A stretch of DNA of 64,000 bases. It comes from Mesorhizobium loti (GTDB lineage Bacteria; Pseudomonadota; Alphaproteobacteria; Rhizobiales; Rhizobiaceae). The stretch spans positions 6,743,020 through 6,807,019 of the forward strand of contig AP017605.1 in assembly GCA_002356515.1 (NCBI GenBank), read 5' to 3'. Shown one piece after another: positions 1 to 64,000 of this stretch. The notes beneath the pieces are model-generated. The model made no database searches, was not told the origin of the DNA, and worked only from the letters and a program-made list of their open reading frames with translations. Numbering within the stretch: position 1 is the stretch's first letter; every line of letters begins with the position of its first letter. The position numbers were made by a program, and so were the translations under genes.

Positions 1-257
1 AGCGCGTAGGACTGGAACACCATCGAGATGTTGCGCGAGCGCGGCGGCAGATCGTTGACGACGCGCCCGCCGATCTCGATCGAGCCGGCGCTGATTTCTT
101 CGAGCCCGGCGATCATGCGCAAAGTCGTCGACTTACCACAGCCCGACGGGCCGACCAGCGCGATGAATTCACGGTCGGTGATATCGAGATCGATGCCGTG
201 CACGATCCCGATATTGCCGTAGCGCTTGGTCAGCTTTTTGAGGGAAACCGTTGCCAT
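1..257 (-). CDS. Sugar ABC transporter ATP-binding protein (MalK/UgpC type), partial at window edge
   Basis: Only the first 85 or so residues lie in the window; the 3' part runs off the left edge. The N-terminus carries a Walker A motif GPSGCGKST at residues 36-44 and ends just after the Q-loop (MVFQSYA), as in the CUT1 ATPases of the MalK/UgpC group. It should energise import through the two permeases encoded just upstream (4-nt gap to the 262-1128 gene). The ATG at 257 is the only sensible start. The C-terminal regulatory domain is not visible, so the substrate class rests on the neighbours. Confidence 0.9.
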
Positions 258-261
258 GGGA

Positions 262-1128
262 TCAGCCTTTCACCGCGCCGGAGGTCAGGCCGCCGACAAG
301 GTGTTTCTGGACGATGTAGGTGAGGGTGAGCGCCGGGATGATCATCACTACGGCGAGCGCGCACATGCCGCGCCAGTCGATGGTGAATTCGGCCGTGTAA
401 TCGAGCAGGCCGACCGGCAGCGTCTTGGCGCTGACCGAACGGGTCAGTTGCGAGGCCAGCGCGAATTCGTTCCAGCAGGTCAGGAAGGCAAAGATGGCGG
501 CGGACGCGATGCCCGGACCGGCAAGCGGAAACTCGACCTGCCAGAAGGCCTGCCAGCGGGTGCAGCCGTCGATCTGCGCGGCCTCCGCGAGATCCCTCGG
601 CACCTGGCGGAAGAAGCCGTCGATCAGCCAGATGGTGAACGGTACGTTGAGCGCGACATAGGCGAGGATCAGCCCGAAATGCGTGTCGATGATGCCGAGC
701 CGCACATAGAGGAAGAACAGCGGCAGCGACAGCGCGATGCCGGGCACGGTGCGCGTCAGCATCAGGCCAAGGAAGACGCTCGATTTGCCGCGGAAGCGAT
801 AGCGCGCGAAGGCGTAGCCGCCGGCCATGCCGATGGCCACCGCGATCACCGTGGAAGTCACCGAGATGATCAGCGAGTTGCGGAAATATTCGATGACCGG
901 GATGCCGCCCTTGCCGATGCCTGAGAACATCGCGACATAGGCATCGAACGAAACCTCCTGCGGAATCCACACCGGCGGCTTGGCCATGATCTCGACGGTC
1001 GGCCGCAGCGACGACAGCACGATCCAGAGGCCCGGCAAACAGATCGTCAGCATCGCCAGGAACAGGCCGATGCGGTAGACGATGCCGGTGAGCCGGCGCT
1101 TCAGGCGGGCGGAAGAATTCTCGTCCAT
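262..1128 (-). CDS. CUT1 sugar ABC transporter permease (MalG-like)
   Basis: A 288-residue inner-membrane protein with a cytoplasmic basic start ([12 protein letters not shown]) and about six hydrophobic segments. The EAA loop ([17 protein letters not shown]) contacts the ATPase. Family knowledge places it as the second permease of a carbohydrate importer. I chose the start at 1128, which gives an ATGA overlap with the stop of the upstream permease; the longer open frame to 1281 would run deep into that gene. It lies fourth-to-last in a binding protein, permease, permease, ATPase order. The sugar is not deducible. Confidence 0.92.
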
Positions 1129-2024
1129 CACCACTCCGCACCGATCTGCGTGCGCGCCGCGGCGAGCTTGTTGAAGAAATAGACGGTGAAGGCGATCGAC
1201 AGCAGGATCGAGAAATAGGCCATGGCGTTGGCCATGCCCATGCGCCCATCGCTGTAGGCGGTGCGCGCCACCAGCGTCCACAACAGCTCGGTGCGGCCGG
1301 CCGGTCCGCCATCGGTCATGATCTTGACGATGTCATAGGCGCGCGCGACGTCGAGCGAGCGGATGGTCATGGCGATGTAGGCAAAGGGCATGACGAACGG
1401 CCACGTCACATAGCGGAATGTCTGCCACGGCGTGCAGCCGTCGACGCGAGCCGCCTCGATCGGCTCTTTTGGCATGGCGAGCAGGCCGGCGAGGATCAGG
1501 ATGGCGAAGATCGCGGTCGACGACCAGATTTCGGCGATCGAGATGGCGATGAAGGCGAGACGGCCCTCGATCAGCCATGGAATGGCGTCTTGCGTAAGCC
1601 CGAGTGACTGCAGGGCATTGTTCACCAGGCCGATATTGTCGTTGAACATGAACTTGAACTGGAAGCCGACGAGGATCGGCGAGAACATCATCGGAAACAT
1701 CATCAGCGTGCGCAGGATGCGCTGGCCGCGCGTCGCCTTCTCGACCAGCATGGCAAGGCCAAGGCCAAGCAGCATTTCGAGATTGAGCGCGATGGTCAGC
1801 AGCAGCACCGTGCGGCCGAAGGCCCACCAGAAATCGGCGTTGGCCAGGATCGAGAGATAATTCCGGAAGCCGATGAAGACATAGAATGTCTCGGGCTTGG
1901 TCAGGCGGAACGGCGTGAAGCTCGAATAGAGCGACAAAAGCAGCGGCACGACGACGACCGCCGCCAGCACGACGAAGGCCGGAAGCAGCAGCAGGAATGG
2001 CGCCGATGGCTTGAAGCCCTTCAT
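1128..2024 (-). CDS. CUT1 sugar ABC transporter permease (MalF-like)
   Basis: A 298-residue permease beginning MKGFKPSAPFLLLLPAF, with the first membrane segment at once, then further segments and an EAA loop (IEAARVDGCTPWQTFR) about two thirds along. It would form the heterodimeric channel with the 262-1128 product. The start at 2024 leaves a 126-nt gap after the binding-protein gene, which holds a strong hairpin (2107-2133). The open frame to 2117 has no membrane-protein character in its extra N-terminal part, so I rejected the longer version. Confidence 0.92.
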   Translation of the reverse strand: MKGFKPSAPFLLLLPAFVVLAAVVVVPLLLSLYSSFTPFRLTKPETFYVFIGFRNYLSILANADFWWAFGRTVLLLTIALNLEMLLGLGLAMLVEKATRGQRILRTLMMFPMMFSPILVGFQFKFMFNDNIGLVNNALQSLGLTQDAIPWLIEGRLAFIAISIAEIWSSTAIFAILILAGLLAMPKEPIEAARVDGCTPWQTFRYVTWPFVMPFAYIAMTIRSLDVARAYDIVKIMTDGGPAGRTELLWTLVARTAYSDGRMGMANAMAYFSILLSIAFTVYFFNKLAAARTQIGAEW

Positions 2025-2106
2025 CAGAATCCTGTGAGGTGTTGCATTGCGTGGGCGGGGCGCCGAAAGGCGATGTGCATCGCGGAGCCTCCGGCAAGAC
2101 GCGATC

Positions 2107-2133
2107 GCCTCCCCCATTCCTAGTGGGGGAGGC
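2107..2133 (-). promoter_or_regulatory. Intercistronic hairpin after binding-protein gene
   Basis: Perfect 10-bp stem: GCCTCCCCCA (2107-2116) pairs with TGGGGGAGGC (2124-2133) around a 7-nt loop. It lies 17 nt after the stop of the binding-protein gene and before the permease genes. No T-run follows on the minus strand, so it looks like an mRNA-stabilising or attenuating element rather than a full intrinsic terminator. Confidence 0.7.
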
Positions 2134-2150
2134 AGCCTTGGGAGACGGTT

Positions 2151-3470
2151 CTAGAGCTTGCCGGCGTCCTGCAGGATCTGCGTTGCCTTGGCGGCGGCCT
2201 CATCCAGCGCCTGCTTGGAGGTCTTGTCGCCGAGGATCGCCGCTTGCAGTTCCGGATAGACGGCGTTCGAGATCTCGATCCACTCCGGCGTCTGCGGCAC
2301 GGCGAAGGCGTGCTTGGCTTCTTCCTGGAAGGCGGAAAGAACTTCCTTCTTGTAGGGATCGTTCTCGGCCTGCTTCAGGTCCCAGTCCCAGACAGCGGTG
2401 CGGGTCGGCAGCGGGCCTGCGGCGGCCTCGAGCTTCTGGCTGTCCTCATTGGTCAGCCACCACACCAGCGAGGCGGCGGCCTCCTTGTGCGGGCAGTTCT
2501 CGGTCACCGAGAAGCCGTGGAAACCGGACCAGCCGGTGCGCTTGCCGGAAGAGCCCTTCGGCGCGACCTTCACGCCGACATTGCCGGCGACCTTCGACGA
2601 CTTCGGATCGTTGAAGAAGCCGGCCCAGCCCGGCCAGTCCAGATTGATGGCGACCGTGCCCGAGGCGAAGCCCTGGCCGAGATCGTCCCAGAGGTAGTTG
2701 GTGGTTCCGGCCGGCACGGCCTTGGCCTTGTAGAGATGGACGAACCAGTCGAGTGCCCGGATGCCGGCGTCGGAATTGAAGGCAGGCTTGCCGTCCTTGT
2801 CGAGATATTCGCCGCCCTCGGCGACCACCATCTCGTAGAAGCGGCCGTTGATCGCCTCTTCCTTGCCGGCGAATTGCGTGCCGTAGAAATTGGGCGGGTT
2901 GGCGAAGAACTCGGCCTGGTCGGTGACTTCCTTCCAGCTGTCCGGCGGCACCAGGTCGTAGCCATATTTGGCCTTGAACTTGGTCTTGTTGTCGGCGTTC
3001 TCGTAGAGGCTCTTCTGGTAGTAGAGCGCAGAGACGTCGAACTGCGCGCGCGGCAGCATTTCGAGCTTGCCGTCAATGGTTGCCGATTTGATCGTCGACG
3101 GCACGAAGGCGTCGATCTCTTCCTTGGGCAGCAATTTGCTGAGGTCGGTATAGAGGCCCGTATACTGGGGTGCGAAGGACGAATGGTTCCAGCCGACGCA
3201 CCAGTTGGTGCTGCCCGAGGCGATGTCGGACTTCAGCTCCTTGTCGATGTCGAAGCCGTTCTTCTTGGTCAGGATGTTGACCTTGGCACCGGTCGCCTTC
3301 TCCCATTCGGGGATGCGCTCATAGAGCTTTTCATATTGCTGGCCGCCGATCAGCTTCACGTCGACGGTAACGCCTTCGAACTTGCCAGGCAGGTCGCCGG
3401 CAAGGGCCGTGCCTGCACCAAATGCAAGCATCAATGCACCGGCGGACACGCCGGAAAGCAGTCTGTTCAT
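2151..3470 (-). CDS. Extracellular sugar-binding protein (family 1 SBP)
   Basis: A 439-residue periplasmic receptor that should deliver a carbohydrate to the CUT1 permeases downstream. The first 23 residues form a signal peptide (basic MNRLL, hydrophobic core, cleavage near TALA-GD). The mature protein has the alternating-lobe pattern of family 1 binding proteins, with VWWLTNEDSQ near residue 350. The start at 3470 is preceded by GGGAGGA at good spacing; the frame open to 3524 adds a non-signal extension. It is the first gene of the minus-strand operon and is divergent from the IclR gene, which probably controls it. Confidence 0.93.
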   Translation of the reverse strand: MNRLLSGVSAGALMLAFGAGTALAGDLPGKFEGVTVDVKLIGGQQYEKLYERIPEWEKATGAKVNILTKKNGFDIDKELKSDIASGSTNWCVGWNHSSFAPQYTGLYTDLSKLLPKEEIDAFVPSTIKSATIDGKLEMLPRAQFDVSALYYQKSLYENADNKTKFKAKYGYDLVPPDSWKEVTDQAEFFANPPNFYGTQFAGKEEAINGRFYEMVVAEGGEYLDKDGKPAFNSDAGIRALDWFVHLYKAKAVPAGTTNYLWDDLGQGFASGTVAINLDWPGWAGFFNDPKSSKVAGNVGVKVAPKGSSGKRTGWSGFHGFSVTENCPHKEAAASLVWWLTNEDSQKLEAAAGPLPTRTAVWDWDLKQAENDPYKKEVLSAFQEEAKHAFAVPQTPEWIEISNAVYPELQAAILGDKTSKQALDEAAAKATQILQDAGKL

Positions 3471-3532
3471 TGGTATCCTCCCTTGGTGCGCCTTGGCAGG
3501 CGACCGCAACTCGTCTGATGACAAGAAGTGCT

Positions 3533-3612
3533 ACATTCATATACAAACAAAACATTCATGGATACGTCAAGGCGAAATTTGTTTCCGCCGGCTCCTTTTA
3601 TGCGTATATGAA
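3533..3612. promoter_or_regulatory. Divergent promoter region with repeated operator-like motifs
   Basis: TTCATATAC (3536-3544) is perfectly inverted as GTATATGAA (3604-3612). A related direct copy, ACATTCAT at 3533, recurs at 3552 with a shared TAC end (ACATTCATATAC against ACATTCATGGATAC). The region is AT-rich against its surroundings and lies between the IclR gene and the importer operon. Binding by the adjacent IclR protein is inference. Confidence 0.45.
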
Positions 3613-3639
3613 GAATCGATTTCACTGGAGAGAACCCCC

Positions 3640-4425
3640 ATGGACGACAGCGAAGACGAGCGCTATCGCGCGCCGGCGCTCGACAAGGGGCTCGACATCC
3701 TTGAGCTGCTGGCCGGCGTCGATGGCGGCCTGACCCAGGCCGAAATCGCCAAGAAACTCGACCGTAGCCCGAATGAATTCTACCGGATGCTCGACCGGCT
3801 GGTGCGGCGCGGCTATGTCACAAGGCTGGATGGCGACCGCTATTCGCTGACACTTAAGCTATTCGGCCTTGCGCAATTGCACGCTCCGGTGCGGCGGCTG
3901 GTCTCCTACGCGACGCCGCTGATGCGCGAGCTGGCCGAGACCTCGCAGCAGGCCAATCAACTCGTTGTTTTTGATCGCGGTTCTGCCGTCGTCATCGCCC
4001 AGCAGGAGGCGCCGAACTACTGGGGCATCTCGATCCGGGTCGGCTCCCACATCAGCCTGTTCGACACCGGTTCGGGCCATGTGCTGCTGGCCTTCCGCTC
4101 GCAGGAAGAGCGGCAGATGATGATTTCCGAACATGTCCGCAGCACCGACAAGACGGCGCAGTCGGCCGAGTTCTTCACCCGGCTCGACCAGATCCGCGAC
4201 CGTGGCTACGAGATGATGGCCTCTATGCAGACCGCCGGAGTCTTCAATCTGTCGGCACCGGTGCGCAGTTCCGACGGCAAGGCCATTGCCGCGCTGTCGA
4301 TCCCCTACATCACCGTGGTCAATGCGCCGTCCGCGCCCGACATCACCCGGACCATCGAACTGTTGCTCGCAACCTGCGAGAAGCTGTCGCATCTGGCCGG
4401 GTCGGCTGTGGGCTCGGCAGCATAA
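3640..4425 (+). CDS. IclR-family transcriptional regulator
   Basis: A 261-residue regulator. Residues 10-70 form the IclR winged helix-turn-helix (LDKGLDILELLAGVDGGLTQ, then AEIAKKLDRSPNEFYRMLDR). The rest is the GAF-like effector domain, ending in LSIPYITVV-type core strands near residue 220. The ATG at 3640 follows CTGGAG; the frame is open upstream to 3382 but that extension has no domain character. It is divergent from the CUT1 importer and followed by an amidohydrolase on its own strand, so it probably governs both according to a sugar or sugar-acid effector. Confidence 0.93.
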   Translation: MDDSEDERYRAPALDKGLDILELLAGVDGGLTQAEIAKKLDRSPNEFYRMLDRLVRRGYVTRLDGDRYSLTLKLFGLAQLHAPVRRLVSYATPLMRELAETSQQANQLVVFDRGSAVVIAQQEAPNYWGISIRVGSHISLFDTGSGHVLLAFRSQEERQMMISEHVRSTDKTAQSAEFFTRLDQIRDRGYEMMASMQTAGVFNLSAPVRSSDGKAIAALSIPYITVVNAPSAPDITRTIELLLATCEKLSHLAGSAVGSAA

Positions 4426-4447
4426 ATTCTTATTTGAATGAAGAATT
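4425..4447. promoter_or_regulatory. Inverted repeat between IclR and amidohydrolase genes
   Basis: AATTCTT (4425-4431) and AAGAATT (4441-4447) flank a 9-nt spacer, directly after the IclR stop. The right half (ATGAAGAATT) resembles ATGAAGAATC at 3608-3617 in the divergent promoter, which suggests a second site for the same regulator. It could equally be a weak hairpin. Confidence 0.3.
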
Positions 4448-4491
4448 CCTCCGTGAGATGATTTGAAAACCCTAGAGGGAGGAGCCTCGCC

Positions 4492-5331
4492 ATGATCATC
4501 GACACCCATTTGCATCTCATCGATCGTTCGGCCTTGCGCTACCCCTGGCTCGCCGGTGTGCCGGCGCTCAATCTCGATTTCTCCTATGAGGAATACGCCA
4601 CCGAGGCGCAGCGTGTTGGCGTCGAACGCGTGCTGCATATGGAGGTCGATGTCGATCCGGCCGACATCGAAGCCGAGACCGCACGGGTCGAAGGCCTGTC
4701 ACGGCAGGCGGGCAGCATGCTGGTCGGGGCGATCGCGTCCTGCCGGCCTGAAGACGCCGACTTTTCAGCCTATCTCGAAAGGCAGCGGGCAAATCCATTC
4801 GTCAAGGGCTTCCGCCGCGTGCTCCATGTTGTGCCGGACGATCTGTCGGAAGGCGCGGTGTTTCGCGACAACATCAAGCGGCTTGGCGGCACTGGGCTGA
4901 CTTTCGATTTGGTCGTGCTGCCGCACCAGATCCCCAAGGCGATCGCGCTGGCCGACCTCGCGCCCGATGTCCAGTTCGTCCTCGACCATTGCGGCGTGCC
5001 CGATATCAAGGGTGGAGCCGAGCATCCTTGGCGCGAGCATATGAGCGAGATCGCGCGGCGTCCGAATGTCATCGCCAAGATTTCTGGCGTCGTCGCCTAT
5101 GCCGATCCCGGCAACTGGACCGCCGCGACGTTGCGGCCCTATGTCGAGCACACCATCGCGGCGTTCGGTTGGGACCGTGTCGTCTGGGGCAGCGATTGGC
5201 CGGTCTGCACGCTCGGCGGCGGCCTTTCGACCTGGGTGGGCGCGACCCATGCGCTGCTTTCCGGCTGCAGCGTCACGGAGCGTGACGGATTGTTGTCGGG
5301 CAATGCCCGCAAGCTGTGGCGGTTGCCGTAG
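4492..5331 (+). CDS. Amidohydrolase family 2 protein (sugar-lactonase-like)
   Basis: A 279-residue TIM-barrel metal hydrolase. The N-terminal metal motif is DTHLHL (residues 4-9); further barrel-end ligands are the LDHCGVPD histidine near 164 and the WGSDWPVCT aspartate near 236. Relatives hydrolyse L-fucono- or L-rhamnono-lactones and similar cyclic esters, which suits a sugar-acid route beside a CUT1 importer. A strong site (GGGAGGAG) precedes the ATG. It converges with the CUT2 permease gene, with only 6 nt between stops. The exact substrate is unknown. Confidence 0.85.
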   Translation: MIIDTHLHLIDRSALRYPWLAGVPALNLDFSYEEYATEAQRVGVERVLHMEVDVDPADIEAETARVEGLSRQAGSMLVGAIASCRPEDADFSAYLERQRANPFVKGFRRVLHVVPDDLSEGAVFRDNIKRLGGTGLTFDLVVLPHQIPKAIALADLAPDVQFVLDHCGVPDIKGGAEHPWREHMSEIARRPNVIAKISGVVAYADPGNWTAATLRPYVEHTIAAFGWDRVVWGSDWPVCTLGGGLSTWVGATHALLSGCSVTERDGLLSGNARKLWRLP

Positions 5332-5337
5332 CCGCCG

Positions 5338-6306
5338 TCAGATCGTCGTCGAGACGTGCCGCTCGCGGCCGTAGAGCGAGACCAGCAGCACGATGATGAA
5401 GCCTAGGGCCGCCTGCACCGCCGAGGGCTGGAAGCCGAGCCCGATCAGCAGCGTGTTGATCTCGGTCAGCACCAGTACGCCGGCGATCGTGCCGAGATAG
5501 CTGCCGCGTCCGCCAACCAGCGCCGCGCCGCCAACGACCACAGCTGCAATCGTCTGGAACAGGTAGGGCTGACCGACATCGCCATAGGCCGAGCCGGTGA
5601 AGCCGAGCAGCAGCACGCCGGCGACGGCGGCGAAAAAGGCGCTCGCGGCATAGGTCATCACCCACATGCGAACCGGGTCGATCAGCGCCAGCGGTGCGGC
5701 TCCCGGATTGCTGCCCAGCGCATAGAGCCGGCGGCCATAGGGCGTCCGCTCCAGCACCAGCACGACAAGCGCCGCCAGCACGACCAGGCTCGGCACAAGC
5801 CATGGCACCGGCAGCGGCCCGGCCGAGCCGCCGATCGACACGAAGCTGGACACCGCTTGCGGCGCCGAGCCTGATGGGAAGCCGGCGGTCCACAAAAGCA
5901 CCAGCCCTTGCACCACCATGCCGATGCCGAGCGTGACGATGAGCGGCTGGATGTCGAGGCTGCGCGCGATCAGCCCGTTCAGGCCGCCGATCAGAATGGC
6001 CAGCACCCCGACGAGGCCGCAGACCAGGACAAAATTCCAGCCATCGCCGTAAAGCTGCGCGGCCACGACATTGGCGAAGCCGATGACGAAGGGAATGGAC
6101 AGGTCGATGCCGCCCATGATGACGACCAGTGTCTGCCCGATCGAGGCGACCGCGAGCAGCGAGGCGAGCACCAGCATGGCGCACACGGCGAAAGGGGAGG
6201 AGTAGCCGGGGATGAGGACCGTGCCGGCGAGATGCAGGAGGGCGGCGACACAGAAGGCGCCGACGACACGGGCATTGGTTGTCGCGAACAGGTTTCGCCC
6301 AGTCAT
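5338..6306 (-). CDS. CUT2 sugar ABC transporter permease (RbsC-like)
   Basis: A 322-residue permease with eight to ten hydrophobic segments and the RbsC-type sequence GGIDLSIPFVIGFANVV near residue 70. The GGRGSYLGTIAGVLVL-type loop near residue 265 is also typical. It is the last gene of the eight-gene operon that starts at 12886, one base after the stop of the other permease gene. Two different permeases in one CUT2 system suggest a heterodimeric channel. Confidence 0.92.
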   Translation of the reverse strand: MTGRNLFATTNARVVGAFCVAALLHLAGTVLIPGYSSPFAVCAMLVLASLLAVASIGQTLVVIMGGIDLSIPFVIGFANVVAAQLYGDGWNFVLVCGLVGVLAILIGGLNGLIARSLDIQPLIVTLGIGMVVQGLVLLWTAGFPSGSAPQAVSSFVSIGGSAGPLPVPWLVPSLVVLAALVVLVLERTPYGRRLYALGSNPGAAPLALIDPVRMWVMTYAASAFFAAVAGVLLLGFTGSAYGDVGQPYLFQTIAAVVVGGAALVGGRGSYLGTIAGVLVLTEINTLLIGLGFQPSAVQAALGFIIVLLVSLYGRERHVSTTI

Positions 6307-6307
6307 G

Positions 6308-7258
6308 TCAGCGCCCCTTCATGGCAAGACGTTCCTGCAGCGCGGTCAGCATCACCGCCAGCACCAGTATGGCGCCATAGGCGATCTGCAGGACGAAGGT
6401 CGAGACGTTGAAGGTCGTCAGCACGCTCTGCAGCAGGAAGATGTCGATAGCGCCGATGGCGGCACCGGCGACGCCGCCACGCCCGCCGGCCAGGCTGACG
6501 CCGCCAAGCGCCACGGCGGCAATGGCGATCAGCGTGTAGGTCGGCCCGATATTGGGATCGGCCGAACCGATCAGCGCCGTCAGCATCAGCCCGGCGCATC
6601 CGCCAAAGATGCCGGTCATGACATAGGCGATGAAGCGCACGCGCGTGACATCGACGCCGGCGGTGTAGGCGGCGCGGTCGTCGCTGCCGACTGCCATCAC
6701 CTGGTCATAGTAGGGAAGGCGCCGCACCAGCCACCAGGCAAGGAACATCAATAGCAGCGGCAACATCGACCAAGGACCTGCCAATGCCTTGAGCCATGTC
6801 GGAGCCGGGCCGATCGGTGCGGGCAGGATCGTCAGCGTCACGCCGGTCAGGATCAGATAGGTGCCGAGCGTGGCAACGATCGGCTGGATGCGCACGATCG
6901 TCGCCAGAAAGCCGTTGGCAACGCCGACCAGCGCGCCGATGAGCAGGGCCGCCGGGACAAGCAGCACGGGTGAGGAGATGCCGGCCTTGAGGAAAAGCAG
7001 CTGGATCACGACGGCATTGACGAAACCCATCAGCGGGCCGACCGAGATGTCGATGCCGCCGCGCCCCGCGAGGATCACCGGTGTCGAGGCGATGGCCGCG
7101 CCGATCAAGGGCGCGGCCAGTCCGACCAGCGCGCCCCACGACCCCGGCTGGAACCGCGCCGGGCTGAGGATGAGATTGACCGCGAGCAGGATGGCCAGCA
7201 GCACCACAGCGAAACCGACGCTTCGCCCAACCGACAGGAAGCGCGCGACGGGGCTCAT
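6308..7258 (-). CDS. CUT2 sugar ABC transporter permease (RbsC-like), second subunit
   Basis: A 316-residue membrane protein related to the 5338-6306 product. It has the motif GRGGIDISVGPLMGFVNAVV near residue 68 and the loop LAGGRGGVAGAAIGA near residue 255, both standard in ribose/xylose-type permeases. The start overlaps the stop of the upstream ATPase half-gene as ATGA at 7255-7258, which points to translational coupling. It probably forms the channel with the next permease. Confidence 0.92.
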   Translation of the reverse strand: MSPVARFLSVGRSVGFAVVLLAILLAVNLILSPARFQPGSWGALVGLAAPLIGAAIASTPVILAGRGGIDISVGPLMGFVNAVVIQLLFLKAGISSPVLLVPAALLIGALVGVANGFLATIVRIQPIVATLGTYLILTGVTLTILPAPIGPAPTWLKALAGPWSMLPLLLMFLAWWLVRRLPYYDQVMAVGSDDRAAYTAGVDVTRVRFIAYVMTGIFGGCAGLMLTALIGSADPNIGPTYTLIAIAAVALGGVSLAGGRGGVAGAAIGAIDIFLLQSVLTTFNVSTFVLQIAYGAILVLAVMLTALQERLAMKGR

Positions 7259-8004
7259 GCTGCGCGTCCGAACATGGCCGAGATAACGCTGTCGGTGGTC
7301 ATCGCTTCACCGGAGATGTCCGCCGCGACCTCGTTTTCCCGGAACACCAGCACGCGGTGGCAGAGGAGAAGGATTTCCTCTATCTCGCTGGACAGGATGA
7401 CCAGCCCCATGCCGTCGGCCGCCAACCCGCGAAAAACGTCGTAGAGCACATGCCGCGTCGCCACATCGACGCCGCGCGTCGGGTCGTTGAGAAGCAGGAT
7501 GGCGGGCTCCAGCGCCAGAGCCCGCGCTAAAAGCACCTTCTGCTGGTTGCCGCCCGACAGGGTGGTGATCGGTGCATCCGGCCGGGGCGCTACGATCGAC
7601 AATTTCTCGCGGTAGATGTCGTAGCGCGCCTTGCGCGCCGTTGGACTGATCAGGCCAAGCCGCGTATCGCGCGACAAGGTCGAAACGGCGAAATTGTCGA
7701 GCACCGACTGGGTCGGGAAAATGCCATTCGCACGCCGGTCGCGCGGCAAGTACGCGATGCCGCTGGCGACAGCCCTACGGAAGCCGGTGATTTTGCGGGA
7801 CGCGCCCGGCGCCCCAAGCTCGATCGAACCGCCCAGCGGCGACGCCAGACCGGCGAGCATCTTGAGGAACAGTTCCTGGCCGTGGCCGTCGAGGCCGGCA
7901 AGTCCGACGATCTCGCCGGGAGCAATGGTTTGCGTTATTGCGCTGGCGCCCGGCGCGATGACGAGGTCGCGGACGGCGAGCCCAGGAGCCGTGTGCTCAG
8001 CCAT
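7255..8004 (-). CDS. CUT2 ABC transporter ATPase, C-terminal half as a separate protein
   Basis: A 249-residue protein matching only the second nucleotide-binding domain of RbsA/XylG-type ATPases. The signature LSGGNQQKVLLARAL is intact. The P-loop is degenerate (GLDGHGQE, no Lys-Ser/Thr) and the Walker B acidic pair reads ND (ILLLNDPTRGVDV) instead of the usual DE. The ATG at 8004 overlaps the end of the N-half gene by 8 nt (ATGGCTGA). Second domains of this family often lose a canonical P-loop, but they are normally fused to the first. It should pair with the 7997-8734 product. Confidence 0.87.
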   Translation of the reverse strand: MAEHTAPGLAVRDLVIAPGASAITQTIAPGEIVGLAGLDGHGQELFLKMLAGLASPLGGSIELGAPGASRKITGFRRAVASGIAYLPRDRRANGIFPTQSVLDNFAVSTLSRDTRLGLISPTARKARYDIYREKLSIVAPRPDAPITTLSGGNQQKVLLARALALEPAILLLNDPTRGVDVATRHVLYDVFRGLAADGMGLVILSSEIEEILLLCHRVLVFRENEVAADISGEAMTTDSVISAMFGRAA

Positions 8005-8734
8005 GCGCCAGCTCCGCCGCCGTGCGTGGCGCCATGGCCTTGAGAAGTTCCGCCGGTGTCGAGGCGCCGCGCTCCTCGGTGCGCACGACGCTGCCGCCAC
8101 GCAGGATCGAGATGCGATCCGACAGCGACATCACCTCGTCCATGCGGTGCGTGATGAACAGGATGAGGCAGCCTTCACCGGCCAGTGCACGCATCAGAGA
8201 AAAGACGGACTCGCGATCGGCGAAGTCGAGCGCTGCGGTCACCTCGTCGAGGATCAGTATCCTGGGATTGCGCACGATCGCGCGGGCGAGAACCACCAGT
8301 TGCTGTGCGGCCAGCGGCAGCAGGCCGGCAGGCATGTCCAGCGGCACGTCGGTCACGGCGAAGCGCTTCAGCGCCGCCGCTGCCCGGTCGCGGCGCTCGT
8401 TGCGGGGCACGGTGCGCTGGAGCAGCCCGTCGAGGCCGAGCAGGATGTTGTCGGTCACGCTGCGATCCGGCGCGACCAGCACCTCCTGGAACACCGTGGC
8501 GAACCCTTGCGCCTGGAATGCCGAAGGGATGGTCCCTGAGAATGGCTTGCCATGTAGCAGGATCGCGCCACTGTCCGGCTGGACGATGCCGGACAGCAGT
8601 TTCACCATCGTGCTCTTGCCCGAGCCATTTTCGCCAAGGATGGTGTGGATGGTCCCCGCCCGGAACGCAATCGAGACGTCAGCCAGCGCGACCGTCTCGC
8701 CATAGCGTTTGGATATGGTTCTGATTTCAAGCAT
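7997..8734 (-). CDS. CUT2 ABC transporter ATPase, N-terminal half as a separate protein
   Basis: A 245-residue ATPase equivalent to the first domain of RbsA-type proteins. Walker A is GENGSGKST at residues 34-42, the signature region is LLPLAAQQLVVLARAI, and Walker B is intact (RILILDEVTAALDF). The protein stops in what would be the interdomain linker, and the second domain is encoded by the overlapping next gene in another frame. It is probably the catalytic half of a two-subunit ATPase. A sequencing frameshift is possible, but both halves start and stop cleanly at the domain border. Confidence 0.88.
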   Translation of the reverse strand: MLEIRTISKRYGETVALADVSIAFRAGTIHTILGENGSGKSTMVKLLSGIVQPDSGAILLHGKPFSGTIPSAFQAQGFATVFQEVLVAPDRSVTDNILLGLDGLLQRTVPRNERRDRAAAALKRFAVTDVPLDMPAGLLPLAAQQLVVLARAIVRNPRILILDEVTAALDFADRESVFSLMRALAGEGCLILFITHRMDEVMSLSDRISILRGGSVVRTEERGASTPAELLKAMAPRTAAELAHG

Positions 8735-8752
8735 GCCGTGTTTCTAAGCTGG

Positions 8753-8782
8753 CAAGCCGGCTCCCCGAAAAGAGCCGGCTTG
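8753..8782 (-). promoter_or_regulatory. Intercistronic hairpin after binding-protein gene
   Basis: Perfect 11-bp stem: CAAGCCGGCTC (8753-8763) pairs with GAGCCGGCTTG (8772-8782) around CCCGAAAA. It lies 18 nt after the binding-protein stop and before the ATPase half-genes. No T-run follows on the minus strand, so differential mRNA stability is more likely than termination. Confidence 0.7.
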
Positions 8783-8800
8783 ATGGATCTGTCGTAGCAG

Positions 8801-9988
8801 TCACTTCGCGCAGGCGTCGGGTACCTTCGAATAATCCCAGCCCTTGGTTGGCGCCGGGTTGGAGAAATAGGCATCGAGCCATTCCTCCGGCATCGGATCC
8901 TTGGGCGGGATCGGGAAGATCGAGACGGCATCCATCGTCATGCAGTCCTTGTACCATTGGCCGAGATCGGCGCTGTGCACCGGCGGGATCGGGATCAGCA
9001 GCGTGTTGAGCTTCGGCTTCTGGCCGTCGAGCATGCGCTCGCCGACGCGGAACAGCGTCTCGGCGGTCCAGTGCGGCAACACGGCATGGCCTTCGAAGCG
9101 GTACTTGTCGGGGTTGGCCTTCCAGTAGCCGAGAGCGTCGCCGGTGATCGAACCGGTGATCAGCGGCGCTGGCCGGCCGGCTTCTGCGAAGGCCTCGGCG
9201 ACGACGCGGCTTTCGCTGCCGGTCGTCCACACCGCGTCGATCGGCGCTGGATTGGTGGCGATCGCCTGCAGCACAACCGTCTTGGTGACGTTGGCCGTCC
9301 AGTTGCCGTTGACGTTGCGCGAGATCTTCAGCTTCGGATTTTCCGCCAGCGCCTTGTCGGCGCCCTGGCGCTCCTGCACCACGATCGGATGGCCGGCAAT
9401 GCCTTCGACGAGCAGGATGCTGGCGCCGTCCGGCTGCGCTTTGCCGATCGCCGTCATCATGTCGTAGCCCCAGCGCGCATAGTTGGAATCGACATTGATG
9501 GCGTTCGGGCTGGTCACCGAGCCGGCCGCGGTGATGAACGGGATGCCGGCCTTGGCGGCGGCATCGATGGCATCGTCGAGCGCGGTGGCCGAGCCCGGGA
9601 TCGAGGTGATGATCGAACACTTCTTGTCGATGAAGGCGCGGATCTGGTTGATCTGTTGGCTGGCATCGTTGTTGGAATCGGACACTTCGAAGCTGGACAC
9701 CGTGCCGTCGGCGATCAGCCCGTCGACCAGGCGCTTCAGCTCCTTGGTCACGGTGACCCGCCACGGATTGCCCTGGTAGGATTCCGAGTGGCACCATTTC
9801 CACGGCTTCGGCGGTGGGGTGAAATTGTCCCAGGCCGAAGGCAGCACCTTCTGCGGTGCGCCGTCATACTGCGCCTTGAGTTCGGTCGGCAGCCCCCCGA
9901 TGACGCCTTGCACGTCCTGGGCACAGGCAACGCCCGTGATGGATACAAAAGCGGTTGCGGCCATCAGGCCGCGCATCATGTTTTTCAT
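8801..9988 (-). CDS. Periplasmic sugar-binding protein (CUT2, Peripla_BP_4 type)
   Basis: A 395-residue receptor with a signal peptide over residues 1-23 (MKNMMRG start, cleavage near VACAQ). The fold shows the type I order: QINQIRAFIDKKCSIITSIP, then DDAIDAAAKAGIPFITAAGS, then DAVWTTGSESRVVAEAF. It binds the substrate of the split-ATPase importer. A strong site (GGAGGAG) precedes the ATG at 9988. It is longer than typical RbsB (about 300 residues). The ligand is unknown; the CoA-transferase and hydratase genes upstream suggest an unusual one. Confidence 0.9.
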   Translation of the reverse strand: MKNMMRGLMAATAFVSITGVACAQDVQGVIGGLPTELKAQYDGAPQKVLPSAWDNFTPPPKPWKWCHSESYQGNPWRVTVTKELKRLVDGLIADGTVSSFEVSDSNNDASQQINQIRAFIDKKCSIITSIPGSATALDDAIDAAAKAGIPFITAAGSVTSPNAINVDSNYARWGYDMMTAIGKAQPDGASILLVEGIAGHPIVVQERQGADKALAENPKLKISRNVNGNWTANVTKTVVLQAIATNPAPIDAVWTTGSESRVVAEAFAEAGRPAPLITGSITGDALGYWKANPDKYRFEGHAVLPHWTAETLFRVGERMLDGQKPKLNTLLIPIPPVHSADLGQWYKDCMTMDAVSIFPIPPKDPMPEEWLDAYFSNPAPTKGWDYSKVPDACAK

Positions 9989-10011
9989 TTTTCTCCTCCG
10001 TTCGGTTTCGT

Positions 10012-11169
10012 TCAGGCTCCTCCAACGGCAGCGCCGGACACCTGCGCGGGCGAACTCTCCCGGAACAGGTTATTGAGATCGGCAACGACCGCGGCGGGCT
10101 TCTGCCTGCCTGCGATGCCGGAAAGGATGCGGTCCGACGCCGCCTGTTGGAACGCCATGTAGCCGTCATGGCGAGGCCGCACCCATGCGCCTTCCAGCGT
10201 GGCGCGCGTGTCCCGATAGAAATTGCCGGTCGCGGCGTTGACGCTCTGGTCTTCCCAGGCTGCTGCGTGGCCGGGCTGTCCGCCGGCGGCGGCATAGGGA
10301 CCGCGCTGGACATCGCCGCTGGCAACCCAGTACGCAAAATCGATCGCGGCCTCTTTTGCCCGCGAAAAGGCCGACACCGCTATGCCGGTGCCGCCGAGCG
10401 CCGAGCCGACCGGGCCGTTGGAACCGATGACCGGAATGTCGGTGAAGGCCAGCCGGTGCGCACGAAACCCCGATATCGCATAGGAGACGTAGCCATAGAT
10501 CAGCGGCGCGCAGGCGATCTTGGAATCCGCCGCCGCCATGCGTTCGGAGACCGCGATCGGATCCATCTCGAAGCATGCCGGTTCGACCAGCGCGGCGATC
10601 TCGCGCATCGCTTCGAAGACCTGGCTGCCGGTCTCGCTATCGATGAGATCACGGGAGGGATCGGTCGAGCAGGGGTGACCGAGATTGCCGGCCAGCGTGT
10701 AGAACACCATCAACACATGCGGCGGCCGCAACGGCAGAAGCACACGGCCTTGCCGGGCGAGATCAAGCACCTCGCTCCAGCGCGCCGGCGGCGCATCGAG
10801 CGCATCCGGCCGCCAGGCCTGGACCTGGCTGGCCGCGTCGATCGGGAAAGCCCATTGCCGCCCTTGCCAGCTATAGCTCGGATAGGACTGGCCGACACTG
10901 CCCGAGGCGAGCGCGGTTCGCTCTGCCTCGCGGCCGGCGACATCCAGCGGCGCAAGGCAGCTTTCCGCCGTGATCTGGCCGACATGCGGATGGTCGATGA
11001 CGATCAGATCATAGGCGCGCGCCAGCTCCTCGACCGGGAAGGATTCAAAATCCTGCAGCGAGCGCTTGTCCCATTCGATGGCGATGCCGGTCCTCTGCTG
11101 CCAAAGCGACGAGCAGGCGACCATCGGATCATAGCCGCGCGGATGGCTCCAGGTCATGCCCTTGAGCAT
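10012..11169 (-). CDS. Solute-binding-protein-like protein without signal peptide
   Basis: A 385-residue protein with features of family 1 extracellular solute-binding proteins (YDLIVIDHPHVGQI near residue 50, then GGTGIAVSAFSRAKEAAID near 265). It starts directly with MLKGMTWSHPRGYDP and has no hydrophobic leader, so it may be cytoplasmic. The start at 11169 follows the CoA-transferase stop by 2 nt; the upstream open extension is out-of-frame coding for that enzyme and shows no leader either. It lies between the CoA-transferase gene and the true receptor gene. A substrate-sensing or enzyme-partner role is speculation. Confidence 0.7.
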   Translation of the reverse strand: MLKGMTWSHPRGYDPMVACSSLWQQRTGIAIEWDKRSLQDFESFPVEELARAYDLIVIDHPHVGQITAESCLAPLDVAGREAERTALASGSVGQSYPSYSWQGRQWAFPIDAASQVQAWRPDALDAPPARWSEVLDLARQGRVLLPLRPPHVLMVFYTLAGNLGHPCSTDPSRDLIDSETGSQVFEAMREIAALVEPACFEMDPIAVSERMAAADSKIACAPLIYGYVSYAISGFRAHRLAFTDIPVIGSNGPVGSALGGTGIAVSAFSRAKEAAIDFAYWVASGDVQRGPYAAAGGQPGHAAAWEDQSVNAATGNFYRDTRATLEGAWVRPRHDGYMAFQQAASDRILSGIAGRQKPAAVVADLNNLFRESSPAQVSGAAVGGA

Positions 11170-11171
11170 GG

Positions 11172-12338
11172 TCACAGGCCGAACTCCGCGCGGATCGCGG
11201 CACTGTGCTCGCCGATGCGTGGTGCGGCGCGATCGACCTTGGCCCTGACACCATCGACCCTCAGCGGCGAACTGGTGGTGAGGATCGAGACATCGTCCTC
11301 GCGCGTCACCGTCTGCAGCATGTCGAGCGACTGGAAACCTTCGCTCGCCAGCATCTCCGGCCAGGTCAGCACCTTGGCGCACCAGATGTCGGCCGGCTCA
11401 AGAATGGCGAGCCATTCGTCGATGGTCTTGCTGGCGATCCGTTGCGCGATGATCGCCTTGATGTCGTCGCGCGCGGTGAACCACGAGGCTGGTTTGTCGC
11501 GATAAGGCGCCAGCTCATGGAGCGACAGCAGATCGGCGAGTTTCGGGATCGGCGTCATGGCGATGGCGAGGTAGCCGTCCTTGGCTGGGTACACACCATA
11601 GGGCGCCGAAAGATAGGCATGCGCGCTGCGGAAATTGGAGCGCCTGGGCAAGCGGCGGCCGTCATTGAGATGTGTGGTCAGCACCTCGAACTGGAAGTCG
11701 ACCAGCGCTTCCAACAGGCTGGTCTCGATATGGCTGCCCTGGCCGCTGATGCCGCGCCGCACCAGTGCCGCCAGGATGCCTTGGGCGCAGGCCGCACCCG
11801 CCAGCATGTCGCCGATCGCAAGCCCGAACGGCACCGGCCCCTGGTCCTCGTCGCCATTCAGCCACATCACTCCGGAGCGCGATTGCGCCAGCAAATCCTG
11901 CCCGGGCCGCTTGACCCATGGGCCTTCTTCGCCATAGCCGCTGATCGAGGCATAGACCAAACGCGGGTTGATCTTGCGCACCGTCTCGTAGTCGAAGCCG
12001 AGCCGCTCGATGACGCCGGGCCGGAAATTCTGGATCAGCACATCCGCTTTGGCCAGAAGCCCGCGCAACGCTTTGAGATCGGCCTCGTTCTTGAGGTCGA
12101 TGGCAAAGCTTTCCTTGGCGCGGTTGATGGCGTGGAAGATTGTGGAATCGCCGCCGATCTCGGTGTCGCTGAGATAGAGCCGGCGCGACAGGTCGCCGCC
12201 ATCCGGGCGCTCGATCTTGATGACGCGGGCGCCGAGATCGAGCAGCCTGAGCGAGCAATAGGGGCCCGACAGAAACTGGCTCATGTCGACGACGGTCAGA
12301 CCGGCAAGCGGCAATTCGGCTGCAGCCGGCATCGTCAT
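11172..12338 (-). CDS. CaiB/BaiF (class III) CoA transferase
   Basis: A 388-residue class III CoA transferase, which moves CoA between carboxylic acids through aspartyl-CoA intermediates. The N-terminus shows the family opening ([33 protein letters not shown]), and the [17 protein letters not shown] segment lies near residue 135. The catalytic aspartate is probably in the [16 protein letters not shown] stretch near residue 190. The ATG at 12338 overlaps the hydratase stop as ATGA. Pairing with a MaoC protein suggests CoA activation and hydration of an imported acid. Confidence 0.93.
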
Positions 12339-12886
12339 TTCTCCGTCTTGCCGACGAAGTCGGCCGGGTTGCGGTACTTCACCGTCTGCAAATGCTCGCA
12401 ATACAAAACGAGCTCGCCTTCGCCCTTGAACACCTCGTAGCTGGCGCGGATCAGCCCCATCTCCTTGTAGCGCGGCTTCTTGTCGAGGTTGGAGCGGATC
12501 GAATAGATCGTGTCACCAATGAAGACAGGCTTTATGAAGCGGAGCTTGTCATAGCCGTAGGAAAAGGCGTTGATGCAGTTGGTGGCAACCAGCCCCAGCC
12601 CCGCCGAAAAGACGAAGGCGCCGGCGATCAGCCGCTTGCCGAAAATGCCTTCGCTCTCGGCAAACATCTGGTCCTGTACATAAGGGTGGATGTCGAGCAC
12701 CAGCGCGTTGAACAAATGGCTGTCGCCTTCCGCCATTGTGCGCCGCAACGAGCGAATTTTCTGGCCGACCGGCCAGTCCTCATAGAACCAGTTCTCGGCG
12801 TTCCACACCGGCAGCGCGGCATGATCTTCAGGCATGTTTTTTGGATGCGTCGAGGCAACGCCGACCGTGGGGGCGAAGTCGTTCAT
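12335..12886 (-). CDS. MaoC-like hot-dog-fold (de)hydratase
   Basis: A 183-residue single hot-dog protein of the MaoC group, whose members hydrate or dehydrate acyl-CoA thioesters. The segment [20 protein letters not shown] leads into the hot-dog helix region [18 protein letters not shown], and [18 protein letters not shown] forms the later sheet. It is the first gene of the long minus-strand operon; GGAG precedes the ATG at 12886. With the next CoA transferase it resembles mesaconyl- or itaconyl-type pathways, but the true acid is not visible. Confidence 0.85.
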
Positions 12887-12984
12887 GGCTGGCTCCAGCG
12901 ATCTCGCGGGAGGTACCCAGCAATCGTTTGAACACGCCTCGAAGCGCCTGAATGCAATACGTCTCCTCCCGTCAATCTTCTTTT

Positions 12985-13003
12985 GTAAATAGTATTTTCA
13001 CAT
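12985..13003. promoter_or_regulatory. Operator-like palindrome in divergent promoter
   Basis: TGTAAATAGTATTTTCACA contains a perfect core AAATA-G-TATTT (12988-12998) and lies in the AT-rich gap between the MaoC-led operon and the divergent lactonase gene. No regulator gene is adjacent, so the binding protein would be encoded elsewhere. Nothing else stands out in the 196-nt gap. Confidence 0.45.
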
Positions 13004-13082
13004 ATGGGGTTGCGTTGCAAGCGAGGACAGGCGAAATTTTGGCCGGCCCGCACGCTCAGGTGCAGGCGGGAGGGAGGAAATC

Positions 13083-14180
13083 ATGGGCAAGGATTGTCTG
13101 GTCTTCGTCGGTAGCCTGAACCGCGAGGCGCCGTATTTTCAGGGCGCGCGCGGCATCGGCCTCAGCGTCTACAGCTTCGACGAGGCAACGCTGGAAAAGC
13201 GAAAGCTGGCCGAGACCAATGACGTCGACAACCCGACCTTCCTTTCGGTGACATCGGATGGTTCGCGCATCTACGCCAATTCGGAAGTGTTTGCCTGGCG
13301 CGAGGGCACCGTCTCCGCCTACCGCTTCGATCGTGGTTCGAGCACGCTCTCCTATCTGAACAAGCAGCCGTCGCTCGGCAGCATCACCGCCCACAACACC
13401 ATCACCCGCGATGGGACGAAGTTGCTGGTTGCCAACTATGGCATGGGCGAGGGCGGTCCGGATCGGGCGGTGGTGGTCTACGGCTTCGAGAAGGACGGCG
13501 CGCTGTCGGCGCCGCTGGCCAGCGTTTCGCACTCCGGCACGGGGCCGAACGCGGCGCGGCAGGAACGCTCGCACGCCCACAGCGTTACCGAAACCATTGC
13601 CGGCGGAACAGCCATCGTCGCCGACCTCGGCATCGACCGGCTGGTGTCCTACCGGATCGAACAGGATGGAAATCTGAGCAAGCTTGCCGAGTCCGCCCTG
13701 ACGCCGGGCGCAGGTCCGCGTCATCTCGCGCTGCATCCGAACGGACGCTTCGTCTTCGTCATGAACGAGCTGGACTCGACCGTCGTGTCGATGGCGTTGG
13801 ACGATGCATCAGGCAAGCTGTCGATCATCGATGCCAAGCCGGCGGTGCCGGCCGAGGCGCGCGACAGCAACCATTGCGCCGATATCCAGATCTCGCCGGA
13901 TGGCCGCTTCATCTACGGCTCCAATCGTGGCCATGACAGTGTCGTCATCATGGAGGTCGGCCAGCAGACCGGCGCGCTCGACCTCGTCGGTTATGTCCGC
14001 TGTGGCGGCGCCACGCCGCGCAACCTGGCACTGACGCCGTCAGGCGGCCATCTGTTCTCGGCCAATCAGAATGCCGACCGCATCTCGATCTTCGCGCGTG
14101 ACGCTGCGAGCGGCATGCTGACCGACACCGGACGCGCCATCGAGATCGGCACACCGATGTGTGTCAGGATCGTGCGCTGA
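13083..14180 (+). CDS. Beta-propeller lactonase (6-phosphogluconolactonase-type, YbhE-like)
   Basis: A 365-residue seven-bladed propeller protein. Repeated blade elements are visible, such as PTFLSVTSDGSRIYANSE, GPRHLALHPNGRFVFVMNE and QISPDGRFIYGSNRGHD, about 50-60 residues apart. The family opens sugar lactones. There is no signal peptide, so it should act in the cytoplasm. The start is preceded by GGGAGGAAATC. It is divergent from the CoA-transferase/importer operon and may act on a lactone of the imported compound; the true substrate may not be 6-phosphogluconolactone. Confidence 0.85.
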   Translation: MGKDCLVFVGSLNREAPYFQGARGIGLSVYSFDEATLEKRKLAETNDVDNPTFLSVTSDGSRIYANSEVFAWREGTVSAYRFDRGSSTLSYLNKQPSLGSITAHNTITRDGTKLLVANYGMGEGGPDRAVVVYGFEKDGALSAPLASVSHSGTGPNAARQERSHAHSVTETIAGGTAIVADLGIDRLVSYRIEQDGNLSKLAESALTPGAGPRHLALHPNGRFVFVMNELDSTVVSMALDDASGKLSIIDAKPAVPAEARDSNHCADIQISPDGRFIYGSNRGHDSVVIMEVGQQTGALDLVGYVRCGGATPRNLALTPSGGHLFSANQNADRISIFARDAASGMLTDTGRAIEIGTPMCVRIVR

Positions 14181-14216
14181 GGCGCTCGCAACGACCCTCG
14201 GACAACTGGACGGGGC

Positions 14217-15197
14217 TCAAGCCTGCTGTATGGCCGAGAGCTTCCAGCTCGAGCCATTCTGACGCGTGAATGTCCACAGCTCGGTCGTCTCCGTCGGATG
14301 ATCCTCGTCTCCTTCGACGACCTTGCCGTTGGCCCGTTCGCGCATCACGTCACGGGACTCGTAGCGCAGTGCGGCTGTGGCGTAGTCGCGGTCATCCTCG
14401 CGCCAGCTTTCGGCGATGTCGGCCTGCAGCAAGGTGATATCGGAGACCTCGTTCCGGAGACCTTTCTGGGCGTTGTCGGCCAGCTCTTCTGAGAGATAGG
14501 ACACCATTTCGGGCGTCGTCGCCCGGCGGAGCGCAGCATGGTCTTCGCGCCCGAATGCTTCCTGGACATCGGTCAGCAGCTGCTGGAAGGCGTCGAGGTC
14601 GGTCTGGGCCAAGGTGATCTCTTCGGAGCCTGCAGCCGGCGAGCTTCCGCCTGGACCACCGCCGAAGCCGGGAATTGTAAAGGAGCCTGCGGTCTGCTGC
14701 TGTTCCGTTGCGCGGTTCTCAAATCGCGACGCCTGGGCATTGCCGGCACCAGCAAGCGCGGGCGCCGGACCACGCGCGGATTGCGAGCGGAAGAACCTGA
14801 TGGCCAGCATGATGGCGCCACCGATGAGCAGGGCCTGAAGCAGGAAACCGAACATGCCGGCCAGCCCGCCGAAGCCCTGGCCCAGCAGCAGCCCGATCAG
14901 GCCACCGATCAGCAGGCCGCGCATCATCGTTCCACCGAAGCCGCTCATGAAGCCGGGCCTCTGCACCTGCGGCTGCCGGGCGGCAGAATTCACACCGGTG
15001 TTGGGCGTCATCGAACGCTCGACCGGAGCGGTCGGCGCCGGTGCCGTCCTCGTCGGCGGCGCCGACTGGAAGGTGCGCGTGCCGCGGCTGCCGAAACTGC
15101 CGCCGCGCCGCGCCTCGGCATGATCGATCGCGACCATGGAGAATGCCAGGAACAGTCCTGCAAACAGGGCTGCAAATCGGCTGGTGCGAGACATCAT
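14217..15197 (-). CDS. Tim44-domain membrane protein
   Basis: A 326-residue protein: signal-like N-terminus (about residues 1-30), an Arg/Pro/Thr-rich low-complexity stretch, a glycine-rich hydrophobic pair (GLLIGGLIGLLLGQGFGGL, then LLQALLIGGAIMLAIRFF) near residues 90-135, and a C-terminal Tim44-like domain (residues 185-325). It ends TRQNGSSWKLSAIQQA. Such proteins are common in alphaproteobacteria and have no settled biochemical role. ATG at 15197 or 15194 are both possible. It is convergent with the lactonase gene and has no link to the catabolic genes. Confidence 0.82.
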   Translation of the reverse strand: MMSRTSRFAALFAGLFLAFSMVAIDHAEARRGGSFGSRGTRTFQSAPPTRTAPAPTAPVERSMTPNTGVNSAARQPQVQRPGFMSGFGGTMMRGLLIGGLIGLLLGQGFGGLAGMFGFLLQALLIGGAIMLAIRFFRSQSARGPAPALAGAGNAQASRFENRATEQQQTAGSFTIPGFGGGPGGSSPAAGSEEITLAQTDLDAFQQLLTDVQEAFGREDHAALRRATTPEMVSYLSEELADNAQKGLRNEVSDITLLQADIAESWREDDRDYATAALRYESRDVMRERANGKVVEGDEDHPTETTELWTFTRQNGSSWKLSAIQQA

Positions 15198-15274
15198 CGG
15201 AGATGAACCTTTGTCGATGTGGTTTTCAGGAATTTCAGCAGGCGCCGGCCCGGGCACCGGGCGGTGTCATCGGG

Positions 15275-15568
15275 TCAATCGAACAATTCCTCGAAGAAGG
15301 ATTTCTTCCGCTTGGGATAGCGGTGGCCCTGCGAGCGGGAATAATCGTCATCACGGCCGTGCTGCGGCTGGGAGAACGCCGCCGGCTGTGGCTGCGGCGC
15401 AGGCGCCGCCTCCCTGCCGGAACGCTCGATGATCTTGTCGAGTTCGCCTCGATCAAGCCAGACGCCACGGCACTGCGGGCAATAATCGATCTCGATACCC
15501 TGGCGTTCGCTCATTGTGAGCGCAACGCGGCAGGAGGGGCAAACCAGACCAAGAAGGGAAGATGTCAT
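15275..15568 (-). CDS. Small zinc-ribbon protein (zf-TFIIB family)
   Basis: A 97-residue protein with two CxxC pairs, CPSC at about residues 10-13 and CPQC at about 31-34, followed by GVWLDRGELDKIIER. This is the TFIIB-type zinc-ribbon pattern. The C-terminal half is charged and low in complexity, ending KKSFFEELFD. The ATG at 15568 has GGAG six nt upstream; an in-frame ATG at 15580 lacks a site. The function of the family is unknown. The 213-nt gap to the next gene contains only the 19-bp tandem repeat. Confidence 0.8.
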   Translation of the reverse strand: MTSSLLGLVCPSCRVALTMSERQGIEIDYCPQCRGVWLDRGELDKIIERSGREAAPAPQPQPAAFSQPQHGRDDDYSRSQGHRYPKRKKSFFEELFD

Positions 15569-15742
15569 ACGGGGCTCCAAACCGAAAGGATTGAGCCCGC
15601 TTGACCGAAAAGGGTGGAAACGGGCCCGTTAAAGCGGTCCGACATCACAATCACCAGAAGCGATCGTCAGAGGGGCCCGGCCCGCATTCGACAGTTAGGA
15701 ATGCGGGGCCAAGCCTTCAAGGGCGGTATCGCCGGAAAGTTG

Positions 15743-15799
15743 CTCAGACCGTCACGACGATCTCAGATCGTCACCACGATCTCAGATCGTCACCACGAT
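15743..15799. repeat. Three tandem copies of a 19-bp unit at the 3' end of a gene
   Basis: CTCAGATCGTCACCACGAT occurs at 15762-15780 and 15781-15799, with a slightly diverged copy (two changes) at 15743-15761. Each unit with its junction contains AGATCGT-CACC-ACGATCT, a 7-bp inverted repeat. The copy at 15781 encodes the last codons and stop of the oxidoreductase gene, so the repeat has arisen by duplicating the gene end. It may act as a terminator. Confidence 0.85.
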
Positions 15800-16771
15800 C
15801 TTGCCGAACTGCTCGTTCGATTCGAGATAGTGATGCGCTTCGACGATCTGGTCGAAGGCAAAACTCCGGTCGATGATCGGCCTCAGCGTACCTGTCTCCA
15901 GGCCTTCGAGGATAAACGCCTTGGCGGCTTCCAGCTTCTCCGGGTCGCCGGTGATCTCGTGCATGAGATAACCACGCAACGTCAGCGTCTTGCCCAACAC
16001 GGCAGCCAACGGGAACGGCGTCGGCTCGCTGCTGAGGCCGCCATATTCGATGAGAATGCCGCCCTTTGACATCGCCGCCGTCAGCGGTTCGAAGATCGGG
16101 CCGCCGACTGCATCCAGCACCACGCGCACGCCTCGCGGTCCCGCGATCTTGCTCAGCCGTGCGGCGAGGTCCTCCTCAGCCAGGACGACAACATGTGCCG
16201 CTCCGGCATCGAGCAAGGCCTGTTTCTTTACCGATGTTCGCGTCACCGCGATCGCTGTCGCGCCAATTTTGTTGGCGATCTGGATCGCAGCAAGCCCGAC
16301 ACTGCTTGAGGCCGCGGTGATGACGACGGCCTCTCCCCTGCCAAGCCTGGCAATGTCGATCAGCGCACCATAGGCGGTGAGATACTGCATCCAGATGGCC
16401 GCCGCGCTCTGCCAGTCGAGCGACGGCGGATGCTTGACGATGAGTCCGGCGGGATAGATGACCAACTCGCCGTAAGCCGGCCAGCGAACCATCGATTGCG
16501 GCGGGATGACGCTGACGGCGTCGCCCGGCACGAAATCCTTCACGCCTTCGCCTATCGACTCGACGACGCCCGCTGCCTCCAGGCCAAGCCCGGAGGGCAG
16601 GGGCGGCGTCTCAATGTAAGCACCCGAACGCAACAGAGCCTCGGCGCGATTGAGGCCGAGGGCCTTGACGCGGATCTGAACCTCGCCCGGGCTCGGTGGA
16701 GGAAGGTCGACATCCTCGATGCGCAGAACCTCGGGATCACCATGCCGGTGGAAGCGAACTACACGTGTCAT
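15782..16771 (-). CDS. Medium-chain dehydrogenase/reductase (quinone-oxidoreductase-like)
   Basis: A 329-residue NAD(P)-dependent MDR enzyme. The N-terminal GroES-like part (residues 1-120) lacks the catalytic zinc cysteine, having GLNRAEALLRSGAY in its place. The nucleotide-binding part has VITAASSSVGLAAIQIAN near residue 150. Zinc-free members reduce quinones or activated alkenes. It is divergent from the LysR gene at 16875, the usual layout for a regulator and its target. The substrate is unknown. Its last codons lie within the 19-bp tandem repeat. Confidence 0.87.
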   Translation of the reverse strand: MTRVVRFHRHGDPEVLRIEDVDLPPPSPGEVQIRVKALGLNRAEALLRSGAYIETPPLPSGLGLEAAGVVESIGEGVKDFVPGDAVSVIPPQSMVRWPAYGELVIYPAGLIVKHPPSLDWQSAAAIWMQYLTAYGALIDIARLGRGEAVVITAASSSVGLAAIQIANKIGATAIAVTRTSVKKQALLDAGAAHVVVLAEEDLAARLSKIAGPRGVRVVLDAVGGPIFEPLTAAMSKGGILIEYGGLSSEPTPFPLAAVLGKTLTLRGYLMHEITGDPEKLEAAKAFILEGLETGTLRPIIDRSFAFDQIVEAHHYLESNEQFGKIVVTI

Positions 16772-16855
16772 TCGGGCTACTCCAAATTATCTGAACCGAA
16801 TGAGCTATGCAGCCAGGAGGTTTCGTGGATAAATGGGCGTAAGCATAAAGCAGTA

Positions 16856-16870
16856 GAAACCAAAGGTTTC
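16856..16870. promoter_or_regulatory. Perfect palindrome before the LysR start
   Basis: GAAACC-AAA-GGTTTC lies 4 nt before the LysR ATG. The half-site GGTTTCG is repeated at 16819-16825, 46 nt away. Its place between two divergent genes suggests an operator for the LysR protein controlling the oxidoreductase gene and itself. Confidence 0.5.
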
Positions 16871-16874
16871 GAAT

Positions 16875-17777
16875 ATGGATCGGCTCGAGAGCATGGCCGT
16901 GTTCGTTAGGGCGGTCGACCTCGGCTCATTCGCGGCCGCGGCGATCACGCTCGATCTGTCCGGCCCAATGGTGGGCAAGCATGTCCGATTTCTCGAAGAC
17001 CGGCTGGGCGTGCGCCTCATCAACCGCACCACGCGCCGTCAGAGCCTGACCGATTTCGGCCGCGCCTATTACGAACGCTGCCGGGTCGTGCTGGCCGAGG
17101 CCGAAGCCGCGGATGCGCTCGCCGCCGACCAGCTCTCGGAGCCGCGCGGAAAACTGCGCGTCACCATGCCGGCGCATTTCGGCCGCCACTGCGTCACCCC
17201 AGTGCTGCTGCAGTTCGCGCGGCAATATCCGATGCTGGAACTCGATTTGTCGCTCAGCGACCGCTTCGCCGATCTCGCCGAGGATGGCTACGACCTTGCC
17301 ATCCGCACCGGAGATCTGGACGACAAAGCCGGCGTGATCGCGCGGCGTGTCGCACGCCAGGGCATGGTCGTCTGCGCCGCGCCTTCCTATCTCAAAAGCC
17401 ACGGCGAACCGCGGCGGATCGAAGACCTCGCCGACCATCAGGCAATCGTCTACCGCCGGATCGGCCAGGCCGTTCAGCCGTGGCTGTTTCCCCGCGAAAG
17501 GCAAGCCGCTCAGGAGATCATGCCGAGCGGCCGGCTGCGGCTCGACGATCTCGATGCCATCGCCGATGCTGCAGTCGAAGGCATGGGGCCGGCATGGCTG
17601 CCCTGGTGGCTGGTTCGCGAGCGCATTCGAGCCGGTGCGCTGGTGGCGCTGTTACAGGACCAGCCGCGCTATCCCTACGACTGCCACGCCCTTTGGCTGC
17701 AGACGCCGCATCTGCCGCTCAAGGTGCGGCTCGCCGTCGATGCGCTGGCGGCCGCACTGCCGAAACTGATGGCCTGA
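16875..17777 (+). CDS. LysR-family transcriptional regulator
   Basis: A 300-residue LTTR. Residues 1-60 form the winged helix-turn-helix (MDRLESMAVFVRAVDLGSFA, then LINRTTRRQSLTDFGR). The substrate-binding part starts near residue 90 with GKLRVTMPAHFGRHCVTP. It groups by eye with the DmlR-like LTTRs that sit beside a single target gene. It is divergent from the MDR gene; the GAAACC/GGTTTC palindrome just upstream is its likely site. Confidence 0.93.
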   Translation: MDRLESMAVFVRAVDLGSFAAAAITLDLSGPMVGKHVRFLEDRLGVRLINRTTRRQSLTDFGRAYYERCRVVLAEAEAADALAADQLSEPRGKLRVTMPAHFGRHCVTPVLLQFARQYPMLELDLSLSDRFADLAEDGYDLAIRTGDLDDKAGVIARRVARQGMVVCAAPSYLKSHGEPRRIEDLADHQAIVYRRIGQAVQPWLFPRERQAAQEIMPSGRLRLDDLDAIADAAVEGMGPAWLPWWLVRERIRAGALVALLQDQPRYPYDCHALWLQTPHLPLKVRLAVDALAAALPKLMA

Positions 17778-17870
17778 TTGCCAACAGAGCAGACTTGCGC
17801 TCTTTGCGGCGTCGCCTTCCCTGCCATATGAAGGTCACTGACGGAATGCGCACATTGCAGGAGATTGTTC

Positions 17871-19517
17871 ATGACCAAAGGTTCGGATCTGTTCGTTGCG
17901 GCCCTCGAGAACGAAGGGGTCGACCGGATCTTCGGCATTCCGGGCGAAGAAAATCTCGACATCGTCGAATCGATCCGCCGCTCGTCGATCCAGCTGATCC
18001 TGACCCGCCATGAGCAGGCCGCTGCCTTCATGGCCGCCACCTATGGCAGGCTCACCGGCAAGGCGGGCGTGTGCATCACCACGCTTGGCCCCGGCGCGCT
18101 CAACCTGACGACCGGCGCGGCTTATGCGCTGCTCGGCGCGATGCCGATGATCATGATCACCGGCCAGAAGGGCATATTGTCGTCGCGGCAGGCGCGCTTC
18201 CAGATTGTCGACATCGTCGCGGCGATGAAGCCGCTGACCAAGCTGTCGCGCCAGATCGTCTCGCCCAAGATGATCCCGTCGCTGGTGCGCGAAGCTTTTC
18301 GCGTTGCCCAGGAAGAGCGTCCCGGCCCCGTGCATCTGGAACTGCCGGAAGACATTGCGGCGGCGGAGTGCGAGCCGATCGCACTGGTGCCGACGCACCC
18401 GGTCGAACTGCCGCTCGCCAGCCCGGGCGCGCTCGATCGCGCCGCCCGCATGATCATTGAGGCGAAACGTCCGCTGCTGATGTTCGGCGCGGCGGCGTCG
18501 CGGCCGCGCGTGACCCCCGATGTCGCGCAGTTCGTGCTGCGCACGCAAATTCCCTATTTCACCACGCAGATGGGCAAGGGCACCGTGCCTGGCGGCACCG
18601 AACTCTACATGGGAACGGCCGCCCTTTCGGAGCGCGACTATGTGCACGAGGCCATCGAACAGGCCGACCTGATCATCACTATCGGCCACGACACGGTCGA
18701 GAAACCGCCCTTCATCATGGGCGCCAACGGACCGAAGGTCATCCATGTCGGCTATCAAACAGCCGATGTCGAGCAGGTCTATTTCCCGCAGGCCGAGATC
18801 GTCGGCGACCTCGGTCCTTCGCTGGCGCTTCTGGCGGACCGTATCGAGGGCAAGATCCCCAACGCACAGGCCTTGCTGCCGCTGCGCGAAGGCATTCTGA
18901 GCCGCATCGCCGCACGCGCCACCGAGGACCGCTTCACGCCGCAGCGCATCGTGCATGATGTCCGCGCCGTGATGCCGGCGGACGGAATCCTCGCCCTCGA
19001 CAACGGCATGTACAAGATCTGGTTCGCGCGCAACTACCGCACGCGCATGGCAAACACGCTGCTGCTCGACAATGCGCTCGCCACCATGGGCGCCGGCCTG
19101 CCGTCGGCGATGATGGCGTCACTGCTCTATCCCAACCGCCGTGTCATGGCCATTTGCGGCGATGGCGGGTTCATGATGAACAGCCAGGAACTGGAAACCG
19201 CCGTCCGACTCAAGCTCAACCTCGTCGTCCTGCTGCTTGAGGACCATGCCTATGGCATGATCCGCTGGAAGCAGGCGGTCGACGAATTTCCGGATTTTGG
19301 CATGACCTTCGGCAATCCGGATTTCGTCAAATACGCCGAGGCCTATGGCGCCAAGGGAACCAGGATTGCGGAAATCGCCGCCTTGCGGCCGGCGCTGGAA
19401 CAGGCCTTCACCGGCGGCGGCGTGCATCTTGTCGTCGTGCCCATCGACTATTCCGAAAACACCCGGGTGCTCGTCGACGAATTGCGCGAGCGGCTGCCGG
19501 CGCCGCGCACGCCCTGA
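17871..19517 (+). CDS. Thiamine-diphosphate enzyme, acetolactate-synthase large-subunit-like
   Basis: A 548-residue three-domain ThDP enzyme. The catalytic glutamate is in ILTRHEQAAAFMA near residue 51, the central domain spans about 190-330, and the cofactor motif GDGGFMMNSQELET lies near residue 425. Family members condense pyruvate to acetolactate or act on related 2-keto acids. No small regulatory subunit gene is nearby, so it is probably a catabolic or stand-alone form. I chose the ATG at 17871 over the TTG two codons upstream because GCAGGAG lies 7 nt before it. Confidence 0.85.
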   Translation: MTKGSDLFVAALENEGVDRIFGIPGEENLDIVESIRRSSIQLILTRHEQAAAFMAATYGRLTGKAGVCITTLGPGALNLTTGAAYALLGAMPMIMITGQKGILSSRQARFQIVDIVAAMKPLTKLSRQIVSPKMIPSLVREAFRVAQEERPGPVHLELPEDIAAAECEPIALVPTHPVELPLASPGALDRAARMIIEAKRPLLMFGAAASRPRVTPDVAQFVLRTQIPYFTTQMGKGTVPGGTELYMGTAALSERDYVHEAIEQADLIITIGHDTVEKPPFIMGANGPKVIHVGYQTADVEQVYFPQAEIVGDLGPSLALLADRIEGKIPNAQALLPLREGILSRIAARATEDRFTPQRIVHDVRAVMPADGILALDNGMYKIWFARNYRTRMANTLLLDNALATMGAGLPSAMMASLLYPNRRVMAICGDGGFMMNSQELETAVRLKLNLVVLLLEDHAYGMIRWKQAVDEFPDFGMTFGNPDFVKYAEAYGAKGTRIAEIAALRPALEQAFTGGGVHLVVVPIDYSENTRVLVDELRERLPAPRTP

Positions 19518-19542
19518 CGGCAGCGGCAAAGCCGCCGTCAGG
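19513..19542. terminator. Bulged hairpin between convergent genes
   Basis: CCTGACGGC (19513-19521) pairs with GCCGTCAGG (19534-19542), with a smaller GGC/GCC pairing inside. It starts at the stop of the thiamine-diphosphate enzyme gene and lies 20 nt beyond the stop of the binding-protein gene on the other strand. No T-run follows on either strand. Confidence 0.55.
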
Positions 19543-19562
19543 ATTGGTTGGAACGAGGGCCT

Positions 19563-20732
19563 CTACACCTTGCAGTAAGGCGTAACCGGCGTGATGGTGC
19601 CGAAATCCCTAGCGATCTCGTAGCTGATGCCGTCCGCCGCAGCCTTGCCCACATAGGAGTGGCAGAGCGTGTGGTTGTTGGAGGCATCGACACGGATCTT
19701 GCCTTGGGGGGCGTCGAACTCGATGGTCGGCAGCGCCTTAAGCACATCGTCGTCCTTCAGCGATCCGGCCTTCTCGGCGGCCAGCGCATAGAGATGCAGG
19801 CCGTTGTAGCCGGCCTCGCCAATGCCGTTGACCATCTTCTCCTGGCCGAACTTCTCGCGGAAGCTCGCGATGAACTTCTTGTTGATCGGATTGTCGAGCG
19901 CCATCCAGTAGGGCTGCGGCGCGTAGGTGCCGGCCGCCACGCCGGGCGGCAGCGCGTCCTTGTTGAAGACCTCGTCGAGCGGCGCGATCAGCGGCTGCTT
20001 GATGTCGAAAGAGCGATACTGCTTGAGCTGGGTGACCGCGTCGTTGCCGACCACCATCGACCAGACGACATCGGGCTTCAGCGATTTGATCTTCTGGAAG
20101 GCCGGGCCGAAATCCGTGGTGCCGAACGGATAGTAGTCGGCGCCGATGATCTTGCCGCCGGCCTTGTCATAGGCGGCCGTGATCGCCTCGGTCATCTTCT
20201 GCGGCCAGGCATAGTCCGAGGCCATGATGTAGATGGTCTTGCCGAGGTTCTCGGCCACCCACGGCATCATCGGGTCAACCTGCTGCATCGGGATCGGGCC
20301 GGTGGCGACGAAGTAGCGGTTGCATTCGCCGCCTTCGAAATTGGTCGGGTAGAAAAACAGCTTCTTGGCTTTCGAGGTCACCGACAGCGTTGCGCTGCGC
20401 TCGGGCGAAATGATCGTGCCCATGATCACGTCGACCTTGTCCTCGTTGAGAAGCTTGCGTGCCTTGTCGATGGCGCCCTTGGTCGTGGTCTGGTTATCCT
20501 CGATGAACAGTTCGACCTGGCGGCCGCCAATGCCGTTGGCGGCGTTGAGTTCGGCGGCGGCGAGCTTGTAGCAGTTGAGCAGCGTCTCGCCGAGGATCGC
20601 CTGCAGCCCGGTGATCGGGATCGACAGGCCGACCTTGACGGTGTCGGCGGCGCGCAGGATCGACGGCGCGCCGACCATGGCGAAGGCGGCGGCAGCGCCG
20701 CCGGATTTGAGGATCGTTCTTCTGCTTATCAT
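19563..20732 (-). CDS. Urea/amide-type ABC transporter substrate-binding protein
   Basis: A 389-residue type I periplasmic receptor. The N-terminus has a twin-arginine-like start (MISRRTILKSGGAAAAFAM) and a cleavage region near ILRAAD, so Tat export is likely. FYPTNFEGGECNRYF near residue 130 and PIPMQQVDP match the UrtA/AmiC branch rather than LivJ. It is the last gene of the cluster, after the ATPases. Ligand candidates are short amides, urea-like compounds or acylated polyamines; the last comes only from the adjacent deacetylase. Confidence 0.88.
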   Translation of the reverse strand: MISRRTILKSGGAAAAFAMVGAPSILRAADTVKVGLSIPITGLQAILGETLLNCYKLAAAELNAANGIGGRQVELFIEDNQTTTKGAIDKARKLLNEDKVDVIMGTIISPERSATLSVTSKAKKLFFYPTNFEGGECNRYFVATGPIPMQQVDPMMPWVAENLGKTIYIMASDYAWPQKMTEAITAAYDKAGGKIIGADYYPFGTTDFGPAFQKIKSLKPDVVWSMVVGNDAVTQLKQYRSFDIKQPLIAPLDEVFNKDALPPGVAAGTYAPQPYWMALDNPINKKFIASFREKFGQEKMVNGIGEAGYNGLHLYALAAEKAGSLKDDDVLKALPTIEFDAPQGKIRVDASNNHTLCHSYVGKAAADGISYEIARDFGTITPVTPYCKV

Positions 20733-20773
20733 TGTTATGTTCCCTTCCAGTCCAGGCGCGCCCCATGCACGCC

Positions 20774-21475
20774 TTACAAAGCCAGCAAGTCTTTCAGCAG
20801 GGTCTCGTCGGCGAATGCCTCCGGCGTACCCTCGTGGACGATCCTGCCTTTCTCCATCACCAGGCAGCGGTCCGCCGCCTTGAGAACGAGATCGAGATTC
20901 TGCTCGACCAGAACGATCGCGATGCCGCGCTCGCGGGCGATGCGCGGCACCAGTTCGGCGATCGACTGCACGATGTTCGGCTGGATGCCTTCCGAGGGCT
21001 CGTCGAGCAGCAGCACCGAGGGCAGGCCGCACAGCGCGCGGCCGATCGCCAGCATCTGCTGCTGGCCACCCGAAAGCGTGCCGGCGATTTGCGCCTCGCG
21101 TTCGCGCAGGATCGGGAAATAGCCGAAGATGTCGTCAGGAATGCCGCCATCGCCCCTATCCCTGGCGGCTCGGGTGCCGACCTCCAGGTTCTGGCGTACG
21201 GTCAACTGATTGAAGATGCCGCGGCCCTGCGGCACATGCGCGATGCCAGCCCGCGCCCGGCGGAAGGCCGCCGCGTTGGTAAGGTCCTGGTCGCCGAGAA
21301 CCACGGCGCCGCCGCTCGCCTTCAAGCCACCGGCAATGACGCGCAGCAGCGTCGTCTTGCCGGCGCCGTTGCGGCCGAGCAGGCCGACGACTTCGCCCGG
21401 CGCCACGCTGAGATCGATGCCGTTCAGAACCGGGAGCAGGCCGTAGCCGGCCGAGACCGCCATTGTCCGCAGCAT
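20774..21475 (-). CDS. ABC transporter ATP-binding protein (UrtE/LivF-like)
   Basis: A 233-residue ATPase with Walker A GRNGAGKTT near residue 34, signature LSGGQQQMLAIGRAL near residue 133, and Walker B VLLLDEPSEGIQP. The SEGIQPNIV segment after Walker B is typical of the UrtE group. It starts 2 nt after the stop of the partner ATPase gene (21478). It should form a heterodimer with that ATPase on the inner face of the membrane. Confidence 0.92.
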   Translation of the reverse strand: MLRTMAVSAGYGLLPVLNGIDLSVAPGEVVGLLGRNGAGKTTLLRVIAGGLKASGGAVVLGDQDLTNAAAFRRARAGIAHVPQGRGIFNQLTVRQNLEVGTRAARDRGDGGIPDDIFGYFPILREREAQIAGTLSGGQQQMLAIGRALCGLPSVLLLDEPSEGIQPNIVQSIAELVPRIARERGIAIVLVEQNLDLVLKAADRCLVMEKGRIVHEGTPEAFADETLLKDLLAL

Positions 21476-21477
21476 GG

Positions 21478-22182
21478 TCAGCGCCTCCCCAGATAGACGT
21501 CGCGGACCATTTCGTCGGTCTCGATGTCGTGGAAAGGACCGCTGCGCAGCCGGCGTCCCTGATGCAGCACCAGCGTCTCGCAGTTCAGCGCCCGCACGAA
21601 GCGAATGTCGTGCTCGACGGCGACGATCGAGAACTCGCCCTTGAGCCGCAGCAGCATCTCGGCGGTCGCCAGCGTCTCCTGCGGCGTCATGCCGGCGGTC
21701 GGCTCGTCGAGCAAAAGCAGCCTTGGCTCGATCGCCAGCGCCATGCCGATCTCAAGCCATTGCTTCTGGCCGTGCGCCAGTTCACCGGCCAGCGTGGTGG
21801 CGCGGCCGCCAAGCGCGACCAGGTCCATGAGGTCACGGATCGGACGAGCCGGGGAGGGCGCGCCCCACCGCGCGACCTTCAGATTGTCTTCCACCGAGAG
21901 GCTCGGAAAGACCGACGGAATCTGGAATTTTCGCGCGATGCCGAGCCGGGCGATGCGGTGCAGCGGCAGGCCGGCAATGTCGTGGCCGAGGAAGCGCACG
22001 CTGCCGCTGGTCGGGCGAAGCGTGCCGGTCAAAAGGTTGAGGAAGGTGCTCTTGCCGGCGCCGTTCGGCCCGATGATGCAGCAGAGCTCCTTGTCGCGGA
22101 CCGTCAGGTTCAGCCCTTCCAGCGCCTGCAGTCCGCCGAAGCGGATGCCGACATTTTCGGCGTGGAGCAGGACATCGCTCAT
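21478..22182 (-). CDS. ABC transporter ATP-binding protein (UrtD/LivG-like)
   Basis: A 234-residue ATPase with Walker A GPNGAGKST near residue 37 and Walker B LLLDEPTAGMTPQET. The signature is shifted to LAHGQKQWLEIGMAL (HGQ instead of SGG), the variant usual in UrtD-type subunits. This supports the urea/amide assignment. I chose the ATG at 22182, which overlaps the permease stop as ATGA; the open frame to 22296 only extends into the permease gene. Confidence 0.91.
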   Translation of the reverse strand: MSDVLLHAENVGIRFGGLQALEGLNLTVRDKELCCIIGPNGAGKSTFLNLLTGTLRPTSGSVRFLGHDIAGLPLHRIARLGIARKFQIPSVFPSLSVEDNLKVARWGAPSPARPIRDLMDLVALGGRATTLAGELAHGQKQWLEIGMALAIEPRLLLLDEPTAGMTPQETLATAEMLLRLKGEFSIVAVEHDIRFVRALNCETLVLHQGRRLRSGPFHDIETDEMVRDVYLGRR

Positions 22183-23165
22183 TGCGCGCGTCTCCGGCCT
22201 TTGAACAGGCTCTTCAGCCGCGCATAGATCGAAAGGATGCCGTCCGGCAGGACGAAGACGATGATGACGAAGACGCAGCCGAGCAGCAGCGGCCACAGGC
22301 TCGGATTGAAGCTGCTGATCGTCTGCTGCGCGCGCTGGATGGCGATGGCGCCCAGCACCGGACCAAGCAGCGTGCCGCGTCCGCCGACCGCCACCCAGAC
22401 GATCACTTCGGTCGACAGCAGCAGCCCGGAAAGGTCAGGCGCTACAAGCCCGGCCATGCAGACATAGAGCGCACCGGCAAGCCCGGCGATTGCGGCAGAC
22501 AGGACGAAGGTGACGAGCAGCCGCAATGGCGCATTGTGGCCAAGCGCAGCCGCGCGGACTTCATTGTCCTGGATGGCGGTCAGCACCGTGCCCCAGCGGC
22601 CGCGGCTGATCGACCAAAGCGCCAGCACAACCACCGCTACGATGGACGCGACGAAGATGTAGGAAGGCAGATCCTGGCTGAGATCGACATGCATCCCGCC
22701 AAGGTCGAATTCGATCGGTGGGATGCCGATCAGGCCGCTGTCGCCACCGGTGACCGAACTCCAGGAGACCGCGGCCTGCTGGCAGATGACGCCCATGGCC
22801 AGCGTCACGATGGTGAAGTAACTGCCGCGGATGCCGCCGAAGAACAGGAAGTAGCCGATGATGGCGGCGACGAAGGCAGCCCCCGCCACCGCGCCCATAA
22901 TGCCGAGCAGGCTGCCGAAGGGGATGGCGTCGTTGAGCGTGATGAGCGCCATGATGTAGCCGCCAATGCCGAAAAAGGCGGCGTGGCCGAAACACAGGAT
23001 TCCGGTGCGGCCCCAGAAGAAATCGAGGCTCGCGGCGAACAGGCCGAAGATCAGCGCATCGCGGATCACCGTCAGCTGGTAGCCGTCGGCGAAGAGCGGA
23101 TAGAGAACCGCGAGCACCACGCAGACGGCGAAGATCAGCAGCCAGTTGCGGTCGCGGGCGATCAT
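22179..23165 (-). CDS. ABC transporter permease (UrtC/LivM-like)
   Basis: A 328-residue membrane protein with about ten hydrophobic segments. The LivM-type sequence TGILCFGHAAFFGIGGY lies near residue 54 and the AIQDNEVRAAALGHN coupling loop near 195. The tail is basic (RLKSLFKGRRRAQ) as in cytoplasmic ends. It overlaps its neighbours on both sides by ATGA, which suggests strict co-translation with the other permease and the ATPases. Confidence 0.92.
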   Translation of the reverse strand: MIARDRNWLLIFAVCVVLAVLYPLFADGYQLTVIRDALIFGLFAASLDFFWGRTGILCFGHAAFFGIGGYIMALITLNDAIPFGSLLGIMGAVAGAAFVAAIIGYFLFFGGIRGSYFTIVTLAMGVICQQAAVSWSSVTGGDSGLIGIPPIEFDLGGMHVDLSQDLPSYIFVASIVAVVVLALWSISRGRWGTVLTAIQDNEVRAAALGHNAPLRLLVTFVLSAAIAGLAGALYVCMAGLVAPDLSGLLLSTEVIVWVAVGGRGTLLGPVLGAIAIQRAQQTISSFNPSLWPLLLGCVFVIIVFVLPDGILSIYARLKSLFKGRRRAQ

Positions 23166-24019
23166 CGCGACGCTCCGTTGAACAGGCCGTTGGGCCGCAG
23201 GCGGACGGCGACGATGGCCGCCAGCAGCACGATCGCCTGCGCCAGCGATGGCGAAATCTGGTAGTTGAGGATGCTGGTCAGCCCGCCGACGAAGACGCTG
23301 CCGGCGACAAGCCCGCCGATCGAGCCGACGCCGCCGACGATGACGACGAAGAAGGCGTTGGCGAGATAGTTCACCCCCATCTGCGGCAGCACGATCGCCA
23401 GCGGCGCGACCAGCCCGCCGGCGAGCCCGGCAATGGCCGCGCCGAAGGTGAAGGCGATGGCGTAGGTGCGGCGCGTGTTGATGCCGACGCCCTCGGCCAT
23501 TTCGCGGTTCTGGATGACGGTGCGGATGTCGAGCCCGAAGGACGTCCGGCTGATCAGCAGGACGACGCCGAGCAAGGTCAGCATGGCGATCGCGATCAGG
23601 ATCAGCCGGTAGGCCGGATAGACGGTGAAGAACAGGTCGAACGTGCCCTCGATCGGCGGCGTCACCGGCTTGGCGCCGAGGCCGAAGGTCAGTTCCAGCC
23701 CTTGCTGCAGGATGAGGCTGACGCCCCAGGTGGCAAGCACGGTCGAGACTGGCCGCGAATAGAGGTGGCGGATGATGGCGAATTCCAGGATGCAGCCGAC
23801 CACCGCGCCGGCGATCGGTGCGGCGGCGAGCCCCAGCCAGAACGAGCCGCCGACGCTCTGGACGAAATAGACCGCGAAGGCGCCGACGGTGACGAACTCG
23901 CCATGCGCCAGATTGGTCACGTTCATCAGGCCGAAGCTGATTGCCAGCCCGAGCCCGACCAGCATCAGGATGCTGATCAGCGTGAGCGCGTTGAGGAGCG
24001 TGGTGACGACAAAATCCAT
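23162..24019 (-). CDS. ABC transporter permease (UrtB/LivH-like)
   Basis: A 285-residue permease with the LivH-type sequence LGLAISFGLMNVTNLAHGEF near residue 20 and the loop RTVIQNREMAEGVGINTRR near 155. I chose the ATG at 24019 because it starts directly with the first membrane segment and lies 4 nt after the deacetylase-like gene stop. The longer frame adds a cysteine-rich piece that belongs to that gene. It pairs with the 22179-23165 product. Confidence 0.91.
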   Translation of the reverse strand: MDFVVTTLLNALTLISILMLVGLGLAISFGLMNVTNLAHGEFVTVGAFAVYFVQSVGGSFWLGLAAAPIAGAVVGCILEFAIIRHLYSRPVSTVLATWGVSLILQQGLELTFGLGAKPVTPPIEGTFDLFFTVYPAYRLILIAIAMLTLLGVVLLISRTSFGLDIRTVIQNREMAEGVGINTRRTYAIAFTFGAAIAGLAGGLVAPLAIVLPQMGVNYLANAFFVVIVGGVGSIGGLVAGSVFVGGLTSILNYQISPSLAQAIVLLAAIVAVRLRPNGLFNGASR

Positions 24020-24023
24020 CGCG

Positions 24024-25145
24024 TCAGGCAGCACTGGCAAGGCGTTGGCGCAGGCCGGCGAGCAGGCCCTCGGCGGCATCGATCACTTGAGCCTGATGCG
24101 GCTGCAAATCCTGCCCGGCCCATTCGTCGATATGGTCCGATAGGGGATCGACCACTTCGGTGCGATGATTGGCCAGCGTCTCGATGACGGCGTGACCGCA
24201 GAACGGCACATAGCCCTCGGAGTAGCCGCCTTCATGGCTCATCATCAGGCGCCCGTTCGATGTCTCGGCAGCCAGCGCCACCATGCGCGCGGCAAGGCGC
24301 CGGAAGCACTCGCTGTTCAGCATCATGCGGCCGAGCGGATCGAAGCCGGACGCATCGAAGCCGGAAGCGACAATGACGAGATCCGGCTTGAAGGCGCGCA
24401 GTGCGGGGGCGACGACGCGGTCGAAGCTGGCTTCATAGGCGCCGGTGCCGCTGCCGGCCGGCAGCGGGACATTGATGTTGTAGCCTTCGCCTTCGCCCTT
24501 GCCATTGTCGGCCAGCGCGCCGCGCCCGGTCGGATAGAGATTGTCCTGGTGCAGGGAAATGGTCAGTACCGACGGATCGGAATAAAACACCGTCTCGGTG
24601 CCGTTGCCGTGATGCACGTCCCAGTCGACGATCGCTGCGCGGCCGAGCAGGCCCTCATGCTGCAGCCGGCGCACGGAGACGCCGATATTGGAGAACAGGC
24701 AGTTGCCCATCGCCTGGTCGGGCTCGGCATGGTGCCCGGGCGGCCGCGCCAGTGCATAGGCGTTGTCGACACGGCCGGTCAGCACCGCGCGCATCGCGGC
24801 ATAGGTGGTGCCGGCCGACAGGAGCGCGATGTCGAAACTGTTGAGGCCGATCGGCGCCTGCGGCCCGGCGAAGCCGGAGCCGCGCTCGCTGAGCATCCTG
24901 ATATCGTCGACATGGCGCTGCGTGTGGACGCGCAGCAGATCCTCGACCGTCACCGGCTCGGCGACGATCGGCACCAGATGGCGCGCCAGGCCGCTGACCT
25001 GGATCAGGTTGTTCAGCCGGCGCTTTGACCCCGGTGATTCCAGGTGCCGTCCGGGTTCCACGAAGCGGCCGGGAGGCATCATGTCGGCGCTGGAGCCGGT
25101 GTCATGCCACATCAGCTGTTCGTGAAAAACGTAACCTGTCGCCAT
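24024..25145 (-). CDS. Histone-deacetylase-family amidohydrolase (acetylpolyamine-amidohydrolase-like)
   Basis: A 373-residue zinc hydrolase of the arginase/deacetylase fold. The catalytic histidine pair is in RPPGHHAEPDQ near residue 140, two zinc ligands are in VDWDVHHGNGTE near residue 178, and the third is in SGFDASGFDPLG near 268. Bacterial relatives remove acetyl groups from polyamines and other small amides. It is first in the operon with the importer (4-nt gap), so it probably acts on the imported compound. The exact amide is unknown. Confidence 0.9.
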   Translation of the reverse strand: MATGYVFHEQLMWHDTGSSADMMPPGRFVEPGRHLESPGSKRRLNNLIQVSGLARHLVPIVAEPVTVEDLLRVHTQRHVDDIRMLSERGSGFAGPQAPIGLNSFDIALLSAGTTYAAMRAVLTGRVDNAYALARPPGHHAEPDQAMGNCLFSNIGVSVRRLQHEGLLGRAAIVDWDVHHGNGTETVFYSDPSVLTISLHQDNLYPTGRGALADNGKGEGEGYNINVPLPAGSGTGAYEASFDRVVAPALRAFKPDLVIVASGFDASGFDPLGRMMLNSECFRRLAARMVALAAETSNGRLMMSHEGGYSEGYVPFCGHAVIETLANHRTEVVDPLSDHIDEWAGQDLQPHQAQVIDAAEGLLAGLRQRLASAA

Positions 25146-25229
25146 AAGCAGCGTCCTCTGAAATCCAGACGACGCTAGCAGGCTAACGATCCCATGGCCC
25201 GACCCGAAAGAAGGGGTTGTGCCAGATGC

Positions 25230-27944
25230 CTATGCCCCTCCTTTCGGAGGGGGACGAAGGTTTGCAGTGGCCTGCGCGGCACGCACGGCCTGCACACGGT
25301 TCGAGACCGAGAGCTTGCCGAAAATGTTCTTCAAATGCCATTTCACCGTCGTTTCGCTCACCGACAGCGCGACCGCGATATCGCGGTTGGATAGGCCTTC
25401 CGACAGGCAGCGCAGCAGTTCGGTCTCGCGCTGGGTGAGTTGCTCTTTCTCGGCTGCCGGTGCGGCGGCCTTGCGCGTTGCCACGGGCATTGTCTGCGCG
25501 GCATCGATGATGCGCGATGCATAGGCCGACAGGGCCGGATCTGTCTTTGCTTGCGCCGCGCGCAGCCGCATCAACGCTTCGACGACAGGCCTGCCCTCGT
25601 CGACGAAGGAGCGGATGAAGCCGGAAGGCTGAGCAAGGCGCAAGGCTTCGAGAAGATACCGGTCGGCCTCGCGCTGGTCGTGGCCGGCGCTCTTGGCGCG
25701 CAGGATCAGCGCCAGTATGTGGCGGCGCATGCGCCCGCTGCTTTTCGTCCGCTCCAGCAGCACGTCGAAAATCGCCGCGGCCGCCGCGTAGGATTTCTCC
25801 GCCGTCAACAACCGGCCTTCGGCGAAGAACTCGAATTCGTTGGCGACAGTCGGGGTGGTTTCAGCGCTTTCGCGGCGATGCTCGTCGAGCAAGGCGCGTG
25901 CCTCGGCGACGCGGCTCTGGTCGATGAGCAGTCGGACGCGGTCATGCACCAGCACCGAAGCAAGACGGCGGTAGACGGAGCCGCGGACGCGCTGGTAGAC
26001 GCGCTCCAGCATGTCGAGTGCCGCGTCGCCGCGACCGGTCAGTTGCAGCACGCGGGCATAGGTCGGCACGCTGGCCAGGGGATAGACGATGACCGCGGCG
26101 CCTTCGATCAGCGGCCCGAGATTCTCGACTAGCGTCAGCGCCTCGCCGGATGCATTGGTCTCGTAGGCGAGTTCGGCGAGCAGCGTTCCGGCAAGCGCCT
26201 CGGCATAGGAATTCGCGCCGATCCGCGTCCTGGCCTCGATGATGGTGTTGCGCAGCAGCCGCTCGGCGGCGGGCAGGCGGCCGGCCGAGCGCTCGATGAC
26301 GGCCATGTAGCAATTGGCGATGGTGACCCCGAGCAGGCTGCCGCTTCGCTCATGCGCCTTGCGCGCCGCGTCCGCCGCCGCCCGCGCGCCTTCGAGGTCG
26401 CCCAGCGCATAGAGATTGTAGCCGATGACATTGGCGGTCGCGCCTTCCATGAACCAGGCATCGGGCGCGATGATCCGCAGCGCAGACAATGCGGTGTCGC
26501 GCGCGGCCTCGAACTGCTCCAGCGTGCTGTGCACGGCGGCATCGAGGACGGCGATTTCCGCCTCGATCGTGGTGCCGGTCAGCGTGCCCGGATCCTTGCC
26601 GTCGGCCGGCCCGGTCTCGACGAGCTTGCGCGCATTGGCGAGCGTCTGCTGGGCGATCTCGGGCTGGCTTGAGTGCACCGCCAGCCACAGCACGATGAGC
26701 TGCAGCCGGATGCGCTGGTCGACCAGTTTCTTCGGCAGCAGCGCCAGCAACTGGCGCACATAAAGCAGCTGGCACTGGGCGATGAGTTCGAGCGCGTTGT
26801 TCTCGACGAACACAGCCGCGCGGGCCTGGTCGCCGGCGGCGAGCGCATGCCCGATCGCCTCGGTCAGCATCTTGCGTTCGCCGAACCATTCGGCCGCGGC
26901 CAGATGCAGCGGCGCGATCATCTCCGGTTCACGCCGTTCCATTTCGCGGCTGAGGAAGTCGTGGAACAGATGATGATAGCGGAACCAGCGCCGCTCCTCG
27001 TCGAGCGGCACCAGGAACAGGTTGCGGGTCTCGATCTCGGTGATGTCAGCCTCGGCATCCGCCGCGCGCAAGACGGCCCGGCACGCCTCGGCGCTGAAGC
27101 GCTCGAAGATCGAACTGTGGAGCAGGAATTTCGCCAGGGCCGGCGGCAGTCCCAGGAAGACTTCGCCCATCAGGAAATCGGCGACGTTGCGGTTAGCGCC
27201 GGTGAAATTGCCGATGACGGTTTCCGGCGCATGCGCGGCACTGAGCGACAGCGAAGCGAGTTGCAGGCCGGCGGCCCAGCCTTCGGTCCGCGAACACAAG
27301 GTCTCGACGGTACCGCTGCTGACGCTCAGACCCAGCTTGTCATTGAAGAAGGCCTCCGCTTCCGACGAGGCGAAGCGCAGATCGTCCGGGCCGATCTCGA
27401 AGACGTCGCCAAGCACCCTGAGCTTGCCGAGCTGCAGGTCGGGCAGGTTGCGCGAACCGATGACGAAGGCGATGTTGGCGGGCGCCTGCCGGGTCAGCCG
27501 CTCCATGAACCGCTTCACTGCCGGTGCTTCGATGGCGTGGTAGTCGTCGAAGAACAGAGTGATTTCGGCGTCGCGCGCCGCAACACCCGCCACCAGTGCG
27601 GCCAGCACCACATCGAGCTGCGGGATCGGGCTCGACTGGAAGGCGAGGTCGAGCTCGGCCGGGTTCTGGACGAGATGGCGCAGCGCTCCCACCAGATGCG
27701 ACAGGAAGGCGCCTTCATCATTGTCCGTCGCCTCGCAGGACAGCCATGCGGTCAGCCGGCCGTGGCGCGCGACCTCAGCTGCCCACTGCGCCATCGTCGT
27801 CGACTTGCCGAAGCCGGCGGGCGCGGCAAACAAAACGATGCGCGTGTCGACATGCCGCTCCAGCCTCGACAGGATGCTTTCGCGCCGCACCCACCGGCGA
27901 TGGTGAGACGATGAAAGGCTGGCGGGTTGCGAAGACGGTCTCAT
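25230..27944 (-). CDS. Large ATP-binding LuxR-type regulator (LAL, MalT-like)
   Basis: A 904-residue signal-transduction ATPase. Residues 44-53 hold the P-loop APAGFGKSTT, and a Walker-B-like ITLFFDDYHAI follows near residue 130. A long helical-repeat sensor region spans about 340-830. The C-terminal LuxR helix-turn-helix is LTQRETELLRCLSEGLSNRD with VSETTVKWHLKNIFGKL. MalT-type proteins oligomerise with ATP and an inducer to activate transcription. The ATG at 27944 overlaps the acetyltransferase stop (ATGA); 27962 is an alternative. It is upstream of the deacetylase/importer operon and is its probable activator. Confidence 0.92.
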   Translation of the reverse strand: MRPSSQPASLSSSHHRRWVRRESILSRLERHVDTRIVLFAAPAGFGKSTTMAQWAAEVARHGRLTAWLSCEATDNDEGAFLSHLVGALRHLVQNPAELDLAFQSSPIPQLDVVLAALVAGVAARDAEITLFFDDYHAIEAPAVKRFMERLTRQAPANIAFVIGSRNLPDLQLGKLRVLGDVFEIGPDDLRFASSEAEAFFNDKLGLSVSSGTVETLCSRTEGWAAGLQLASLSLSAAHAPETVIGNFTGANRNVADFLMGEVFLGLPPALAKFLLHSSIFERFSAEACRAVLRAADAEADITEIETRNLFLVPLDEERRWFRYHHLFHDFLSREMERREPEMIAPLHLAAAEWFGERKMLTEAIGHALAAGDQARAAVFVENNALELIAQCQLLYVRQLLALLPKKLVDQRIRLQLIVLWLAVHSSQPEIAQQTLANARKLVETGPADGKDPGTLTGTTIEAEIAVLDAAVHSTLEQFEAARDTALSALRIIAPDAWFMEGATANVIGYNLYALGDLEGARAAADAARKAHERSGSLLGVTIANCYMAVIERSAGRLPAAERLLRNTIIEARTRIGANSYAEALAGTLLAELAYETNASGEALTLVENLGPLIEGAAVIVYPLASVPTYARVLQLTGRGDAALDMLERVYQRVRGSVYRRLASVLVHDRVRLLIDQSRVAEARALLDEHRRESAETTPTVANEFEFFAEGRLLTAEKSYAAAAAIFDVLLERTKSSGRMRRHILALILRAKSAGHDQREADRYLLEALRLAQPSGFIRSFVDEGRPVVEALMRLRAAQAKTDPALSAYASRIIDAAQTMPVATRKAAAPAAEKEQLTQRETELLRCLSEGLSNRDIAVALSVSETTVKWHLKNIFGKLSVSNRVQAVRAAQATANLRPPPKGGA
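25235..25252 (-). other. Short hairpin at the 3' end of the LAL regulator gene
   Basis: CCCCTCC (25235-25241) pairs with GGAGGGG (25246-25252) around TTTC, inside the last codons of the regulator gene. It could separate regulator and operon transcripts, but it lacks a T-run and may only reflect the Pro-Pro-Lys-Gly-Gly coding. Confidence 0.35.
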
Positions 27945-28588
27945 CTGGCGCCGGGCACCCATTCCGTTTCGATCAACGGGATTTGCGGGGCCGCATCGCG
28001 CGGCAGGGTTCCCTTGATCCGGGGATCGTCGGTGATTTCGAAACCGGCCGCATAGGGTTCAAACCCGCAAGCCCGGTAGAACCCGATGACGCTGTGATGA
28101 TCGATGCTGCTGGTGTGCAGCCAGATGCGGCCGGGGCGGAGGCGCCATGCCTGGTCGAGCGCGCCGGCCATCAGCCGCTTGCCGAGGCCCCTGCCGGGCA
28201 AGGCCGGGAACAGGCCGAAATAGGTGATCTCGATCTCATTGTCGTCCGCCACGGAGAATTCGACCATGCCGACATGGTCGCCGCTATCATCATGGCCGTA
28301 GTAGACATGCTGGCGAGGGTCGGCGAAGTGCGCGGCGACTTCGGCATCCGACATTTCGGCGGCGCGGTCCCACAGCCAGGGAGCGCCGATCTCGAGGAAG
28401 GTCGCCCGGTAAGCGGCACTGTCGGGTTTGGTGATCCGGGTCATCGCCAGCGGCTGGGCGAGACCTGGCATCGGGGCGCGTGCTTCCATCCACGTCACCG
28501 CATTGACGATCTTGCCGGCCGGCACGCGCCGGTAGCCGGCCGCGAGATCGGTGACTTCATCCGGCAATGGGCCTTCGGTGACCAGCAT
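27941..28588 (-). CDS. GNAT-family N-acetyltransferase
   Basis: A 215-residue protein. The C-terminal GNAT core has the acetyl-CoA loop LFPALPGRGLGKRLM near residue 135 and ends with the strand HSVIGFYRACGFEPYAAGFE near residue 185. I chose the ATG at 28588 because the open frame upstream to 28891 overlaps the divergent deacylase gene. It is co-translated with the LAL regulator (ATGA). An acetyltransferase beside two deacetylating enzymes suggests acetylation-linked handling of amines; its substrate is unknown. Confidence 0.85.
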   Translation of the reverse strand: MLVTEGPLPDEVTDLAAGYRRVPAGKIVNAVTWMEARAPMPGLAQPLAMTRITKPDSAAYRATFLEIGAPWLWDRAAEMSDAEVAAHFADPRQHVYYGHDDSGDHVGMVEFSVADDNEIEITYFGLFPALPGRGLGKRLMAGALDQAWRLRPGRIWLHTSSIDHHSVIGFYRACGFEPYAAGFEITDDPRIKGTLPRDAAPQIPLIETEWVPGAR

Positions 28589-28708
28589 CTGTCCTCGATC
28601 TCTGCCATGCAGCTTCGCCGGCATGCAGGAAGCTGATGCCAACTCTGCGCCCGCCTGCCAAGAGCTTCCCGGGTTGGGCCATCGTTTTGGCCCGACCTGT
28701 CTCTTCGC

Positions 28709-28756
28709 CTTTCCCGTGAATGGCATATGAGATATGATACACCATTCACGGGAAAG
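28709..28756. promoter_or_regulatory. Perfect 15-bp inverted repeat in divergent promoter
   Basis: CTTTCCCGTGAATGG (28709-28723) is perfectly inverted as CCATTCACGGGAAAG (28742-28756) around an 18-nt AT-rich spacer. It lies in the gap between the divergent acetyltransferase and deacylase genes and ends 9 nt before the deacylase ATG. Its position and symmetry fit an operator for a dimeric regulator. The GntR protein at the end of the plus-strand operon and the LAL regulator are both candidates. Confidence 0.65.
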
Positions 28757-28765
28757 CGGAATATC

Positions 28766-30067
28766 ATGCCTGAGCGAATTGCCGACGAAGCCATTTTGCG
28801 CGCGGTCGATGACGGCTTCGCGCGGCAAGTCGCGTTCCTGGCGGACCTCGTACGCTTTCCCTCCCAGCGCGGCGAGGAGCACGCCGCGCAATCCTTCATG
28901 GCGGCTGCCTACCAGGCCGATGGCTATGCGGTCGACATGTGGCGTGTCGATGTCGACGCGATCCGCGACCTTCCGGGTTTTTCACCGGTTGCGGTTTCCT
29001 ATGACGACGCCTTCAACGTCGTCGCCACGCATACGCCGCGAAACGCCACCGGCCGATCGCTCATCCTCAATGGCCACATCGACGTGGTACCGACGGGACC
29101 GCTCGACCGCTGGGTGCGCGATCCCTACGACCCGGCCATCGAGGATGGCTGGATGCATGGCCGCGGCGCCGGCGACATGAAGGCCGGCCTGTCGGCCTGT
29201 CTCTACGCGCTCGCCGCCTTGCGCAGCCTCGGCTATCAGCCGGCCGCGAATGTCTTCCTGCAGTCGGTGGTCGAGGAGGAATGCACCGGCAATGGCGCGC
29301 TCGCTTGCCTGCAGCGCGGCTACCGCGCCGATGCAGCCTTCATTCCCGAACCCTTGGAACCGCGCCTGATGCGGGCGCAGGTTGGTCCGATCTGGTTCAG
29401 GGTCGAGGTTGATGGCGATCCGCAGCATGCCTCGGGGGCTTTCTCGGCCGGTGCCAATGCCATCGAAAAGGCATTCGTCATCATCCAGGCGCTGAAGCAG
29501 CTCGAAATCGTCTGGAACGCGCGCAAGGTCGATGATCCGCATTTCTGCAATCATCCGCATCCGATCCGCTTCAATCTCGGCAAGATCGAAGGCGGCGAAT
29601 GGACATCGAGCGTTCCGGCGCGCTGTGTCTTCGAGATGCGGGTCGCGACCTATCCCGGGCAGAAACTCGAGGACGCCCGGGCCGAGCTCGAAGCCTGCAT
29701 CGCCGATGCGGCCCGTGCCGATCCGTTCCTGGCCAATCGCCCGCCCAAGATGAGCTACAATGGCTTCATGGCCGAGGGCTATGTGCTTGAAGACGCCGAC
29801 GAGATGGAAGCCGTGCTGCGGCGCAGCCATGTCGCCGTGTGGGGCGAACCGCTGACGGAGCACGTCACCTCGGCGACAACGGATGCGCGTTTCTTCGGCC
29901 TCTATGCCGACACGCCGGCGATCGTCTATGGCCCGATCTGCCGCATGCCGCATGGCTATGACGAGGCCGTCGATCTGGATTCGGTGCGCAAGGTCACGCA
30001 GACCATTGCGCTGTTCATCGCCGACTGGTGTGGTCTCGAGCCGATCGATCCGGAGATGAGCTCATGA
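28766..30067 (+). CDS. M20-family deacylase/peptidase (ArgE/DapE type)
   Basis: A 433-residue co-catalytic zinc hydrolase. Metal and catalytic motifs are NGHIDVVPTG near residue 102, HGRGAGDMKAGLS near 134, the VVEEECTGNG glutamate pair near 170, and CRMPHGYDEAVD near 395. Relatives remove acyl groups from alpha-amino acids and related amines. The ATG at 28766 lies just after the inverted repeat; the longer frame to 28727 would include half the operator. It begins a tightly coupled operon with a kinase and a PLP enzyme. Confidence 0.9.
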   Translation: MPERIADEAILRAVDDGFARQVAFLADLVRFPSQRGEEHAAQSFMAAAYQADGYAVDMWRVDVDAIRDLPGFSPVAVSYDDAFNVVATHTPRNATGRSLILNGHIDVVPTGPLDRWVRDPYDPAIEDGWMHGRGAGDMKAGLSACLYALAALRSLGYQPAANVFLQSVVEEECTGNGALACLQRGYRADAAFIPEPLEPRLMRAQVGPIWFRVEVDGDPQHASGAFSAGANAIEKAFVIIQALKQLEIVWNARKVDDPHFCNHPHPIRFNLGKIEGGEWTSSVPARCVFEMRVATYPGQKLEDARAELEACIADAARADPFLANRPPKMSYNGFMAEGYVLEDADEMEAVLRRSHVAVWGEPLTEHVTSATTDARFFGLYADTPAIVYGPICRMPHGYDEAVDLDSVRKVTQTIALFIADWCGLEPIDPEMSS

Positions 30068-31122
30068 ATGCGGCCGTGCCTGACGGTTTCGGCGAAACGC
30101 TCGCCGAGGATGCGCCGGACGTCTCGATCGCCGACGCGCTCGTCATCTTGCGCCGGCACTATGGGTTCACCGGCAGCGCGCGTCCGCTGCCGGGCGAACG
30201 CGACCACAATTTCCACATCCAGACCGACGGCGAGGGCGAGTTCGTCCTCAAGGTCTCCCACCCGGCGGAGGAGGCCGGCTTCACCGATTTCCAGAACAAG
30301 GCGCTCGACCATATCCTGGCGGTCGACCCGACCTTGCCGGTCCCCTCGGTGCACAAGAGCTTGGAAGGCGAAGCGCAGTTCACGCTCAGCGTCGGTGGAT
30401 CGGCGCCGCGTATCATCCGGCTGGTTACCTATCTGCCTGGCCAGTTGCTGTCGCGCTCGCCCACATCGGCGGCACAGGATCGCAATCTCGGCATCTTCCT
30501 CGCCCGCCTTGGCCGGGCACTGCGCGGTTTCTTCCATCCGGCGGCCGGCAGCGACCTGCTCTGGGATATCCGCAAGGTCGCCAAGACGCGGCCGATGCTG
30601 GCGCATATCGCCGATGCCGGCCATCGGGCCATGGTCGAGCGTGTGATGGACGCTTTTGAAGAGCATGCGGCGCCGGTCATCCCGAGCCTGCGCGCGCAGA
30701 TCGTCCACAACGACATGAATTCCTACAATGTGGTGATGGACGCGTCGCGGCCGGAGGTGGTCAGCGGCATCCTCGATTTCGGCGACATGATCCATTCGCC
30801 GCTGATCTGCGACCTCGCCATCGGCGCCGTCTATCGCTGGCCGGCTGAAGGTCATCCGCTGGCGTCCGCCGCGCGCTTCGTCGCCGGCTACCAGTCAGTG
30901 CAGCCGCTGGAGACGGAAGAGATCGGCATCCTTTTCGATCTGATCCGTGCCCGCCTTGCCCTTATCGCCAACATCGCCAGCTGGCAGGCGGAACGCTTCC
31001 CGGCCAAGCGCGACTATGTGCTGCGCCTCATCACCGAAGTCTGGGCCTCGCTCGAACGGCTGGACGGCCTGTCGTCCGCTGACGCCGGCCGCTATTTTCT
31101 CGACCATTCCAATCCGGAGTAG
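30064..31122 (+). CDS. APH-family phosphotransferase (hydroxylysine-kinase-like)
   Basis: A 352-residue aminoglycoside-phosphotransferase-fold kinase. The nucleotide-binding part has GEFVLKVSHPAEEAG near residue 62. The catalytic loop is IVHNDMNSYNVVM (the Brenner-type HNDMNxxN) near residue 217, and the metal aspartate is in GILDFGDMIHS near 237. With the adjacent class III PLP enzyme it resembles the hydroxylysine kinase and phospho-lyase pair, in which the alcohol of an amino alcohol is phosphorylated and then eliminated. The ATG at 30064 overlaps the deacylase stop as ATGA. Confidence 0.85.
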   Translation: MNAAVPDGFGETLAEDAPDVSIADALVILRRHYGFTGSARPLPGERDHNFHIQTDGEGEFVLKVSHPAEEAGFTDFQNKALDHILAVDPTLPVPSVHKSLEGEAQFTLSVGGSAPRIIRLVTYLPGQLLSRSPTSAAQDRNLGIFLARLGRALRGFFHPAAGSDLLWDIRKVAKTRPMLAHIADAGHRAMVERVMDAFEEHAAPVIPSLRAQIVHNDMNSYNVVMDASRPEVVSGILDFGDMIHSPLICDLAIGAVYRWPAEGHPLASAARFVAGYQSVQPLETEEIGILFDLIRARLALIANIASWQAERFPAKRDYVLRLITEVWASLERLDGLSSADAGRYFLDHSNPE

Positions 31123-32433
31123 ATGCCCGTGTCCCAGTCCTCGCCATATCCCGCAAATGCCGACTCGAGGGCATCCGAGCGCGCGCTGCTCGAACGCCGC
31201 GCCAGGCTGCTCGGGCCGACCTACCGCGCCTTCTACCGCAACCCGATCCATCTGGTGCGCGGCAGCGGCGTCTGGCTCTACGATGCGGGAGGACGCAAAT
31301 TCCTCGACGCCTACAACAATGTCGCCTCGGTCGGGCACTGCCATCCGCGCGTCGTCGAGGCGCTGTCGGGGCAGGCCGCCACCCTCAACACGCACACACG
31401 CTATCTGAGCGAGATCATTCTCGACTATGCGGAAAAACTGCTCGGCACGGTTCCGGCCCATCTCGGCCATGCCATGTTCACTTGCACCGGCAGCGAGGCC
31501 AACGACCTTGCCATCCGCATCGCCCAACATTCGAGCGGCGGTACCGGCGTCATCATCACCGACTTCGCCTATCACGGCGCCACGATCGCGACCGCTCAGC
31601 TTTCACCAGCGGCGGTCGGGGCAAAGGGCGTGCCCGCCCACCACCGGACCGTGGCAGCGCCGGACACATTCCGCGACCATGGCCGCGCCGCGCATGATTT
31701 CGCCGGAAATGTCGCAGCTGCCATCGAGGACATGCGTGCGCAAAACATCCTTCCGGCGGCGCTTCTGCTCGACTCGGCCTTTTCCAGCGACGGCATTTTC
31801 TTCCCCGACGCCGCTGTCATGCGCGAGGCGGCCGATCACGTCAGGAAGGCCGGCGGCATCGTCATAGCCGACGAGGTCCAGTCCGGTTTCGGTCGGCTTG
31901 GCCAGGGTATGTGGGGCTTTGCCAATTATGGCCTAGAGCCCGACATCGTCACCATGGGCAAGCCGATCGGCGACGGGCATCCGATGGGCGCGGTGCTGGT
32001 GCGGCCGCGGCTTGTTTCGTCCTTCGGCTCGAACACCGGCTATTTTAACACATTCGGCGGCAATCCGGTCGCGGCCGTCGTCGGCATCGCGGTGCTGGAC
32101 GTGATCGAAGGCGAGGGGTTGATCGAGAACGCGCGCAATGTTGGCGCTTATACAGCTGAGTTGCTGCGCGCTTTGCAGACCCGGCACGGCATGGTGGGTG
32201 ACGTCAGGCACAACGGCCTCTATTTCGGCGTCGAGCTGACGGCCGATGGCGACGAAGCGCTGGCCGCAAGCAAGACGTCAGCGGTCGTCGAAGCCATGCG
32301 CGAGGATGGCGTGCTGATCTCGTCCTGCGGTCCGCGTGGCAACGTGCTGAAGATCAGGCCGCCGCTGCCCTTTGCCAGGGACAATGCCGAGCAACTGGCC
32401 GAGACGCTCGATCGCGCTTTGTCGAACTGGTGA
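31123..32433 (+). CDS. Class III aminotransferase-fold PLP enzyme (phospho-lyase-like)
   Basis: A 436-residue PLP enzyme. The cofactor aspartate is in [15 protein letters not shown] near residue 250, and the PLP lysine is Lys280 in [13 protein letters not shown]. The GDGHPMGAV form is typical of AGXT2L-type phospho-lyases acting on phosphoethanolamine or phosphohydroxylysine, rather than of ornithine transaminases. It starts at the base after the kinase stop. I expect it to remove phosphate and ammonia from the kinase product, but a true transaminase cannot be ruled out. Confidence 0.85.
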
Positions 32434-32442
32434 TCGGGGCGC

Positions 32443-33099
32443 ATGCTGAAGCTCGAACATCAAACCCTCAACGACCGCGCCTATGGCGCTCTCAAACAGG
32501 AATTGATTTCAGGCGGTTTCAGCCCGGGCCAGACACTTGTCATCCGCAAGCTCGCCGAGACCTTCGGCATCTCGACAACGCCGATCCGCGAGGCGCTGCA
32601 AAGGCTGGTCGCCGAGCGGCTGCTTGAGATGCAGAACAACCGCTCGATCATCGTGCCGCTGCTGTCGGCTCCGGCCTTTGAGGAACTGACTCAGATCCGC
32701 ATCGCCGTCGAAGGACTGGCGGGCGAGATGGCCGCGTTGCGGATGAGCGAAAGCGGACTGGTCGACATACAGGCGACGCTGGCCGGCATGCAGCGCGCCA
32801 TCGAGGCCGGCGATGCCAGGGCCTACCTCTCGCTGAACGAGGCCTTTCACTTCGCCATCTACCAGCATGCCGGCGCGCCGATCCTGTTGAACATGATCCG
32901 CGATCTCTGGGGTCGGGTTGGGCCTTATCTGAAGCTGCTGATGCAGGCCGATCGCTACATTCCGCAGTCGAATGACGCGCATCGCAGGATTGTTGCCGCA
33001 TTGGAGCAGCGCAATGGTCCCGCCGTCCGGGTCTCTCTTGAACAGGACATCGCCGTGGCAGCCGCGGTTCTTTCCGAAAATCTGCGCATGACGGCCTGA
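32443..33099 (+). CDS. GntR-family regulator (FCD type)
   Basis: A 218-residue regulator with an N-terminal winged helix (LNDRAYGALKQELISGGFSP, then LAETFGISTTPIREALQRL) and an all-helical FCD ligand domain from about residue 80. The metal-binding histidines fit LNEAFHFAIYQHAG and SNDAHRRIVAALE. It closes the deacylase-kinase-PLP operon (9-nt gap), so it probably controls it through the inverted repeat at 28709-28756. The ligand is unknown; FCD proteins usually bind small carboxylates. Confidence 0.92.
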   Translation: MLKLEHQTLNDRAYGALKQELISGGFSPGQTLVIRKLAETFGISTTPIREALQRLVAERLLEMQNNRSIIVPLLSAPAFEELTQIRIAVEGLAGEMAALRMSESGLVDIQATLAGMQRAIEAGDARAYLSLNEAFHFAIYQHAGAPILLNMIRDLWGRVGPYLKLLMQADRYIPQSNDAHRRIVAALEQRNGPAVRVSLEQDIAVAAAVLSENLRMTA

Positions 33100-33123
33100 T
33101 CCGCGCGACCAGAAGCGATCGTT

Positions 33124-34428
33124 TTATCCGGTCTCGTCCAGCCGGTCGCGCAACATGCTCCAGCCGAGCAGCATGTTGGGCGCGTGCCGCAGCACCGCAT
33201 GGAAGGGGATCGGCGCCGGCGGTGCGAACGGCAGCGGCAAATCACGAGCCTCGATTCCCGCAGCCCAGTCGGCCAACACCTTGCCCATCGCCGTCGTCAT
33301 GGCAATGCCGCGCCCGTTGCAGGCGCGACCGGCGATCAACCCCGGTCCGAGGTCCAGGAGATGTGGCAGGAAATCCGGTTCGACCGCGGCCATTCCCGAC
33401 CAGCCATAGGCCAGCGGCGGCAGGTCCGGCAAATCGAGATGCCTGGCGAGGCGCCGCCAGATCGTTTGCGGCACGCGCGTGTCGGCGCCGGCACTCAGAA
33501 TATGCATGCCGCCGCTGATCAGCCGGTTGTCGGCGTCGAAGCGGAAGGTGAAGAGATTGCGCCTGGTGTCGCCGGCGCCTTGCCCGCCGGGAAGCAGCCG
33601 CGTGCGGATTTCGCTCGACAGCGGCTCGGTCGCGATCTGAAAAACCTTCAGCGGAAAATAGCTTCGTTGCAGCAGCGGATTGAGCGACCCGCCATAGGCG
33701 TTGGTGGCGATCAGCACCTTGCCGGCACGCACCGAGCCCGATGGCGTTTTCAGCGACCAGCCATCGGCCGCGCGATCGACCGAGGTGACCGGCGTGCGCT
33801 CGAAGATCTTGGCGTCAGCCTTTTCCGCCGCATCGGCCAGTCCGTTCGCATAGGCGACCGGATTGAGCACGCCACCTGAACGGTCCATCCAGCCGCCGGC
33901 ATAGCCGCGAACGCCCGTCAGCGCTTCGATTTCCTGCCTATCCAGCGTGACAGCTGGCCGGCCGCGCCGCGCCCATTGCCCGGCCCGCGATTTGACCTTC
34001 TCGAAGGCGGCGGGCGAATGCGCCGGTTGGATCCATCCGTTCTGCACGGCGTCGCAGTCGATGCCGTGCCGTTTGATAAGACCGAAGACAAGGTCGGCGC
34101 TGCCGGCGGCAAAATCGATCAGTCTCTCGCCGCGCTCTGGGCCGAGATGCGCAAGGATGTTGTCCGGGTCCATCTTGGCGAAGTTAGGCACGACGAAACC
34201 GGCATTCCTGCCGGTCGCGCCCCAGGCGATGATTTCGGCCTCGAGAACAGCGACCGAGATGCCATTTTCGGCGGCATGCAGCGCCGTTGAAAGGCCGGCA
34301 AAGCCGCCGCCGACGATTGCGAGGTCGACATTGATCTCGTCGTGCAGCGCGGGCCGGTCGCGGCGGTTGCGGCTGACGGCATGCCAAAGTGAAGCGCCAT
34401 GCGCTTCCTGCCGGATCGCAGTGTTCAT
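33124..34428 (-). CDS. FAD-dependent amine/amino-acid oxidase (DAO family)
   Basis: A 434-residue flavoprotein. The ADP-binding motif VDLAIVGGGFAGLSTALHAA starts near residue 33, and the second glycine-rich FAD stretch is GPGLIAGRACNGRGIAMTT near residue 375. The middle holds the DAO substrate domain, with WSGMAAVEPDFLPHL typical of PuuB/OrdL-like gamma-glutamylputrescine oxidases. It is the last gene of the LivG-F-H-M operon (ATGA overlap) and so probably oxidises the imported amine or amino acid. It is convergent with the GntR gene at 32443. Confidence 0.9.
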   Translation of the reverse strand: MNTAIRQEAHGASLWHAVSRNRRDRPALHDEINVDLAIVGGGFAGLSTALHAAENGISVAVLEAEIIAWGATGRNAGFVVPNFAKMDPDNILAHLGPERGERLIDFAAGSADLVFGLIKRHGIDCDAVQNGWIQPAHSPAAFEKVKSRAGQWARRGRPAVTLDRQEIEALTGVRGYAGGWMDRSGGVLNPVAYANGLADAAEKADAKIFERTPVTSVDRAADGWSLKTPSGSVRAGKVLIATNAYGGSLNPLLQRSYFPLKVFQIATEPLSSEIRTRLLPGGQGAGDTRRNLFTFRFDADNRLISGGMHILSAGADTRVPQTIWRRLARHLDLPDLPPLAYGWSGMAAVEPDFLPHLLDLGPGLIAGRACNGRGIAMTTAMGKVLADWAAGIEARDLPLPFAPPAPIPFHAVLRHAPNMLLGWSMLRDRLDETG

Positions 34429-35405
34429 GAGCCGTAACTACTCTTGGCTGTAGCCACCTTCGCCCGCTTGCCCAGTCGTGGCCGTCGCAGTCTGTCGCCG
34501 AACAAACCATTGGGCCTGATCAAGAGGATGACGCAGAGCATAACGCCGATGGCGACGATCTGCAGCGAGGCCGCGCGCGCCTGCTGCTCCGGCGCAAACA
34601 GCACGCTGGTCAGCGTGCCTGACCCCGCCCATATTCCCCAGACCAGGATGCTGCCAATGACGGCGCCGAGATTGCTGCCCGAGCCGCCGACGATCAGCAT
34701 CACCCACACCTGGAAGGTCAGGATCGGCAAATAATTATCCGGTGCGATGAAGCCGGTGAAATGCGCCTGCAATGCGCCGGCCAGCGCCATGATGGCGCCG
34801 CCGACGGCAAAGGCCTGGATGCGGTAGAAGCGCGCGCTCTTGCCAAGCGAAATCGCCGCCCGCTCATCCTCGCGCAAGGCCTTCAGCACGCGTCCCCACG
34901 GGCTGCGCGACAGATGCTCCAAAGCGAAAAAGACAACTAGCGTCACCGCGCAGACGACGGCGAGGTTCGACAGGTTGAACAGCAGCGGCGTCTCGGCAAG
35001 GCTGCCGAAGGGGCGTGGGATGAAGCCGATGCCGAACGGCCCGCCGGTCAGCTTCTGTGCGTTGAGTGCGACGAGTTGCACGACCACGGCAACACCGAAT
35101 GTGGTGATTGCCAGATAGTCGGACTTGAGCCGCAGCGTCGCCATGCCAGTCAGAGCTGCAGCAATGCCGCCGACGACCATGGCGCCGAGCCAGCCGACAA
35201 GGATCGGCAGGCCGAAGCCACCGAGCCGCGCGGCATCGTCAGGCGTGGTCAGCAGCGCGGAAGTATAGGCGCCGATGGCGACGAAGCCGGCGAGGCCGAC
35301 ATTGAACAGGCCGGTGAGGCCCCACTGCAGATTGAGCCCCAGCGTGACCAGCGAAAAGATCAGCGCGGTGGTCAGGAAGAAGGCGCCGTAGCCGAGCAGG
35401 TCCAT
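34425..35405 (-). CDS. Branched-chain-type ABC transporter permease (LivM-like)
   Basis: A 326-residue permease with LGLNLQWGLTGLFNVGLAGF near residue 22 and the coupling loop ALREDERAAISLGKSARFYR near 180. The tail is basic and ends KVATAKSSYGS. I chose the ATG at 35405, which overlaps the stop of the partner permease by one base (TGATG). A 681-codon open frame covers this gene, but its first half is a shadow of the partner permease. Confidence 0.92.
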   Translation of the reverse strand: MDLLGYGAFFLTTALIFSLVTLGLNLQWGLTGLFNVGLAGFVAIGAYTSALLTTPDDAARLGGFGLPILVGWLGAMVVGGIAAALTGMATLRLKSDYLAITTFGVAVVVQLVALNAQKLTGGPFGIGFIPRPFGSLAETPLLFNLSNLAVVCAVTLVVFFALEHLSRSPWGRVLKALREDERAAISLGKSARFYRIQAFAVGGAIMALAGALQAHFTGFIAPDNYLPILTFQVWVMLIVGGSGSNLGAVIGSILVWGIWAGSGTLTSVLFAPEQQARAASLQIVAIGVMLCVILLIRPNGLFGDRLRRPRLGKRAKVATAKSSYGS

Positions 35406-36313
35406 CAGCGTTCCCTCACACCAAACAGGCCGATCGGCCGCACGAACAACACCGCCATCAGGATGATGAAGGAGACGGCGGCGCGCCATTCGGCGCCGAT
35501 CAGCTGTACAGCGCCGGCTTCGGCCAGCCCGATGATCAAGCCGCCGAGCACCGCGCCCGGAATGCTGCCGATGCCGCCCAGGATGGCGGCGGCGAACATC
35601 GGCAACAGCATGTCGAAGCCCATGAACGGGCGGATCTGCACCAGAATGCCGATCATCACGCCGGCGACGCAGGCAAGCGCACCGCCGATGATCCAGGTTA
35701 CGCGCACCACGCTGGCGACGTCGATGCCGACAATGCGGGCCAGCGCCGCGTTCTGGCTCAGTGCCTGCATGGCGCGGCCGGTCTGCGTGCGCGTCATCAG
35801 AAGATGCACGCCGAGCACCAGCACGGCGGTCAGCAGCAAGAGTGCGATCTGGTCGGGCGTGATGCGGATGCCGAAGCCGACCGGCATGGCGATCTGGATC
35901 GCCCGGCTGAAATAGGTCGGCCGCGAGCTGAAGGTGAATTCGAGCAGGCTGCGCAGCGCCATCGAGGCGCCGAAACTCGCCATCACCACGATGATCGCTT
36001 GCCCTTGCGAGCGCAGTCGCGAAAACAACACCTTGTCGAGTAGCAGCGCCAGCAGCGCAGTGAAGGCCATGCCGACGACCAGGGCGACAAGCAACGGCCA
36101 GCCAAACGACAACGGACCAATGGGCGCCACCTTGCCGAACATTGCGCCGATGGCGCTGACGACGGCTAGCGTCGCATAGGTGCCCCAGGCCATGAAGTCG
36201 CCATGGGCAAAATTCGAGAAGCGCAGGATCGAGTAGGTCAGCGTCACGCCGATGGCGCCGAGGCCGATCATCGAACCGGTCAGCAAGCCGTCGACGACAA
36301 ATTGCAGGCTCAT
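35405..36313 (-). CDS. Branched-chain-type ABC transporter permease (LivH-like)
   Basis: A 302-residue permease with GAIGVTLTYSILRFSNFAHG near residue 20 and the coupling loop MQALSQNAALARIVGID near 180. A conserved GGIGSIPGAVLGGLIIG stretch lies near residue 250. I chose the ATG at 36313, which overlaps the ATPase stop as ATGA; the frame to 36385 would overlap that gene by 75 nt. It forms the channel with the LivM-like product. Confidence 0.92.
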   Translation of the reverse strand: MSLQFVVDGLLTGSMIGLGAIGVTLTYSILRFSNFAHGDFMAWGTYATLAVVSAIGAMFGKVAPIGPLSFGWPLLVALVVGMAFTALLALLLDKVLFSRLRSQGQAIIVVMASFGASMALRSLLEFTFSSRPTYFSRAIQIAMPVGFGIRITPDQIALLLLTAVLVLGVHLLMTRTQTGRAMQALSQNAALARIVGIDVASVVRVTWIIGGALACVAGVMIGILVQIRPFMGFDMLLPMFAAAILGGIGSIPGAVLGGLIIGLAEAGAVQLIGAEWRAAVSFIILMAVLFVRPIGLFGVRER

Positions 36314-37059
36314 GCCGCGCCTCCCTTGCTGGCGTGGGAAGGGCGTTGGCCGAGATAGAGTTCGGCGACGACCGGATCGTTCCACAGTTCGGATGCGACA
36401 CCCTCGTGCCGGTCCTTGCCTTCGACAAGCACATAGGCACGGTCGCCGATGGCCAGTGCCGCCTTGGCATTCTGCTCGACCAAAAGGATGGTGACGCCGG
36501 ATTTGCGGATGCCGGCCAGCATCTCGAACACCATCGAGACGAATTTCGGCGACAGGCCGGCCGACGGCTCGTCCAACACCAGCACCTTGGGATGGACGAT
36601 CAAGGCGCGGGCGACGGCGAGCATCTGCCGTTGCCCACCCGACAGATTGCCGGCGGCGGTGCGGCGCTGGCGAACGAGGTCGGGGAAGGCGGCATACATT
36701 TCCTCGATGCGGGCAGGGATCTCGCGCCGCTCGAGGATACCGCAGGCAACCCTGAGATTGTCCTCAACCGACATCAGCGGAAAGATGTTTTCCGTCTGCG
36801 GCACGAAGGCGAGGCCAAGCCGCACCATGGTGTGGGCGGGTGCCGCGGTGATGCCCTTGCCATCCAGGAACACGGTGCCGCCGGTGATCGGGACGAGGCC
36901 GGCAATCGCCTTGATGAAGCTCGATTTGCCGGCGCCGTTGGGGCCGAGGACGACGACGATCTCGCCCTTGCTGACGGTGATCGAGGCGCCGCGCACGATC
37001 GGCACACCAGGCTCGTAACCGGCTTCGAGGTCGCGCACGTCGAGGACGGTCTCGCTCAT
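36310..37059 (-). CDS. Branched-chain-type ABC transporter ATPase (LivF-like)
   Basis: A 249-residue ATPase with Walker A GPNGAGKSS near residue 39, signature LSGGQRQMLAVARAL near 140, and Walker B VLVLDEPSAGLSP. It lacks the long extensions seen in other ABC families, as expected for LivF. It overlaps the LivG-like gene as ATGA at 37056-37059. It acts with that ATPase on the inner membrane. Confidence 0.92.
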   Translation of the reverse strand: MSETVLDVRDLEAGYEPGVPIVRGASITVSKGEIVVVLGPNGAGKSSFIKAIAGLVPITGGTVFLDGKGITAAPAHTMVRLGLAFVPQTENIFPLMSVEDNLRVACGILERREIPARIEEMYAAFPDLVRQRRTAAGNLSGGQRQMLAVARALIVHPKVLVLDEPSAGLSPKFVSMVFEMLAGIRKSGVTILLVEQNAKAALAIGDRAYVLVEGKDRHEGVASELWNDPVVAELYLGQRPSHASKGGAA

Positions 37060-37856
37060 GCCGTGCCTCCGAGATAGGCCTCGATGACGCGCGGGTCGCG
37101 CGCGACCTCTTCCGCCGTGCCTTCGCTGAGCAGTTGCCCGCTCGCCATGACCAGGACGCGATGGCAGAGCCGCGTCACCATGTCGATGTTGTGCTCGATC
37201 AAGAGGAAGGTGATGCCGCGCGCATTGATGTCGCGGATGCGGTCGATGATGACTTCGAGCAGTGTCGCGTTGACGCCGGCTGCCGGTTCGTCGAGCAGGA
37301 TGATCGCTGGGTCGGCCATCATGACGCGGGCGAGTTCGAGCAATTTGCGCTGGCCGCCGGAAAGCACGCGCGCCGGCTCATGCGCGAGGTGGGTGAGGGT
37401 GACAAGCTCCAACAGGTCGAGCGCCTTTGCCCTGGCCGCCTTTTCCTGTGCCGCCACCCGCCATGGTGTAACGAAGTTGGCCAGAAGCCTTTCGCCGGCC
37501 TGGCCCTGTGCCGCCAGCATGATGTTTTCGATCAGCGTCAGATTGGGCAGCGGGCGAGGGATTTGGAAGGTGCGGCCGAGGCCACGGCCGATGCGCAGAT
37601 GCGCGGCTTCGCCCGAGACGCGCACGCCGTTGAGAAGGATGTCGCCGCTGGTCGGCAATATGCTGCCCGCGAGCAGGTCGAACATCGTTGTCTTGCCGGC
37701 GCCGTTCGGTCCGATCAGGCCGAGGATTTCGCCGGCCCTGACATCGAACGAGACATCGTTGACGGCGACAAGGCCGCCGAACCGCCTGACGACATTCCTT
37801 GCCGTCAGGACCGGCGCACGGGTCTCCTTCCCCTGCCGTTCGGTTGCCTCGCTCAT
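37056..37856 (-). CDS. Branched-chain-type ABC transporter ATPase (LivG-like)
   Basis: A 266-residue ATPase with Walker A GPNGAGKTT near residue 53, the LivG insertion region around LANFVTPWRVAAQEKAARAK, signature LSGGQRKLLELARVM, and Walker B IILLDEPAAGVNA. It is the first gene of a five-gene operon and divergent from a GntR gene. I chose the ATG at 37856; the open frame to 38009 would cross the shared promoter and enter the GntR gene. Confidence 0.92.
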   Translation of the reverse strand: MSEATERQGKETRAPVLTARNVVRRFGGLVAVNDVSFDVRAGEILGLIGPNGAGKTTMFDLLAGSILPTSGDILLNGVRVSGEAAHLRIGRGLGRTFQIPRPLPNLTLIENIMLAAQGQAGERLLANFVTPWRVAAQEKAARAKALDLLELVTLTHLAHEPARVLSGGQRKLLELARVMMADPAIILLDEPAAGVNATLLEVIIDRIRDINARGITFLLIEHNIDMVTRLCHRVLVMASGQLLSEGTAEEVARDPRVIEAYLGGTA

Positions 37857-37904
37857 CAAACCCTCTGGCCGAAGACGATCGTTGTCGCCTCCTGATTTTT
37901 GATT

Positions 37905-37928
37905 TGTGATCACACTTGCTTTGATCAC
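37905..37928. promoter_or_regulatory. Putative GntR operator in divergent promoter
   Basis: TGTGATCACA (37905-37914) is a perfect palindrome, and its core TGATCAC recurs in the same direction at 37922-37928, 15 nt on. The pair lies in the 124-nt gap between the LivG-like and GntR genes. The adjacent GntR protein is the natural candidate to bind it. Confidence 0.55.
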
Positions 37929-37980
37929 GCTATTCGGCTTTAATTTCATCCGCAAGCCGAAAACGGGGCAAAAGCCGGGA

Positions 37981-38709
37981 ATGCAGAAGGCTGCCATCGA
38001 AAAGAACAACGAAACGATCGCAGCCCAGCTGACGCCGGTCGGCCGCGAGACCGTGCAGGATCGCGTCTATTCCGAGTTACGCCGGGCTCTGATCGGCGGC
38101 CTGTTCGAGCCGAACCAGGTGCTGACCATCCGTGGCCTGGCTGATGCGCTGGTCACTTCGACAATGCCGGTACGCGAAGCGCTCGGCCGGCTGATCACGG
38201 AAAAGGCGCTGGAGGCGCTGCCCAACCGTTCCGTGCGCGTGCCGCCGATCACGCTGGAGCGTATCGACGACCTTCTGCGCGCCCGCTCCCTCATCGAAGG
38301 CGAAGCGATCGCGCTTGCCGCCACGCGCATGAGCCCGCGCCAGATCGCTTCGATTGAAGCCATGCTAGGCGAGTGGGACGAGATGCGGGCCCTGAAGCAC
38401 AAGAAGGATATCGACCGCGAAGCGACGCTCAACCAGAGCTTCCATTTCGAGATCTACCGCTGCTGCGGGTCGGCCGTGCTGATCCCGATGATCGAAAGCC
38501 TGTGGCTGCAATCGGGCCCCTGCATCCGCGTTGCCATTTATGCCTTTTCCGACGCCGGCGAGGTCGACACCGCGCACTACCACCGCAGCATCGTCGCAGC
38601 TCTCGCCAAGCAGGATGCGCAGGCGGCGCGCGAGGCATTGGTGGCCGATATAAGCCGGCCCTTTGCTTTCCTGCGCGACAAGCTTCAATCCACGAAAGAC
38701 CTGACATGA
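37981..38709 (+). CDS. GntR-family regulator (FCD type)
   Basis: A 242-residue regulator with winged helix (VQDRVYSELRRALIGGLFEP, then LADALVTSTMPVREALGRL) and an FCD domain from about residue 100 (NQSFHFEIYRCCGSAVLIPM; AHYHRSIVAALA). It is divergent from the importer operon and overlaps the next plus-strand gene as ATGA, so it is both regulator and first gene of its own operon. The ATG at 37981 fits the domain start; an upstream ATG at 37906 lies within the operator. Confidence 0.92.
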   Translation: MQKAAIEKNNETIAAQLTPVGRETVQDRVYSELRRALIGGLFEPNQVLTIRGLADALVTSTMPVREALGRLITEKALEALPNRSVRVPPITLERIDDLLRARSLIEGEAIALAATRMSPRQIASIEAMLGEWDEMRALKHKKDIDREATLNQSFHFEIYRCCGSAVLIPMIESLWLQSGPCIRVAIYAFSDAGEVDTAHYHRSIVAALAKQDAQAAREALVADISRPFAFLRDKLQSTKDLT

Positions 38710-39203
38710 CAACGCCCGCCATCAGGATCACCGAGCCGCGCTCTAAGCTTTCCGTGACGGCGCTGCTGCTGCCTGAAAAGGCTCCGGAAAACGCTGCCTT
38801 TCTCAAGGCGTATCTCACTGCCCCGCGCGTGGTCCCAGGCATCCATGCCATGTGGACCGGGCCAGAGATTTCCTGCCCGGTTCCATCGGTGGATCTCGAA
38901 GGCCAGTCCTTCGCCAAGCCGTTGCCGGCGGAGAACGCGACGCTGACGCCGCAGCCCGGCGACATCGTGCTGTCCTACGTGCCGCCGCGCATGTGGGGCG
39001 GCAACCCCAATGCCATTTTCGACATCGGTCTCTATTACGGGCAGGGCGCGCGGCTTCTGTTCCCGATCGGCTGGCTGGCCGGCAGCGTGGTGGCGCAGGT
39101 CCTGCCGGAGGAGCGTGAGCAGTTCGCCGCCGCCTGTGGCGTCATCCGCCGCAACGGTGCCTGCGACATGACCTTCAGCCTGGTGGAGGCCTCGAATGGC
39201 TGA
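38706..39203 (+). CDS. Cyclophilin-like-fold protein of unknown function (DUF3830-like)
   Basis: A 165-residue protein with the segment GDIVLSYVPPRMWGG near residue 80 and IFDIGLYYGQGARLLFPIGW near 98. This pattern resembles the DUF3830 group, whose known structure is cyclophilin-like and whose role is unknown; the assignment is by memory and only moderately certain. There is no signal peptide. It overlaps both the GntR gene (ATGA) and the next gene (8 nt), so it is firmly in the operon. A role in handling a cyclic or amide substrate would be speculation. Confidence 0.6.
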   Translation: MTTPAIRITEPRSKLSVTALLLPEKAPENAAFLKAYLTAPRVVPGIHAMWTGPEISCPVPSVDLEGQSFAKPLPAENATLTPQPGDIVLSYVPPRMWGGNPNAIFDIGLYYGQGARLLFPIGWLAGSVVAQVLPEEREQFAAACGVIRRNGACDMTFSLVEASNG

Positions 39204-39549
39204 CGACAGTTTCGAGCTTTTCGATCTTCGCGTCGAGGCGGTCATCCCCGAGGGCAAGCCGATCTATTGCGGCGCCAAGCCGGGCGACTATTTCGAGCTC
39301 AAGGGCGAGATGCTGTCGATGCCGGCAGGGCAGAGTTTTTCGATCTATTCGCTTGCCTCCGTATTGCCGTTTCTCGCGGCAAAGCAGCGGCCGACCGACC
39401 GCAATGACTGGATGACCTCTGACGCCGAGATCGCTTGTCCCGATCCCAATTGCGCCAGCCGGCTGCGGATCGTCAGACTGGCCAAGCGGCGATTCAGCCA
39501 TGCCGAAACCACGGCCGTGCCGCTGCCGAAGGAGAATGACCGGACATGA
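39196..39549 (+). CDS. Small protein of the TIGR04076 type
   Basis: A 117-residue protein. It has FDLRVEAVIPEGKPIYCGA at the start, SIYSLASVLPFLAAKQRP in the middle, and the conserved ACPDPNCASRLRIVRL near residue 80, a pattern I recognise from TIGR04076 proteins. Two or three cysteines (residues about 25, 80 and 85) could bind metal. No activity is established for the family. GGTGGAGG precedes the ATG, and both ends overlap neighbours. Confidence 0.65.
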   Translation: MADDSFELFDLRVEAVIPEGKPIYCGAKPGDYFELKGEMLSMPAGQSFSIYSLASVLPFLAAKQRPTDRNDWMTSDAEIACPDPNCASRLRIVRLAKRRFSHAETTAVPLPKENDRT

Positions 39550-40601
39550 CCGCCAAGACCTTCGAGCTCGGCCCCGGCTACACCATCTCGCGCGTCATTC
39601 GCGGCGGCTGGCAGCTCGCCGGCGGCCATGGCGCCATCGATCGCAGCCAAGCGGTCACCGACCTGATCGCCACTTTCGATGCGGGCATCTGGACCTATGA
39701 TTGTGCCGACATCTACACCGGCGTCGAAGAACTGATCGGCGCCGCGCGCCTGCGGCTGGCCAGCGAGCGTGGCCTCGATGTCGCCGCCAGGATGAAGGTG
39801 CATACCAAGCTGGTGCCCGACCTTGAACGGCTGGCCACGATCAGCCGCGACTACATCAGGGGCATCGTCGATCAGTCGCTGCGCAGGCTGAAGACCGAGC
39901 GTCTCGATCTCGTGCAGTTCCATTGGTGGGACTATGATCAGCCTCGTTATGTCGAGGCGATGGGGTGGCTCAACGAACTTCGGTTGGAAGGCAAGGTGCG
40001 CAATCTCGGTACCACCAATTTCGACACGCCGCGGCTCGCCGAGATCCTCGTCGCAGGCATCCCGCTGGTCAGCCAGCAACTGCAATATTCCGTGCTCGAT
40101 CAGCGGCCGGGCAATAGCCTCGCCGCACTTGCAGAGAAAAACGGCGTCAGCTTCCTCTGCTATGGTTCCGTCGCCGGCGGCTTCCTCAGCGACAAATGGC
40201 TTGGCGTGGCCGAACCGGCGATGCCGCTCGAAAACCGCTCGCTGGTCAAATACAAGCTGATCATCGATGATTTCGGTGGCTGGGACCTTTTCCAGCAACT
40301 GCTCCAAGCACTTAAGGCCGTTGGCGATCGCCACGGCGTCGACATCGCCACCATCGCCAGCGCCTGGGTGCTTGAACAGCCGCGCGTGGCGGCCGTCATC
40401 GTCGGCGCCCGCAATCAGGCCCATGCACTGGCCAATGCTGGCATCATGGACGTCGCGCTCGACGCCGATGATCGGGCGAAGATCACGGCCGTGATCGCGC
40501 AAAGCCAGGGTCCCCTGGGCGACGTCTACACGCTGGAGCGCGACCGGCACGGCCGTCACGGCTCGATCATGCACTACAATTTGAACGCAGGCCGCACATG
40601 A
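39546..40601 (+). CDS. Aldo/keto reductase
   Basis: A 351-residue (beta/alpha)8 oxidoreductase. The catalytic tetrad is visible as Asp and Tyr in TYDCADIYTGVEELIG (near residue 52), Lys in MKVHTKLV (near 84), and His in LVQFHWWDYD (near 122). NADPH-binding elements lie in the last third (VAAVIVGARNQAHALANA). It overlaps both neighbours by ATGA. It probably reduces or oxidises a carbonyl/alcohol derived from the imported compound. Confidence 0.9.
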   Translation: MTAKTFELGPGYTISRVIRGGWQLAGGHGAIDRSQAVTDLIATFDAGIWTYDCADIYTGVEELIGAARLRLASERGLDVAARMKVHTKLVPDLERLATISRDYIRGIVDQSLRRLKTERLDLVQFHWWDYDQPRYVEAMGWLNELRLEGKVRNLGTTNFDTPRLAEILVAGIPLVSQQLQYSVLDQRPGNSLAALAEKNGVSFLCYGSVAGGFLSDKWLGVAEPAMPLENRSLVKYKLIIDDFGGWDLFQQLLQALKAVGDRHGVDIATIASAWVLEQPRVAAVIVGARNQAHALANAGIMDVALDADDRAKITAVIAQSQGPLGDVYTLERDRHGRHGSIMHYNLNAGRT

Positions 40602-41029
40602 GTGTCAGCAACCCCATGCTGTTTTCGCAGGCCAGCGCCGAAATCGTCGGCCTGCATCGCTTCTTCGTCGACTGGTTTGTCGCCGCGCGTGCCGACACGG
40701 TGGATTTCTCGCGCTTCGAGCGTGCCATGGGCGAAAGCTTGACCATGATCGCACCGAGCGGCCAGATTCTCGATCGTGACGCTGTGATCGATCATGTCCG
40801 CTCCAGCCGTGCCACCTGCGATGACGGCTTTGCCATCTCGATCGAGGACATCCGGCCGGGCTGGCAAAGCGCCGATACGATCGTTGTCTTCTACGTCGAG
40901 ACGCAACTCCGCGCGGGCAAGCACACGCGCCGGCAGTCGAGCGCCGTCTTCACCACCAGTTCATCGGCGCCCAACGGCGTCGAATGGCGACATCTGCATG
41001 AAACCTGGCTGCAGGTGCCGGAACGCTGA
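40598..41029 (+). CDS. NTF2-like/SnoaL-like small protein
   Basis: A 143-residue protein of the cone-shaped alpha+beta class (DUF4440/SnoaL style). It begins with a helix (IVGLHRFFVDWFVAARADTV), then alternating strands (SLTMIAPSGQILDRDAVIDH) and ends WRHLHETWLQVPER. Members include isomerases, dehydratases and proteins without enzyme activity. It overlaps the reductase gene as ATGA and precedes the binding-protein gene by 49 nt. The function is unknown. Confidence 0.7.
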   Translation: MSVSNPMLFSQASAEIVGLHRFFVDWFVAARADTVDFSRFERAMGESLTMIAPSGQILDRDAVIDHVRSSRATCDDGFAISIEDIRPGWQSADTIVVFYVETQLRAGKHTRRQSSAVFTTSSSAPNGVEWRHLHETWLQVPER

Positions 41030-41078
41030 ACAGGCTCCAGAGATCAAATTAGAGTCGAGTAACGAAAGGGGAACAACA

Positions 41079-42338
41079 ATGAGAAAGACGATACTCCAAC
41101 TCACCACCGCGCTTGCTCTCGTGACGCTGGCAGGCGCCGCGCAGGCCGCCGACTGCAAGATCACCGTCGGCCTCGTCATGGAACTGACCGGCCCAGCCGG
41201 CGAATACGGCCAAGCCGGCGCCAAGTCCGTCGAGATGGCCTTCCGCGACATCAACGCCGCCGGCGGCGTGCGCGGCTGCGATCTGGCGACCGACACGCGC
41301 GACAGCCAGAGCCAGGGCAACATCGCCGTCGACGCCGCCACCCAGCTGGTCCAGGTCAAGAAGGTGCCGGTCATCATCGGCGGCATCATCTCGTCGGTGT
41401 CGATCCCGATCCTGACCTCGGTCACAGCGCCGGCCAAGATCGTCCAGGTCTCGCCGGCATCATCGTCGCCGACACTGACCGCGCTTGGCCGCGACGGCAA
41501 GACCAACGGCATCTTCTTCCGCACCATCACCTCGGATGCGCTGCAGGGCGTCGCCGCCGCCAAATACGCCATCGACAAGGGCTTCAAGAAATTGTCGATC
41601 ATCCACGTCAACAACGACTTCGGCGTCAACATGGTGGCCGAATTCTCGCGCGCCTACAAAGCGCTCGGCGGCACCATCGTCTCCGACACGCCCTACAACG
41701 AGAAGCAGTCGAGCTATGCCTCTGAAGTCACGGCGGCGATGGCGGGTGAACCGGACGGGCTCTACCTGGTCAGCACGCCGGTAGACGGCGCAACCGTTGC
41801 CCGCACCTGGATTTCGCAAGGCGGCGTGCAGAAATTCCTACTCAATGACGGCATGAACAGCCCTGATTTCATCGAATCCGTCGGCGCCGATTATCTCAAG
41901 GATGCCTACGGCACGTCGTCCGGCACCAGTCCGACGGCCTCCACCGATTACTTCATGAAGAACTACAAGGAATTTTCCGGTATCGAACCGTCGAACCCGG
42001 CCGCCGACCGTTCCTATGACGCCGGTGCCATCGTCGGCCTCGCCATCGCCATTGCCGGCTCCGAGGATCCGGCCAAGATCAAGGACGCAATGTACAAGGC
42101 GGTCGATCCGGCCGGCACGCCGATCTTTGCCGGCAAGGAGGAGTTCGCCAAGGCGCTCGGCTTGATCAAGGACGGCAAGCCGATCCGCTATGAAGGCGTC
42201 ATCGGTCCGGTCGCCTTCGACAAATATGGCGACATCACCGGCCCGTTCCGGCTGTGGAAGATCGTCGACGGCAAGGTGACCACCGACGGTGAAATGACCA
42301 CCGACGACGTCAACGCGCTGCAGGCCAAGCTCCAGTAG
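41079..42338 (+). CDS. Branched-chain-type ABC transporter substrate-binding protein
   Basis: A 419-residue type I receptor with a signal peptide over residues 1-23 (MRKTILQLTTALALVTLAGA, cleavage after AQA). The mature part opens CKITVGLVMELTGPAGEYGQ, typical of LivJ-like proteins, and includes SIIHVNNDFGVNMVAEF near residue 175. AAAGGGGAAC precedes the ATG at 41079. It must serve the LivGFHM-like importer encoded on the other strand, which has no other receptor gene. It is the last gene of the GntR-led operon, followed by a 28-bp palindrome. Confidence 0.92.
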   Translation: MRKTILQLTTALALVTLAGAAQAADCKITVGLVMELTGPAGEYGQAGAKSVEMAFRDINAAGGVRGCDLATDTRDSQSQGNIAVDAATQLVQVKKVPVIIGGIISSVSIPILTSVTAPAKIVQVSPASSSPTLTALGRDGKTNGIFFRTITSDALQGVAAAKYAIDKGFKKLSIIHVNNDFGVNMVAEFSRAYKALGGTIVSDTPYNEKQSSYASEVTAAMAGEPDGLYLVSTPVDGATVARTWISQGGVQKFLLNDGMNSPDFIESVGADYLKDAYGTSSGTSPTASTDYFMKNYKEFSGIEPSNPAADRSYDAGAIVGLAIAIAGSEDPAKIKDAMYKAVDPAGTPIFAGKEEFAKALGLIKDGKPIRYEGVIGPVAFDKYGDITGPFRLWKIVDGKVTTDGEMTTDDVNALQAKLQ

Positions 42339-42351
42339 GCCGACAGTGCTT

Positions 42352-42379
42352 CCGGCATCAATCGCGCGATTGATGCCGG
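42352..42379 (+). terminator. Perfect 28-bp palindrome after binding-protein gene
   Basis: CCGGCATCAATCGC (42352-42365) is followed directly by its exact inverse GCGATTGATGCCGG (42366-42379), 13 nt after the stop. As RNA it would fold into a 12-bp stem with a GCGC loop. No T-run follows. It could end or protect the GntR-led operon transcript. The rest of the 202-nt gap shows nothing recognisable. Confidence 0.65.
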
Positions 42380-42540
42380 CATCGCTTGGACAGCCAATAT
42401 CGCTTGCGCGGCCGACAATCCCGAATAGGATCGACCGACCGCAATTGAAGGATGGCGTGCGTGTCGGACAGGAATACTCATCGGGCCGTCCGGTTGGTGG
42501 ATGCAGACGACGCGCGTCGCCGCACCGGCGCCTGAGCCCG

Positions 42541-43944
42541 ATGTCGCCTGAAACGCAACGGCTTCTGTCCGCTCTTGGCGATAGGCTGGGCGCCGGCGGT
42601 GTGCTTGCCGGCTCCGATGTCGACCAGCGCTATCGTGACGATCCTGATGGCAAGCTCGGTGCACTGCCCGAAGTGGTGCTGCGTCCGCGCGATACCGTCG
42701 GTGTCGCGGCGGCCCTCGCCGGATGCAACGCTGTCGGCCAGCCGGTCGTCGTCCAGGGCGGCCGCACCGGGCTGGCCGGCGGCACACGCGTCCAGCCGGG
42801 TGAGATCGTGCTGTCGCTGGAGCGCATGACCGGCCTTGCCGCGCCGGACACTCAAGCCGCTACCATCGTCGTCGAAGCCGGTGCGACTCTGCAGGCGGTG
42901 CAGGAAGCGGCCGATGGCGCGGGGCTGATGTTCGGCGTCGATATCGGCGCGCGCGGTTCGGCCACGGTCGGCGGCAACATCGCCACCAATGCCGGCGGCA
43001 TCCGCGTGCTGCGCTACGGCATGTACCGGGCGCAGGTGCTAGGGTTGGAGGCGGTGCTGGCCGATGGCAGCGTGCTGTCCTCGCTGAAGGGCCTGCCCAA
43101 GGACAATTCCGGCTACGACCTCGGCCAGCTCTTCATCGGTGCGGAAGGGACGCTCGGCGTCGTCACCCGCGCCGCGCTCCGGCTGCATCCGAAACCGGCA
43201 TCGGAGGTGAACGCCTTTTGCGCGCTGGCTTCGCTCGACGCGGCGATCGCCCTGCTCGGACTGCTGCGGCAAAAGCTCGGCCCGTTATTGTCAGCCTATG
43301 AGGTCAACTTCGCACCGCTCTATGACGTCATGGCTGCCAGCATGGCCATGCCGGCACCGTTGCCGGCAGGCTCACCCGTCTATGTGCTGGCCGAGATCCA
43401 GGGCAGCGAGCCGGAGCGCGACGGCGAGCGCTTCGCCGAGGTCCTGATGCAGGCTGTCGAGGACGGCGTGGTCGACGATGTCGTCGTCTCGCAATCACCG
43501 CGTGAATTCCGTGCGCTGTGGGATGTGCGGGAAGACGCCAATCGCGTCCTGTTTTCGATCAAAGGCCTGATCGGCGTCGACATCAGTATCCCGCTGGCGC
43601 GCATGGGCGCGTTCCTGCAGGAAGCCGACGCCGCCATTCATGCCGTGGATCCCGGCGCCGACATCTATGTCTTCGGCCATCTCGGCGACGGCAATCTGCA
43701 CTATCAGGTCCTGACGGCGGATCCGGCGGCTGCCTATGGCATCATCTATCGCGGCGTGGCGGCGGCGGGCGGTGGCGTTTCGGCCGAGCATGGCATTGGC
43801 CTCGACAAGAAACAGTGGCTGCATCTGGTGCGCAGCGACGCCGAGATCGCCACGATGCGGCGGCTGAAGACCGCGCTCGACCCGAAGAACATCCTCAATC
43901 CAGGGCGGGTGTTCGATCTCGATCCAACGGCCCTCGCACGATGA
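42541..43944 (+). CDS. FAD-binding oxidase/dehydrogenase (GlcD/D-lactate dehydrogenase family)
   Basis: A 467-residue flavoprotein of the VAO/PCMH class. The FAD-binding part has VVVQGGRTGLAGGTRVQPGE near residue 75 and GSATVGGNIATNAGG near 140. The C-terminal oxidase domain has FGHLGDGNLHYQ near residue 380 and SAEHGIGLDKKQW near 415. Relatives oxidise D-2-hydroxy acids such as D-lactate, glycolate or D-2-hydroxyglutarate. The start is uncertain: ATG 42541 fits the domain, but a GTG at 42457 has a better ribosome site. It converges with the Pot-type operon, 15 nt apart. Confidence 0.87.
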   Translation: MSPETQRLLSALGDRLGAGGVLAGSDVDQRYRDDPDGKLGALPEVVLRPRDTVGVAAALAGCNAVGQPVVVQGGRTGLAGGTRVQPGEIVLSLERMTGLAAPDTQAATIVVEAGATLQAVQEAADGAGLMFGVDIGARGSATVGGNIATNAGGIRVLRYGMYRAQVLGLEAVLADGSVLSSLKGLPKDNSGYDLGQLFIGAEGTLGVVTRAALRLHPKPASEVNAFCALASLDAAIALLGLLRQKLGPLLSAYEVNFAPLYDVMAASMAMPAPLPAGSPVYVLAEIQGSEPERDGERFAEVLMQAVEDGVVDDVVVSQSPREFRALWDVREDANRVLFSIKGLIGVDISIPLARMGAFLQEADAAIHAVDPGADIYVFGHLGDGNLHYQVLTADPAAAYGIIYRGVAAAGGGVSAEHGIGLDKKQWLHLVRSDAEIATMRRLKTALDPKNILNPGRVFDLDPTALAR

Positions 43945-43959
43945 CGGGTGGTCGATAGC

Positions 43960-44760
43960 TCAGGTCCGTTCCGTCGCCATCTGCCTGGGAATCAGGAACC
44001 GGGCGGCGAGCACGCAGAGCAGCACGGTGAACATCAGGATCAGTGCCACCAGCGCATTGATGTCGGGCGAGAAGCCAAGCCGCATCATCGCCCACAATCG
44101 GACCGGCAGCGTGCTCTGTGTGCCGGTGACCAGGATGGTGATCATGGTTTCGTCGAACGACAGCGCGAAGGCCAGGATGGCGCCGCCGACCATGGCGCTC
44201 GACAGGTTCGGCAGGATGATGCGCCAGAAGGTCTGCCAGCCGGTGGCGCCGAGATCGTAAGAGGCTTCGACCAGCGTGCGGCTCATCGACTGCAGCCGCA
44301 TCAGCACGGTACGATAGACGATCGCCAGCACGAAGACCGTATGGCCGATGACGACCGTCAGCAGCGAGCGTTCGAGGCCGATCTCACGGAAGAAGATCAG
44401 CAGCGCCAGGCCGCTGATGATCGGCGGCATCAGGAACGGCAGGAAGATGATGAACTGCAGGAACGAGCGTCCGGAGCGGCGGCCGTGATAGTAAAGCGCC
44501 AGGAGCGTTCCGCTGACGACCGAGAGCACGACGGTGCACAGGCCGACGATCAGCGTGGTGCGCAAGGCGGCCAGGATGTCATGGTTCTCGGCGAGCGCGA
44601 CGTAGGTCGAAAGGGTGGGCGACGACCAGTCGACATTGCCATGCGAAATGGCGAAGAACGACGACACGATCGGCACGAACAGCGGGCTGTAAAGCAGCAC
44701 GGCAACCAGCGTCGTGATCGCGGCCAGGAAGATTGTGGAAGGTCGGGGCAGGGCGCTCAT
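43960..44760 (-). CDS. Spermidine/putrescine-type ABC transporter permease (PotC-like)
   Basis: A 266-residue permease with six hydrophobic segments and the EAA loop LVEASYDLGATGWQTFWR near residue 165. FALSFDETMITILVTG, near residue 200, is characteristic of PotC. The ATG at 44760 overlaps the PotB-like stop (ATGA). A 643-codon open frame here extends through PotB in a shadow frame and is not real. It is the last gene of the operon led by the GntR gene at 52224. Confidence 0.92.
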   Translation of the reverse strand: MSALPRPSTIFLAAITTLVAVLLYSPLFVPIVSSFFAISHGNVDWSSPTLSTYVALAENHDILAALRTTLIVGLCTVVLSVVSGTLLALYYHGRRSGRSFLQFIIFLPFLMPPIISGLALLIFFREIGLERSLLTVVIGHTVFVLAIVYRTVLMRLQSMSRTLVEASYDLGATGWQTFWRIILPNLSSAMVGGAILAFALSFDETMITILVTGTQSTLPVRLWAMMRLGFSPDINALVALILMFTVLLCVLAARFLIPRQMATERT

Positions 44761-45629
44761 ATCGACGTCCCCCGGCTGCGTCCGAAGCGTTCGCCGATGA
44801 GGATGGCACAGATCACCACGATCGCCAGCGCCACCGAGAGTGCGGCGCCGAACGGCCAGTTGTAGGCCGTGCCGAACTGGCTGTAGAGGATGCGGCCGAA
44901 GGTGAAGCCGCTGATCCCGCCGACCATCTGCGGCGTCAGGAAGTCGCCGATCGCCAGCACGAAGACGAAGCTCGCCGCCGAGGCGACGCCGGGCAGGCTG
45001 AGCGGCAAGGTGATGCGCAGGAACGTCTGCAGGCCGCTCGCGCCAAGATCGTCGGAGGCACGCAGCAAGGTCTGCGGTATCCGCTCCAGCGACAGGAAGA
45101 TCGGCAGGATGGCGAAGGGGATCAAAAGCAGGCTCAGCGTCAACAGGATGGCGTTCATGTTGAACACGAAAAGCGTCGAGGGCTGCTGCAATATGCCGAG
45201 CGCCACCAGTGCCTTGTTGAGGAAGCCGTTGAGGCCGAGGATGCTGCGGATCGCATAGATCTTGATGACGTAGCTCATCAACAGCGGCACCAGCAGCAGC
45301 ATCAGCAAGGCGTAGCGCCAGCGCCCTTTCAGCGTCGTCAGGAAATAGGCGGCGGGATAGGCGAGCAGGATGCAGATCACGGCCACCGACACGCACAGCA
45401 CGATGGTGTTCCAGAACACCGGGAGAAAGATCGGGTCGGTGAAGAACCTGACATAGTTGCCGAGCGTCGGCGCGTAGATGATCGTGCCCTGATCGACGCT
45501 GAAGAAACTGTAGACCAGGAAGATCGCCAGCGGCACCAGGACGAAGATCACCGGCAAGGCGAAGGCCAGCGCCGTCACCAGCAGCGACAATCGCCTTTCC
45601 ACGGGATGTGTCGAGCCGGCCGTACTCAT
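44757..45629 (-). CDS. Spermidine/putrescine-type ABC transporter permease (PotB-like)
   Basis: A 290-residue permease. The periplasmic loop after the first segment (YSFFSVDQGTIIYAPTLGNY) and the EAA loop LLRASDDLGASGLQTFLR near residue 188 match PotB. The segment FVLAIGDFLTPQMVGG near residue 225 is also characteristic. It overlaps both neighbours by ATGA. In this setting the cargo may be a sugar acid or another non-polyamine. Confidence 0.92.
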   Translation of the reverse strand: MSTAGSTHPVERRLSLLVTALAFALPVIFVLVPLAIFLVYSFFSVDQGTIIYAPTLGNYVRFFTDPIFLPVFWNTIVLCVSVAVICILLAYPAAYFLTTLKGRWRYALLMLLLVPLLMSYVIKIYAIRSILGLNGFLNKALVALGILQQPSTLFVFNMNAILLTLSLLLIPFAILPIFLSLERIPQTLLRASDDLGASGLQTFLRITLPLSLPGVASAASFVFVLAIGDFLTPQMVGGISGFTFGRILYSQFGTAYNWPFGAALSVALAIVVICAILIGERFGRSRGTSI

Positions 45630-46729
45630 GCCAGCACCAGATGGCCTTCATGCGGCGCAAAGCAAAGCGATACCGTTTCGCCGGACTTGAGCGCGCTGCC
45701 GTCGATCCGGCTCGGCATGCGCAGCCGCAGGCGTTGCGCGACAGTGTCCGCCCCCGCCGTGATGGTGGCGACGGTCGACGAACCGGCAAAGGCGAGGTCG
45801 GCGATGCTGCCGGAAAAGCGGTTGCCGAAGTCCGTAGCATCCGCAAGATGCAAGGCCTCGGGACGGAACGCCGCGAAGGCGCCGGCGCCATCCGCTGCGG
45901 CCTTCAGATGCGGCTGGTTGCTGATCGAACAGACAAGCCGCCCAAGTGCCGTCTCGATCGTCCGTTGATCACCCTGGACAGGACCGAGCTTTCCGGCGAC
46001 CAGATTGTTCTCGCCGAAGAAGCGCGCCACGAACTCGCAATTCGGCGTGTAGTAAAGCTCGTGCGGCGTGCCGAGTTGGCGGATATGGCCGGCCTGCATG
46101 ACGCAAATCCGGTCGGCCATGCCGATGGCTTCTTCCTGGTCGTGGGTGACGAACAGAAAAGTGGTCTTGATCTCGCGCTGGATGGATTTCAGGAATTCCT
46201 GCATCTGCCGACGCAGCTCCAGATCGAGCGCGGCGAGCGGTTCGTCGAGCAGGATCAGCCGCGGCTGGCAGATCAGCGCGCGGGCGAGCGCGACACGCTG
46301 GCGCTGACCGCCGGAAAGCTGCGCCGGAAAACGGTCGGCAAAGCGCCCGAGCTGCACCAGTTCCAGCGCTTCCGAGACGCGGCGCGCGATCTCCTTGCGC
46401 TGGATATGGCGCACCGAAAGTCCATAGCCGACATTGCCGGAAACGGTCATATGCGGGAACAGCGCATAGTCCTGGAACACGGTGTTGAACGGCCGCTTGT
46501 TGATCGGCATGCGGCTGATGTCCTGGCCGTCGAGGCGGATCTCGCCCGCGGTCAGCGGCTCCAGCCCGCCGATCAGCCTCAAGACGGTGGTTTTGCCCGA
46601 GCCCGACGGTCCAAGCACGGTCAGGAACTCACCGTCCTTGATCGACAGGTCGATGTCGTGCAGCACGGGAACCGTGCCGTAGGATTTCGAGACGGACCGC
46701 AGCGTCAGCAGGTCGGCATTCTGGTTCAT
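45626..46729 (-). CDS. Spermidine/putrescine-type ABC transporter ATPase (PotA-like)
   Basis: A 367-residue ATPase with Walker A GPSGSGKTT near residue 40, signature LSGGQRQRVALARAL near 138, Walker B LILLDEPLAALDL and the switch histidine in FVTHDQEEAIGMAD. A C-terminal TOBE-like domain spans about 280-365. It follows the receptor gene after a 77-nt gap that holds a perfect hairpin, so its expression may be set below that of the receptor. Confidence 0.93.
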   Translation of the reverse strand: MNQNADLLTLRSVSKSYGTVPVLHDIDLSIKDGEFLTVLGPSGSGKTTVLRLIGGLEPLTAGEIRLDGQDISRMPINKRPFNTVFQDYALFPHMTVSGNVGYGLSVRHIQRKEIARRVSEALELVQLGRFADRFPAQLSGGQRQRVALARALICQPRLILLDEPLAALDLELRRQMQEFLKSIQREIKTTFLFVTHDQEEAIGMADRICVMQAGHIRQLGTPHELYYTPNCEFVARFFGENNLVAGKLGPVQGDQRTIETALGRLVCSISNQPHLKAAADGAGAFAAFRPEALHLADATDFGNRFSGSIADLAFAGSSTVATITAGADTVAQRLRLRMPSRIDGSALKSGETVSLCFAPHEGHLVLA

Positions 46730-46751
46730 AAGCTATTCTCGCATACGCTGC

Positions 46752-46776
46752 GGCGGTCCGGAACGTCCGGACCGCC
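46752..46776 (-). promoter_or_regulatory. Intercistronic hairpin after binding-protein gene
   Basis: Perfect 10-bp stem: GGCGGTCCGG (46752-46761) pairs with CCGGACCGCC (46767-46776) around AACGT. It lies 30 nt after the receptor stop and before the PotA-like gene. No T-run follows on the minus strand. Confidence 0.7.
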
Positions 46777-46806
46777 GGGTCCTTCGAAGTCGGGCTGCGT
46801 AAAGGA

Positions 46807-47832
46807 TCAGGGCGTCGCCTTGATCTCGTTCCACAGATCAGAGCGCTTGAGCGGGTCCTCGACATTGTTGAGCCAGACCAGCTTGTCATTGCCGCCGGCG
46901 CTGCTCGACTCGACCACCGTGTTGCCGAAGCCGGTGCGCTCGGAAAGCGCGCCGCTGACCTTCTTCGTCAGCATGAAGTCGATCCATTTCTCGGCCGCCG
47001 CATTGTCGCGGACGCCCTTGGAAATGACCCAATTGTCGAGCCAGGCCAGCGCGCCTTCGCTCGGATTGACGTAGGCGACATGGGCACCGATCTTCTGCAG
47101 CGCCTTGACCTGCTGCTGGCCGTAATTGGCCCAGATCAGGGCAACGTCATTGTTCTGGTAGATCTGCTGCGCCTCGTCGGCGGTGGTGTAGAAGCTAAGC
47201 ACATTGCGCTTGAGTTCGACCAGCTTGGCCTTGACCGCCGCCATTTGCCCGGCATCGAGGTTGAACGGATCCTTGTAGCCTAGCGTCAGCGCGGTGAACG
47301 AGAAATTGTGCTCGCCATTGTCGTAGGCCAGGATCTTGCCCTTATAGGCCGGATCCCAGAGCACCGACATCGAGGTCGGCGCCGGCTTCACCTTGTCGGT
47401 GTCGTAGATCAGCCCGATGGAATCGAAGCAGAACGGAATGCCGTAGACCTTGCCGTCCTTGGTGTCGCCGCTGACCTGCGACAGATCGCGGAAGCGCGGC
47501 AGCACCTCCTTCTGGTTGGGCAGCTTGGTGATGTCGATGGGCGACACCAGATCGGCCTTGATGTAGCGCTGCAGCTGGGCGGTGTTGACGGCGAAGATGT
47601 CGAAGTCCTGGCCTTCGCTGCCCTTGATCTTGGCCCAAATCTCATCATCGCTGCCGATGAAGACGACATCGACGCCGATACCGGTGGCGGCGGTGAAGTC
47701 CTTGACCCAGTCCGGGTCGGCATAGCCGTCCCAGGCCAGCACGCGCAGGTTCGCGGCCAGCGCCGCCGAGGTCATCAGGCCGATGCCGAGGCCGATTGTC
47801 GCCAGTCTTAGAAACGCTCTCTTCAGTCCCAT
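46807..47832 (-). CDS. Periplasmic binding protein (PotD-like)
   Basis: A 341-residue receptor with a signal peptide over residues 1-27 (MGLKRAFLRLATIGLGIGL, cleavage near ALAAN). The mature start LRVLAWDGYADPDWVKDF and the later GKVYGIPFCFDSIGLIYDTD follow the PotD/PotF pattern. The position between AraD1-like and PotA-like genes in one operon suggests the cargo is linked to sugar-acid breakdown. I chose the ATG at 47832; the longer frame begins in the AraD1-like gene. Confidence 0.9.
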   Translation of the reverse strand: MGLKRAFLRLATIGLGIGLMTSAALAANLRVLAWDGYADPDWVKDFTAATGIGVDVVFIGSDDEIWAKIKGSEGQDFDIFAVNTAQLQRYIKADLVSPIDITKLPNQKEVLPRFRDLSQVSGDTKDGKVYGIPFCFDSIGLIYDTDKVKPAPTSMSVLWDPAYKGKILAYDNGEHNFSFTALTLGYKDPFNLDAGQMAAVKAKLVELKRNVLSFYTTADEAQQIYQNNDVALIWANYGQQQVKALQKIGAHVAYVNPSEGALAWLDNWVISKGVRDNAAAEKWIDFMLTKKVSGALSERTGFGNTVVESSSAGGNDKLVWLNNVEDPLKRSDLWNEIKATP

Positions 47833-47884
47833 TTTTAATCTCCCATTGTCGTTCTGGTGGACCGTGAATTCCGGACCTTTGCCG

Positions 47885-48883
47885 TCACAGCGGGGTGACG
47901 GTGACCAGTCCCTCGTCCGGCACCGACACCATCCGGTTGCGCAGTGGCTTGCCGAATGCCTGTGCCTGGATTTCATACTCGTCGCCGGAGGCCGTCTTGA
48001 CGCCGGAGGCGTAGCTCATCACCGCCGCGCCGAAGAAATAGGCGTGCAGATCGCCCGCCCTGCGGTGCATCGGGTAGCGGAAATGGAAGTGCTCGAGATT
48101 GGCGATCGAGTGCGACATGTGTTCTTCGCCCGACAGGAACTCCTGTTCCCAGATGACGGCCCCGTCGCGCAGGATGCGGGAATGACCGCGCACTTCGTTC
48201 GGCAAATCGCCGATCAGCAGTTCCGGACCGATCGAGCAGGAGCGTAGCTTGGAATGGGCGAGGTAGAGGTAGTTCTCGCCCTCCGTCACGTGGTCGGAAT
48301 ATTCGTTTCCGAGCGCATAGCCGATGCGATAGGGATGGCCGTTCGGCCCATTGAGATAAAGCCCGACGATCTCGGCTTCCTCTGCCCCGGCTTTCGCGAA
48401 TGCCGGCATCGGCAGCTCAGCACCGGGCGGCACGACGCAGGTGCCGACGCCCTTGAAGAACCACTCCGGCTGGATGCCGATCTTGCCGGCGCCAGGCTTG
48501 CCGCCCTCCAGCCCCATGCGGAAGATTTTCAGGGAATCCGATTCGTCTGCACCTTCGCCATGGGTCAGAACATGCATCTGGTTGCGCGCGGCCGCACTTC
48601 CGGTGTGGGTCAGGCCGGTTCCGGTGACCAGGAAGCGCGCCGGCTCCGGATGATCGACAGGAGCGAGCACACGGCCATCGCGCAGCAGCTCGCCATAGTC
48701 GACTGTCGCTGTGCCCGTCCGCTTCTCGACCAGCGATGCAATGGATGCACCCGCGGCGATTGCCGCTTCGGCAAGCTCCAGCACGCTGCCGGTCTTGTCG
48801 AGCGGATGCAGGTGGTTGCCGTCATTGGAGACGCGGCCGACCCGCCTGCTGCCATCGGGCATTCTGAACTGAACAAGACGCAT
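47885..48883 (-). CDS. AraD1-type 2-keto-3-deoxy-sugar-acid dehydratase (FAH superfamily)
   Basis: A 332-residue protein of the AraD1 family, a fumarylacetoacetase-like fold that converts 2-keto-3-deoxy-L-arabinonate to 2-oxoglutarate semialdehyde. MRLVQFRMPDGSRRVGRV opens the protein, FLVTGTGLTHTGSAAARNQM lies near residue 90, and the metal glutamates are expected in AGAEEAEIVGLYLN near residue 175. It follows the SDR gene by 34 nt. With the SDR and the IlvD-type dehydratase it makes a nearly complete non-phosphorylative pentose route. Confidence 0.87.
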   Translation of the reverse strand: MRLVQFRMPDGSRRVGRVSNDGNHLHPLDKTGSVLELAEAAIAAGASIASLVEKRTGTATVDYGELLRDGRVLAPVDHPEPARFLVTGTGLTHTGSAAARNQMHVLTHGEGADESDSLKIFRMGLEGGKPGAGKIGIQPEWFFKGVGTCVVPPGAELPMPAFAKAGAEEAEIVGLYLNGPNGHPYRIGYALGNEYSDHVTEGENYLYLAHSKLRSCSIGPELLIGDLPNEVRGHSRILRDGAVIWEQEFLSGEEHMSHSIANLEHFHFRYPMHRRAGDLHAYFFGAAVMSYASGVKTASGDEYEIQAQAFGKPLRNRMVSVPDEGLVTVTPL

Positions 48884-48917
48884 GAATACTAACCTTCTTT
48901 CCTTGGAACCGTGCGGG

Positions 48918-49697
48918 TCACACCCAGCCCGCATCGACAATGAACTGCTGGCTCGTGCACATCAGGCTGTCGTCGGCAGCGAGGAACAGCGCCATGCGCG
49001 CAATGTCGGAGGGCTGCAGCCGGTCGGGCAGGCACTGCCTCTCCGCGATCTGGCGCTCCCCGGCCGGATTGAGCCACAGGCGCATCTGGCGCTCGGTCAT
49101 CACCCAGCCCGGCACCATGCAGTTGACGCGGATGCGCTCGGGGCCGAGTTCGCGCGCCAGCGCCCGTGTCATGCCGTAGACAGCGGCTTTCGCGGTGACA
49201 TAGGCCGGACAATCGGGATCGCCGACCATCCAGGTGATGGAGCCGAAATTGATGATCGAGCCGCCGCCCAGCGTGTTCATCTGCGGACGCACCGACTGCG
49301 CGGCGAAGAACTGGTGGCGCAGATTGACCGCCATGCGGTCGTCCCAGTAGGCGACCGTGACGTCCTTGGTCTGGTGGCGGTCATCATTGCCGGCATTGTT
49401 GCACAGCACCTGGATCGGGCCATTGTGCTGCGCTGCTTGCGCGGTAGCCGCCTGTAGCTGCTCGACATCGCGCAGGTCGCAGGGAACGAACAGCGGCGCG
49501 GCATGTCCTTCGGTTGCAATCGCATCGACCAGGCGCCGGGACGGTTCCTCGGCCAGATCGACGAAGGCGACGCGGCTGCCTTGCGCGCAGAAATGCCGTA
49601 CCAGGCTTTCGCCGATGCCGCTGCCGCCGCCGGTGATGAAGACGCTGCGGCCCTTGAGGCTCGGGTAGGTCGCGTAGCTGCCAATCGGATCCGTCAT
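48918..49697 (-). CDS. Short-chain dehydrogenase (probable sugar 1-dehydrogenase)
   Basis: A 259-residue SDR with the cofactor motif TGGGSGIGES near residue 22, NNAG near 95, and the catalytic YVTAK near 165. It sits between the AraD1-like and IlvD-type genes, where oxidation of a pentose or related sugar to a lactone would be needed. The residue before the catalytic serine region reads FGSITWM, as in sugar-specific SDRs. The substrate is inferred only from context. Confidence 0.87.
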   Translation of the reverse strand: MTDPIGSYATYPSLKGRSVFITGGGSGIGESLVRHFCAQGSRVAFVDLAEEPSRRLVDAIATEGHAAPLFVPCDLRDVEQLQAATAQAAQHNGPIQVLCNNAGNDDRHQTKDVTVAYWDDRMAVNLRHQFFAAQSVRPQMNTLGGGSIINFGSITWMVGDPDCPAYVTAKAAVYGMTRALARELGPERIRVNCMVPGWVMTERQMRLWLNPAGERQIAERQCLPDRLQPSDIARMALFLAADDSLMCTSQQFIVDAGWV

Positions 49698-49708
49698 TGC
49701 GCGCCTCT

Positions 49709-51436
49709 CTAGTGGGAATGCCGGGGGATGCCGGCATCGCGCCGGCCGACGAGGAAGTCGAAATCGCAGCCCTTGTCGGCCTGGAGCACGCGCTCGACAT
49801 AGAGGCTCTGATAGCCGCCTTCGGGTGGGGCCGGCGGCTTCCAGTCGCGGCGGCGGATGGCCAGTTCTTCATCCGACACCAGCAACTCAAGCCGGCGGCC
49901 GGCGACATCGAGTTCGATGAGATCGCCGTCGCGCACCAGGGCCAGCGCGCCACCGGCTGCGGCCTCCGGCGCGACATGCAGCACCACCGTGCCATAGGCA
50001 GTGCCGCTCATGCGCGCGTCCGAAATGCGCACCATGTCGGAGACGCCTTGCTTGAGCAGCTTGGCCGGCAGCGGCATGTTGCCGACCTCGGCCATCCCTG
50101 GATAGCCGCGCGGTCCGCAGTTCTTCAGCACCATCATCGAAGAGGCGTCGATATCCAGTTCCGGATCGTCGATGCGGGCATAGTAATGCTCGATGTTCTC
50201 GAAGACGACGGCCTTGCCGCGATGCTGCATCAGTTCGGGCGTTGCCGCCGACGGCTTGATGACGGCTCCATTGGGCGCCAGATTGCCGCGCAGGATCGAG
50301 ATGCCGCCTTGCTCGGTCAATGGTTCGCTCAGCGGCCGGATGACTTCGCGGTTATAGTTGGGCGCGCCGTCGATCAGTTCACCGATCGTCTTGTCGCTGA
50401 CGGTCATGACGTCGCGATGAAGAAGCCCCACTTCATCAAGCGACGCCATGACCGCAGCCAGCCCCCCGGCATAGTAGAAATCTTCCATCAGGAACCGGCC
50501 CGACGGCATCAGGTCGACAATGGTTGGAACATCGCGGCCAAGACGGTCCCAGTCCTCGAGGCTGAGATCGACACCAACCCGGTTGGCGATGGCGATCAGG
50601 TGCAGCACCGCATTGGTCGAACCGCCGATCGCGCCATTGACGCGAATGGCGTTTTCGAACGCTTGCTTTGTGAGAATGTCCGAAATTTTCACGTCCCGGC
50701 GGACCAGATCGACGATCTGGCGTCCGGCCATCTGGGCGAGCACGCCACGGCGCGAATCCACCGCCGGGATCGCGGCGTTGTCCGGCATGCCGATGCCGAG
50801 CGCTTCCACCATGCTGGCCATGGTCGAGGCCGTGCCCATGGTCATGCAACTGCCGGCCGACCGGCTCTGGCCCTGTTCTGCGGCGAGGAAATCGGCGACC
50901 GGCATGCGGCCGGCCTTCACCTCTTCGGCGAATTTCCAGACATGGGTGCCTGAACCGATATCCTGCCCGCGGAACTTGCCGTTGAGCATCGGTCCGCCGG
51001 AGACGGTGATGGTCGGCAGATTGCACGAGGCAGCCCCCATCAGCAGCGCCGGCGTGGTCTTGTCGCAACCAACGAGCAGGATGACGCCGTCGATGGGATT
51101 GCCACGGATGGATTCCTCGACATCCATGCTGACCAGGTTGCGAAACAGCATGGCGGTGGGGCGCATGTTGCTTTCGCCCAGCGACATGACGGGGAATTCC
51201 AGCGGCAGGCCGCCGGCCTCGTAGACGCCGCGTTTGACGTGGTCGGCCAAGTCGCGGAGATGCGCATTGCACGGCGTCAGCTCCGACCAGGTGTTGCAGA
51301 TGCCGATCACCGGGCGGCCGTCGAAAGCGTCGGCCGGGATGCCCTGGTTCTTCATCCAGCTGCGATGCATGAAGGCGTTCTTGCCTTCACCGCCGAACCA
51401 GGCTTCGGACCGCAGTTTGCGTTTGGTCTCGGTCAC
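49709..51436 (-). CDS. IlvD/Edd-family dehydratase (probable L-arabinonate dehydratase)
   Basis: A 575-residue iron-sulfur dehydratase. Three cluster cysteines are visible: near residue 56 in TWSELTPCNAH, near 124 in LVGCDKTTPA and near 196 in AGSCMTMGTAS. The length and GESNMRPTAM-type sequence fit the sugar-acid dehydratases rather than IlvD itself, giving 2-keto-3-deoxy acids. The start is GTG at 51436, overlapping the GntR stop as GTGA. It lies 11 nt before the SDR gene. Confidence 0.9.
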   Translation of the reverse strand: MTETKRKLRSEAWFGGEGKNAFMHRSWMKNQGIPADAFDGRPVIGICNTWSELTPCNAHLRDLADHVKRGVYEAGGLPLEFPVMSLGESNMRPTAMLFRNLVSMDVEESIRGNPIDGVILLVGCDKTTPALLMGAASCNLPTITVSGGPMLNGKFRGQDIGSGTHVWKFAEEVKAGRMPVADFLAAEQGQSRSAGSCMTMGTASTMASMVEALGIGMPDNAAIPAVDSRRGVLAQMAGRQIVDLVRRDVKISDILTKQAFENAIRVNGAIGGSTNAVLHLIAIANRVGVDLSLEDWDRLGRDVPTIVDLMPSGRFLMEDFYYAGGLAAVMASLDEVGLLHRDVMTVSDKTIGELIDGAPNYNREVIRPLSEPLTEQGGISILRGNLAPNGAVIKPSAATPELMQHRGKAVVFENIEHYYARIDDPELDIDASSMMVLKNCGPRGYPGMAEVGNMPLPAKLLKQGVSDMVRISDARMSGTAYGTVVLHVAPEAAAGGALALVRDGDLIELDVAGRRLELLVSDEELAIRRRDWKPPAPPEGGYQSLYVERVLQADKGCDFDFLVGRRDAGIPRHSH

Positions 51437-52224
51437 GATTGCTGGCCCCGATCGGTGCGGCGTTTGTTGCGGTTCTCGACGCTGCGGCGCACGTCGTCCT
51501 CGGCATTGTCGATGAGCACCAAGAGTGCCTTTTGCGCGCCGGCGGCGTCGCCGGCGGCAATCTTCTCCGCCACCTCGCGATGCAGCGGTAAGGAATGGCG
51601 CTGGCCTTCCGGATTGTCGTTGGAGAGGCGAAAGCTCATCACCAATGCGGTTTCGACCAGTGCCGCCAGCGAACCGATCAGTTCATTGCCGGTCATGCGC
51701 AGGATCGTTTGGTGGAACACCAGATCGGGTTTGGCGAAGCGGTCGCCATCATCGCTCACCGCCTCCATTTCGGCCAGCGCCGCATGGATCTCGGCAATCT
51801 GCGCCGGCGTGGCGCGCTGGGCGGCCAACGCGGCGGACATCGGCTCGATGGCGCGGCGCAGTTCGAACAGAGCCCGGACATCGTCAGCGCTGACGCCGCC
51901 GGCGTAACGCCAGGACAGCACGTCCGGATCGAGGAAGTTCCAGTCCGAGCGTGGGCGCACGCGCGTGCCGGTCTTCGGCCGCGATTCGACCAGCCCCTTG
52001 CCGGCCAGCACCTTGATCGCTTCGCGCAGCACCGTGCGGCTGACCCCCAGCATCTCGCTGGAATCGTCGGCGTTGGGCAGCGCCTCGCCGGGCAGGAAGT
52101 CGCCTTGCACGATGCGCAAACCGATCTGCTCAACGACAGTCGCGTGCAGCGCGGTGGAGCCGCTGGAAACCGCCACGGCAACCCGTGACGTGCGCGCCGT
52201 GCTGAAAGATTTCTTATTCTTCAT
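51433..52224 (-). CDS. GntR-family regulator (FCD type) of the sugar-acid operon
   Basis: A 263-residue regulator with winged helix (VEQIGLRIVQGDFLPGEALP, then SSEMLGVSRTVLREAIKVL) and an FCD domain from about residue 100. It is first in the operon that continues through the dehydratase, SDR, AraD1-like and Pot-type genes, and is divergent from the aldose epimerase. ATG codons at 52233 and 52224 are both possible; neither has a clear ribosome site. The palindrome at 52231-52241 touches the longer start. Confidence 0.92.
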   Translation of the reverse strand: MKNKKSFSTARTSRVAVAVSSGSTALHATVVEQIGLRIVQGDFLPGEALPNADDSSEMLGVSRTVLREAIKVLAGKGLVESRPKTGTRVRPRSDWNFLDPDVLSWRYAGGVSADDVRALFELRRAIEPMSAALAAQRATPAQIAEIHAALAEMEAVSDDGDRFAKPDLVFHQTILRMTGNELIGSLAALVETALVMSFRLSNDNPEGQRHSLPLHREVAEKIAAGDAAGAQKALLVLIDNAEDDVRRSVENRNKRRTDRGQQS

Positions 52225-52230
52225 ACTATT

Positions 52231-52241
52231 CATATGATATG
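52231..52241. promoter_or_regulatory. Operator-like palindrome at the GntR start
   Basis: CATAT-G-ATATG is a perfect palindrome in the 60-nt divergent gap and overlaps an alternative start of the GntR gene. It fits autoregulation and control of the divergent epimerase gene. The short length limits confidence. Confidence 0.45.
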
Positions 52242-52284
52242 TCTTATAGCCATGGCGATTGGAGTCAAGGGACGGGGAGCGCCG

Positions 52285-53211
52285 ATGACAAAGAATCTTG
52301 CTGCCGTTGCCGCGCGGCTCACACAGCTGGTTTCGATCAGCGACGGCATTGCGACGGTCGACATTGCTCCGGCGGCCGGCGGCGCGCTGGCGTCCTATCG
52401 CTGGTGGCACAATGGCTCTGCGGTGGATTGGCTGCGGCCGGCCGATCCGGCGGCGATCAGCGGCCGCGATGCCGGCGCCATGGGCTGCTTCCCGCTTGTT
52501 CCCTATTCCAATCGCATAAGGGGCGGCCGGTTCGAGTTCGCGGGACGCACCATCCAGCTTCCAACGACTCCCGACGATCCACATCATGAGCACGGCCATG
52601 GCTGGCGTCGGCCTTGGGCGGTCGTCAGGCACGAAAAGAGCACGATCGCCCTGCGCTATCGTCACGCCGCCGATTCCTGGCCATGGAGCTATGAGGCCGA
52701 GCAGGAGATCACCTTGGATGGCGGCAAGCTTTGCATGACCATTGCCGTGCGCAACCTGTCGGAGACGCCCATGCCGGTTGGCTTCGGCCTCCATCCCTAT
52801 TTTCCGTCGTCGCCGTGGACGCATGTCCAGGCGCCGGTGTCGGGCATGTGGGAAACCGATGCGGAGGTCCTGCCCACCCGGCATGTCCTGCCGCCTGCGG
52901 GAGCCGACCCATCCATCGGTTTTGACGTATCGGAAGTGGATTTCGACACGGTTTTCACCGGATGGGCGCGCCGCGCCCGGATCACTTGGCCGGAGCACGG
53001 ACGGCAACTGGACATCGAGGCCGAGGCACCGCTCGATTTCCTCGTCCTTTACACGCCGCCCGGCGAGCCGTTCTTTTGCGCCGAGCCGGTCAGCAACATC
53101 ACCGATGCCTTCAACCGCGCGACCAGCCGCATCGACACCGGATGCATCGTGCTGGCGCCCGGGCAGATGCGATCCGCCAGTGTTCGCTTCACGCCGTCAC
53201 TGGCTGCTTGA
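52285..53211 (+). CDS. Aldose 1-epimerase (galactose-mutarotase-like)
   Basis: A 308-residue beta-sandwich enzyme. NRIRGGRFEFAGRTIQLP near residue 80 carries the conserved Asn-Arg, HHEHGHGWRRPW near 105 includes the catalytic histidine region, GFGLHPYF near 170 the second histidine, and FFCAEPVSNITDAFN near 270 the glutamate. It interconverts sugar anomers, which would supply the SDR of the divergent operon. GGGGAGC precedes the ATG at 52285. Confidence 0.9.
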   Translation: MTKNLAAVAARLTQLVSISDGIATVDIAPAAGGALASYRWWHNGSAVDWLRPADPAAISGRDAGAMGCFPLVPYSNRIRGGRFEFAGRTIQLPTTPDDPHHEHGHGWRRPWAVVRHEKSTIALRYRHAADSWPWSYEAEQEITLDGGKLCMTIAVRNLSETPMPVGFGLHPYFPSSPWTHVQAPVSGMWETDAEVLPTRHVLPPAGADPSIGFDVSEVDFDTVFTGWARRARITWPEHGRQLDIEAEAPLDFLVLYTPPGEPFFCAEPVSNITDAFNRATSRIDTGCIVLAPGQMRSASVRFTPSLAA

Positions 53212-53246
53212 CCTTCGCTATCGGTTGCCCGTAGCGAGGGCTGGAA

Positions 53247-54692
53247 TCAGAACGGATAGTGCTGGCCCGGATCCTCGATCGTCACCCAGCGCAGATCGGT
53301 GAATTCGGCGATCGAGGCCTTGCCGCCGAAGCGGCCGTAGCCGGAGCCCTTGACGCCGCCGAATGGCATCTGTGCCTCGTCGCCGACGGTCGGGCCGTTG
53401 ATGTGGCAGATGCCGGCTTCGATGCGCGCGGCGACCGCCATGGCGCGTTTGATATCGCGGCTGAACACGGCTGACGACAGGCCGTACTCCGTGTCGTTGG
53501 CAACGCGTATGGCTTCGTCCTCGCTCTTCACCCGGATCACCGGCTTGACCGGCCCGAAGGATTCTTCCGCATAGACTCGCATGGCCGGCGTCACATGGTC
53601 GAGCAGCGTTGCCTCGACAACGGTGCCAGTGCGCTTGCCGCCGGCGACAAGCTTGGCGCCCTTGGCGACCGCGTCGGCGACGAGTTCCTCCATCTTGTCG
53701 GCGGCCTGGCTGCTGATCAGCGAGCCCAGCACGACATGGCCGCGCGGATCGCCGGCCGGCAGTTGCGAGGCGCGGGCAGCGAGCTTGGAAACGAACGCGT
53801 CGGCGACCGTCTCGTCGACGATCAGCCGCTCGGTCGACATGCAGATCTGGCCCTGATGCATGAAGGCGCCGAAGGTGGCCGCGTTGACCGCCGCGTCGAT
53901 ATCGGCATCGTCCAGCACCAGCAATGGCGCCTTGCCGCCGAGTTCGAGCAGCGCCGGCTTCAGGTGCCGGCCGGCGAGCTCGGCGATGATGCGGCCGACC
54001 TTGGTCGAACCGGTGAAGTTGACGCGCTTGACCGCAGGGTGGGCTACCAGCGCTTCGACAATCCCGGCGGCATCCTTGGGATCATTGGTGACGATATTGA
54101 TAACGCCCTTGGGCAGACCGGCTTCGACCAGCACCTGGCCGATCAGCCGGTGCGTGCCCGGGCACATTTCGGAAGCCTTCAGCACCACCGTGTTGCCGCA
54201 AGCAATCGGCATGGCGATGGCACGCGTGCCGAGAATGACCGGCGCATTCCACGGCGCGATGCCGAGGCACACACCGGCCGGCTGGCGGATCGCCATGGCC
54301 AGTGTCCCCGGCTTGTCCGAGGGAATGATCTCCCCCGAAATCTGCGTCGTCATCGCAGCCGCCTCGCGCAGCATGTTGGCCGCCAGCATGACGTTGAAGC
54401 CGGCCCAGGGACCCGTGGCGCCGGTCTCTTCCATCATCAGCCTGGTGAATTCGCCGACCTTGGAGGCCATCACATCAGCCGCCCTGGACAGCAAGGCGCG
54501 GCGCTCGCCAGGCCCGGTCTTCGACCAGGTCGTACAGGCCGCGGCAGCAGCTTCCACGGCGGCATTGGCATCGGCGACGCTGGCCGCCGCGGCGCGCGTT
54601 GCCAGCTTGCCGGTGAACGGGTCCATGCGCTCATAGGAGGCCGAACCGGACGCATCCCTTTTGTCGCCGTCGATCAGAAGTCCGATATCCAT
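53247..54692 (-). CDS. Aromatic-type aldehyde dehydrogenase (vanillin/salicylaldehyde-dehydrogenase-like)
   Basis: A 481-residue NAD(P)-dependent ALDH. The general base is in LLELGGKAPLLVLDDADID near residue 252 and the nucleophilic cysteine in HQGQICMSTERLIV near 288. The MSTER segment after the cysteine and the short N-terminus match aldehyde dehydrogenases acting on vanillin, salicylaldehyde or coniferyl aldehyde. It lies 39 nt after the coniferyl-alcohol-dehydrogenase-like gene, and the pair could take an aromatic alcohol to its acid. Confidence 0.88.
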   Translation of the reverse strand: MDIGLLIDGDKRDASGSASYERMDPFTGKLATRAAAASVADANAAVEAAAAACTTWSKTGPGERRALLSRAADVMASKVGEFTRLMMEETGATGPWAGFNVMLAANMLREAAAMTTQISGEIIPSDKPGTLAMAIRQPAGVCLGIAPWNAPVILGTRAIAMPIACGNTVVLKASEMCPGTHRLIGQVLVEAGLPKGVINIVTNDPKDAAGIVEALVAHPAVKRVNFTGSTKVGRIIAELAGRHLKPALLELGGKAPLLVLDDADIDAAVNAATFGAFMHQGQICMSTERLIVDETVADAFVSKLAARASQLPAGDPRGHVVLGSLISSQAADKMEELVADAVAKGAKLVAGGKRTGTVVEATLLDHVTPAMRVYAEESFGPVKPVIRVKSEDEAIRVANDTEYGLSSAVFSRDIKRAMAVAARIEAGICHINGPTVGDEAQMPFGGVKGSGYGRFGGKASIAEFTDLRWVTIEDPGQHYPF

Positions 54693-54731
54693 GATTGTCT
54701 CCCTTGCTCCATCAGGAGCGCCTCGTTGGTT

Positions 54732-55523
54732 TTAGAAGCCGAGCACTTCGGCGTTGATCGATGCCTCGAGGCCGCCATCGACCGGCACATTCGCGCCGTT
54801 GACCCAGCGGGCGCCGTCCGAGCACAGGAACAGCACGACAGGCGCGATATCGCCCGACGTGCCGGCGCGACCGACCCTGGCAATGTCGCTGTCGACGCGG
54901 GCATCGCCGAGCACGCTGCGGAATTGTTTCAGGATGGGCGTCTCGACCGGTCCGGGGCTCACCGCATTGACGCGGATGCCCCGGCGTTTGAACAGATCCT
55001 GGTGCGCGGCGCGAAAGGTCCACAGCAGGAGCAGTTCCTTCGAGACGGGATAGCCCTCCTCGTTCTTGACCGCGTGATCGGCGACCACATCGGCGACATC
55101 GGGAAAGCCCTCTATGGCCACCATCGAGGCGGCACGGTTGAGATTGGCGCGCCAGCCATAGCCGGCGATCGAGGCGACGTTGACGATGGCGCCGCCTTCG
55201 CGAAGTCTTGGCGCGAGGCCTTCCGAGAGCGCCCTGAGACCAAAGAAATTGACGGCCAGCGTCGCTGCCGCGCCGGTGTTGCCCGAGAGGCCAGCGACAT
55301 TGCAGAGCGCGTCGAGGCGCTGCGGCAGGCGCGCGATCAACTCGTCGACGCCGGCCTTTGACGAGATGTCGGCCTTGACGAAGCTGCCGACCGGTGCGGC
55401 CGGCTCGCGCACGTCGACACCGATCACGTCAGCGCCAAGCTGGCCGGCCAGTTCCGCCGTGCGGGCGCCGATGCCGGAGGCGACACCAGTGATGAGGATC
55501 GTCTTGCCGAAAAGCATGGTCAT
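54732..55523 (-). CDS. Short-chain dehydrogenase, coniferyl-alcohol-dehydrogenase-like
   Basis: A 263-residue SDR with TGVASGIGA near residue 13, LCNVAGLSG near 73, and the active-site YPVSK near 157. Distinctive stretches (LDALCNVAG, RVNAVSPGPVETPIL and ARWVNGANVPVDGGL) match my memory of the coniferyl-alcohol dehydrogenase CalA group. It overlaps the LivM-like stop (ATGACC), so it is co-translated with the importer. It probably oxidises an imported aromatic alcohol to the aldehyde used by the next gene. Confidence 0.85.
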   Translation of the reverse strand: MTMLFGKTILITGVASGIGARTAELAGQLGADVIGVDVREPAAPVGSFVKADISSKAGVDELIARLPQRLDALCNVAGLSGNTGAAATLAVNFFGLRALSEGLAPRLREGGAIVNVASIAGYGWRANLNRAASMVAIEGFPDVADVVADHAVKNEEGYPVSKELLLLWTFRAAHQDLFKRRGIRVNAVSPGPVETPILKQFRSVLGDARVDSDIARVGRAGTSGDIAPVVLFLCSDGARWVNGANVPVDGGLEASINAEVLGF

Positions 55524-56584
55524 GCCTTCTCCCGAGAGGTCGTGGATTGTTGTGGCGAGGGCTCCGCGTTGCCGTCGCCGATATCAGCCGGAAGCCTGAC
55601 ACGGTAGCCGACCGGCAGCAGGCGCAGCCCAAAACGCTCCTCGATCGTTCCCCACAGGCCGCGCGGCAGGAAAAGCGAGAACAGCACGGCGGTAGCGCCA
55701 AGGCCGACCAGGTACCAGACGCCGGTGCCGCCGAACCAGGTTTCGATGAGGAAGAACACCAGCGCGCCGAGAATGGCGCCTTCGAACGTGCCGATGCCGC
55801 CGACCAGCACCATGAAGATCATGTAGGCGGTCCACTGCACGTTGAAATAGGTCTTCGGCTGGAAGGTGATGGAGGTCGCCAGCCATAGCGCGCCGGCAAT
55901 GCCGATGCCGAAGGCGGCAAGCACGAACAAAAGCCGCTTTGTGCCGGTGACGCGCACGCCGACCGAGGCGGCGGCATCCTCATTGTCGCGGATGGCGCGG
56001 ATCGCGGCGCCCGTGCTGCCGCGCAGCAGGCCGAACAGGATGGCGAGCAGGGCGGTCATCGAGGCCAGCGCCAGCCAGTAGATCGTCACCCGCCGTGTCG
56101 AGGCATCGTAGATATTGAGCGAGATCAGCGACGTGCCGGTTTCGCCTTGTACCAGCCGATCGAGATTGACCAGGAGATGCGTCAGCGCCGCGATCACCCA
56201 CATGCCGATGGCGAACTCGCCGTTCCTCAGCCGCAGCATGAACAACGACAGCGGCCAGGAGACGGCGCCGACGACAACAGCCGAAACGAAAAGCGCGGCA
56301 AAAGGGTTGAGGCCGGCATCGGCCAGCCGGATGGCGAAATAGGCGCCGAGCCCGAAGAACACTTGCTGCCCGACCGAGACCAGGCCGCCGAAGCCGGCCA
56401 GGGCGTTCCACATCGCCGCCAGGATCACATAGATGAACAATGCCGTCATGCGGTCGACCACGCCGACCGAGAGAAACTGTGGCGCGACGGCCAGCAGCGC
56501 GATGATGATCGCAACCGCAATCGCCGCTATGCGCGACATCGTCGTGCCGCGCTCGATGACCGGTGAGGTTGAGACGGCGCTCAT
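55520..56584 (-). CDS. Aromatic-acid-type ABC transporter permease (LivM-like)
   Basis: A 354-residue permease with LAGFGGLVSVGQQVFFGLGA near residue 53 and the coupling loop AIRDNEDAAASVGVRVTGTK near 205. It has an unusually long polar C-terminal tail (residues about 320-354). I chose the ATG at 56584, which overlaps the LivH-like stop as ATGA. It belongs to the importer that in this context should carry protocatechuate or a related aromatic. Confidence 0.91.
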   Translation of the reverse strand: MSAVSTSPVIERGTTMSRIAAIAVAIIIALLAVAPQFLSVGVVDRMTALFIYVILAAMWNALAGFGGLVSVGQQVFFGLGAYFAIRLADAGLNPFAALFVSAVVVGAVSWPLSLFMLRLRNGEFAIGMWVIAALTHLLVNLDRLVQGETGTSLISLNIYDASTRRVTIYWLALASMTALLAILFGLLRGSTGAAIRAIRDNEDAAASVGVRVTGTKRLLFVLAAFGIGIAGALWLATSITFQPKTYFNVQWTAYMIFMVLVGGIGTFEGAILGALVFFLIETWFGGTGVWYLVGLGATAVLFSLFLPRGLWGTIEERFGLRLLPVGYRVRLPADIGDGNAEPSPQQSTTSREKA

Positions 56585-57477
56585 GGCGCGCTCCGGGAAG
56601 GCAGGCGCAACAGACCGCGCAGGCCGAGGCCGGAGGTCGAAAGCCGCACGAACAGCACGACCAGGAACACGGCATGGCCGCCGATCAGAAAGCCTTGCGG
56701 ATGCACCTGCGCGCCGAGTGTCTGCGCCAGCGCCAGCACGATGCCGCCGATCAGCGTGCTCCACAGCGAACCGGCGCCGCCGATAACCGCCGCTTCGAAG
56801 GCGAACAGCAATTGCGGCGCGCCTGCATAGGGATCGAAGGTGGCGCGCATGCCCAGGAAAGCGCCGGCAAGGCCGACCGTCACCATGGCGATAGCGGCAG
56901 CGATGGCATTGGCGCGGCGCGCGTCGACGCCGACCAGGCCGGCCGTATCGGGATCTTCCGAGGTGGCACGGATCGAGCGGCCAAGCCTTGTGCGGGTGAG
57001 GAACAGTTGCAGCCCGCCGAGCAGGATCACGGCGGTGGCGAACATGATCACGGCTAGCTTGCCGACATAGATGCTGCCCGGCCACTCCCAGGAATCATAG
57101 GACAGGCTGCCGATATAGGGCGCCAGCGAACGCGTATCGGCGCCGAACTGCTCGAACAGCATGTTGTCGATGACGATGGCGAGGCCAAACGTGGTCAGGA
57201 TCGGCAGCAGCGCGCCGCCGCGCGCGCTGCGCTCGAGCAGGAAGCGTTGCAGCGCCCAGCCGATCGCCGCCATCAGAGGCAACACGATCAGCAGGCCGAC
57301 AAAGGGCGAGACATGGAACCGCGACGCCAGCCACCACAGGGCAAAGGCCGCGAAAACGGCAAGGCTGCCGTGGGCGAGGTTGATGATGCGCATCACCGAG
57401 AACATGAAGGACAGGCCGCAGGCGATCAGCGCGTAATAGCCGCCGAGCAGGACGCCCTGGATGATCTGGTTGCTCAT
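56581..57477 (-). CDS. Aromatic-acid-type ABC transporter permease (LivH-like)
   Basis: A 298-residue permease with GLSFMFSVMRIINLAHGSLA near residue 20 and the coupling loop IRATSEDPDTAGLVGVDARR near 175. The segment GGAGSLWSTLIGGIVLALAQ lies near residue 235. It overlaps the ATPase stop as ATGA and pairs with the LivM-like product. The Liv-type family includes several importers of aromatic acids. Confidence 0.91.
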   Translation of the reverse strand: MSNQIIQGVLLGGYYALIACGLSFMFSVMRIINLAHGSLAVFAAFALWWLASRFHVSPFVGLLIVLPLMAAIGWALQRFLLERSARGGALLPILTTFGLAIVIDNMLFEQFGADTRSLAPYIGSLSYDSWEWPGSIYVGKLAVIMFATAVILLGGLQLFLTRTRLGRSIRATSEDPDTAGLVGVDARRANAIAAAIAMVTVGLAGAFLGMRATFDPYAGAPQLLFAFEAAVIGGAGSLWSTLIGGIVLALAQTLGAQVHPQGFLIGGHAVFLVVLFVRLSTSGLGLRGLLRLPSRSAP

Positions 57478-58202
57478 GCCGGAACGCTCCCGGGGCTTTT
57501 CCGGTGCAGGCCGAAATAGGCCTTCGTTACATCGTCGCGCGATACAGACTTGCTCGGCCCTTCGAGCGCGACACGCCCCTCGAGCATGCAGATGACCCTG
57601 TCGGAAACCGACAGCGCGCGGTTGAGGTCCTGTTCGACCAGGATGATGGTCGTGCCGGAAGTGATCAATCCCTGAAGTGCGGAATAGACGCGGTCGACGA
57701 TCAGAGGCGACAGGCCGAGCGAAACCTCGTCGAGCAAAAGCACGTCCGGATTGCTCATCAGCGCGCGGCCGATCGCCGTCGCCTGCTGCTCGCCGCCCGA
57801 GAGATGGCCCGTCTTGGCATGGCGGCGCGGCTTCAGATTGGGAAACATCTCCAGCACCTTGTCGACGCTCCAGTCACCCCGCCGGCCGGCGGTCTTGCCG
57901 AGCAGCAGGTTTTCTTCGACCGTCATCTGCACGAAGAGCTTTCGCCCCTCCGGCACCAGCGCGATGCCCATGCCGACGCGCCTGTGCGATGGCACGCTGG
58001 TGAGGTCGGCGCCGTCGAGCAGCACGCGGCCGGCGGCCGGCTGATGCGCGCCGGCGATTGCCCTGAGCAGCGTCGTCTTGCCGGCGCCATTGGCGCCGAC
58101 CAGCGCCAGCGTCTCGCCGCGTTCGACAGAGAAACTCACGCCGCGCACCGCTTGCAGCAGGCCGTGGCGGACAACTAGGTTCTCGACCGCCAGCAGGCTC
58201 AT
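57474..58202 (-). CDS. Aromatic-acid-type ABC transporter ATPase (LivF-like)
   Basis: A 242-residue ATPase with Walker A GANGAGKTT near residue 36, signature LSGGEQQATAIGRAL near 135, and Walker B VLLLDEVSLGLSP. It overlaps the LivG-like gene by ATGA at 58199-58202 and is followed by the permeases. The VSLGLSPL form is a small variant of the usual PSxGL pattern. Confidence 0.92.
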   Translation of the reverse strand: MSLLAVENLVVRHGLLQAVRGVSFSVERGETLALVGANGAGKTTLLRAIAGAHQPAAGRVLLDGADLTSVPSHRRVGMGIALVPEGRKLFVQMTVEENLLLGKTAGRRGDWSVDKVLEMFPNLKPRRHAKTGHLSGGEQQATAIGRALMSNPDVLLLDEVSLGLSPLIVDRVYSALQGLITSGTTIILVEQDLNRALSVSDRVICMLEGRVALEGPSKSVSRDDVTKAYFGLHRKSPGSVPA

Positions 58203-58939
58203 TTCGGGCCTCCGCCGAGATAGGCGCGCACGACCTCGGGATCGGCCATCACCGCTTGCGGCTCGCCGTCGGCGATGATTTTTCCCGCATCCATGCAGAT
58301 CAGCCGCTCGGCGACCTGCAGCAGGATGTGGACGATGTGTTCGATCCAGACGATGCCGATCTTGCGCCGGCGCAATTCCTTGATCGTGTCGACCAGCTCA
58401 CCGGCTTCGCCGTCGGTCAGCCCGCCGCCGATCTCGTCCAGCAAAAGCAGCGTCGGCCTTGCCGCCAGCGCGCGTGCCAGTTCCAGCCGCTTGCGGTCGA
58501 GCAGGCCGAGCGTCTCGGCGCGGCGGTTGGCAACACCCAGCATGCCGCACAGTTTCAGCGAACCGAACGCCTCCTCATAGGCTTCGTCGCGGCCGAGGCC
58601 GGCGCCATGGGAGGCAGCAACGAAGACATTCTCGAAAGTGGTCATGCCGCTGAACGGTTTGGGCACCTGATGCGTGCGCACCAGGCCGAGCCGGCAACGC
58701 TGCGTCGCCGGCAGCGCCGTCACGTCGCCGCCCTTGAAGCGGACCGTGCCCGCACTTGGCGGAAAGGCACCTGAAAGCACGCTGAGCAGCGTGGTCTTGC
58801 CGGCGCCGTTCGGGCCAACAATGCCGACCGCCTCGTCGGCTGCCATGGTGAAGTCGACGTCATCCAGCACCACAAGCGCGCCGAAGCGCTTGTGGATGCC
58901 GGCGGCAGCGAGAACAGCCTGTTGTTGCGGATGGGTCAC
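58199..58939 (-). CDS. Aromatic-acid-type ABC transporter ATPase (LivG-like)
   Basis: A 246-residue ATPase with Walker A GPNGAGKTT near residue 40, a signature region shifted to LGLLDRKRLELARALAARP (no LSGGQ), and Walker B LLLLDEIGGGLTDGE. The signature variant is found in some aromatic-acid importers. The start is GTG at 58939, which gives MTHPQQQ. It follows the receptor gene by 24 nt, with no hairpin between. Confidence 0.9.
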   Translation of the reverse strand: MTHPQQQAVLAAAGIHKRFGALVVLDDVDFTMAADEAVGIVGPNGAGKTTLLSVLSGAFPPSAGTVRFKGGDVTALPATQRCRLGLVRTHQVPKPFSGMTTFENVFVAASHGAGLGRDEAYEEAFGSLKLCGMLGVANRRAETLGLLDRKRLELARALAARPTLLLLDEIGGGLTDGEAGELVDTIKELRRRKIGIVWIEHIVHILLQVAERLICMDAGKIIADGEPQAVMADPEVVRAYLGGGPK

Positions 58940-58963
58940 CAGGCGATCCTCGTCAGCGGTCCA

Positions 58964-60280
58964 TCAGCCGTTGTAAGGCAGAAGCTTGGCTTCGACGGGC
59001 ACTTTCGGATCGGTGGCGTTCTCGGTCACCACATAGTCGAGCGGGAATTTGCTGCCTTCCTTGGCGGCCACCCACTGCGTGCCGATGATCGGGCCGGGCG
59101 AGACATTGGCGACCGGTCCGCTGGTGAAGTCGACCTTGCCGATCATCGTCTCGGTCTTGAGCGTGCTCAGCGCCTTGGCCACCGCCGCCTTGTCCTTGGC
59201 GTTGGTGCTGGCCTTCAACGCTTCGAAGCCGGCGTCGAGCAGCGACATCGAGGCGCCGAGCTGCTGCGTCCACTGCTTGCCGCTCGCCGCCTCGTAGCCG
59301 TCGGCGAGTTCGGTGCCCGAAACGCCGGTCAGCGGCGACTTGTAGGGGAAGGCCTTGTGCCAGTAGGCGGCGCTGGAAATCTTCATGCCGAGATCGCCGA
59401 GCGCCTCAATGTCGGACGGAAACAGTCCGGTCTTGGCGACCTGGCAGATCTTGATCTGCTTGATCAGCCCTTGCTGCGCCGCCTGGCGCCAGAAGGCGGC
59501 GAAGTCAGGCGGGATCGGGAAGGAGTTGAAGATCTCGACGCCTTCCTGCTTGAACAGCGCGATCTGCGAGGAATAGTCGGTGGTCCCGGTTTCATAGGCG
59601 CCGGGATCGACAATGGTAAAACCTTGCTTGGCGAGCAGTGGCGCCAGATTGGCACGGATGGCGTTGCCGTCGGCATCGTTGGGATACATGACGCCGACCT
59701 TCTTATTGGTCTCCATCAGGTTCCATTGCGAGATGTAGGTCTTGAAGAACTCGCCGACGCCGAAGCCGAAATGATAGGTCCATTTGAACGGCGAGGGCGC
59801 GCCCGGTTTGGCCCCTCGGCCGAAATACCAGGCTTCCCAGGGCATGACGGTCGACAGGCACGGCACGCCGGCGGCCTCGCAGGCATCGGCCACCGGATTG
59901 ATCACTTCGGGCGTCGACACCGCCAGCATCAGGTCGATGGCCTGGTTGTTGATCAGGTCCTTGGCGAGCTGGCCCGCGCGGGAGGGATCTGATTGCGTGT
60001 CCTGATCGAGGATTTCCACACTGTATTTCTTGCCGCCGATCTCAAGGCCGCCGGCCAGTGCCTTGCGGGCAAGATCGAGCACATAGCCGTCGGTCTGGCC
60101 AAAGCCGGCCAGAGGCCCGGTGCGCGGACTGACGAAGCCGACCTTGAGCGTGTCGGCCGCCTGGGCGAAGGCCTTGCCGCCGCCGAGCGCGAGCGCCGCG
60201 CCGCCGGCAATCGAGGTGGCAATGAACTGGCGCCGAGACACGCCACGAATATTGGATCTGCTACCGCTAGCGTAGGTCAT
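58964..60280 (-). CDS. Aromatic-acid-type ABC transporter substrate-binding protein
   Basis: A 438-residue receptor with a twin-arginine signal (SRRQFIATSIAGGAALAL near residue 14, cleavage after AFAQ), so folded export by Tat is likely. The mature start DTLKVGFVSPRTGPLAGFGQ is of the Liv type. GGGAGGAATGC precedes the ATG at 60280. In Sinorhizobium meliloti PcaQ drives an equivalent protocatechuate-inducible importer, and a PcaQ-type box lies 81 nt upstream here. The same transcript should reach the SDR and aldehyde dehydrogenase genes. Confidence 0.9.
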   Translation of the reverse strand: MTYASGSRSNIRGVSRRQFIATSIAGGAALALGGGKAFAQAADTLKVGFVSPRTGPLAGFGQTDGYVLDLARKALAGGLEIGGKKYSVEILDQDTQSDPSRAGQLAKDLINNQAIDLMLAVSTPEVINPVADACEAAGVPCLSTVMPWEAWYFGRGAKPGAPSPFKWTYHFGFGVGEFFKTYISQWNLMETNKKVGVMYPNDADGNAIRANLAPLLAKQGFTIVDPGAYETGTTDYSSQIALFKQEGVEIFNSFPIPPDFAAFWRQAAQQGLIKQIKICQVAKTGLFPSDIEALGDLGMKISSAAYWHKAFPYKSPLTGVSGTELADGYEAASGKQWTQQLGASMSLLDAGFEALKASTNAKDKAAVAKALSTLKTETMIGKVDFTSGPVANVSPGPIIGTQWVAAKEGSKFPLDYVVTENATDPKVPVEAKLLPYNG

Positions 60281-60325
60281 GCATTCCTCCCTCTGTGGTC
60301 CTCCATCGGTACAGTGCACCAGTGT

Positions 60326-60376
60326 TTTGGTTCGGTAAAATGATATTTTGCGGTGTTTCGTTAACCCCTGGGTTAG
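60326..60376 (-). promoter_or_regulatory. PcaQ-type box and promoter of the importer operon
   Basis: TTAACC-CCTG-GGTTAG (60361-60376) read on the minus strand is CTAACC-N4-GGTTAA, close to the PcaQ motif ATAACC-N4-GGTTAA known from Sinorhizobium. Eight nt downstream on the minus strand, 60352-60326 is a 27-bp element identical to that at 61370-61396. It includes an AT-rich core (AAAATATCATTTTA) likely to hold the -10 region. The importer ATG is 45 nt further on. Confidence 0.75.
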
Positions 60377-60421
60377 GAGATTTCTGATGAAGACGGCGCC
60401 CGGTCCGACCAGTCCAATGCC

Positions 60422-61339
60422 TCACTTGCCCGGCCTTGCCGCCTCGCGAATGGTCTGCAGCAGGATGGTGAAGGCGGGCGAGGGCGCGGTATCGGTGCGC
60501 ATCGTCAGGCCGACCGGTCCCTTGGTTTCCTCGGTGTCGACCGGCAGGGCGACGAAGGCGCCGCTGGCGATCTCGTTGGCGACCACGCCGGCCGAAATGA
60601 TCCACACCGCATTGCTCTGCCGCATGAAGGAGCGGCCGAAGGAGTCCGAGACGGTTTCGATCTCGGTCGCCGGCGCGGTCATGCCATTGGTGATGAACAG
60701 GCGATCGACGAAGGGGCGGATGACGGATTCGCGGGTCGGCATCAGCACCGGGAATTCGTCGAGCCTTGCGAAGATATCCGCTCCCGGTTCGAGCAGGGGA
60801 TGTCCGGCCCGCACCACGAACAGCACCTGTTCGGAATAGAGATGCTCGAAGAAGAAGCCGGTCATGTTTTCGGGCGCAGCCAGCCGACCGACGACGAGAT
60901 CGAGCGCGCCGATGCGCAATTGTTCGAGCAGCACGGCATTCTCGCCGGTGACGATCTTGATCGCGGCGCCGGTGTTTTCCCTGAGGAACAGGCTCATGGC
61001 CTGTGGCATGACCTTCGCCGATACTGTCGGCAGCGCGCCGATGCGGATCGGATGGCGATTGATGGCGCCGTCCTGGCGAACGGAATCGACGCCGCGCTTC
61101 AACGCCGTAATCGCCGAGCCGGCATGGCCGAGGAAGATCTCGCCGAGCCTTGTGACGCGGATGCCGCGCCCGTCACGCTCGACGACGGCGACACCGAGCG
61201 CCTCCTCCAACTCACGCAACGTCTTGGTCACCGCCGGCGCGCTGACATGCAGGAAGTCGGCGGCGCGGGCCACGCTGCCTTGCCGCGCGACCTCCAGGAA
61301 GGCCTGCAGATGACGGAAGCGGATGCGGCCCTCGGCCAT
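60422..61339 (-). CDS. pcaQ: LysR-type regulator of protocatechuate catabolism
   Basis: A 305-residue LTTR. Residues 8-66 form the winged helix (FRHLQAFLEVARQGSVARAA, then DFLHVSAPAVTKTLRELEE). The effector part starts near residue 95 with HPIRIGALPTVSAKVMP. The position, divergent from pcaD-C-H-G, and PcaQ-type boxes on both sides identify it. In rhizobia PcaQ activates pca genes with beta-carboxy-muconolactone-type intermediates. Its own start lies 6 nt from a box, so autoregulation is likely. Confidence 0.93.
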   Translation of the reverse strand: MAEGRIRFRHLQAFLEVARQGSVARAADFLHVSAPAVTKTLRELEEALGVAVVERDGRGIRVTRLGEIFLGHAGSAITALKRGVDSVRQDGAINRHPIRIGALPTVSAKVMPQAMSLFLRENTGAAIKIVTGENAVLLEQLRIGALDLVVGRLAAPENMTGFFFEHLYSEQVLFVVRAGHPLLEPGADIFARLDEFPVLMPTRESVIRPFVDRLFITNGMTAPATEIETVSDSFGRSFMRQSNAVWIISAGVVANEIASGAFVALPVDTEETKGPVGLTMRTDTAPSPAFTILLQTIREAARPGK

Positions 61340-61345
61340 AATTTG

Positions 61346-61396
61346 ATAACCCCTGAGTTAATGGAATGGCGCAAAATATCATTTTACCGAACCAAA
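61346..61396 (+). promoter_or_regulatory. PcaQ-type box and promoter of the pca operon
   Basis: ATAACC-CCTG-AGTTAA (61346-61361) differs from the ATAACC-N4-GGTTAA motif at one base. Seven nt later comes the same 27-bp element (61370-61396) as at the importer promoter, in opposite orientation. The pcaD start follows 35 nt after its end. The shared element suggests both promoters have the same core. Confidence 0.78.
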
Positions 61397-61431
61397 TGCC
61401 CTGTGCAATGTGGGGGTGGAGGATCGAAATC

Positions 61432-62241
61432 GTGCCATTCGTCACCATCGGCGGCATCACGCTGCATCACCGCCACGTCAGGGCGGCCGGCAATGCGCGC
61501 GCGATCATATTCATCAATTCGTTGGGCACCGACTTCCGGATCTGGGACGACGTTGTCGCTGCACTTGATGGCGAAATGTCTTGGCTGGTCTATGACAAGC
61601 GCGGCCACGGACTGTCCGACATCGGCGACATCAGGTCGATCGACGATCATGTCGACGATCTCTTGGGGCTCGTCGATCATTTCGGGTTGGAGAAGGTCGT
61701 GCTGTGCGGCCTGTCGGTCGGCGGCATGATCGCGCAAGGGCTCTATGCCAGGCGCCCGGAGATCGTCGAGGCCATGATCCTATGCGACACGGCCCACAAG
61801 ATCGGTACCAACGAGAGCTGGAACACACGCATCGCGGTGGTTGAACGCAAGGGTATCCAGGCCATTGCCGACGGCGTGCTCAAAGTGTGGTTCACCCCCG
61901 CCTTCCATACCGCACGGGTGGCCGAGCTTGACGGCTATTGGAACATGATGACCCGGCAAGCACTCGCCGGCTACATCGGGACTTGCAGGGCCGTCCGCGA
62001 CGCTGATTTTACTGACGCGGCGCGTCGCATCGCGGTGCCGACGCTCTGCGTCGTCGGCGACCAGGATGGCTCGACGCCGCCCGATCTCGTCCGCTCGCTG
62101 GCCGCTCTGATCCCCGGCGCGCGCTTCGAGATCATCCGCGACGCCGGGCACATTCCTTGCGTCGAACAGCCCAAAGCCCTGGTCGCGCTGATCCGCGATT
62201 TTGTCGCATCGCTTGCCCCTGGAGCACAAACCAATGGATGA
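61432..62241 (+). CDS. pcaD: 3-Oxoadipate enol-lactonase
   Basis: A 269-residue alpha/beta hydrolase that opens 3-oxoadipate enol-lactone to 3-oxoadipate. The nucleophile is Ser in LCGLSVGGMIAQG near residue 93, the acid Asp in VVGDQDGSTPP near 205, and the His in RDAGHIPCVEQP near 240. I chose the GTG at 61432 because GGAGG lies 9 nt before it. The open frame upstream to 61366 reads through the 27-bp promoter element and is unlikely to be translated. It overlaps pcaC by 8 nt. Confidence 0.92.
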   Translation: MPFVTIGGITLHHRHVRAAGNARAIIFINSLGTDFRIWDDVVAALDGEMSWLVYDKRGHGLSDIGDIRSIDDHVDDLLGLVDHFGLEKVVLCGLSVGGMIAQGLYARRPEIVEAMILCDTAHKIGTNESWNTRIAVVERKGIQAIADGVLKVWFTPAFHTARVAELDGYWNMMTRQALAGYIGTCRAVRDADFTDAARRIAVPTLCVVGDQDGSTPPDLVRSLAALIPGARFEIIRDAGHIPCVEQPKALVALIRDFVASLAPGAQTNG

Positions 62242-62641
62242 AGTCCCCGGCAACGCAGCCAGATATCGCACCGGCCTCGCGGTGCGGCGCGCCGTGCTCG
62301 GCGACCGCCATGTCGACCGGGCCGAGGTCACCGCCACGGATTTCGACCAGCCTTTCCAGGAACTGATCACCGAGGCTGCCTGGGGGACGGTGTGGTCGCG
62401 GCCGGGTCTCAGCAAGCGCGAGCGCTCGATCGTCACGCTGGCGCTGCTGGCCGCACTCGGCCATGATGAAGAGGTCGCCCTGCATGTGCGAGCCACAGCC
62501 AACACCGGTGCCACGCGCGACGATATCTGCGAGGCGTTCCTGCATGTCGCCATCTATGCCGGCGTGCCGGCCGCCAACCGTGCCTTCAGGATAGCCAAGG
62601 ACGTGTTTTCGGAAATGGACGGTGCCGACAATGCCAGCTGA
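62234..62641 (+). CDS. pcaC: 4-Carboxymuconolactone decarboxylase
   Basis: A 135-residue protein of the carboxymuconolactone decarboxylase family, which converts gamma-carboxymuconolactone to 3-oxoadipate enol-lactone. Conserved parts are [20 protein letters not shown] near residue 55 and [19 protein letters not shown] near 85. It lacks the CxxC of AhpD-type relatives, as expected. The ATG at 62234 overlaps pcaD by 8 nt and its end overlaps pcaH by 11 nt. Confidence 0.93.
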
Positions 62642-63386
62642 GTCAGGCTCGAACCGGAGGCCCGAGACCGGCGCCTTCTTCCAGCGCGACCGGACATGGC
62701 ATCCGCCGGCCTTGACGCCGGGCTACAAGAGTTCGGTGCTGCGCTCGCCGCAGAAGGCGCTTTTGTCCTTCGACAACACGCTGTCGGAAATAGCCGGACC
62801 GGTCTTCGGCCATGCCATGCTCGGCGAACTGGACGCCGACCTGATCCACAATTTCGCCAGACCGGGCGAGAGCGCCATCGGCGAGCGCATCATCGTCCAT
62901 GGCCGCGTGCTCGATGAGCGCGGGGTTGGCGTTCCCGGCGTGTTGCTCGAATTCTGGCAGGCCAATGCCGGCGGCCGCTACCGCCACAAGAAGGACGGCT
63001 ATCTTGCGCCGCTCGATCCGAATTTCGGCGGCTGCGGCCGTACCATCACAGGCGAGGATGGTGGCTATGCCTTCCGCACCGTCAAGCCCGGGCCATATCC
63101 CTGGCCGAACGGGCCTAATGACTGGCGTCCGGCGCACATCCATTTCTCGGTTTTCGGCCATGGCTTTGCCCAGCGGCTGATCACGCAGATGTATTTCGAG
63201 GGCGACCCGCTGATCTGGAAATGCCCGATCGTGCGCGGCATCGCCGACAAGGCGGCCATCGAGGCACTGACGGCCATCCTCGACACGCAGGCGACGATCC
63301 CGATGGACGCGCTCGCCTACAAGTTCGACATCGTGCTGCGCGGGCGCCGTTCGTCGCTGTTCGAAAACCGGCTGGAGGGCAATTGA
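62631..63386 (+). CDS. pcaH: Protocatechuate 3,4-dioxygenase beta subunit
   Basis: A 251-residue subunit that carries the catalytic non-haem iron and cleaves protocatechuate to beta-carboxy-cis,cis-muconate. Iron ligands expected in the family are visible as tyrosines in [17 protein letters not shown] and [12 protein letters not shown], and histidines in RPAHIHFSV (residues about 120-175). An N-terminal extension (residues 1-50) is typical of the beta chain. ATG 62631 gives an 11-nt overlap with pcaC; a GTG three codons earlier is possible. Confidence 0.95.
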
Positions 63387-64000
63387 TGGCGCAATCGCTC
63401 GACAGGCTGAAGGAGAGCCCCTCGCAGACCGCAGGCCCTTACGTCCATATCGGGCTGACGCCCAATTTCTGCGGCGTCAGTGGCGTCTATGCGGCCGATC
63501 TCGGCGCGACCATGGTCAACGACAAGACCAAAGGCGAGCGCATCGGACTCAAGATCCGTGTGCTCGACGGCACCGGCACGCCGCTCAAGGACGCGCTGAT
63601 CGAGATATGGCAGGCGGATGCGGACGGGCTCTACAATTCGCCGGCCGAATTGCGCGGTGCCGCCGATGCAAACTTTCAGGGCTGGGGCCGCTGCCCAACC
63701 GACATGGACACCGGCGTCTGCGCCTTCGAGACGATCAAGCCCGGTCGTGTTCCGTTCCGGGATGGTCGCCTGATGGCGCCGCATATCACGCTGTGGATCG
63801 TCGCCCGCGGCATTAATCTTGGCCTGCACACACGGCTCTATTTCTCCGACGAGGAAAAGGCCAATGGCGAGGATCCGATCCTGGCGCGCATCGAGCACCG
63901 CATCCGCGTGCCGACGCTGATCGCCGAGCGCCAGGGCGACACCTACGTCTTCGACGTCCATCTCCAGGGGGAGAAGGAAACGGTCTTCTTCGACAGCTAG
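63386..64000 (+). CDS. pcaG: Protocatechuate 3,4-dioxygenase alpha subunit
   Basis: A 204-residue partner subunit of PcaH. The opening SPSQTAGPYVHIGLTPNF and the later IEIWQADADGLYN (near residue 75) and MAPHITLWIVARGINLGLHT (near 130) are standard for PcaG. It has the same fold as PcaH but lacks a complete set of iron ligands. The ATG overlaps the pcaH stop by one base (TGATG). The gene ends exactly at the window edge; pcaB may follow beyond it, as in other rhizobia. Confidence 0.95.
   Translation: MAQSLDRLKESPSQTAGPYVHIGLTPNFCGVSGVYAADLGATMVNDKTKGERIGLKIRVLDGTGTPLKDALIEIWQADADGLYNSPAELRGAADANFQGWGRCPTDMDTGVCAFETIKPGRVPFRDGRLMAPHITLWIVARGINLGLHTRLYFSDEEKANGEDPILARIEHRIRVPTLIAERQGDTYVFDVHLQGEKETVFFDS

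Follow-up and report, generated by a model that had tools for sequence, protein, structure and literature searches.

The closest described counterparts of this locus each cover one part of it. LIV-type (branched-chain amino acid) ABC importers, with solved receptors 3ip5-3ipc, share the subunit make-up of its transport genes, the L-pipecolate oxidase AmaA is the best NCBIfam match of its FAD oxidase over nearly the full length, and its DUF3830 protein matches by sequence a solved family member (3kop) whose fold we take to be cyclophilin-like. A member of a further family present here, TIGR04076, lies in a sulfonate microcompartment cluster and has been named as potentially redox or iron-cluster related. 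Against this background we analyzed a divergent locus in a 64,000-nucleotide stretch of Mesorhizobium loti DNA (hereafter the window), which is probably a self-regulated uptake and catabolism island for one amine-bearing solute in soil rhizobia. A literature search found no description of this gene set, in line with the initial annotation, which knew of no such pathway, and a search for DUF3830 and PF12903 found no paper naming that family.

Layout and conservation of the locus

The locus (33124..42338) holds 11 genes, one more than initially counted, in two operons around gntR. The genes named in the initial annotation proved to be real, with their families matched by profile, and its impression that almost every junction overlaps was accurate, as neighboring genes on one strand share 1 to 8 bp at eight of nine junctions and the sole exception is a 49-bp gap between the NTF2-like and receptor genes. 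Next to the oxidase gene on the minus strand lie genes for a LivM-like permease (34425..35405, PF02653), a LivH-like permease (35405..36313, PF02653, start from the codon-model gene caller), a LivF-like ATPase (36310..37059, PF00005) and a LivG-like ATPase (37056..37856, PF00005 and PF12399). The plus strand carries, after gntR, the DUF3830, TIGR04076 and aldo/keto reductase (AKR) genes, then an NTF2-like gene (40598..41029) with a marginal DUF4440 match (PF14534, 25.7 bits against a gathering cut-off of 25.2), and finally the periplasmic receptor gene (41079..42338; Peripla_BP_6, PF13458, 155 bits), whose start lies near 41079 as opposed to 40794 in the mechanical ORF list. With its pair of PF02653 permeases, its pair of ABC ATPases and its Peripla_BP_6 receptor, the locus has the subunit set of a LIV-type importer, although among the matches listed no Liv or Urt subunit model reaches its curated cut-off.

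To evaluate conservation, we called genes in fetched loci with a custom codon model and named them by BLAST against a custom reference set; the caller overlooked gntR in L002, L009, L052, L139 and L268, where it was recovered by tblastn, and L286 duplicates L142. Among the named Mesorhizobium/Rhizobium loci, gntR, DUF3830, TIGR04076, AKR, NTF2 and receptor occurred together in 80/80, and LivM, LivH, LivF, LivG and DAO in 79/80, with the exception (L020) being a short contig. Because it recurs to this extent, the gene set is not a chance grouping, and the flanking genes vary among the 80 loci while the unit is kept. The single process that had been proposed from the gene overlaps is thus supported by co-inheritance, including the co-occurrence of the small genes with the importer, a check set beforehand. 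Several neighbors were too rarely present to count as members of the unit, namely the upstream genes for APH (26/80), a class-III aminotransferase (27/80) and GntR1 (26/80), and a downstream FAD-linked oxidase gene (22/80, or 21 by the codon-model gene caller).

Exchange of enzyme pairs

We then assessed the enzyme genes, starting with DUF3830 (38706..39203, plus strand), which matches PF12903 over its full length at 104 bits (gathering cut-off 26) and has E76, G85 and G151 conserved in 42/42 sequences. Within the family tree (L173 row excluded for a wrong-frame cut), the window protein falls in a DAO-linked subfamily, apart from a 25-row clade holding most other DUF3830 proteins, and Caballeronia, like three Deinococcus records, has DAO directly adjoining DUF3830. 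These placements bear on whether the locus encodes a cyclic amide (hydantoin, ureide, lactam) pathway, in which DUF3830 would take part in ring opening or isomerization and DAO and AKR would finish the product. Operon neighbors of other DUF3830 genes point that way, with Amidohydro_1 (4), Amidohydro_3 (4), Asp/Glu/hydantoin racemase (2) and a cyanurate/barbiturate-type ring-opening amidohydrolase (1) found in a Pfam tally of 71 of the 84 proteins found (near copies from L177, L181 and L182 left out), as do HyuA/HyuB genes adjoining TIGR04076 in L223-L227 and L293. We nonetheless consider this pathway unlikely, given that the window protein lies in the DAO-linked clade and that the unit is without an amidohydrolase or Hyu gene; as most other DUF3830 proteins fall outside the window's clade, we set their amidohydrolase neighborhood aside as direct evidence.

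The TIGR04076 protein (39196..39549, plus strand) scores 52.7 bits against a curated cut-off of 33 and carries C25, C81 and C86 in an alignment of 33; a phmmer search of it against solved structures gave no match at E 1. Both it and DUF3830 belong to families without known activity, as the initial annotation had supposed for two of the proteins. What sets the window branch apart within TIGR04076 is its tie to an AKR: the two genes are direct neighbors in 69 of 72 sampled loci, while 12/443 unclassified genes have an AKR neighbor. The 72 loci include 9 of 26 plasmid records (L150 was additionally read), and of the TIGR04076 genomes that the order and phylum searches turned up, those left out were G1042, with its match at a contig end, and the same-genus close copies G012, G021, G030, G047 and G720. 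The AKR itself (39546..40601, plus strand; PF00248, 215 bits) has the catalytic tetrad of aldo/keto reductases (Asp, Tyr, Lys, His) as D52, Y57, K88 and H126, with the first three positions conserved in 32/32 aligned rows and the fourth being His in 23/32.

Comparing loci revealed that TIGR04076+AKR and DUF3830+DAO are separable, each being found apart elsewhere. Many sister loci have an AKR-Rid fusion in place of DUF3830+DAO, and there the TGATCA palindrome and the pocket residues compared in the receptor stay unchanged. All 42 loci of this AKR-Rid type (type A) keep TIGR04076 and AKR, and DUF3830 and DAO occur in 0/42; the fusion is full length in 40/42, is cut by a contig end in L290 and is represented in L278 only by a 138-aa Rid-like gene. 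Conversely, DUF3830 is present in 4 of the 72 sampled loci, three of which (L173, L184, L190) were first obtained as DUF3830 loci, with DAO in 4/4 of these and AKR-Rid in 0/4. Within Mesorhizobium, 39 of 61 genomes are of the DUF3830 type (type B), 3 are of the AKR-Rid type and none has both. On the AKR tree the DUF3830 label has to change three times, with at least two of these changes forced by well-supported branches, a number of independent swaps (n=2) below what a sign test needs. As seen from these sequence comparisons, the pairs TIGR04076+AKR and DUF3830+DAO are exchangeable on a common chassis made up of importer, GntR and receptor. The picture in the initial annotation of a single set pathway containing two new steps therefore does not hold, since the pairs are separable and DUF3830 and DAO are missing from the 42 AKR-Rid loci.

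What DUF3830 replaces was then considered from the Rid side. The fusion, which the window does not have, matches the Rid family (PF01042) by sequence, and imine hydrolysis by RidA needs an arginine (Arg105) (PMC4433059, PMC5619798). In contrast to RidA, the fusion's Rid domain is joined to an AKR and has Asn at the position of the catalytic arginine in 45/45 sequences, so a simple imine-hydrolase equivalence fails and we rejected DUF3830 as a RidA-like imine hydrolase substitute. A bolder combined proposal is that DUF3830 and the FAD oxidase would be a portable two-protein enzyme replacing AKR-Rid on the same imported amine and, at the same time, that TIGR04076 would be a metal-binding partner subunit of AKR; taken jointly, we regard this as possible yet doubtful. 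We know of no partner subunit of this kind for any aldo/keto reductase. If true, the portable-enzyme part would be the first assignment of a biochemical role to DUF3830. The pairing has a limit in L223 and L226, where DAO accompanies a standalone Rid gene without DUF3830, so DUF3830 is not required by DAO.

Oxidase and candidate substrate class

The DAO-family oxidase (33124..34428, minus strand; PF01266, 223 bits) reaches 310 bits against NF050086 (AmaA), about half of the curated cut-off of 600, and differs from AmaA in its link to DUF3830. A single-sequence search with DAO gave no match at 1e-10, while its profile matched 1y56_B and the solved sarcosine and glycine oxidases, secondary-amine oxidases of the same family. 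A proline-racemase-family gene is found in 4/80 loci, and Xaa-Pro peptidases adjoin the Deinococcus DUF3830-DAO pair. On the strength of the AmaA-like DAO, its sarcosine and glycine oxidase relatives, the racemase genes and the peptidases, our best guess is that the substrate belongs to the cyclic imino acids of proline or pipecolate type.

Such evidence would also fit ordinary imino-acid catabolism (pipecolate or hydroxyproline type) by DAO with DUF3830, TIGR04076 and the NTF2-like protein as accessory or protective passengers, for which the AmaA-like DAO and the racemase genes speak. We find this very improbable, however, because DUF3830 and TIGR04076 are kept in 80/80 loci, the AmaA cut-off is missed and TIGR04076+AKR persists in many relatives that lack DAO altogether. 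The NTF2-like gene, by comparison, is absent from some sister loci. Proline-racemase neighbors are rare, which weakens the imino-acid lead.

Receptor pocket, proposed route and GntR

The window receptor keeps the aligned pocket serine, alanine, serine and aspartate of 3ip5-3ipc (by what we presume to be the correct pocket numbering), consistent with the nitrogen-compound import first suggested, in the form of a predicted amino-acid-type pocket. Six compared pocket residues are identical in 13/13 type B and 30/31 type A rows and differ in most of 20 distant receptors. From this agreement the ligand is probably common to both locus types, and it probably carries an amine. The opposing possibility is that the two locus types degrade different compounds and merely reuse the chassis, which the chemical unlikeness of the two enzyme sets would favor, modular exchange being common in catabolic islands. 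We rate such a ligand switch as quite unlikely given the matching pockets, the palindrome common to both types and the 63-82% identity of the receptors of 30 type A rows to that of the window. Eleven type A receptors, however, are only 33-40% identical to it and have another pocket, so the ligand is not common to every AKR-Rid locus.

Taken together, we give an even chance to the account in which this chassis with exchangeable pairs imports an amine-bearing solute that is then catabolized under its own GntR. The solute would enter via the LIV-type importer, DAO would oxidize its C-N bond to an imine, DUF3830 would act on that imine or a ring-opened form, and the carbonyl so formed may undergo an NAD(P)(H)-linked redox step by TIGR04076 with AKR, for which the initial annotation had proposed the reductive direction. 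Two families of unassigned function thereby yield testable questions, because each now has a partner, a ligand-revealing importer and a natural substitute among close relatives, and Mesorhizobium alone supplies both versions for comparison. The receptor ligand, if found, would open direct assays of what DUF3830, TIGR04076 and the Rid domain that lacks the arginine do.

The GntR regulator (37981..38709, plus strand) is of the FadR/FCD type, with a wHTH (PF00392) and an FCD domain (PF07729), and would sense the solute or a product and then release TGATCA sites. Two such palindromes (37907-37912 and 37922-37927, 15 bp apart) sit in a conserved operator-like block (37901..37932) recognized by locus comparison. 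The mechanical GntR start, a GTG at 37906, lies within this block and the ATG at 37981 is conserved, which makes the latter the better start. A TGATCA palindrome adjoins gntR in each divergent locus examined that has this gene, and among divergent loci without gntR it is present in 1/12 and missing in 11/12, a correlation, and only that, which favors the local GntR control originally proposed. The operator-like block has one exact match in its own genome.

Composition and conservation of the divergent unit

The unit (33124–42338) comprises 11 genes in two divergent operons that flank gntR, with livG, livF, livH, livM and a FAD oxidase of the DAO family on the minus strand and gntR, DUF3830, TIGR04076, an aldo/keto reductase (AKR), an NTF2-like gene and the receptor on the plus strand (Pfam and NCBIfam families). 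The initial annotation had described two operons around gntR, as we find, though it counted ten genes; its statement that almost every junction overlaps holds, with 8 of 9 same-strand junctions overlapping by 1 to 8 bp and the sole gap (49 bp) lying between the NTF2-like gene and the receptor. DUF3830 and TIGR04076 are each represented by one gene in the window's genome.

A scan of named genomes yielded 164 relatives of the DUF3830 gene, the nearest named relatives being Mesorhizobium species, and the best 80 of the 164 were taken as loci. Among these best 80, gntR, DUF3830, TIGR04076, AKR, NTF2 and the receptor were all kept in 80, and LivM, LivH, LivF, LivG and DAO in 79 (L020, a short contig, is without these five), bearing out the expectation that the small genes and the importer co-occur across genomes. 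DAO adjoins LivM at an identity of at least 60% in 65 of the best 80, while 14 loci of the Rhizobium lusitanum/tropici group carry a different DAO (40–44% identical) downstream of the receptor. Flanks of the same best 80 vary (APH in 26, class-III aminotransferase in 27, second GntR in 26, downstream FAD-linked oxidase in 22). The entire unit also lies near repA on a plasmid of Mesorhizobium sp. B1-1-8 (L150, 1–12623), suggesting that the genes can pass from one replicon to another as a block.

Just outside the unit, a single run (30028–33099) encodes a kinase of the APH family, a class-III aminotransferase and another GntR of the FadR type, and is seen in 26–27 of the best 80 loci; our guess is that the kinase and aminotransferase are a kinase/phospho-lyase catabolic pair. 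Two more putative LIV-type importer sets (receptor, two ATPases, two permeases) were judged by eye at 19563–24034 and 55520–60241.

Enzyme pairs across TIGR04076 loci

TIGR04076 relatives were sought in plasmids (26 records) and in overlapping samples of the class (20/385 genomes), phylum (13/398) and order (44/297), and 72 loci were fetched, L286 being a repeat of L142. AKR directly adjoins TIGR04076 in 69 of them (exceptions L146, L224 and L229), against a background in which AKR is the direct neighbour of 12 of 443 unclassified genes in the same loci. By content, 42 loci carry an AKR-Rid fusion (type A), 4 carry DUF3830 (type B), 4 have a standalone Rid and 22 are other. DAO is present in all four type B loci (L173, L184, L190 and L270, the first three originally fetched as DUF3830 loci) and AKR-Rid in none, and neither DAO nor DUF3830 was found near any of the 42 type A loci. 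The fusion is full-length in 40 of these, L290 being cut by a contig end and L278 having a short Rid-like gene only. Standalone-Rid loci all have HyuA/HyuB, with DAO also in two (L223 and L226). Among 61 Mesorhizobium genomes, TIGR04076 occurs in 42 and adjoins DUF3830 in 39; three (G005, G054, G055) have the fusion without DUF3830, and DUF3830 and AKR-Rid occur together in none of the 61.

In Caballeronia, DUF3830 and DAO accompany the importer, its receptor and GntR along with a class V PLP enzyme, and TIGR04076 and AKR were not found in the 18 kb analysed. On three Deinococcus plasmids, where a class V PLP enzyme and M24 peptidases of the Xaa-Pro type are also encoded, DUF3830 immediately adjoins DAO. 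By gene content, TIGR04076 with AKR and DUF3830 with DAO are two pairs on one chassis of importer, receptor and GntR.

On the AKR tree (77 rows, quick method, SH-aLRT support), the DUF3830 type needs 3 changes, of which starred branches force two or more, and L184 (type B) groups with a type A row as its sister. Independent pairs had, on average, DAO with DUF3830 in 1.9 of 2 and AKR-Rid lost in 1.5 of 2, which is the expected direction in far too few pairs for a test. On the DUF3830 tree (49 rows), which carries a long-branch warning, the window groups with its type B kin and Caballeronia in a starred clade of 9 rows (96) that joins three Deinococcus rows at 84, and 25 other rows form a separate starred clade (99) apart from the window's. 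Other Mesorhizobium DUF3830 genes (L180, L181, L182), found with a dihydropyrimidinase-like gene and an ABC importer of a different type, belong to a subfamily separate from the window's.

Receptor pocket and putative operator

Type A receptors long enough for comparison (n = 41) are 63–82% identical to the window's in 30 cases and 33–40% in 11; the L282 receptor, at 26%, belongs to a different kind. Six positions, anchored by alignment to 3ip5 and 3ipc, were compared, which we take to align with known pocket residues. They read I, S, A, S, F, D throughout the 13 rows of type B, made up of the window, 4 sampled loci and 8 from the 80 named ones. Type A rows agree in 30 of 31 cases, with V replacing I once; the exceptional row, differing at four positions, reads as L282. 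The Caballeronia residues are I, S, A, S, Y, D, and in distant receptors (n = 20) the aspartate, which presumably binds the ligand's amine, is replaced by N (15), Q (4) or L (1). Type B and the type A loci with matching residues probably share the same ligand, judging by these aligned positions.

When the window is aligned with 79 of the 80 loci, the livG-gntR gap shows a conserved block in which two TGATCA palindromes stand at a spacing of 15 bp. TGATCA is present in every divergent locus with gntR called beside livG (type A 20/20, sampled type B 3/3, named 76/76, other 2/2), and upstream of gntR in five loci where the caller missed a gene that is present (L002, L009, L052, L139, L268). Among 12 divergent loci without detectable gntR, only L173, with a 590-bp gap, has it. 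As a background, 988 of 7507 segments of 260 bp from these loci contain TGATCA, the gaps tested averaging 326 bp. A longer pattern has one exact match in the window's genome, at the livG-gntR gap; a second match has 3 mismatches, and a backwards control also gave one. Caballeronia has two TGATCA-type sites at 16 bp from each other. We regard types A and B as sharing control through a putative TGATCA operator.

Proposed chemistry and its alternatives

The most likely order, its chemistry wholly inferred, is that a solute would be imported, DAO would oxidize its amine, DUF3830 would process the product, and TIGR04076 and AKR would perform a redox step. DAO is nearest to AmaA, an L-pipecolate oxidase, but falls below the AmaA cut-off, and its best solved match by profile is 1y56_B, deposited as sarcosine oxidase. 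A cyclic imino acid as substrate would fit DAO, a proline-racemase-family gene (4 of the best 80 loci) and the Deinococcus peptidases, each a weak lead. Other neighbours point instead to a cyclic amide, with HyuA/HyuB adjoining TIGR04076 and amidohydrolases adjoining other DUF3830s.

In TIGR04076, C25, C81 and C86 are kept in 32, 32 and 31 of 33 aligned sequences; a putative metal site is suggested because haloarchaeal L144 lost all three together and Rhodococcus L146 only the last. AKR keeps D52, Y57 and K88 in 32/32 and H126 in 23/32, and DUF3830 keeps E76, G85 and G151 in 42/42 and H47 in 37/42.

Rid genes are described in PMC4433059 as clustering with FAD-dependent amine oxidases. We considered DUF3830 as a stand-in for an imine-hydrolysing RidA. 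This idea is unsupported because Asn replaces the Rid arginine in 45/45 sequences (40 fusions, 5 standalone), an arginine that passages of PMC4433059 and PMC5619798 give as the criterion for imine hydrolysis.

TIGR04076 appears as a table entry, "potentially redox or iron-cluster related", in PMC8667426. Full-text searches, which reached few subscription-journal papers, found no other paper on it and none on DUF3830 (PF12903); combined searches for the gene set found none either, in line with the initial annotation, which knew of no described pathway with this set. A search of the same literature for the AKR-Rid fusion likewise found no paper.

Several neighbours were also recorded. AKR fusions with an arginine-less Rid domain occur in 40 fetched loci among L139–L305. 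At L061:11755–12750 and L071:11738–12781, the proline-racemase-family gene immediately follows the receptor gene, and M81/MlrC-family metallopeptidase genes adjoin TIGR04076/AKR loci in L190, L213 and L218. A protein of ~1130 aa lies near TIGR04076 loci (L145:4785–8171, L300:9445–12831, L301:5338–8727), annotated as a nitrate reductase catalytic subunit in L145 and alike by eye in the other two, and is accompanied by an aspartate-dehydrogenase-like gene.
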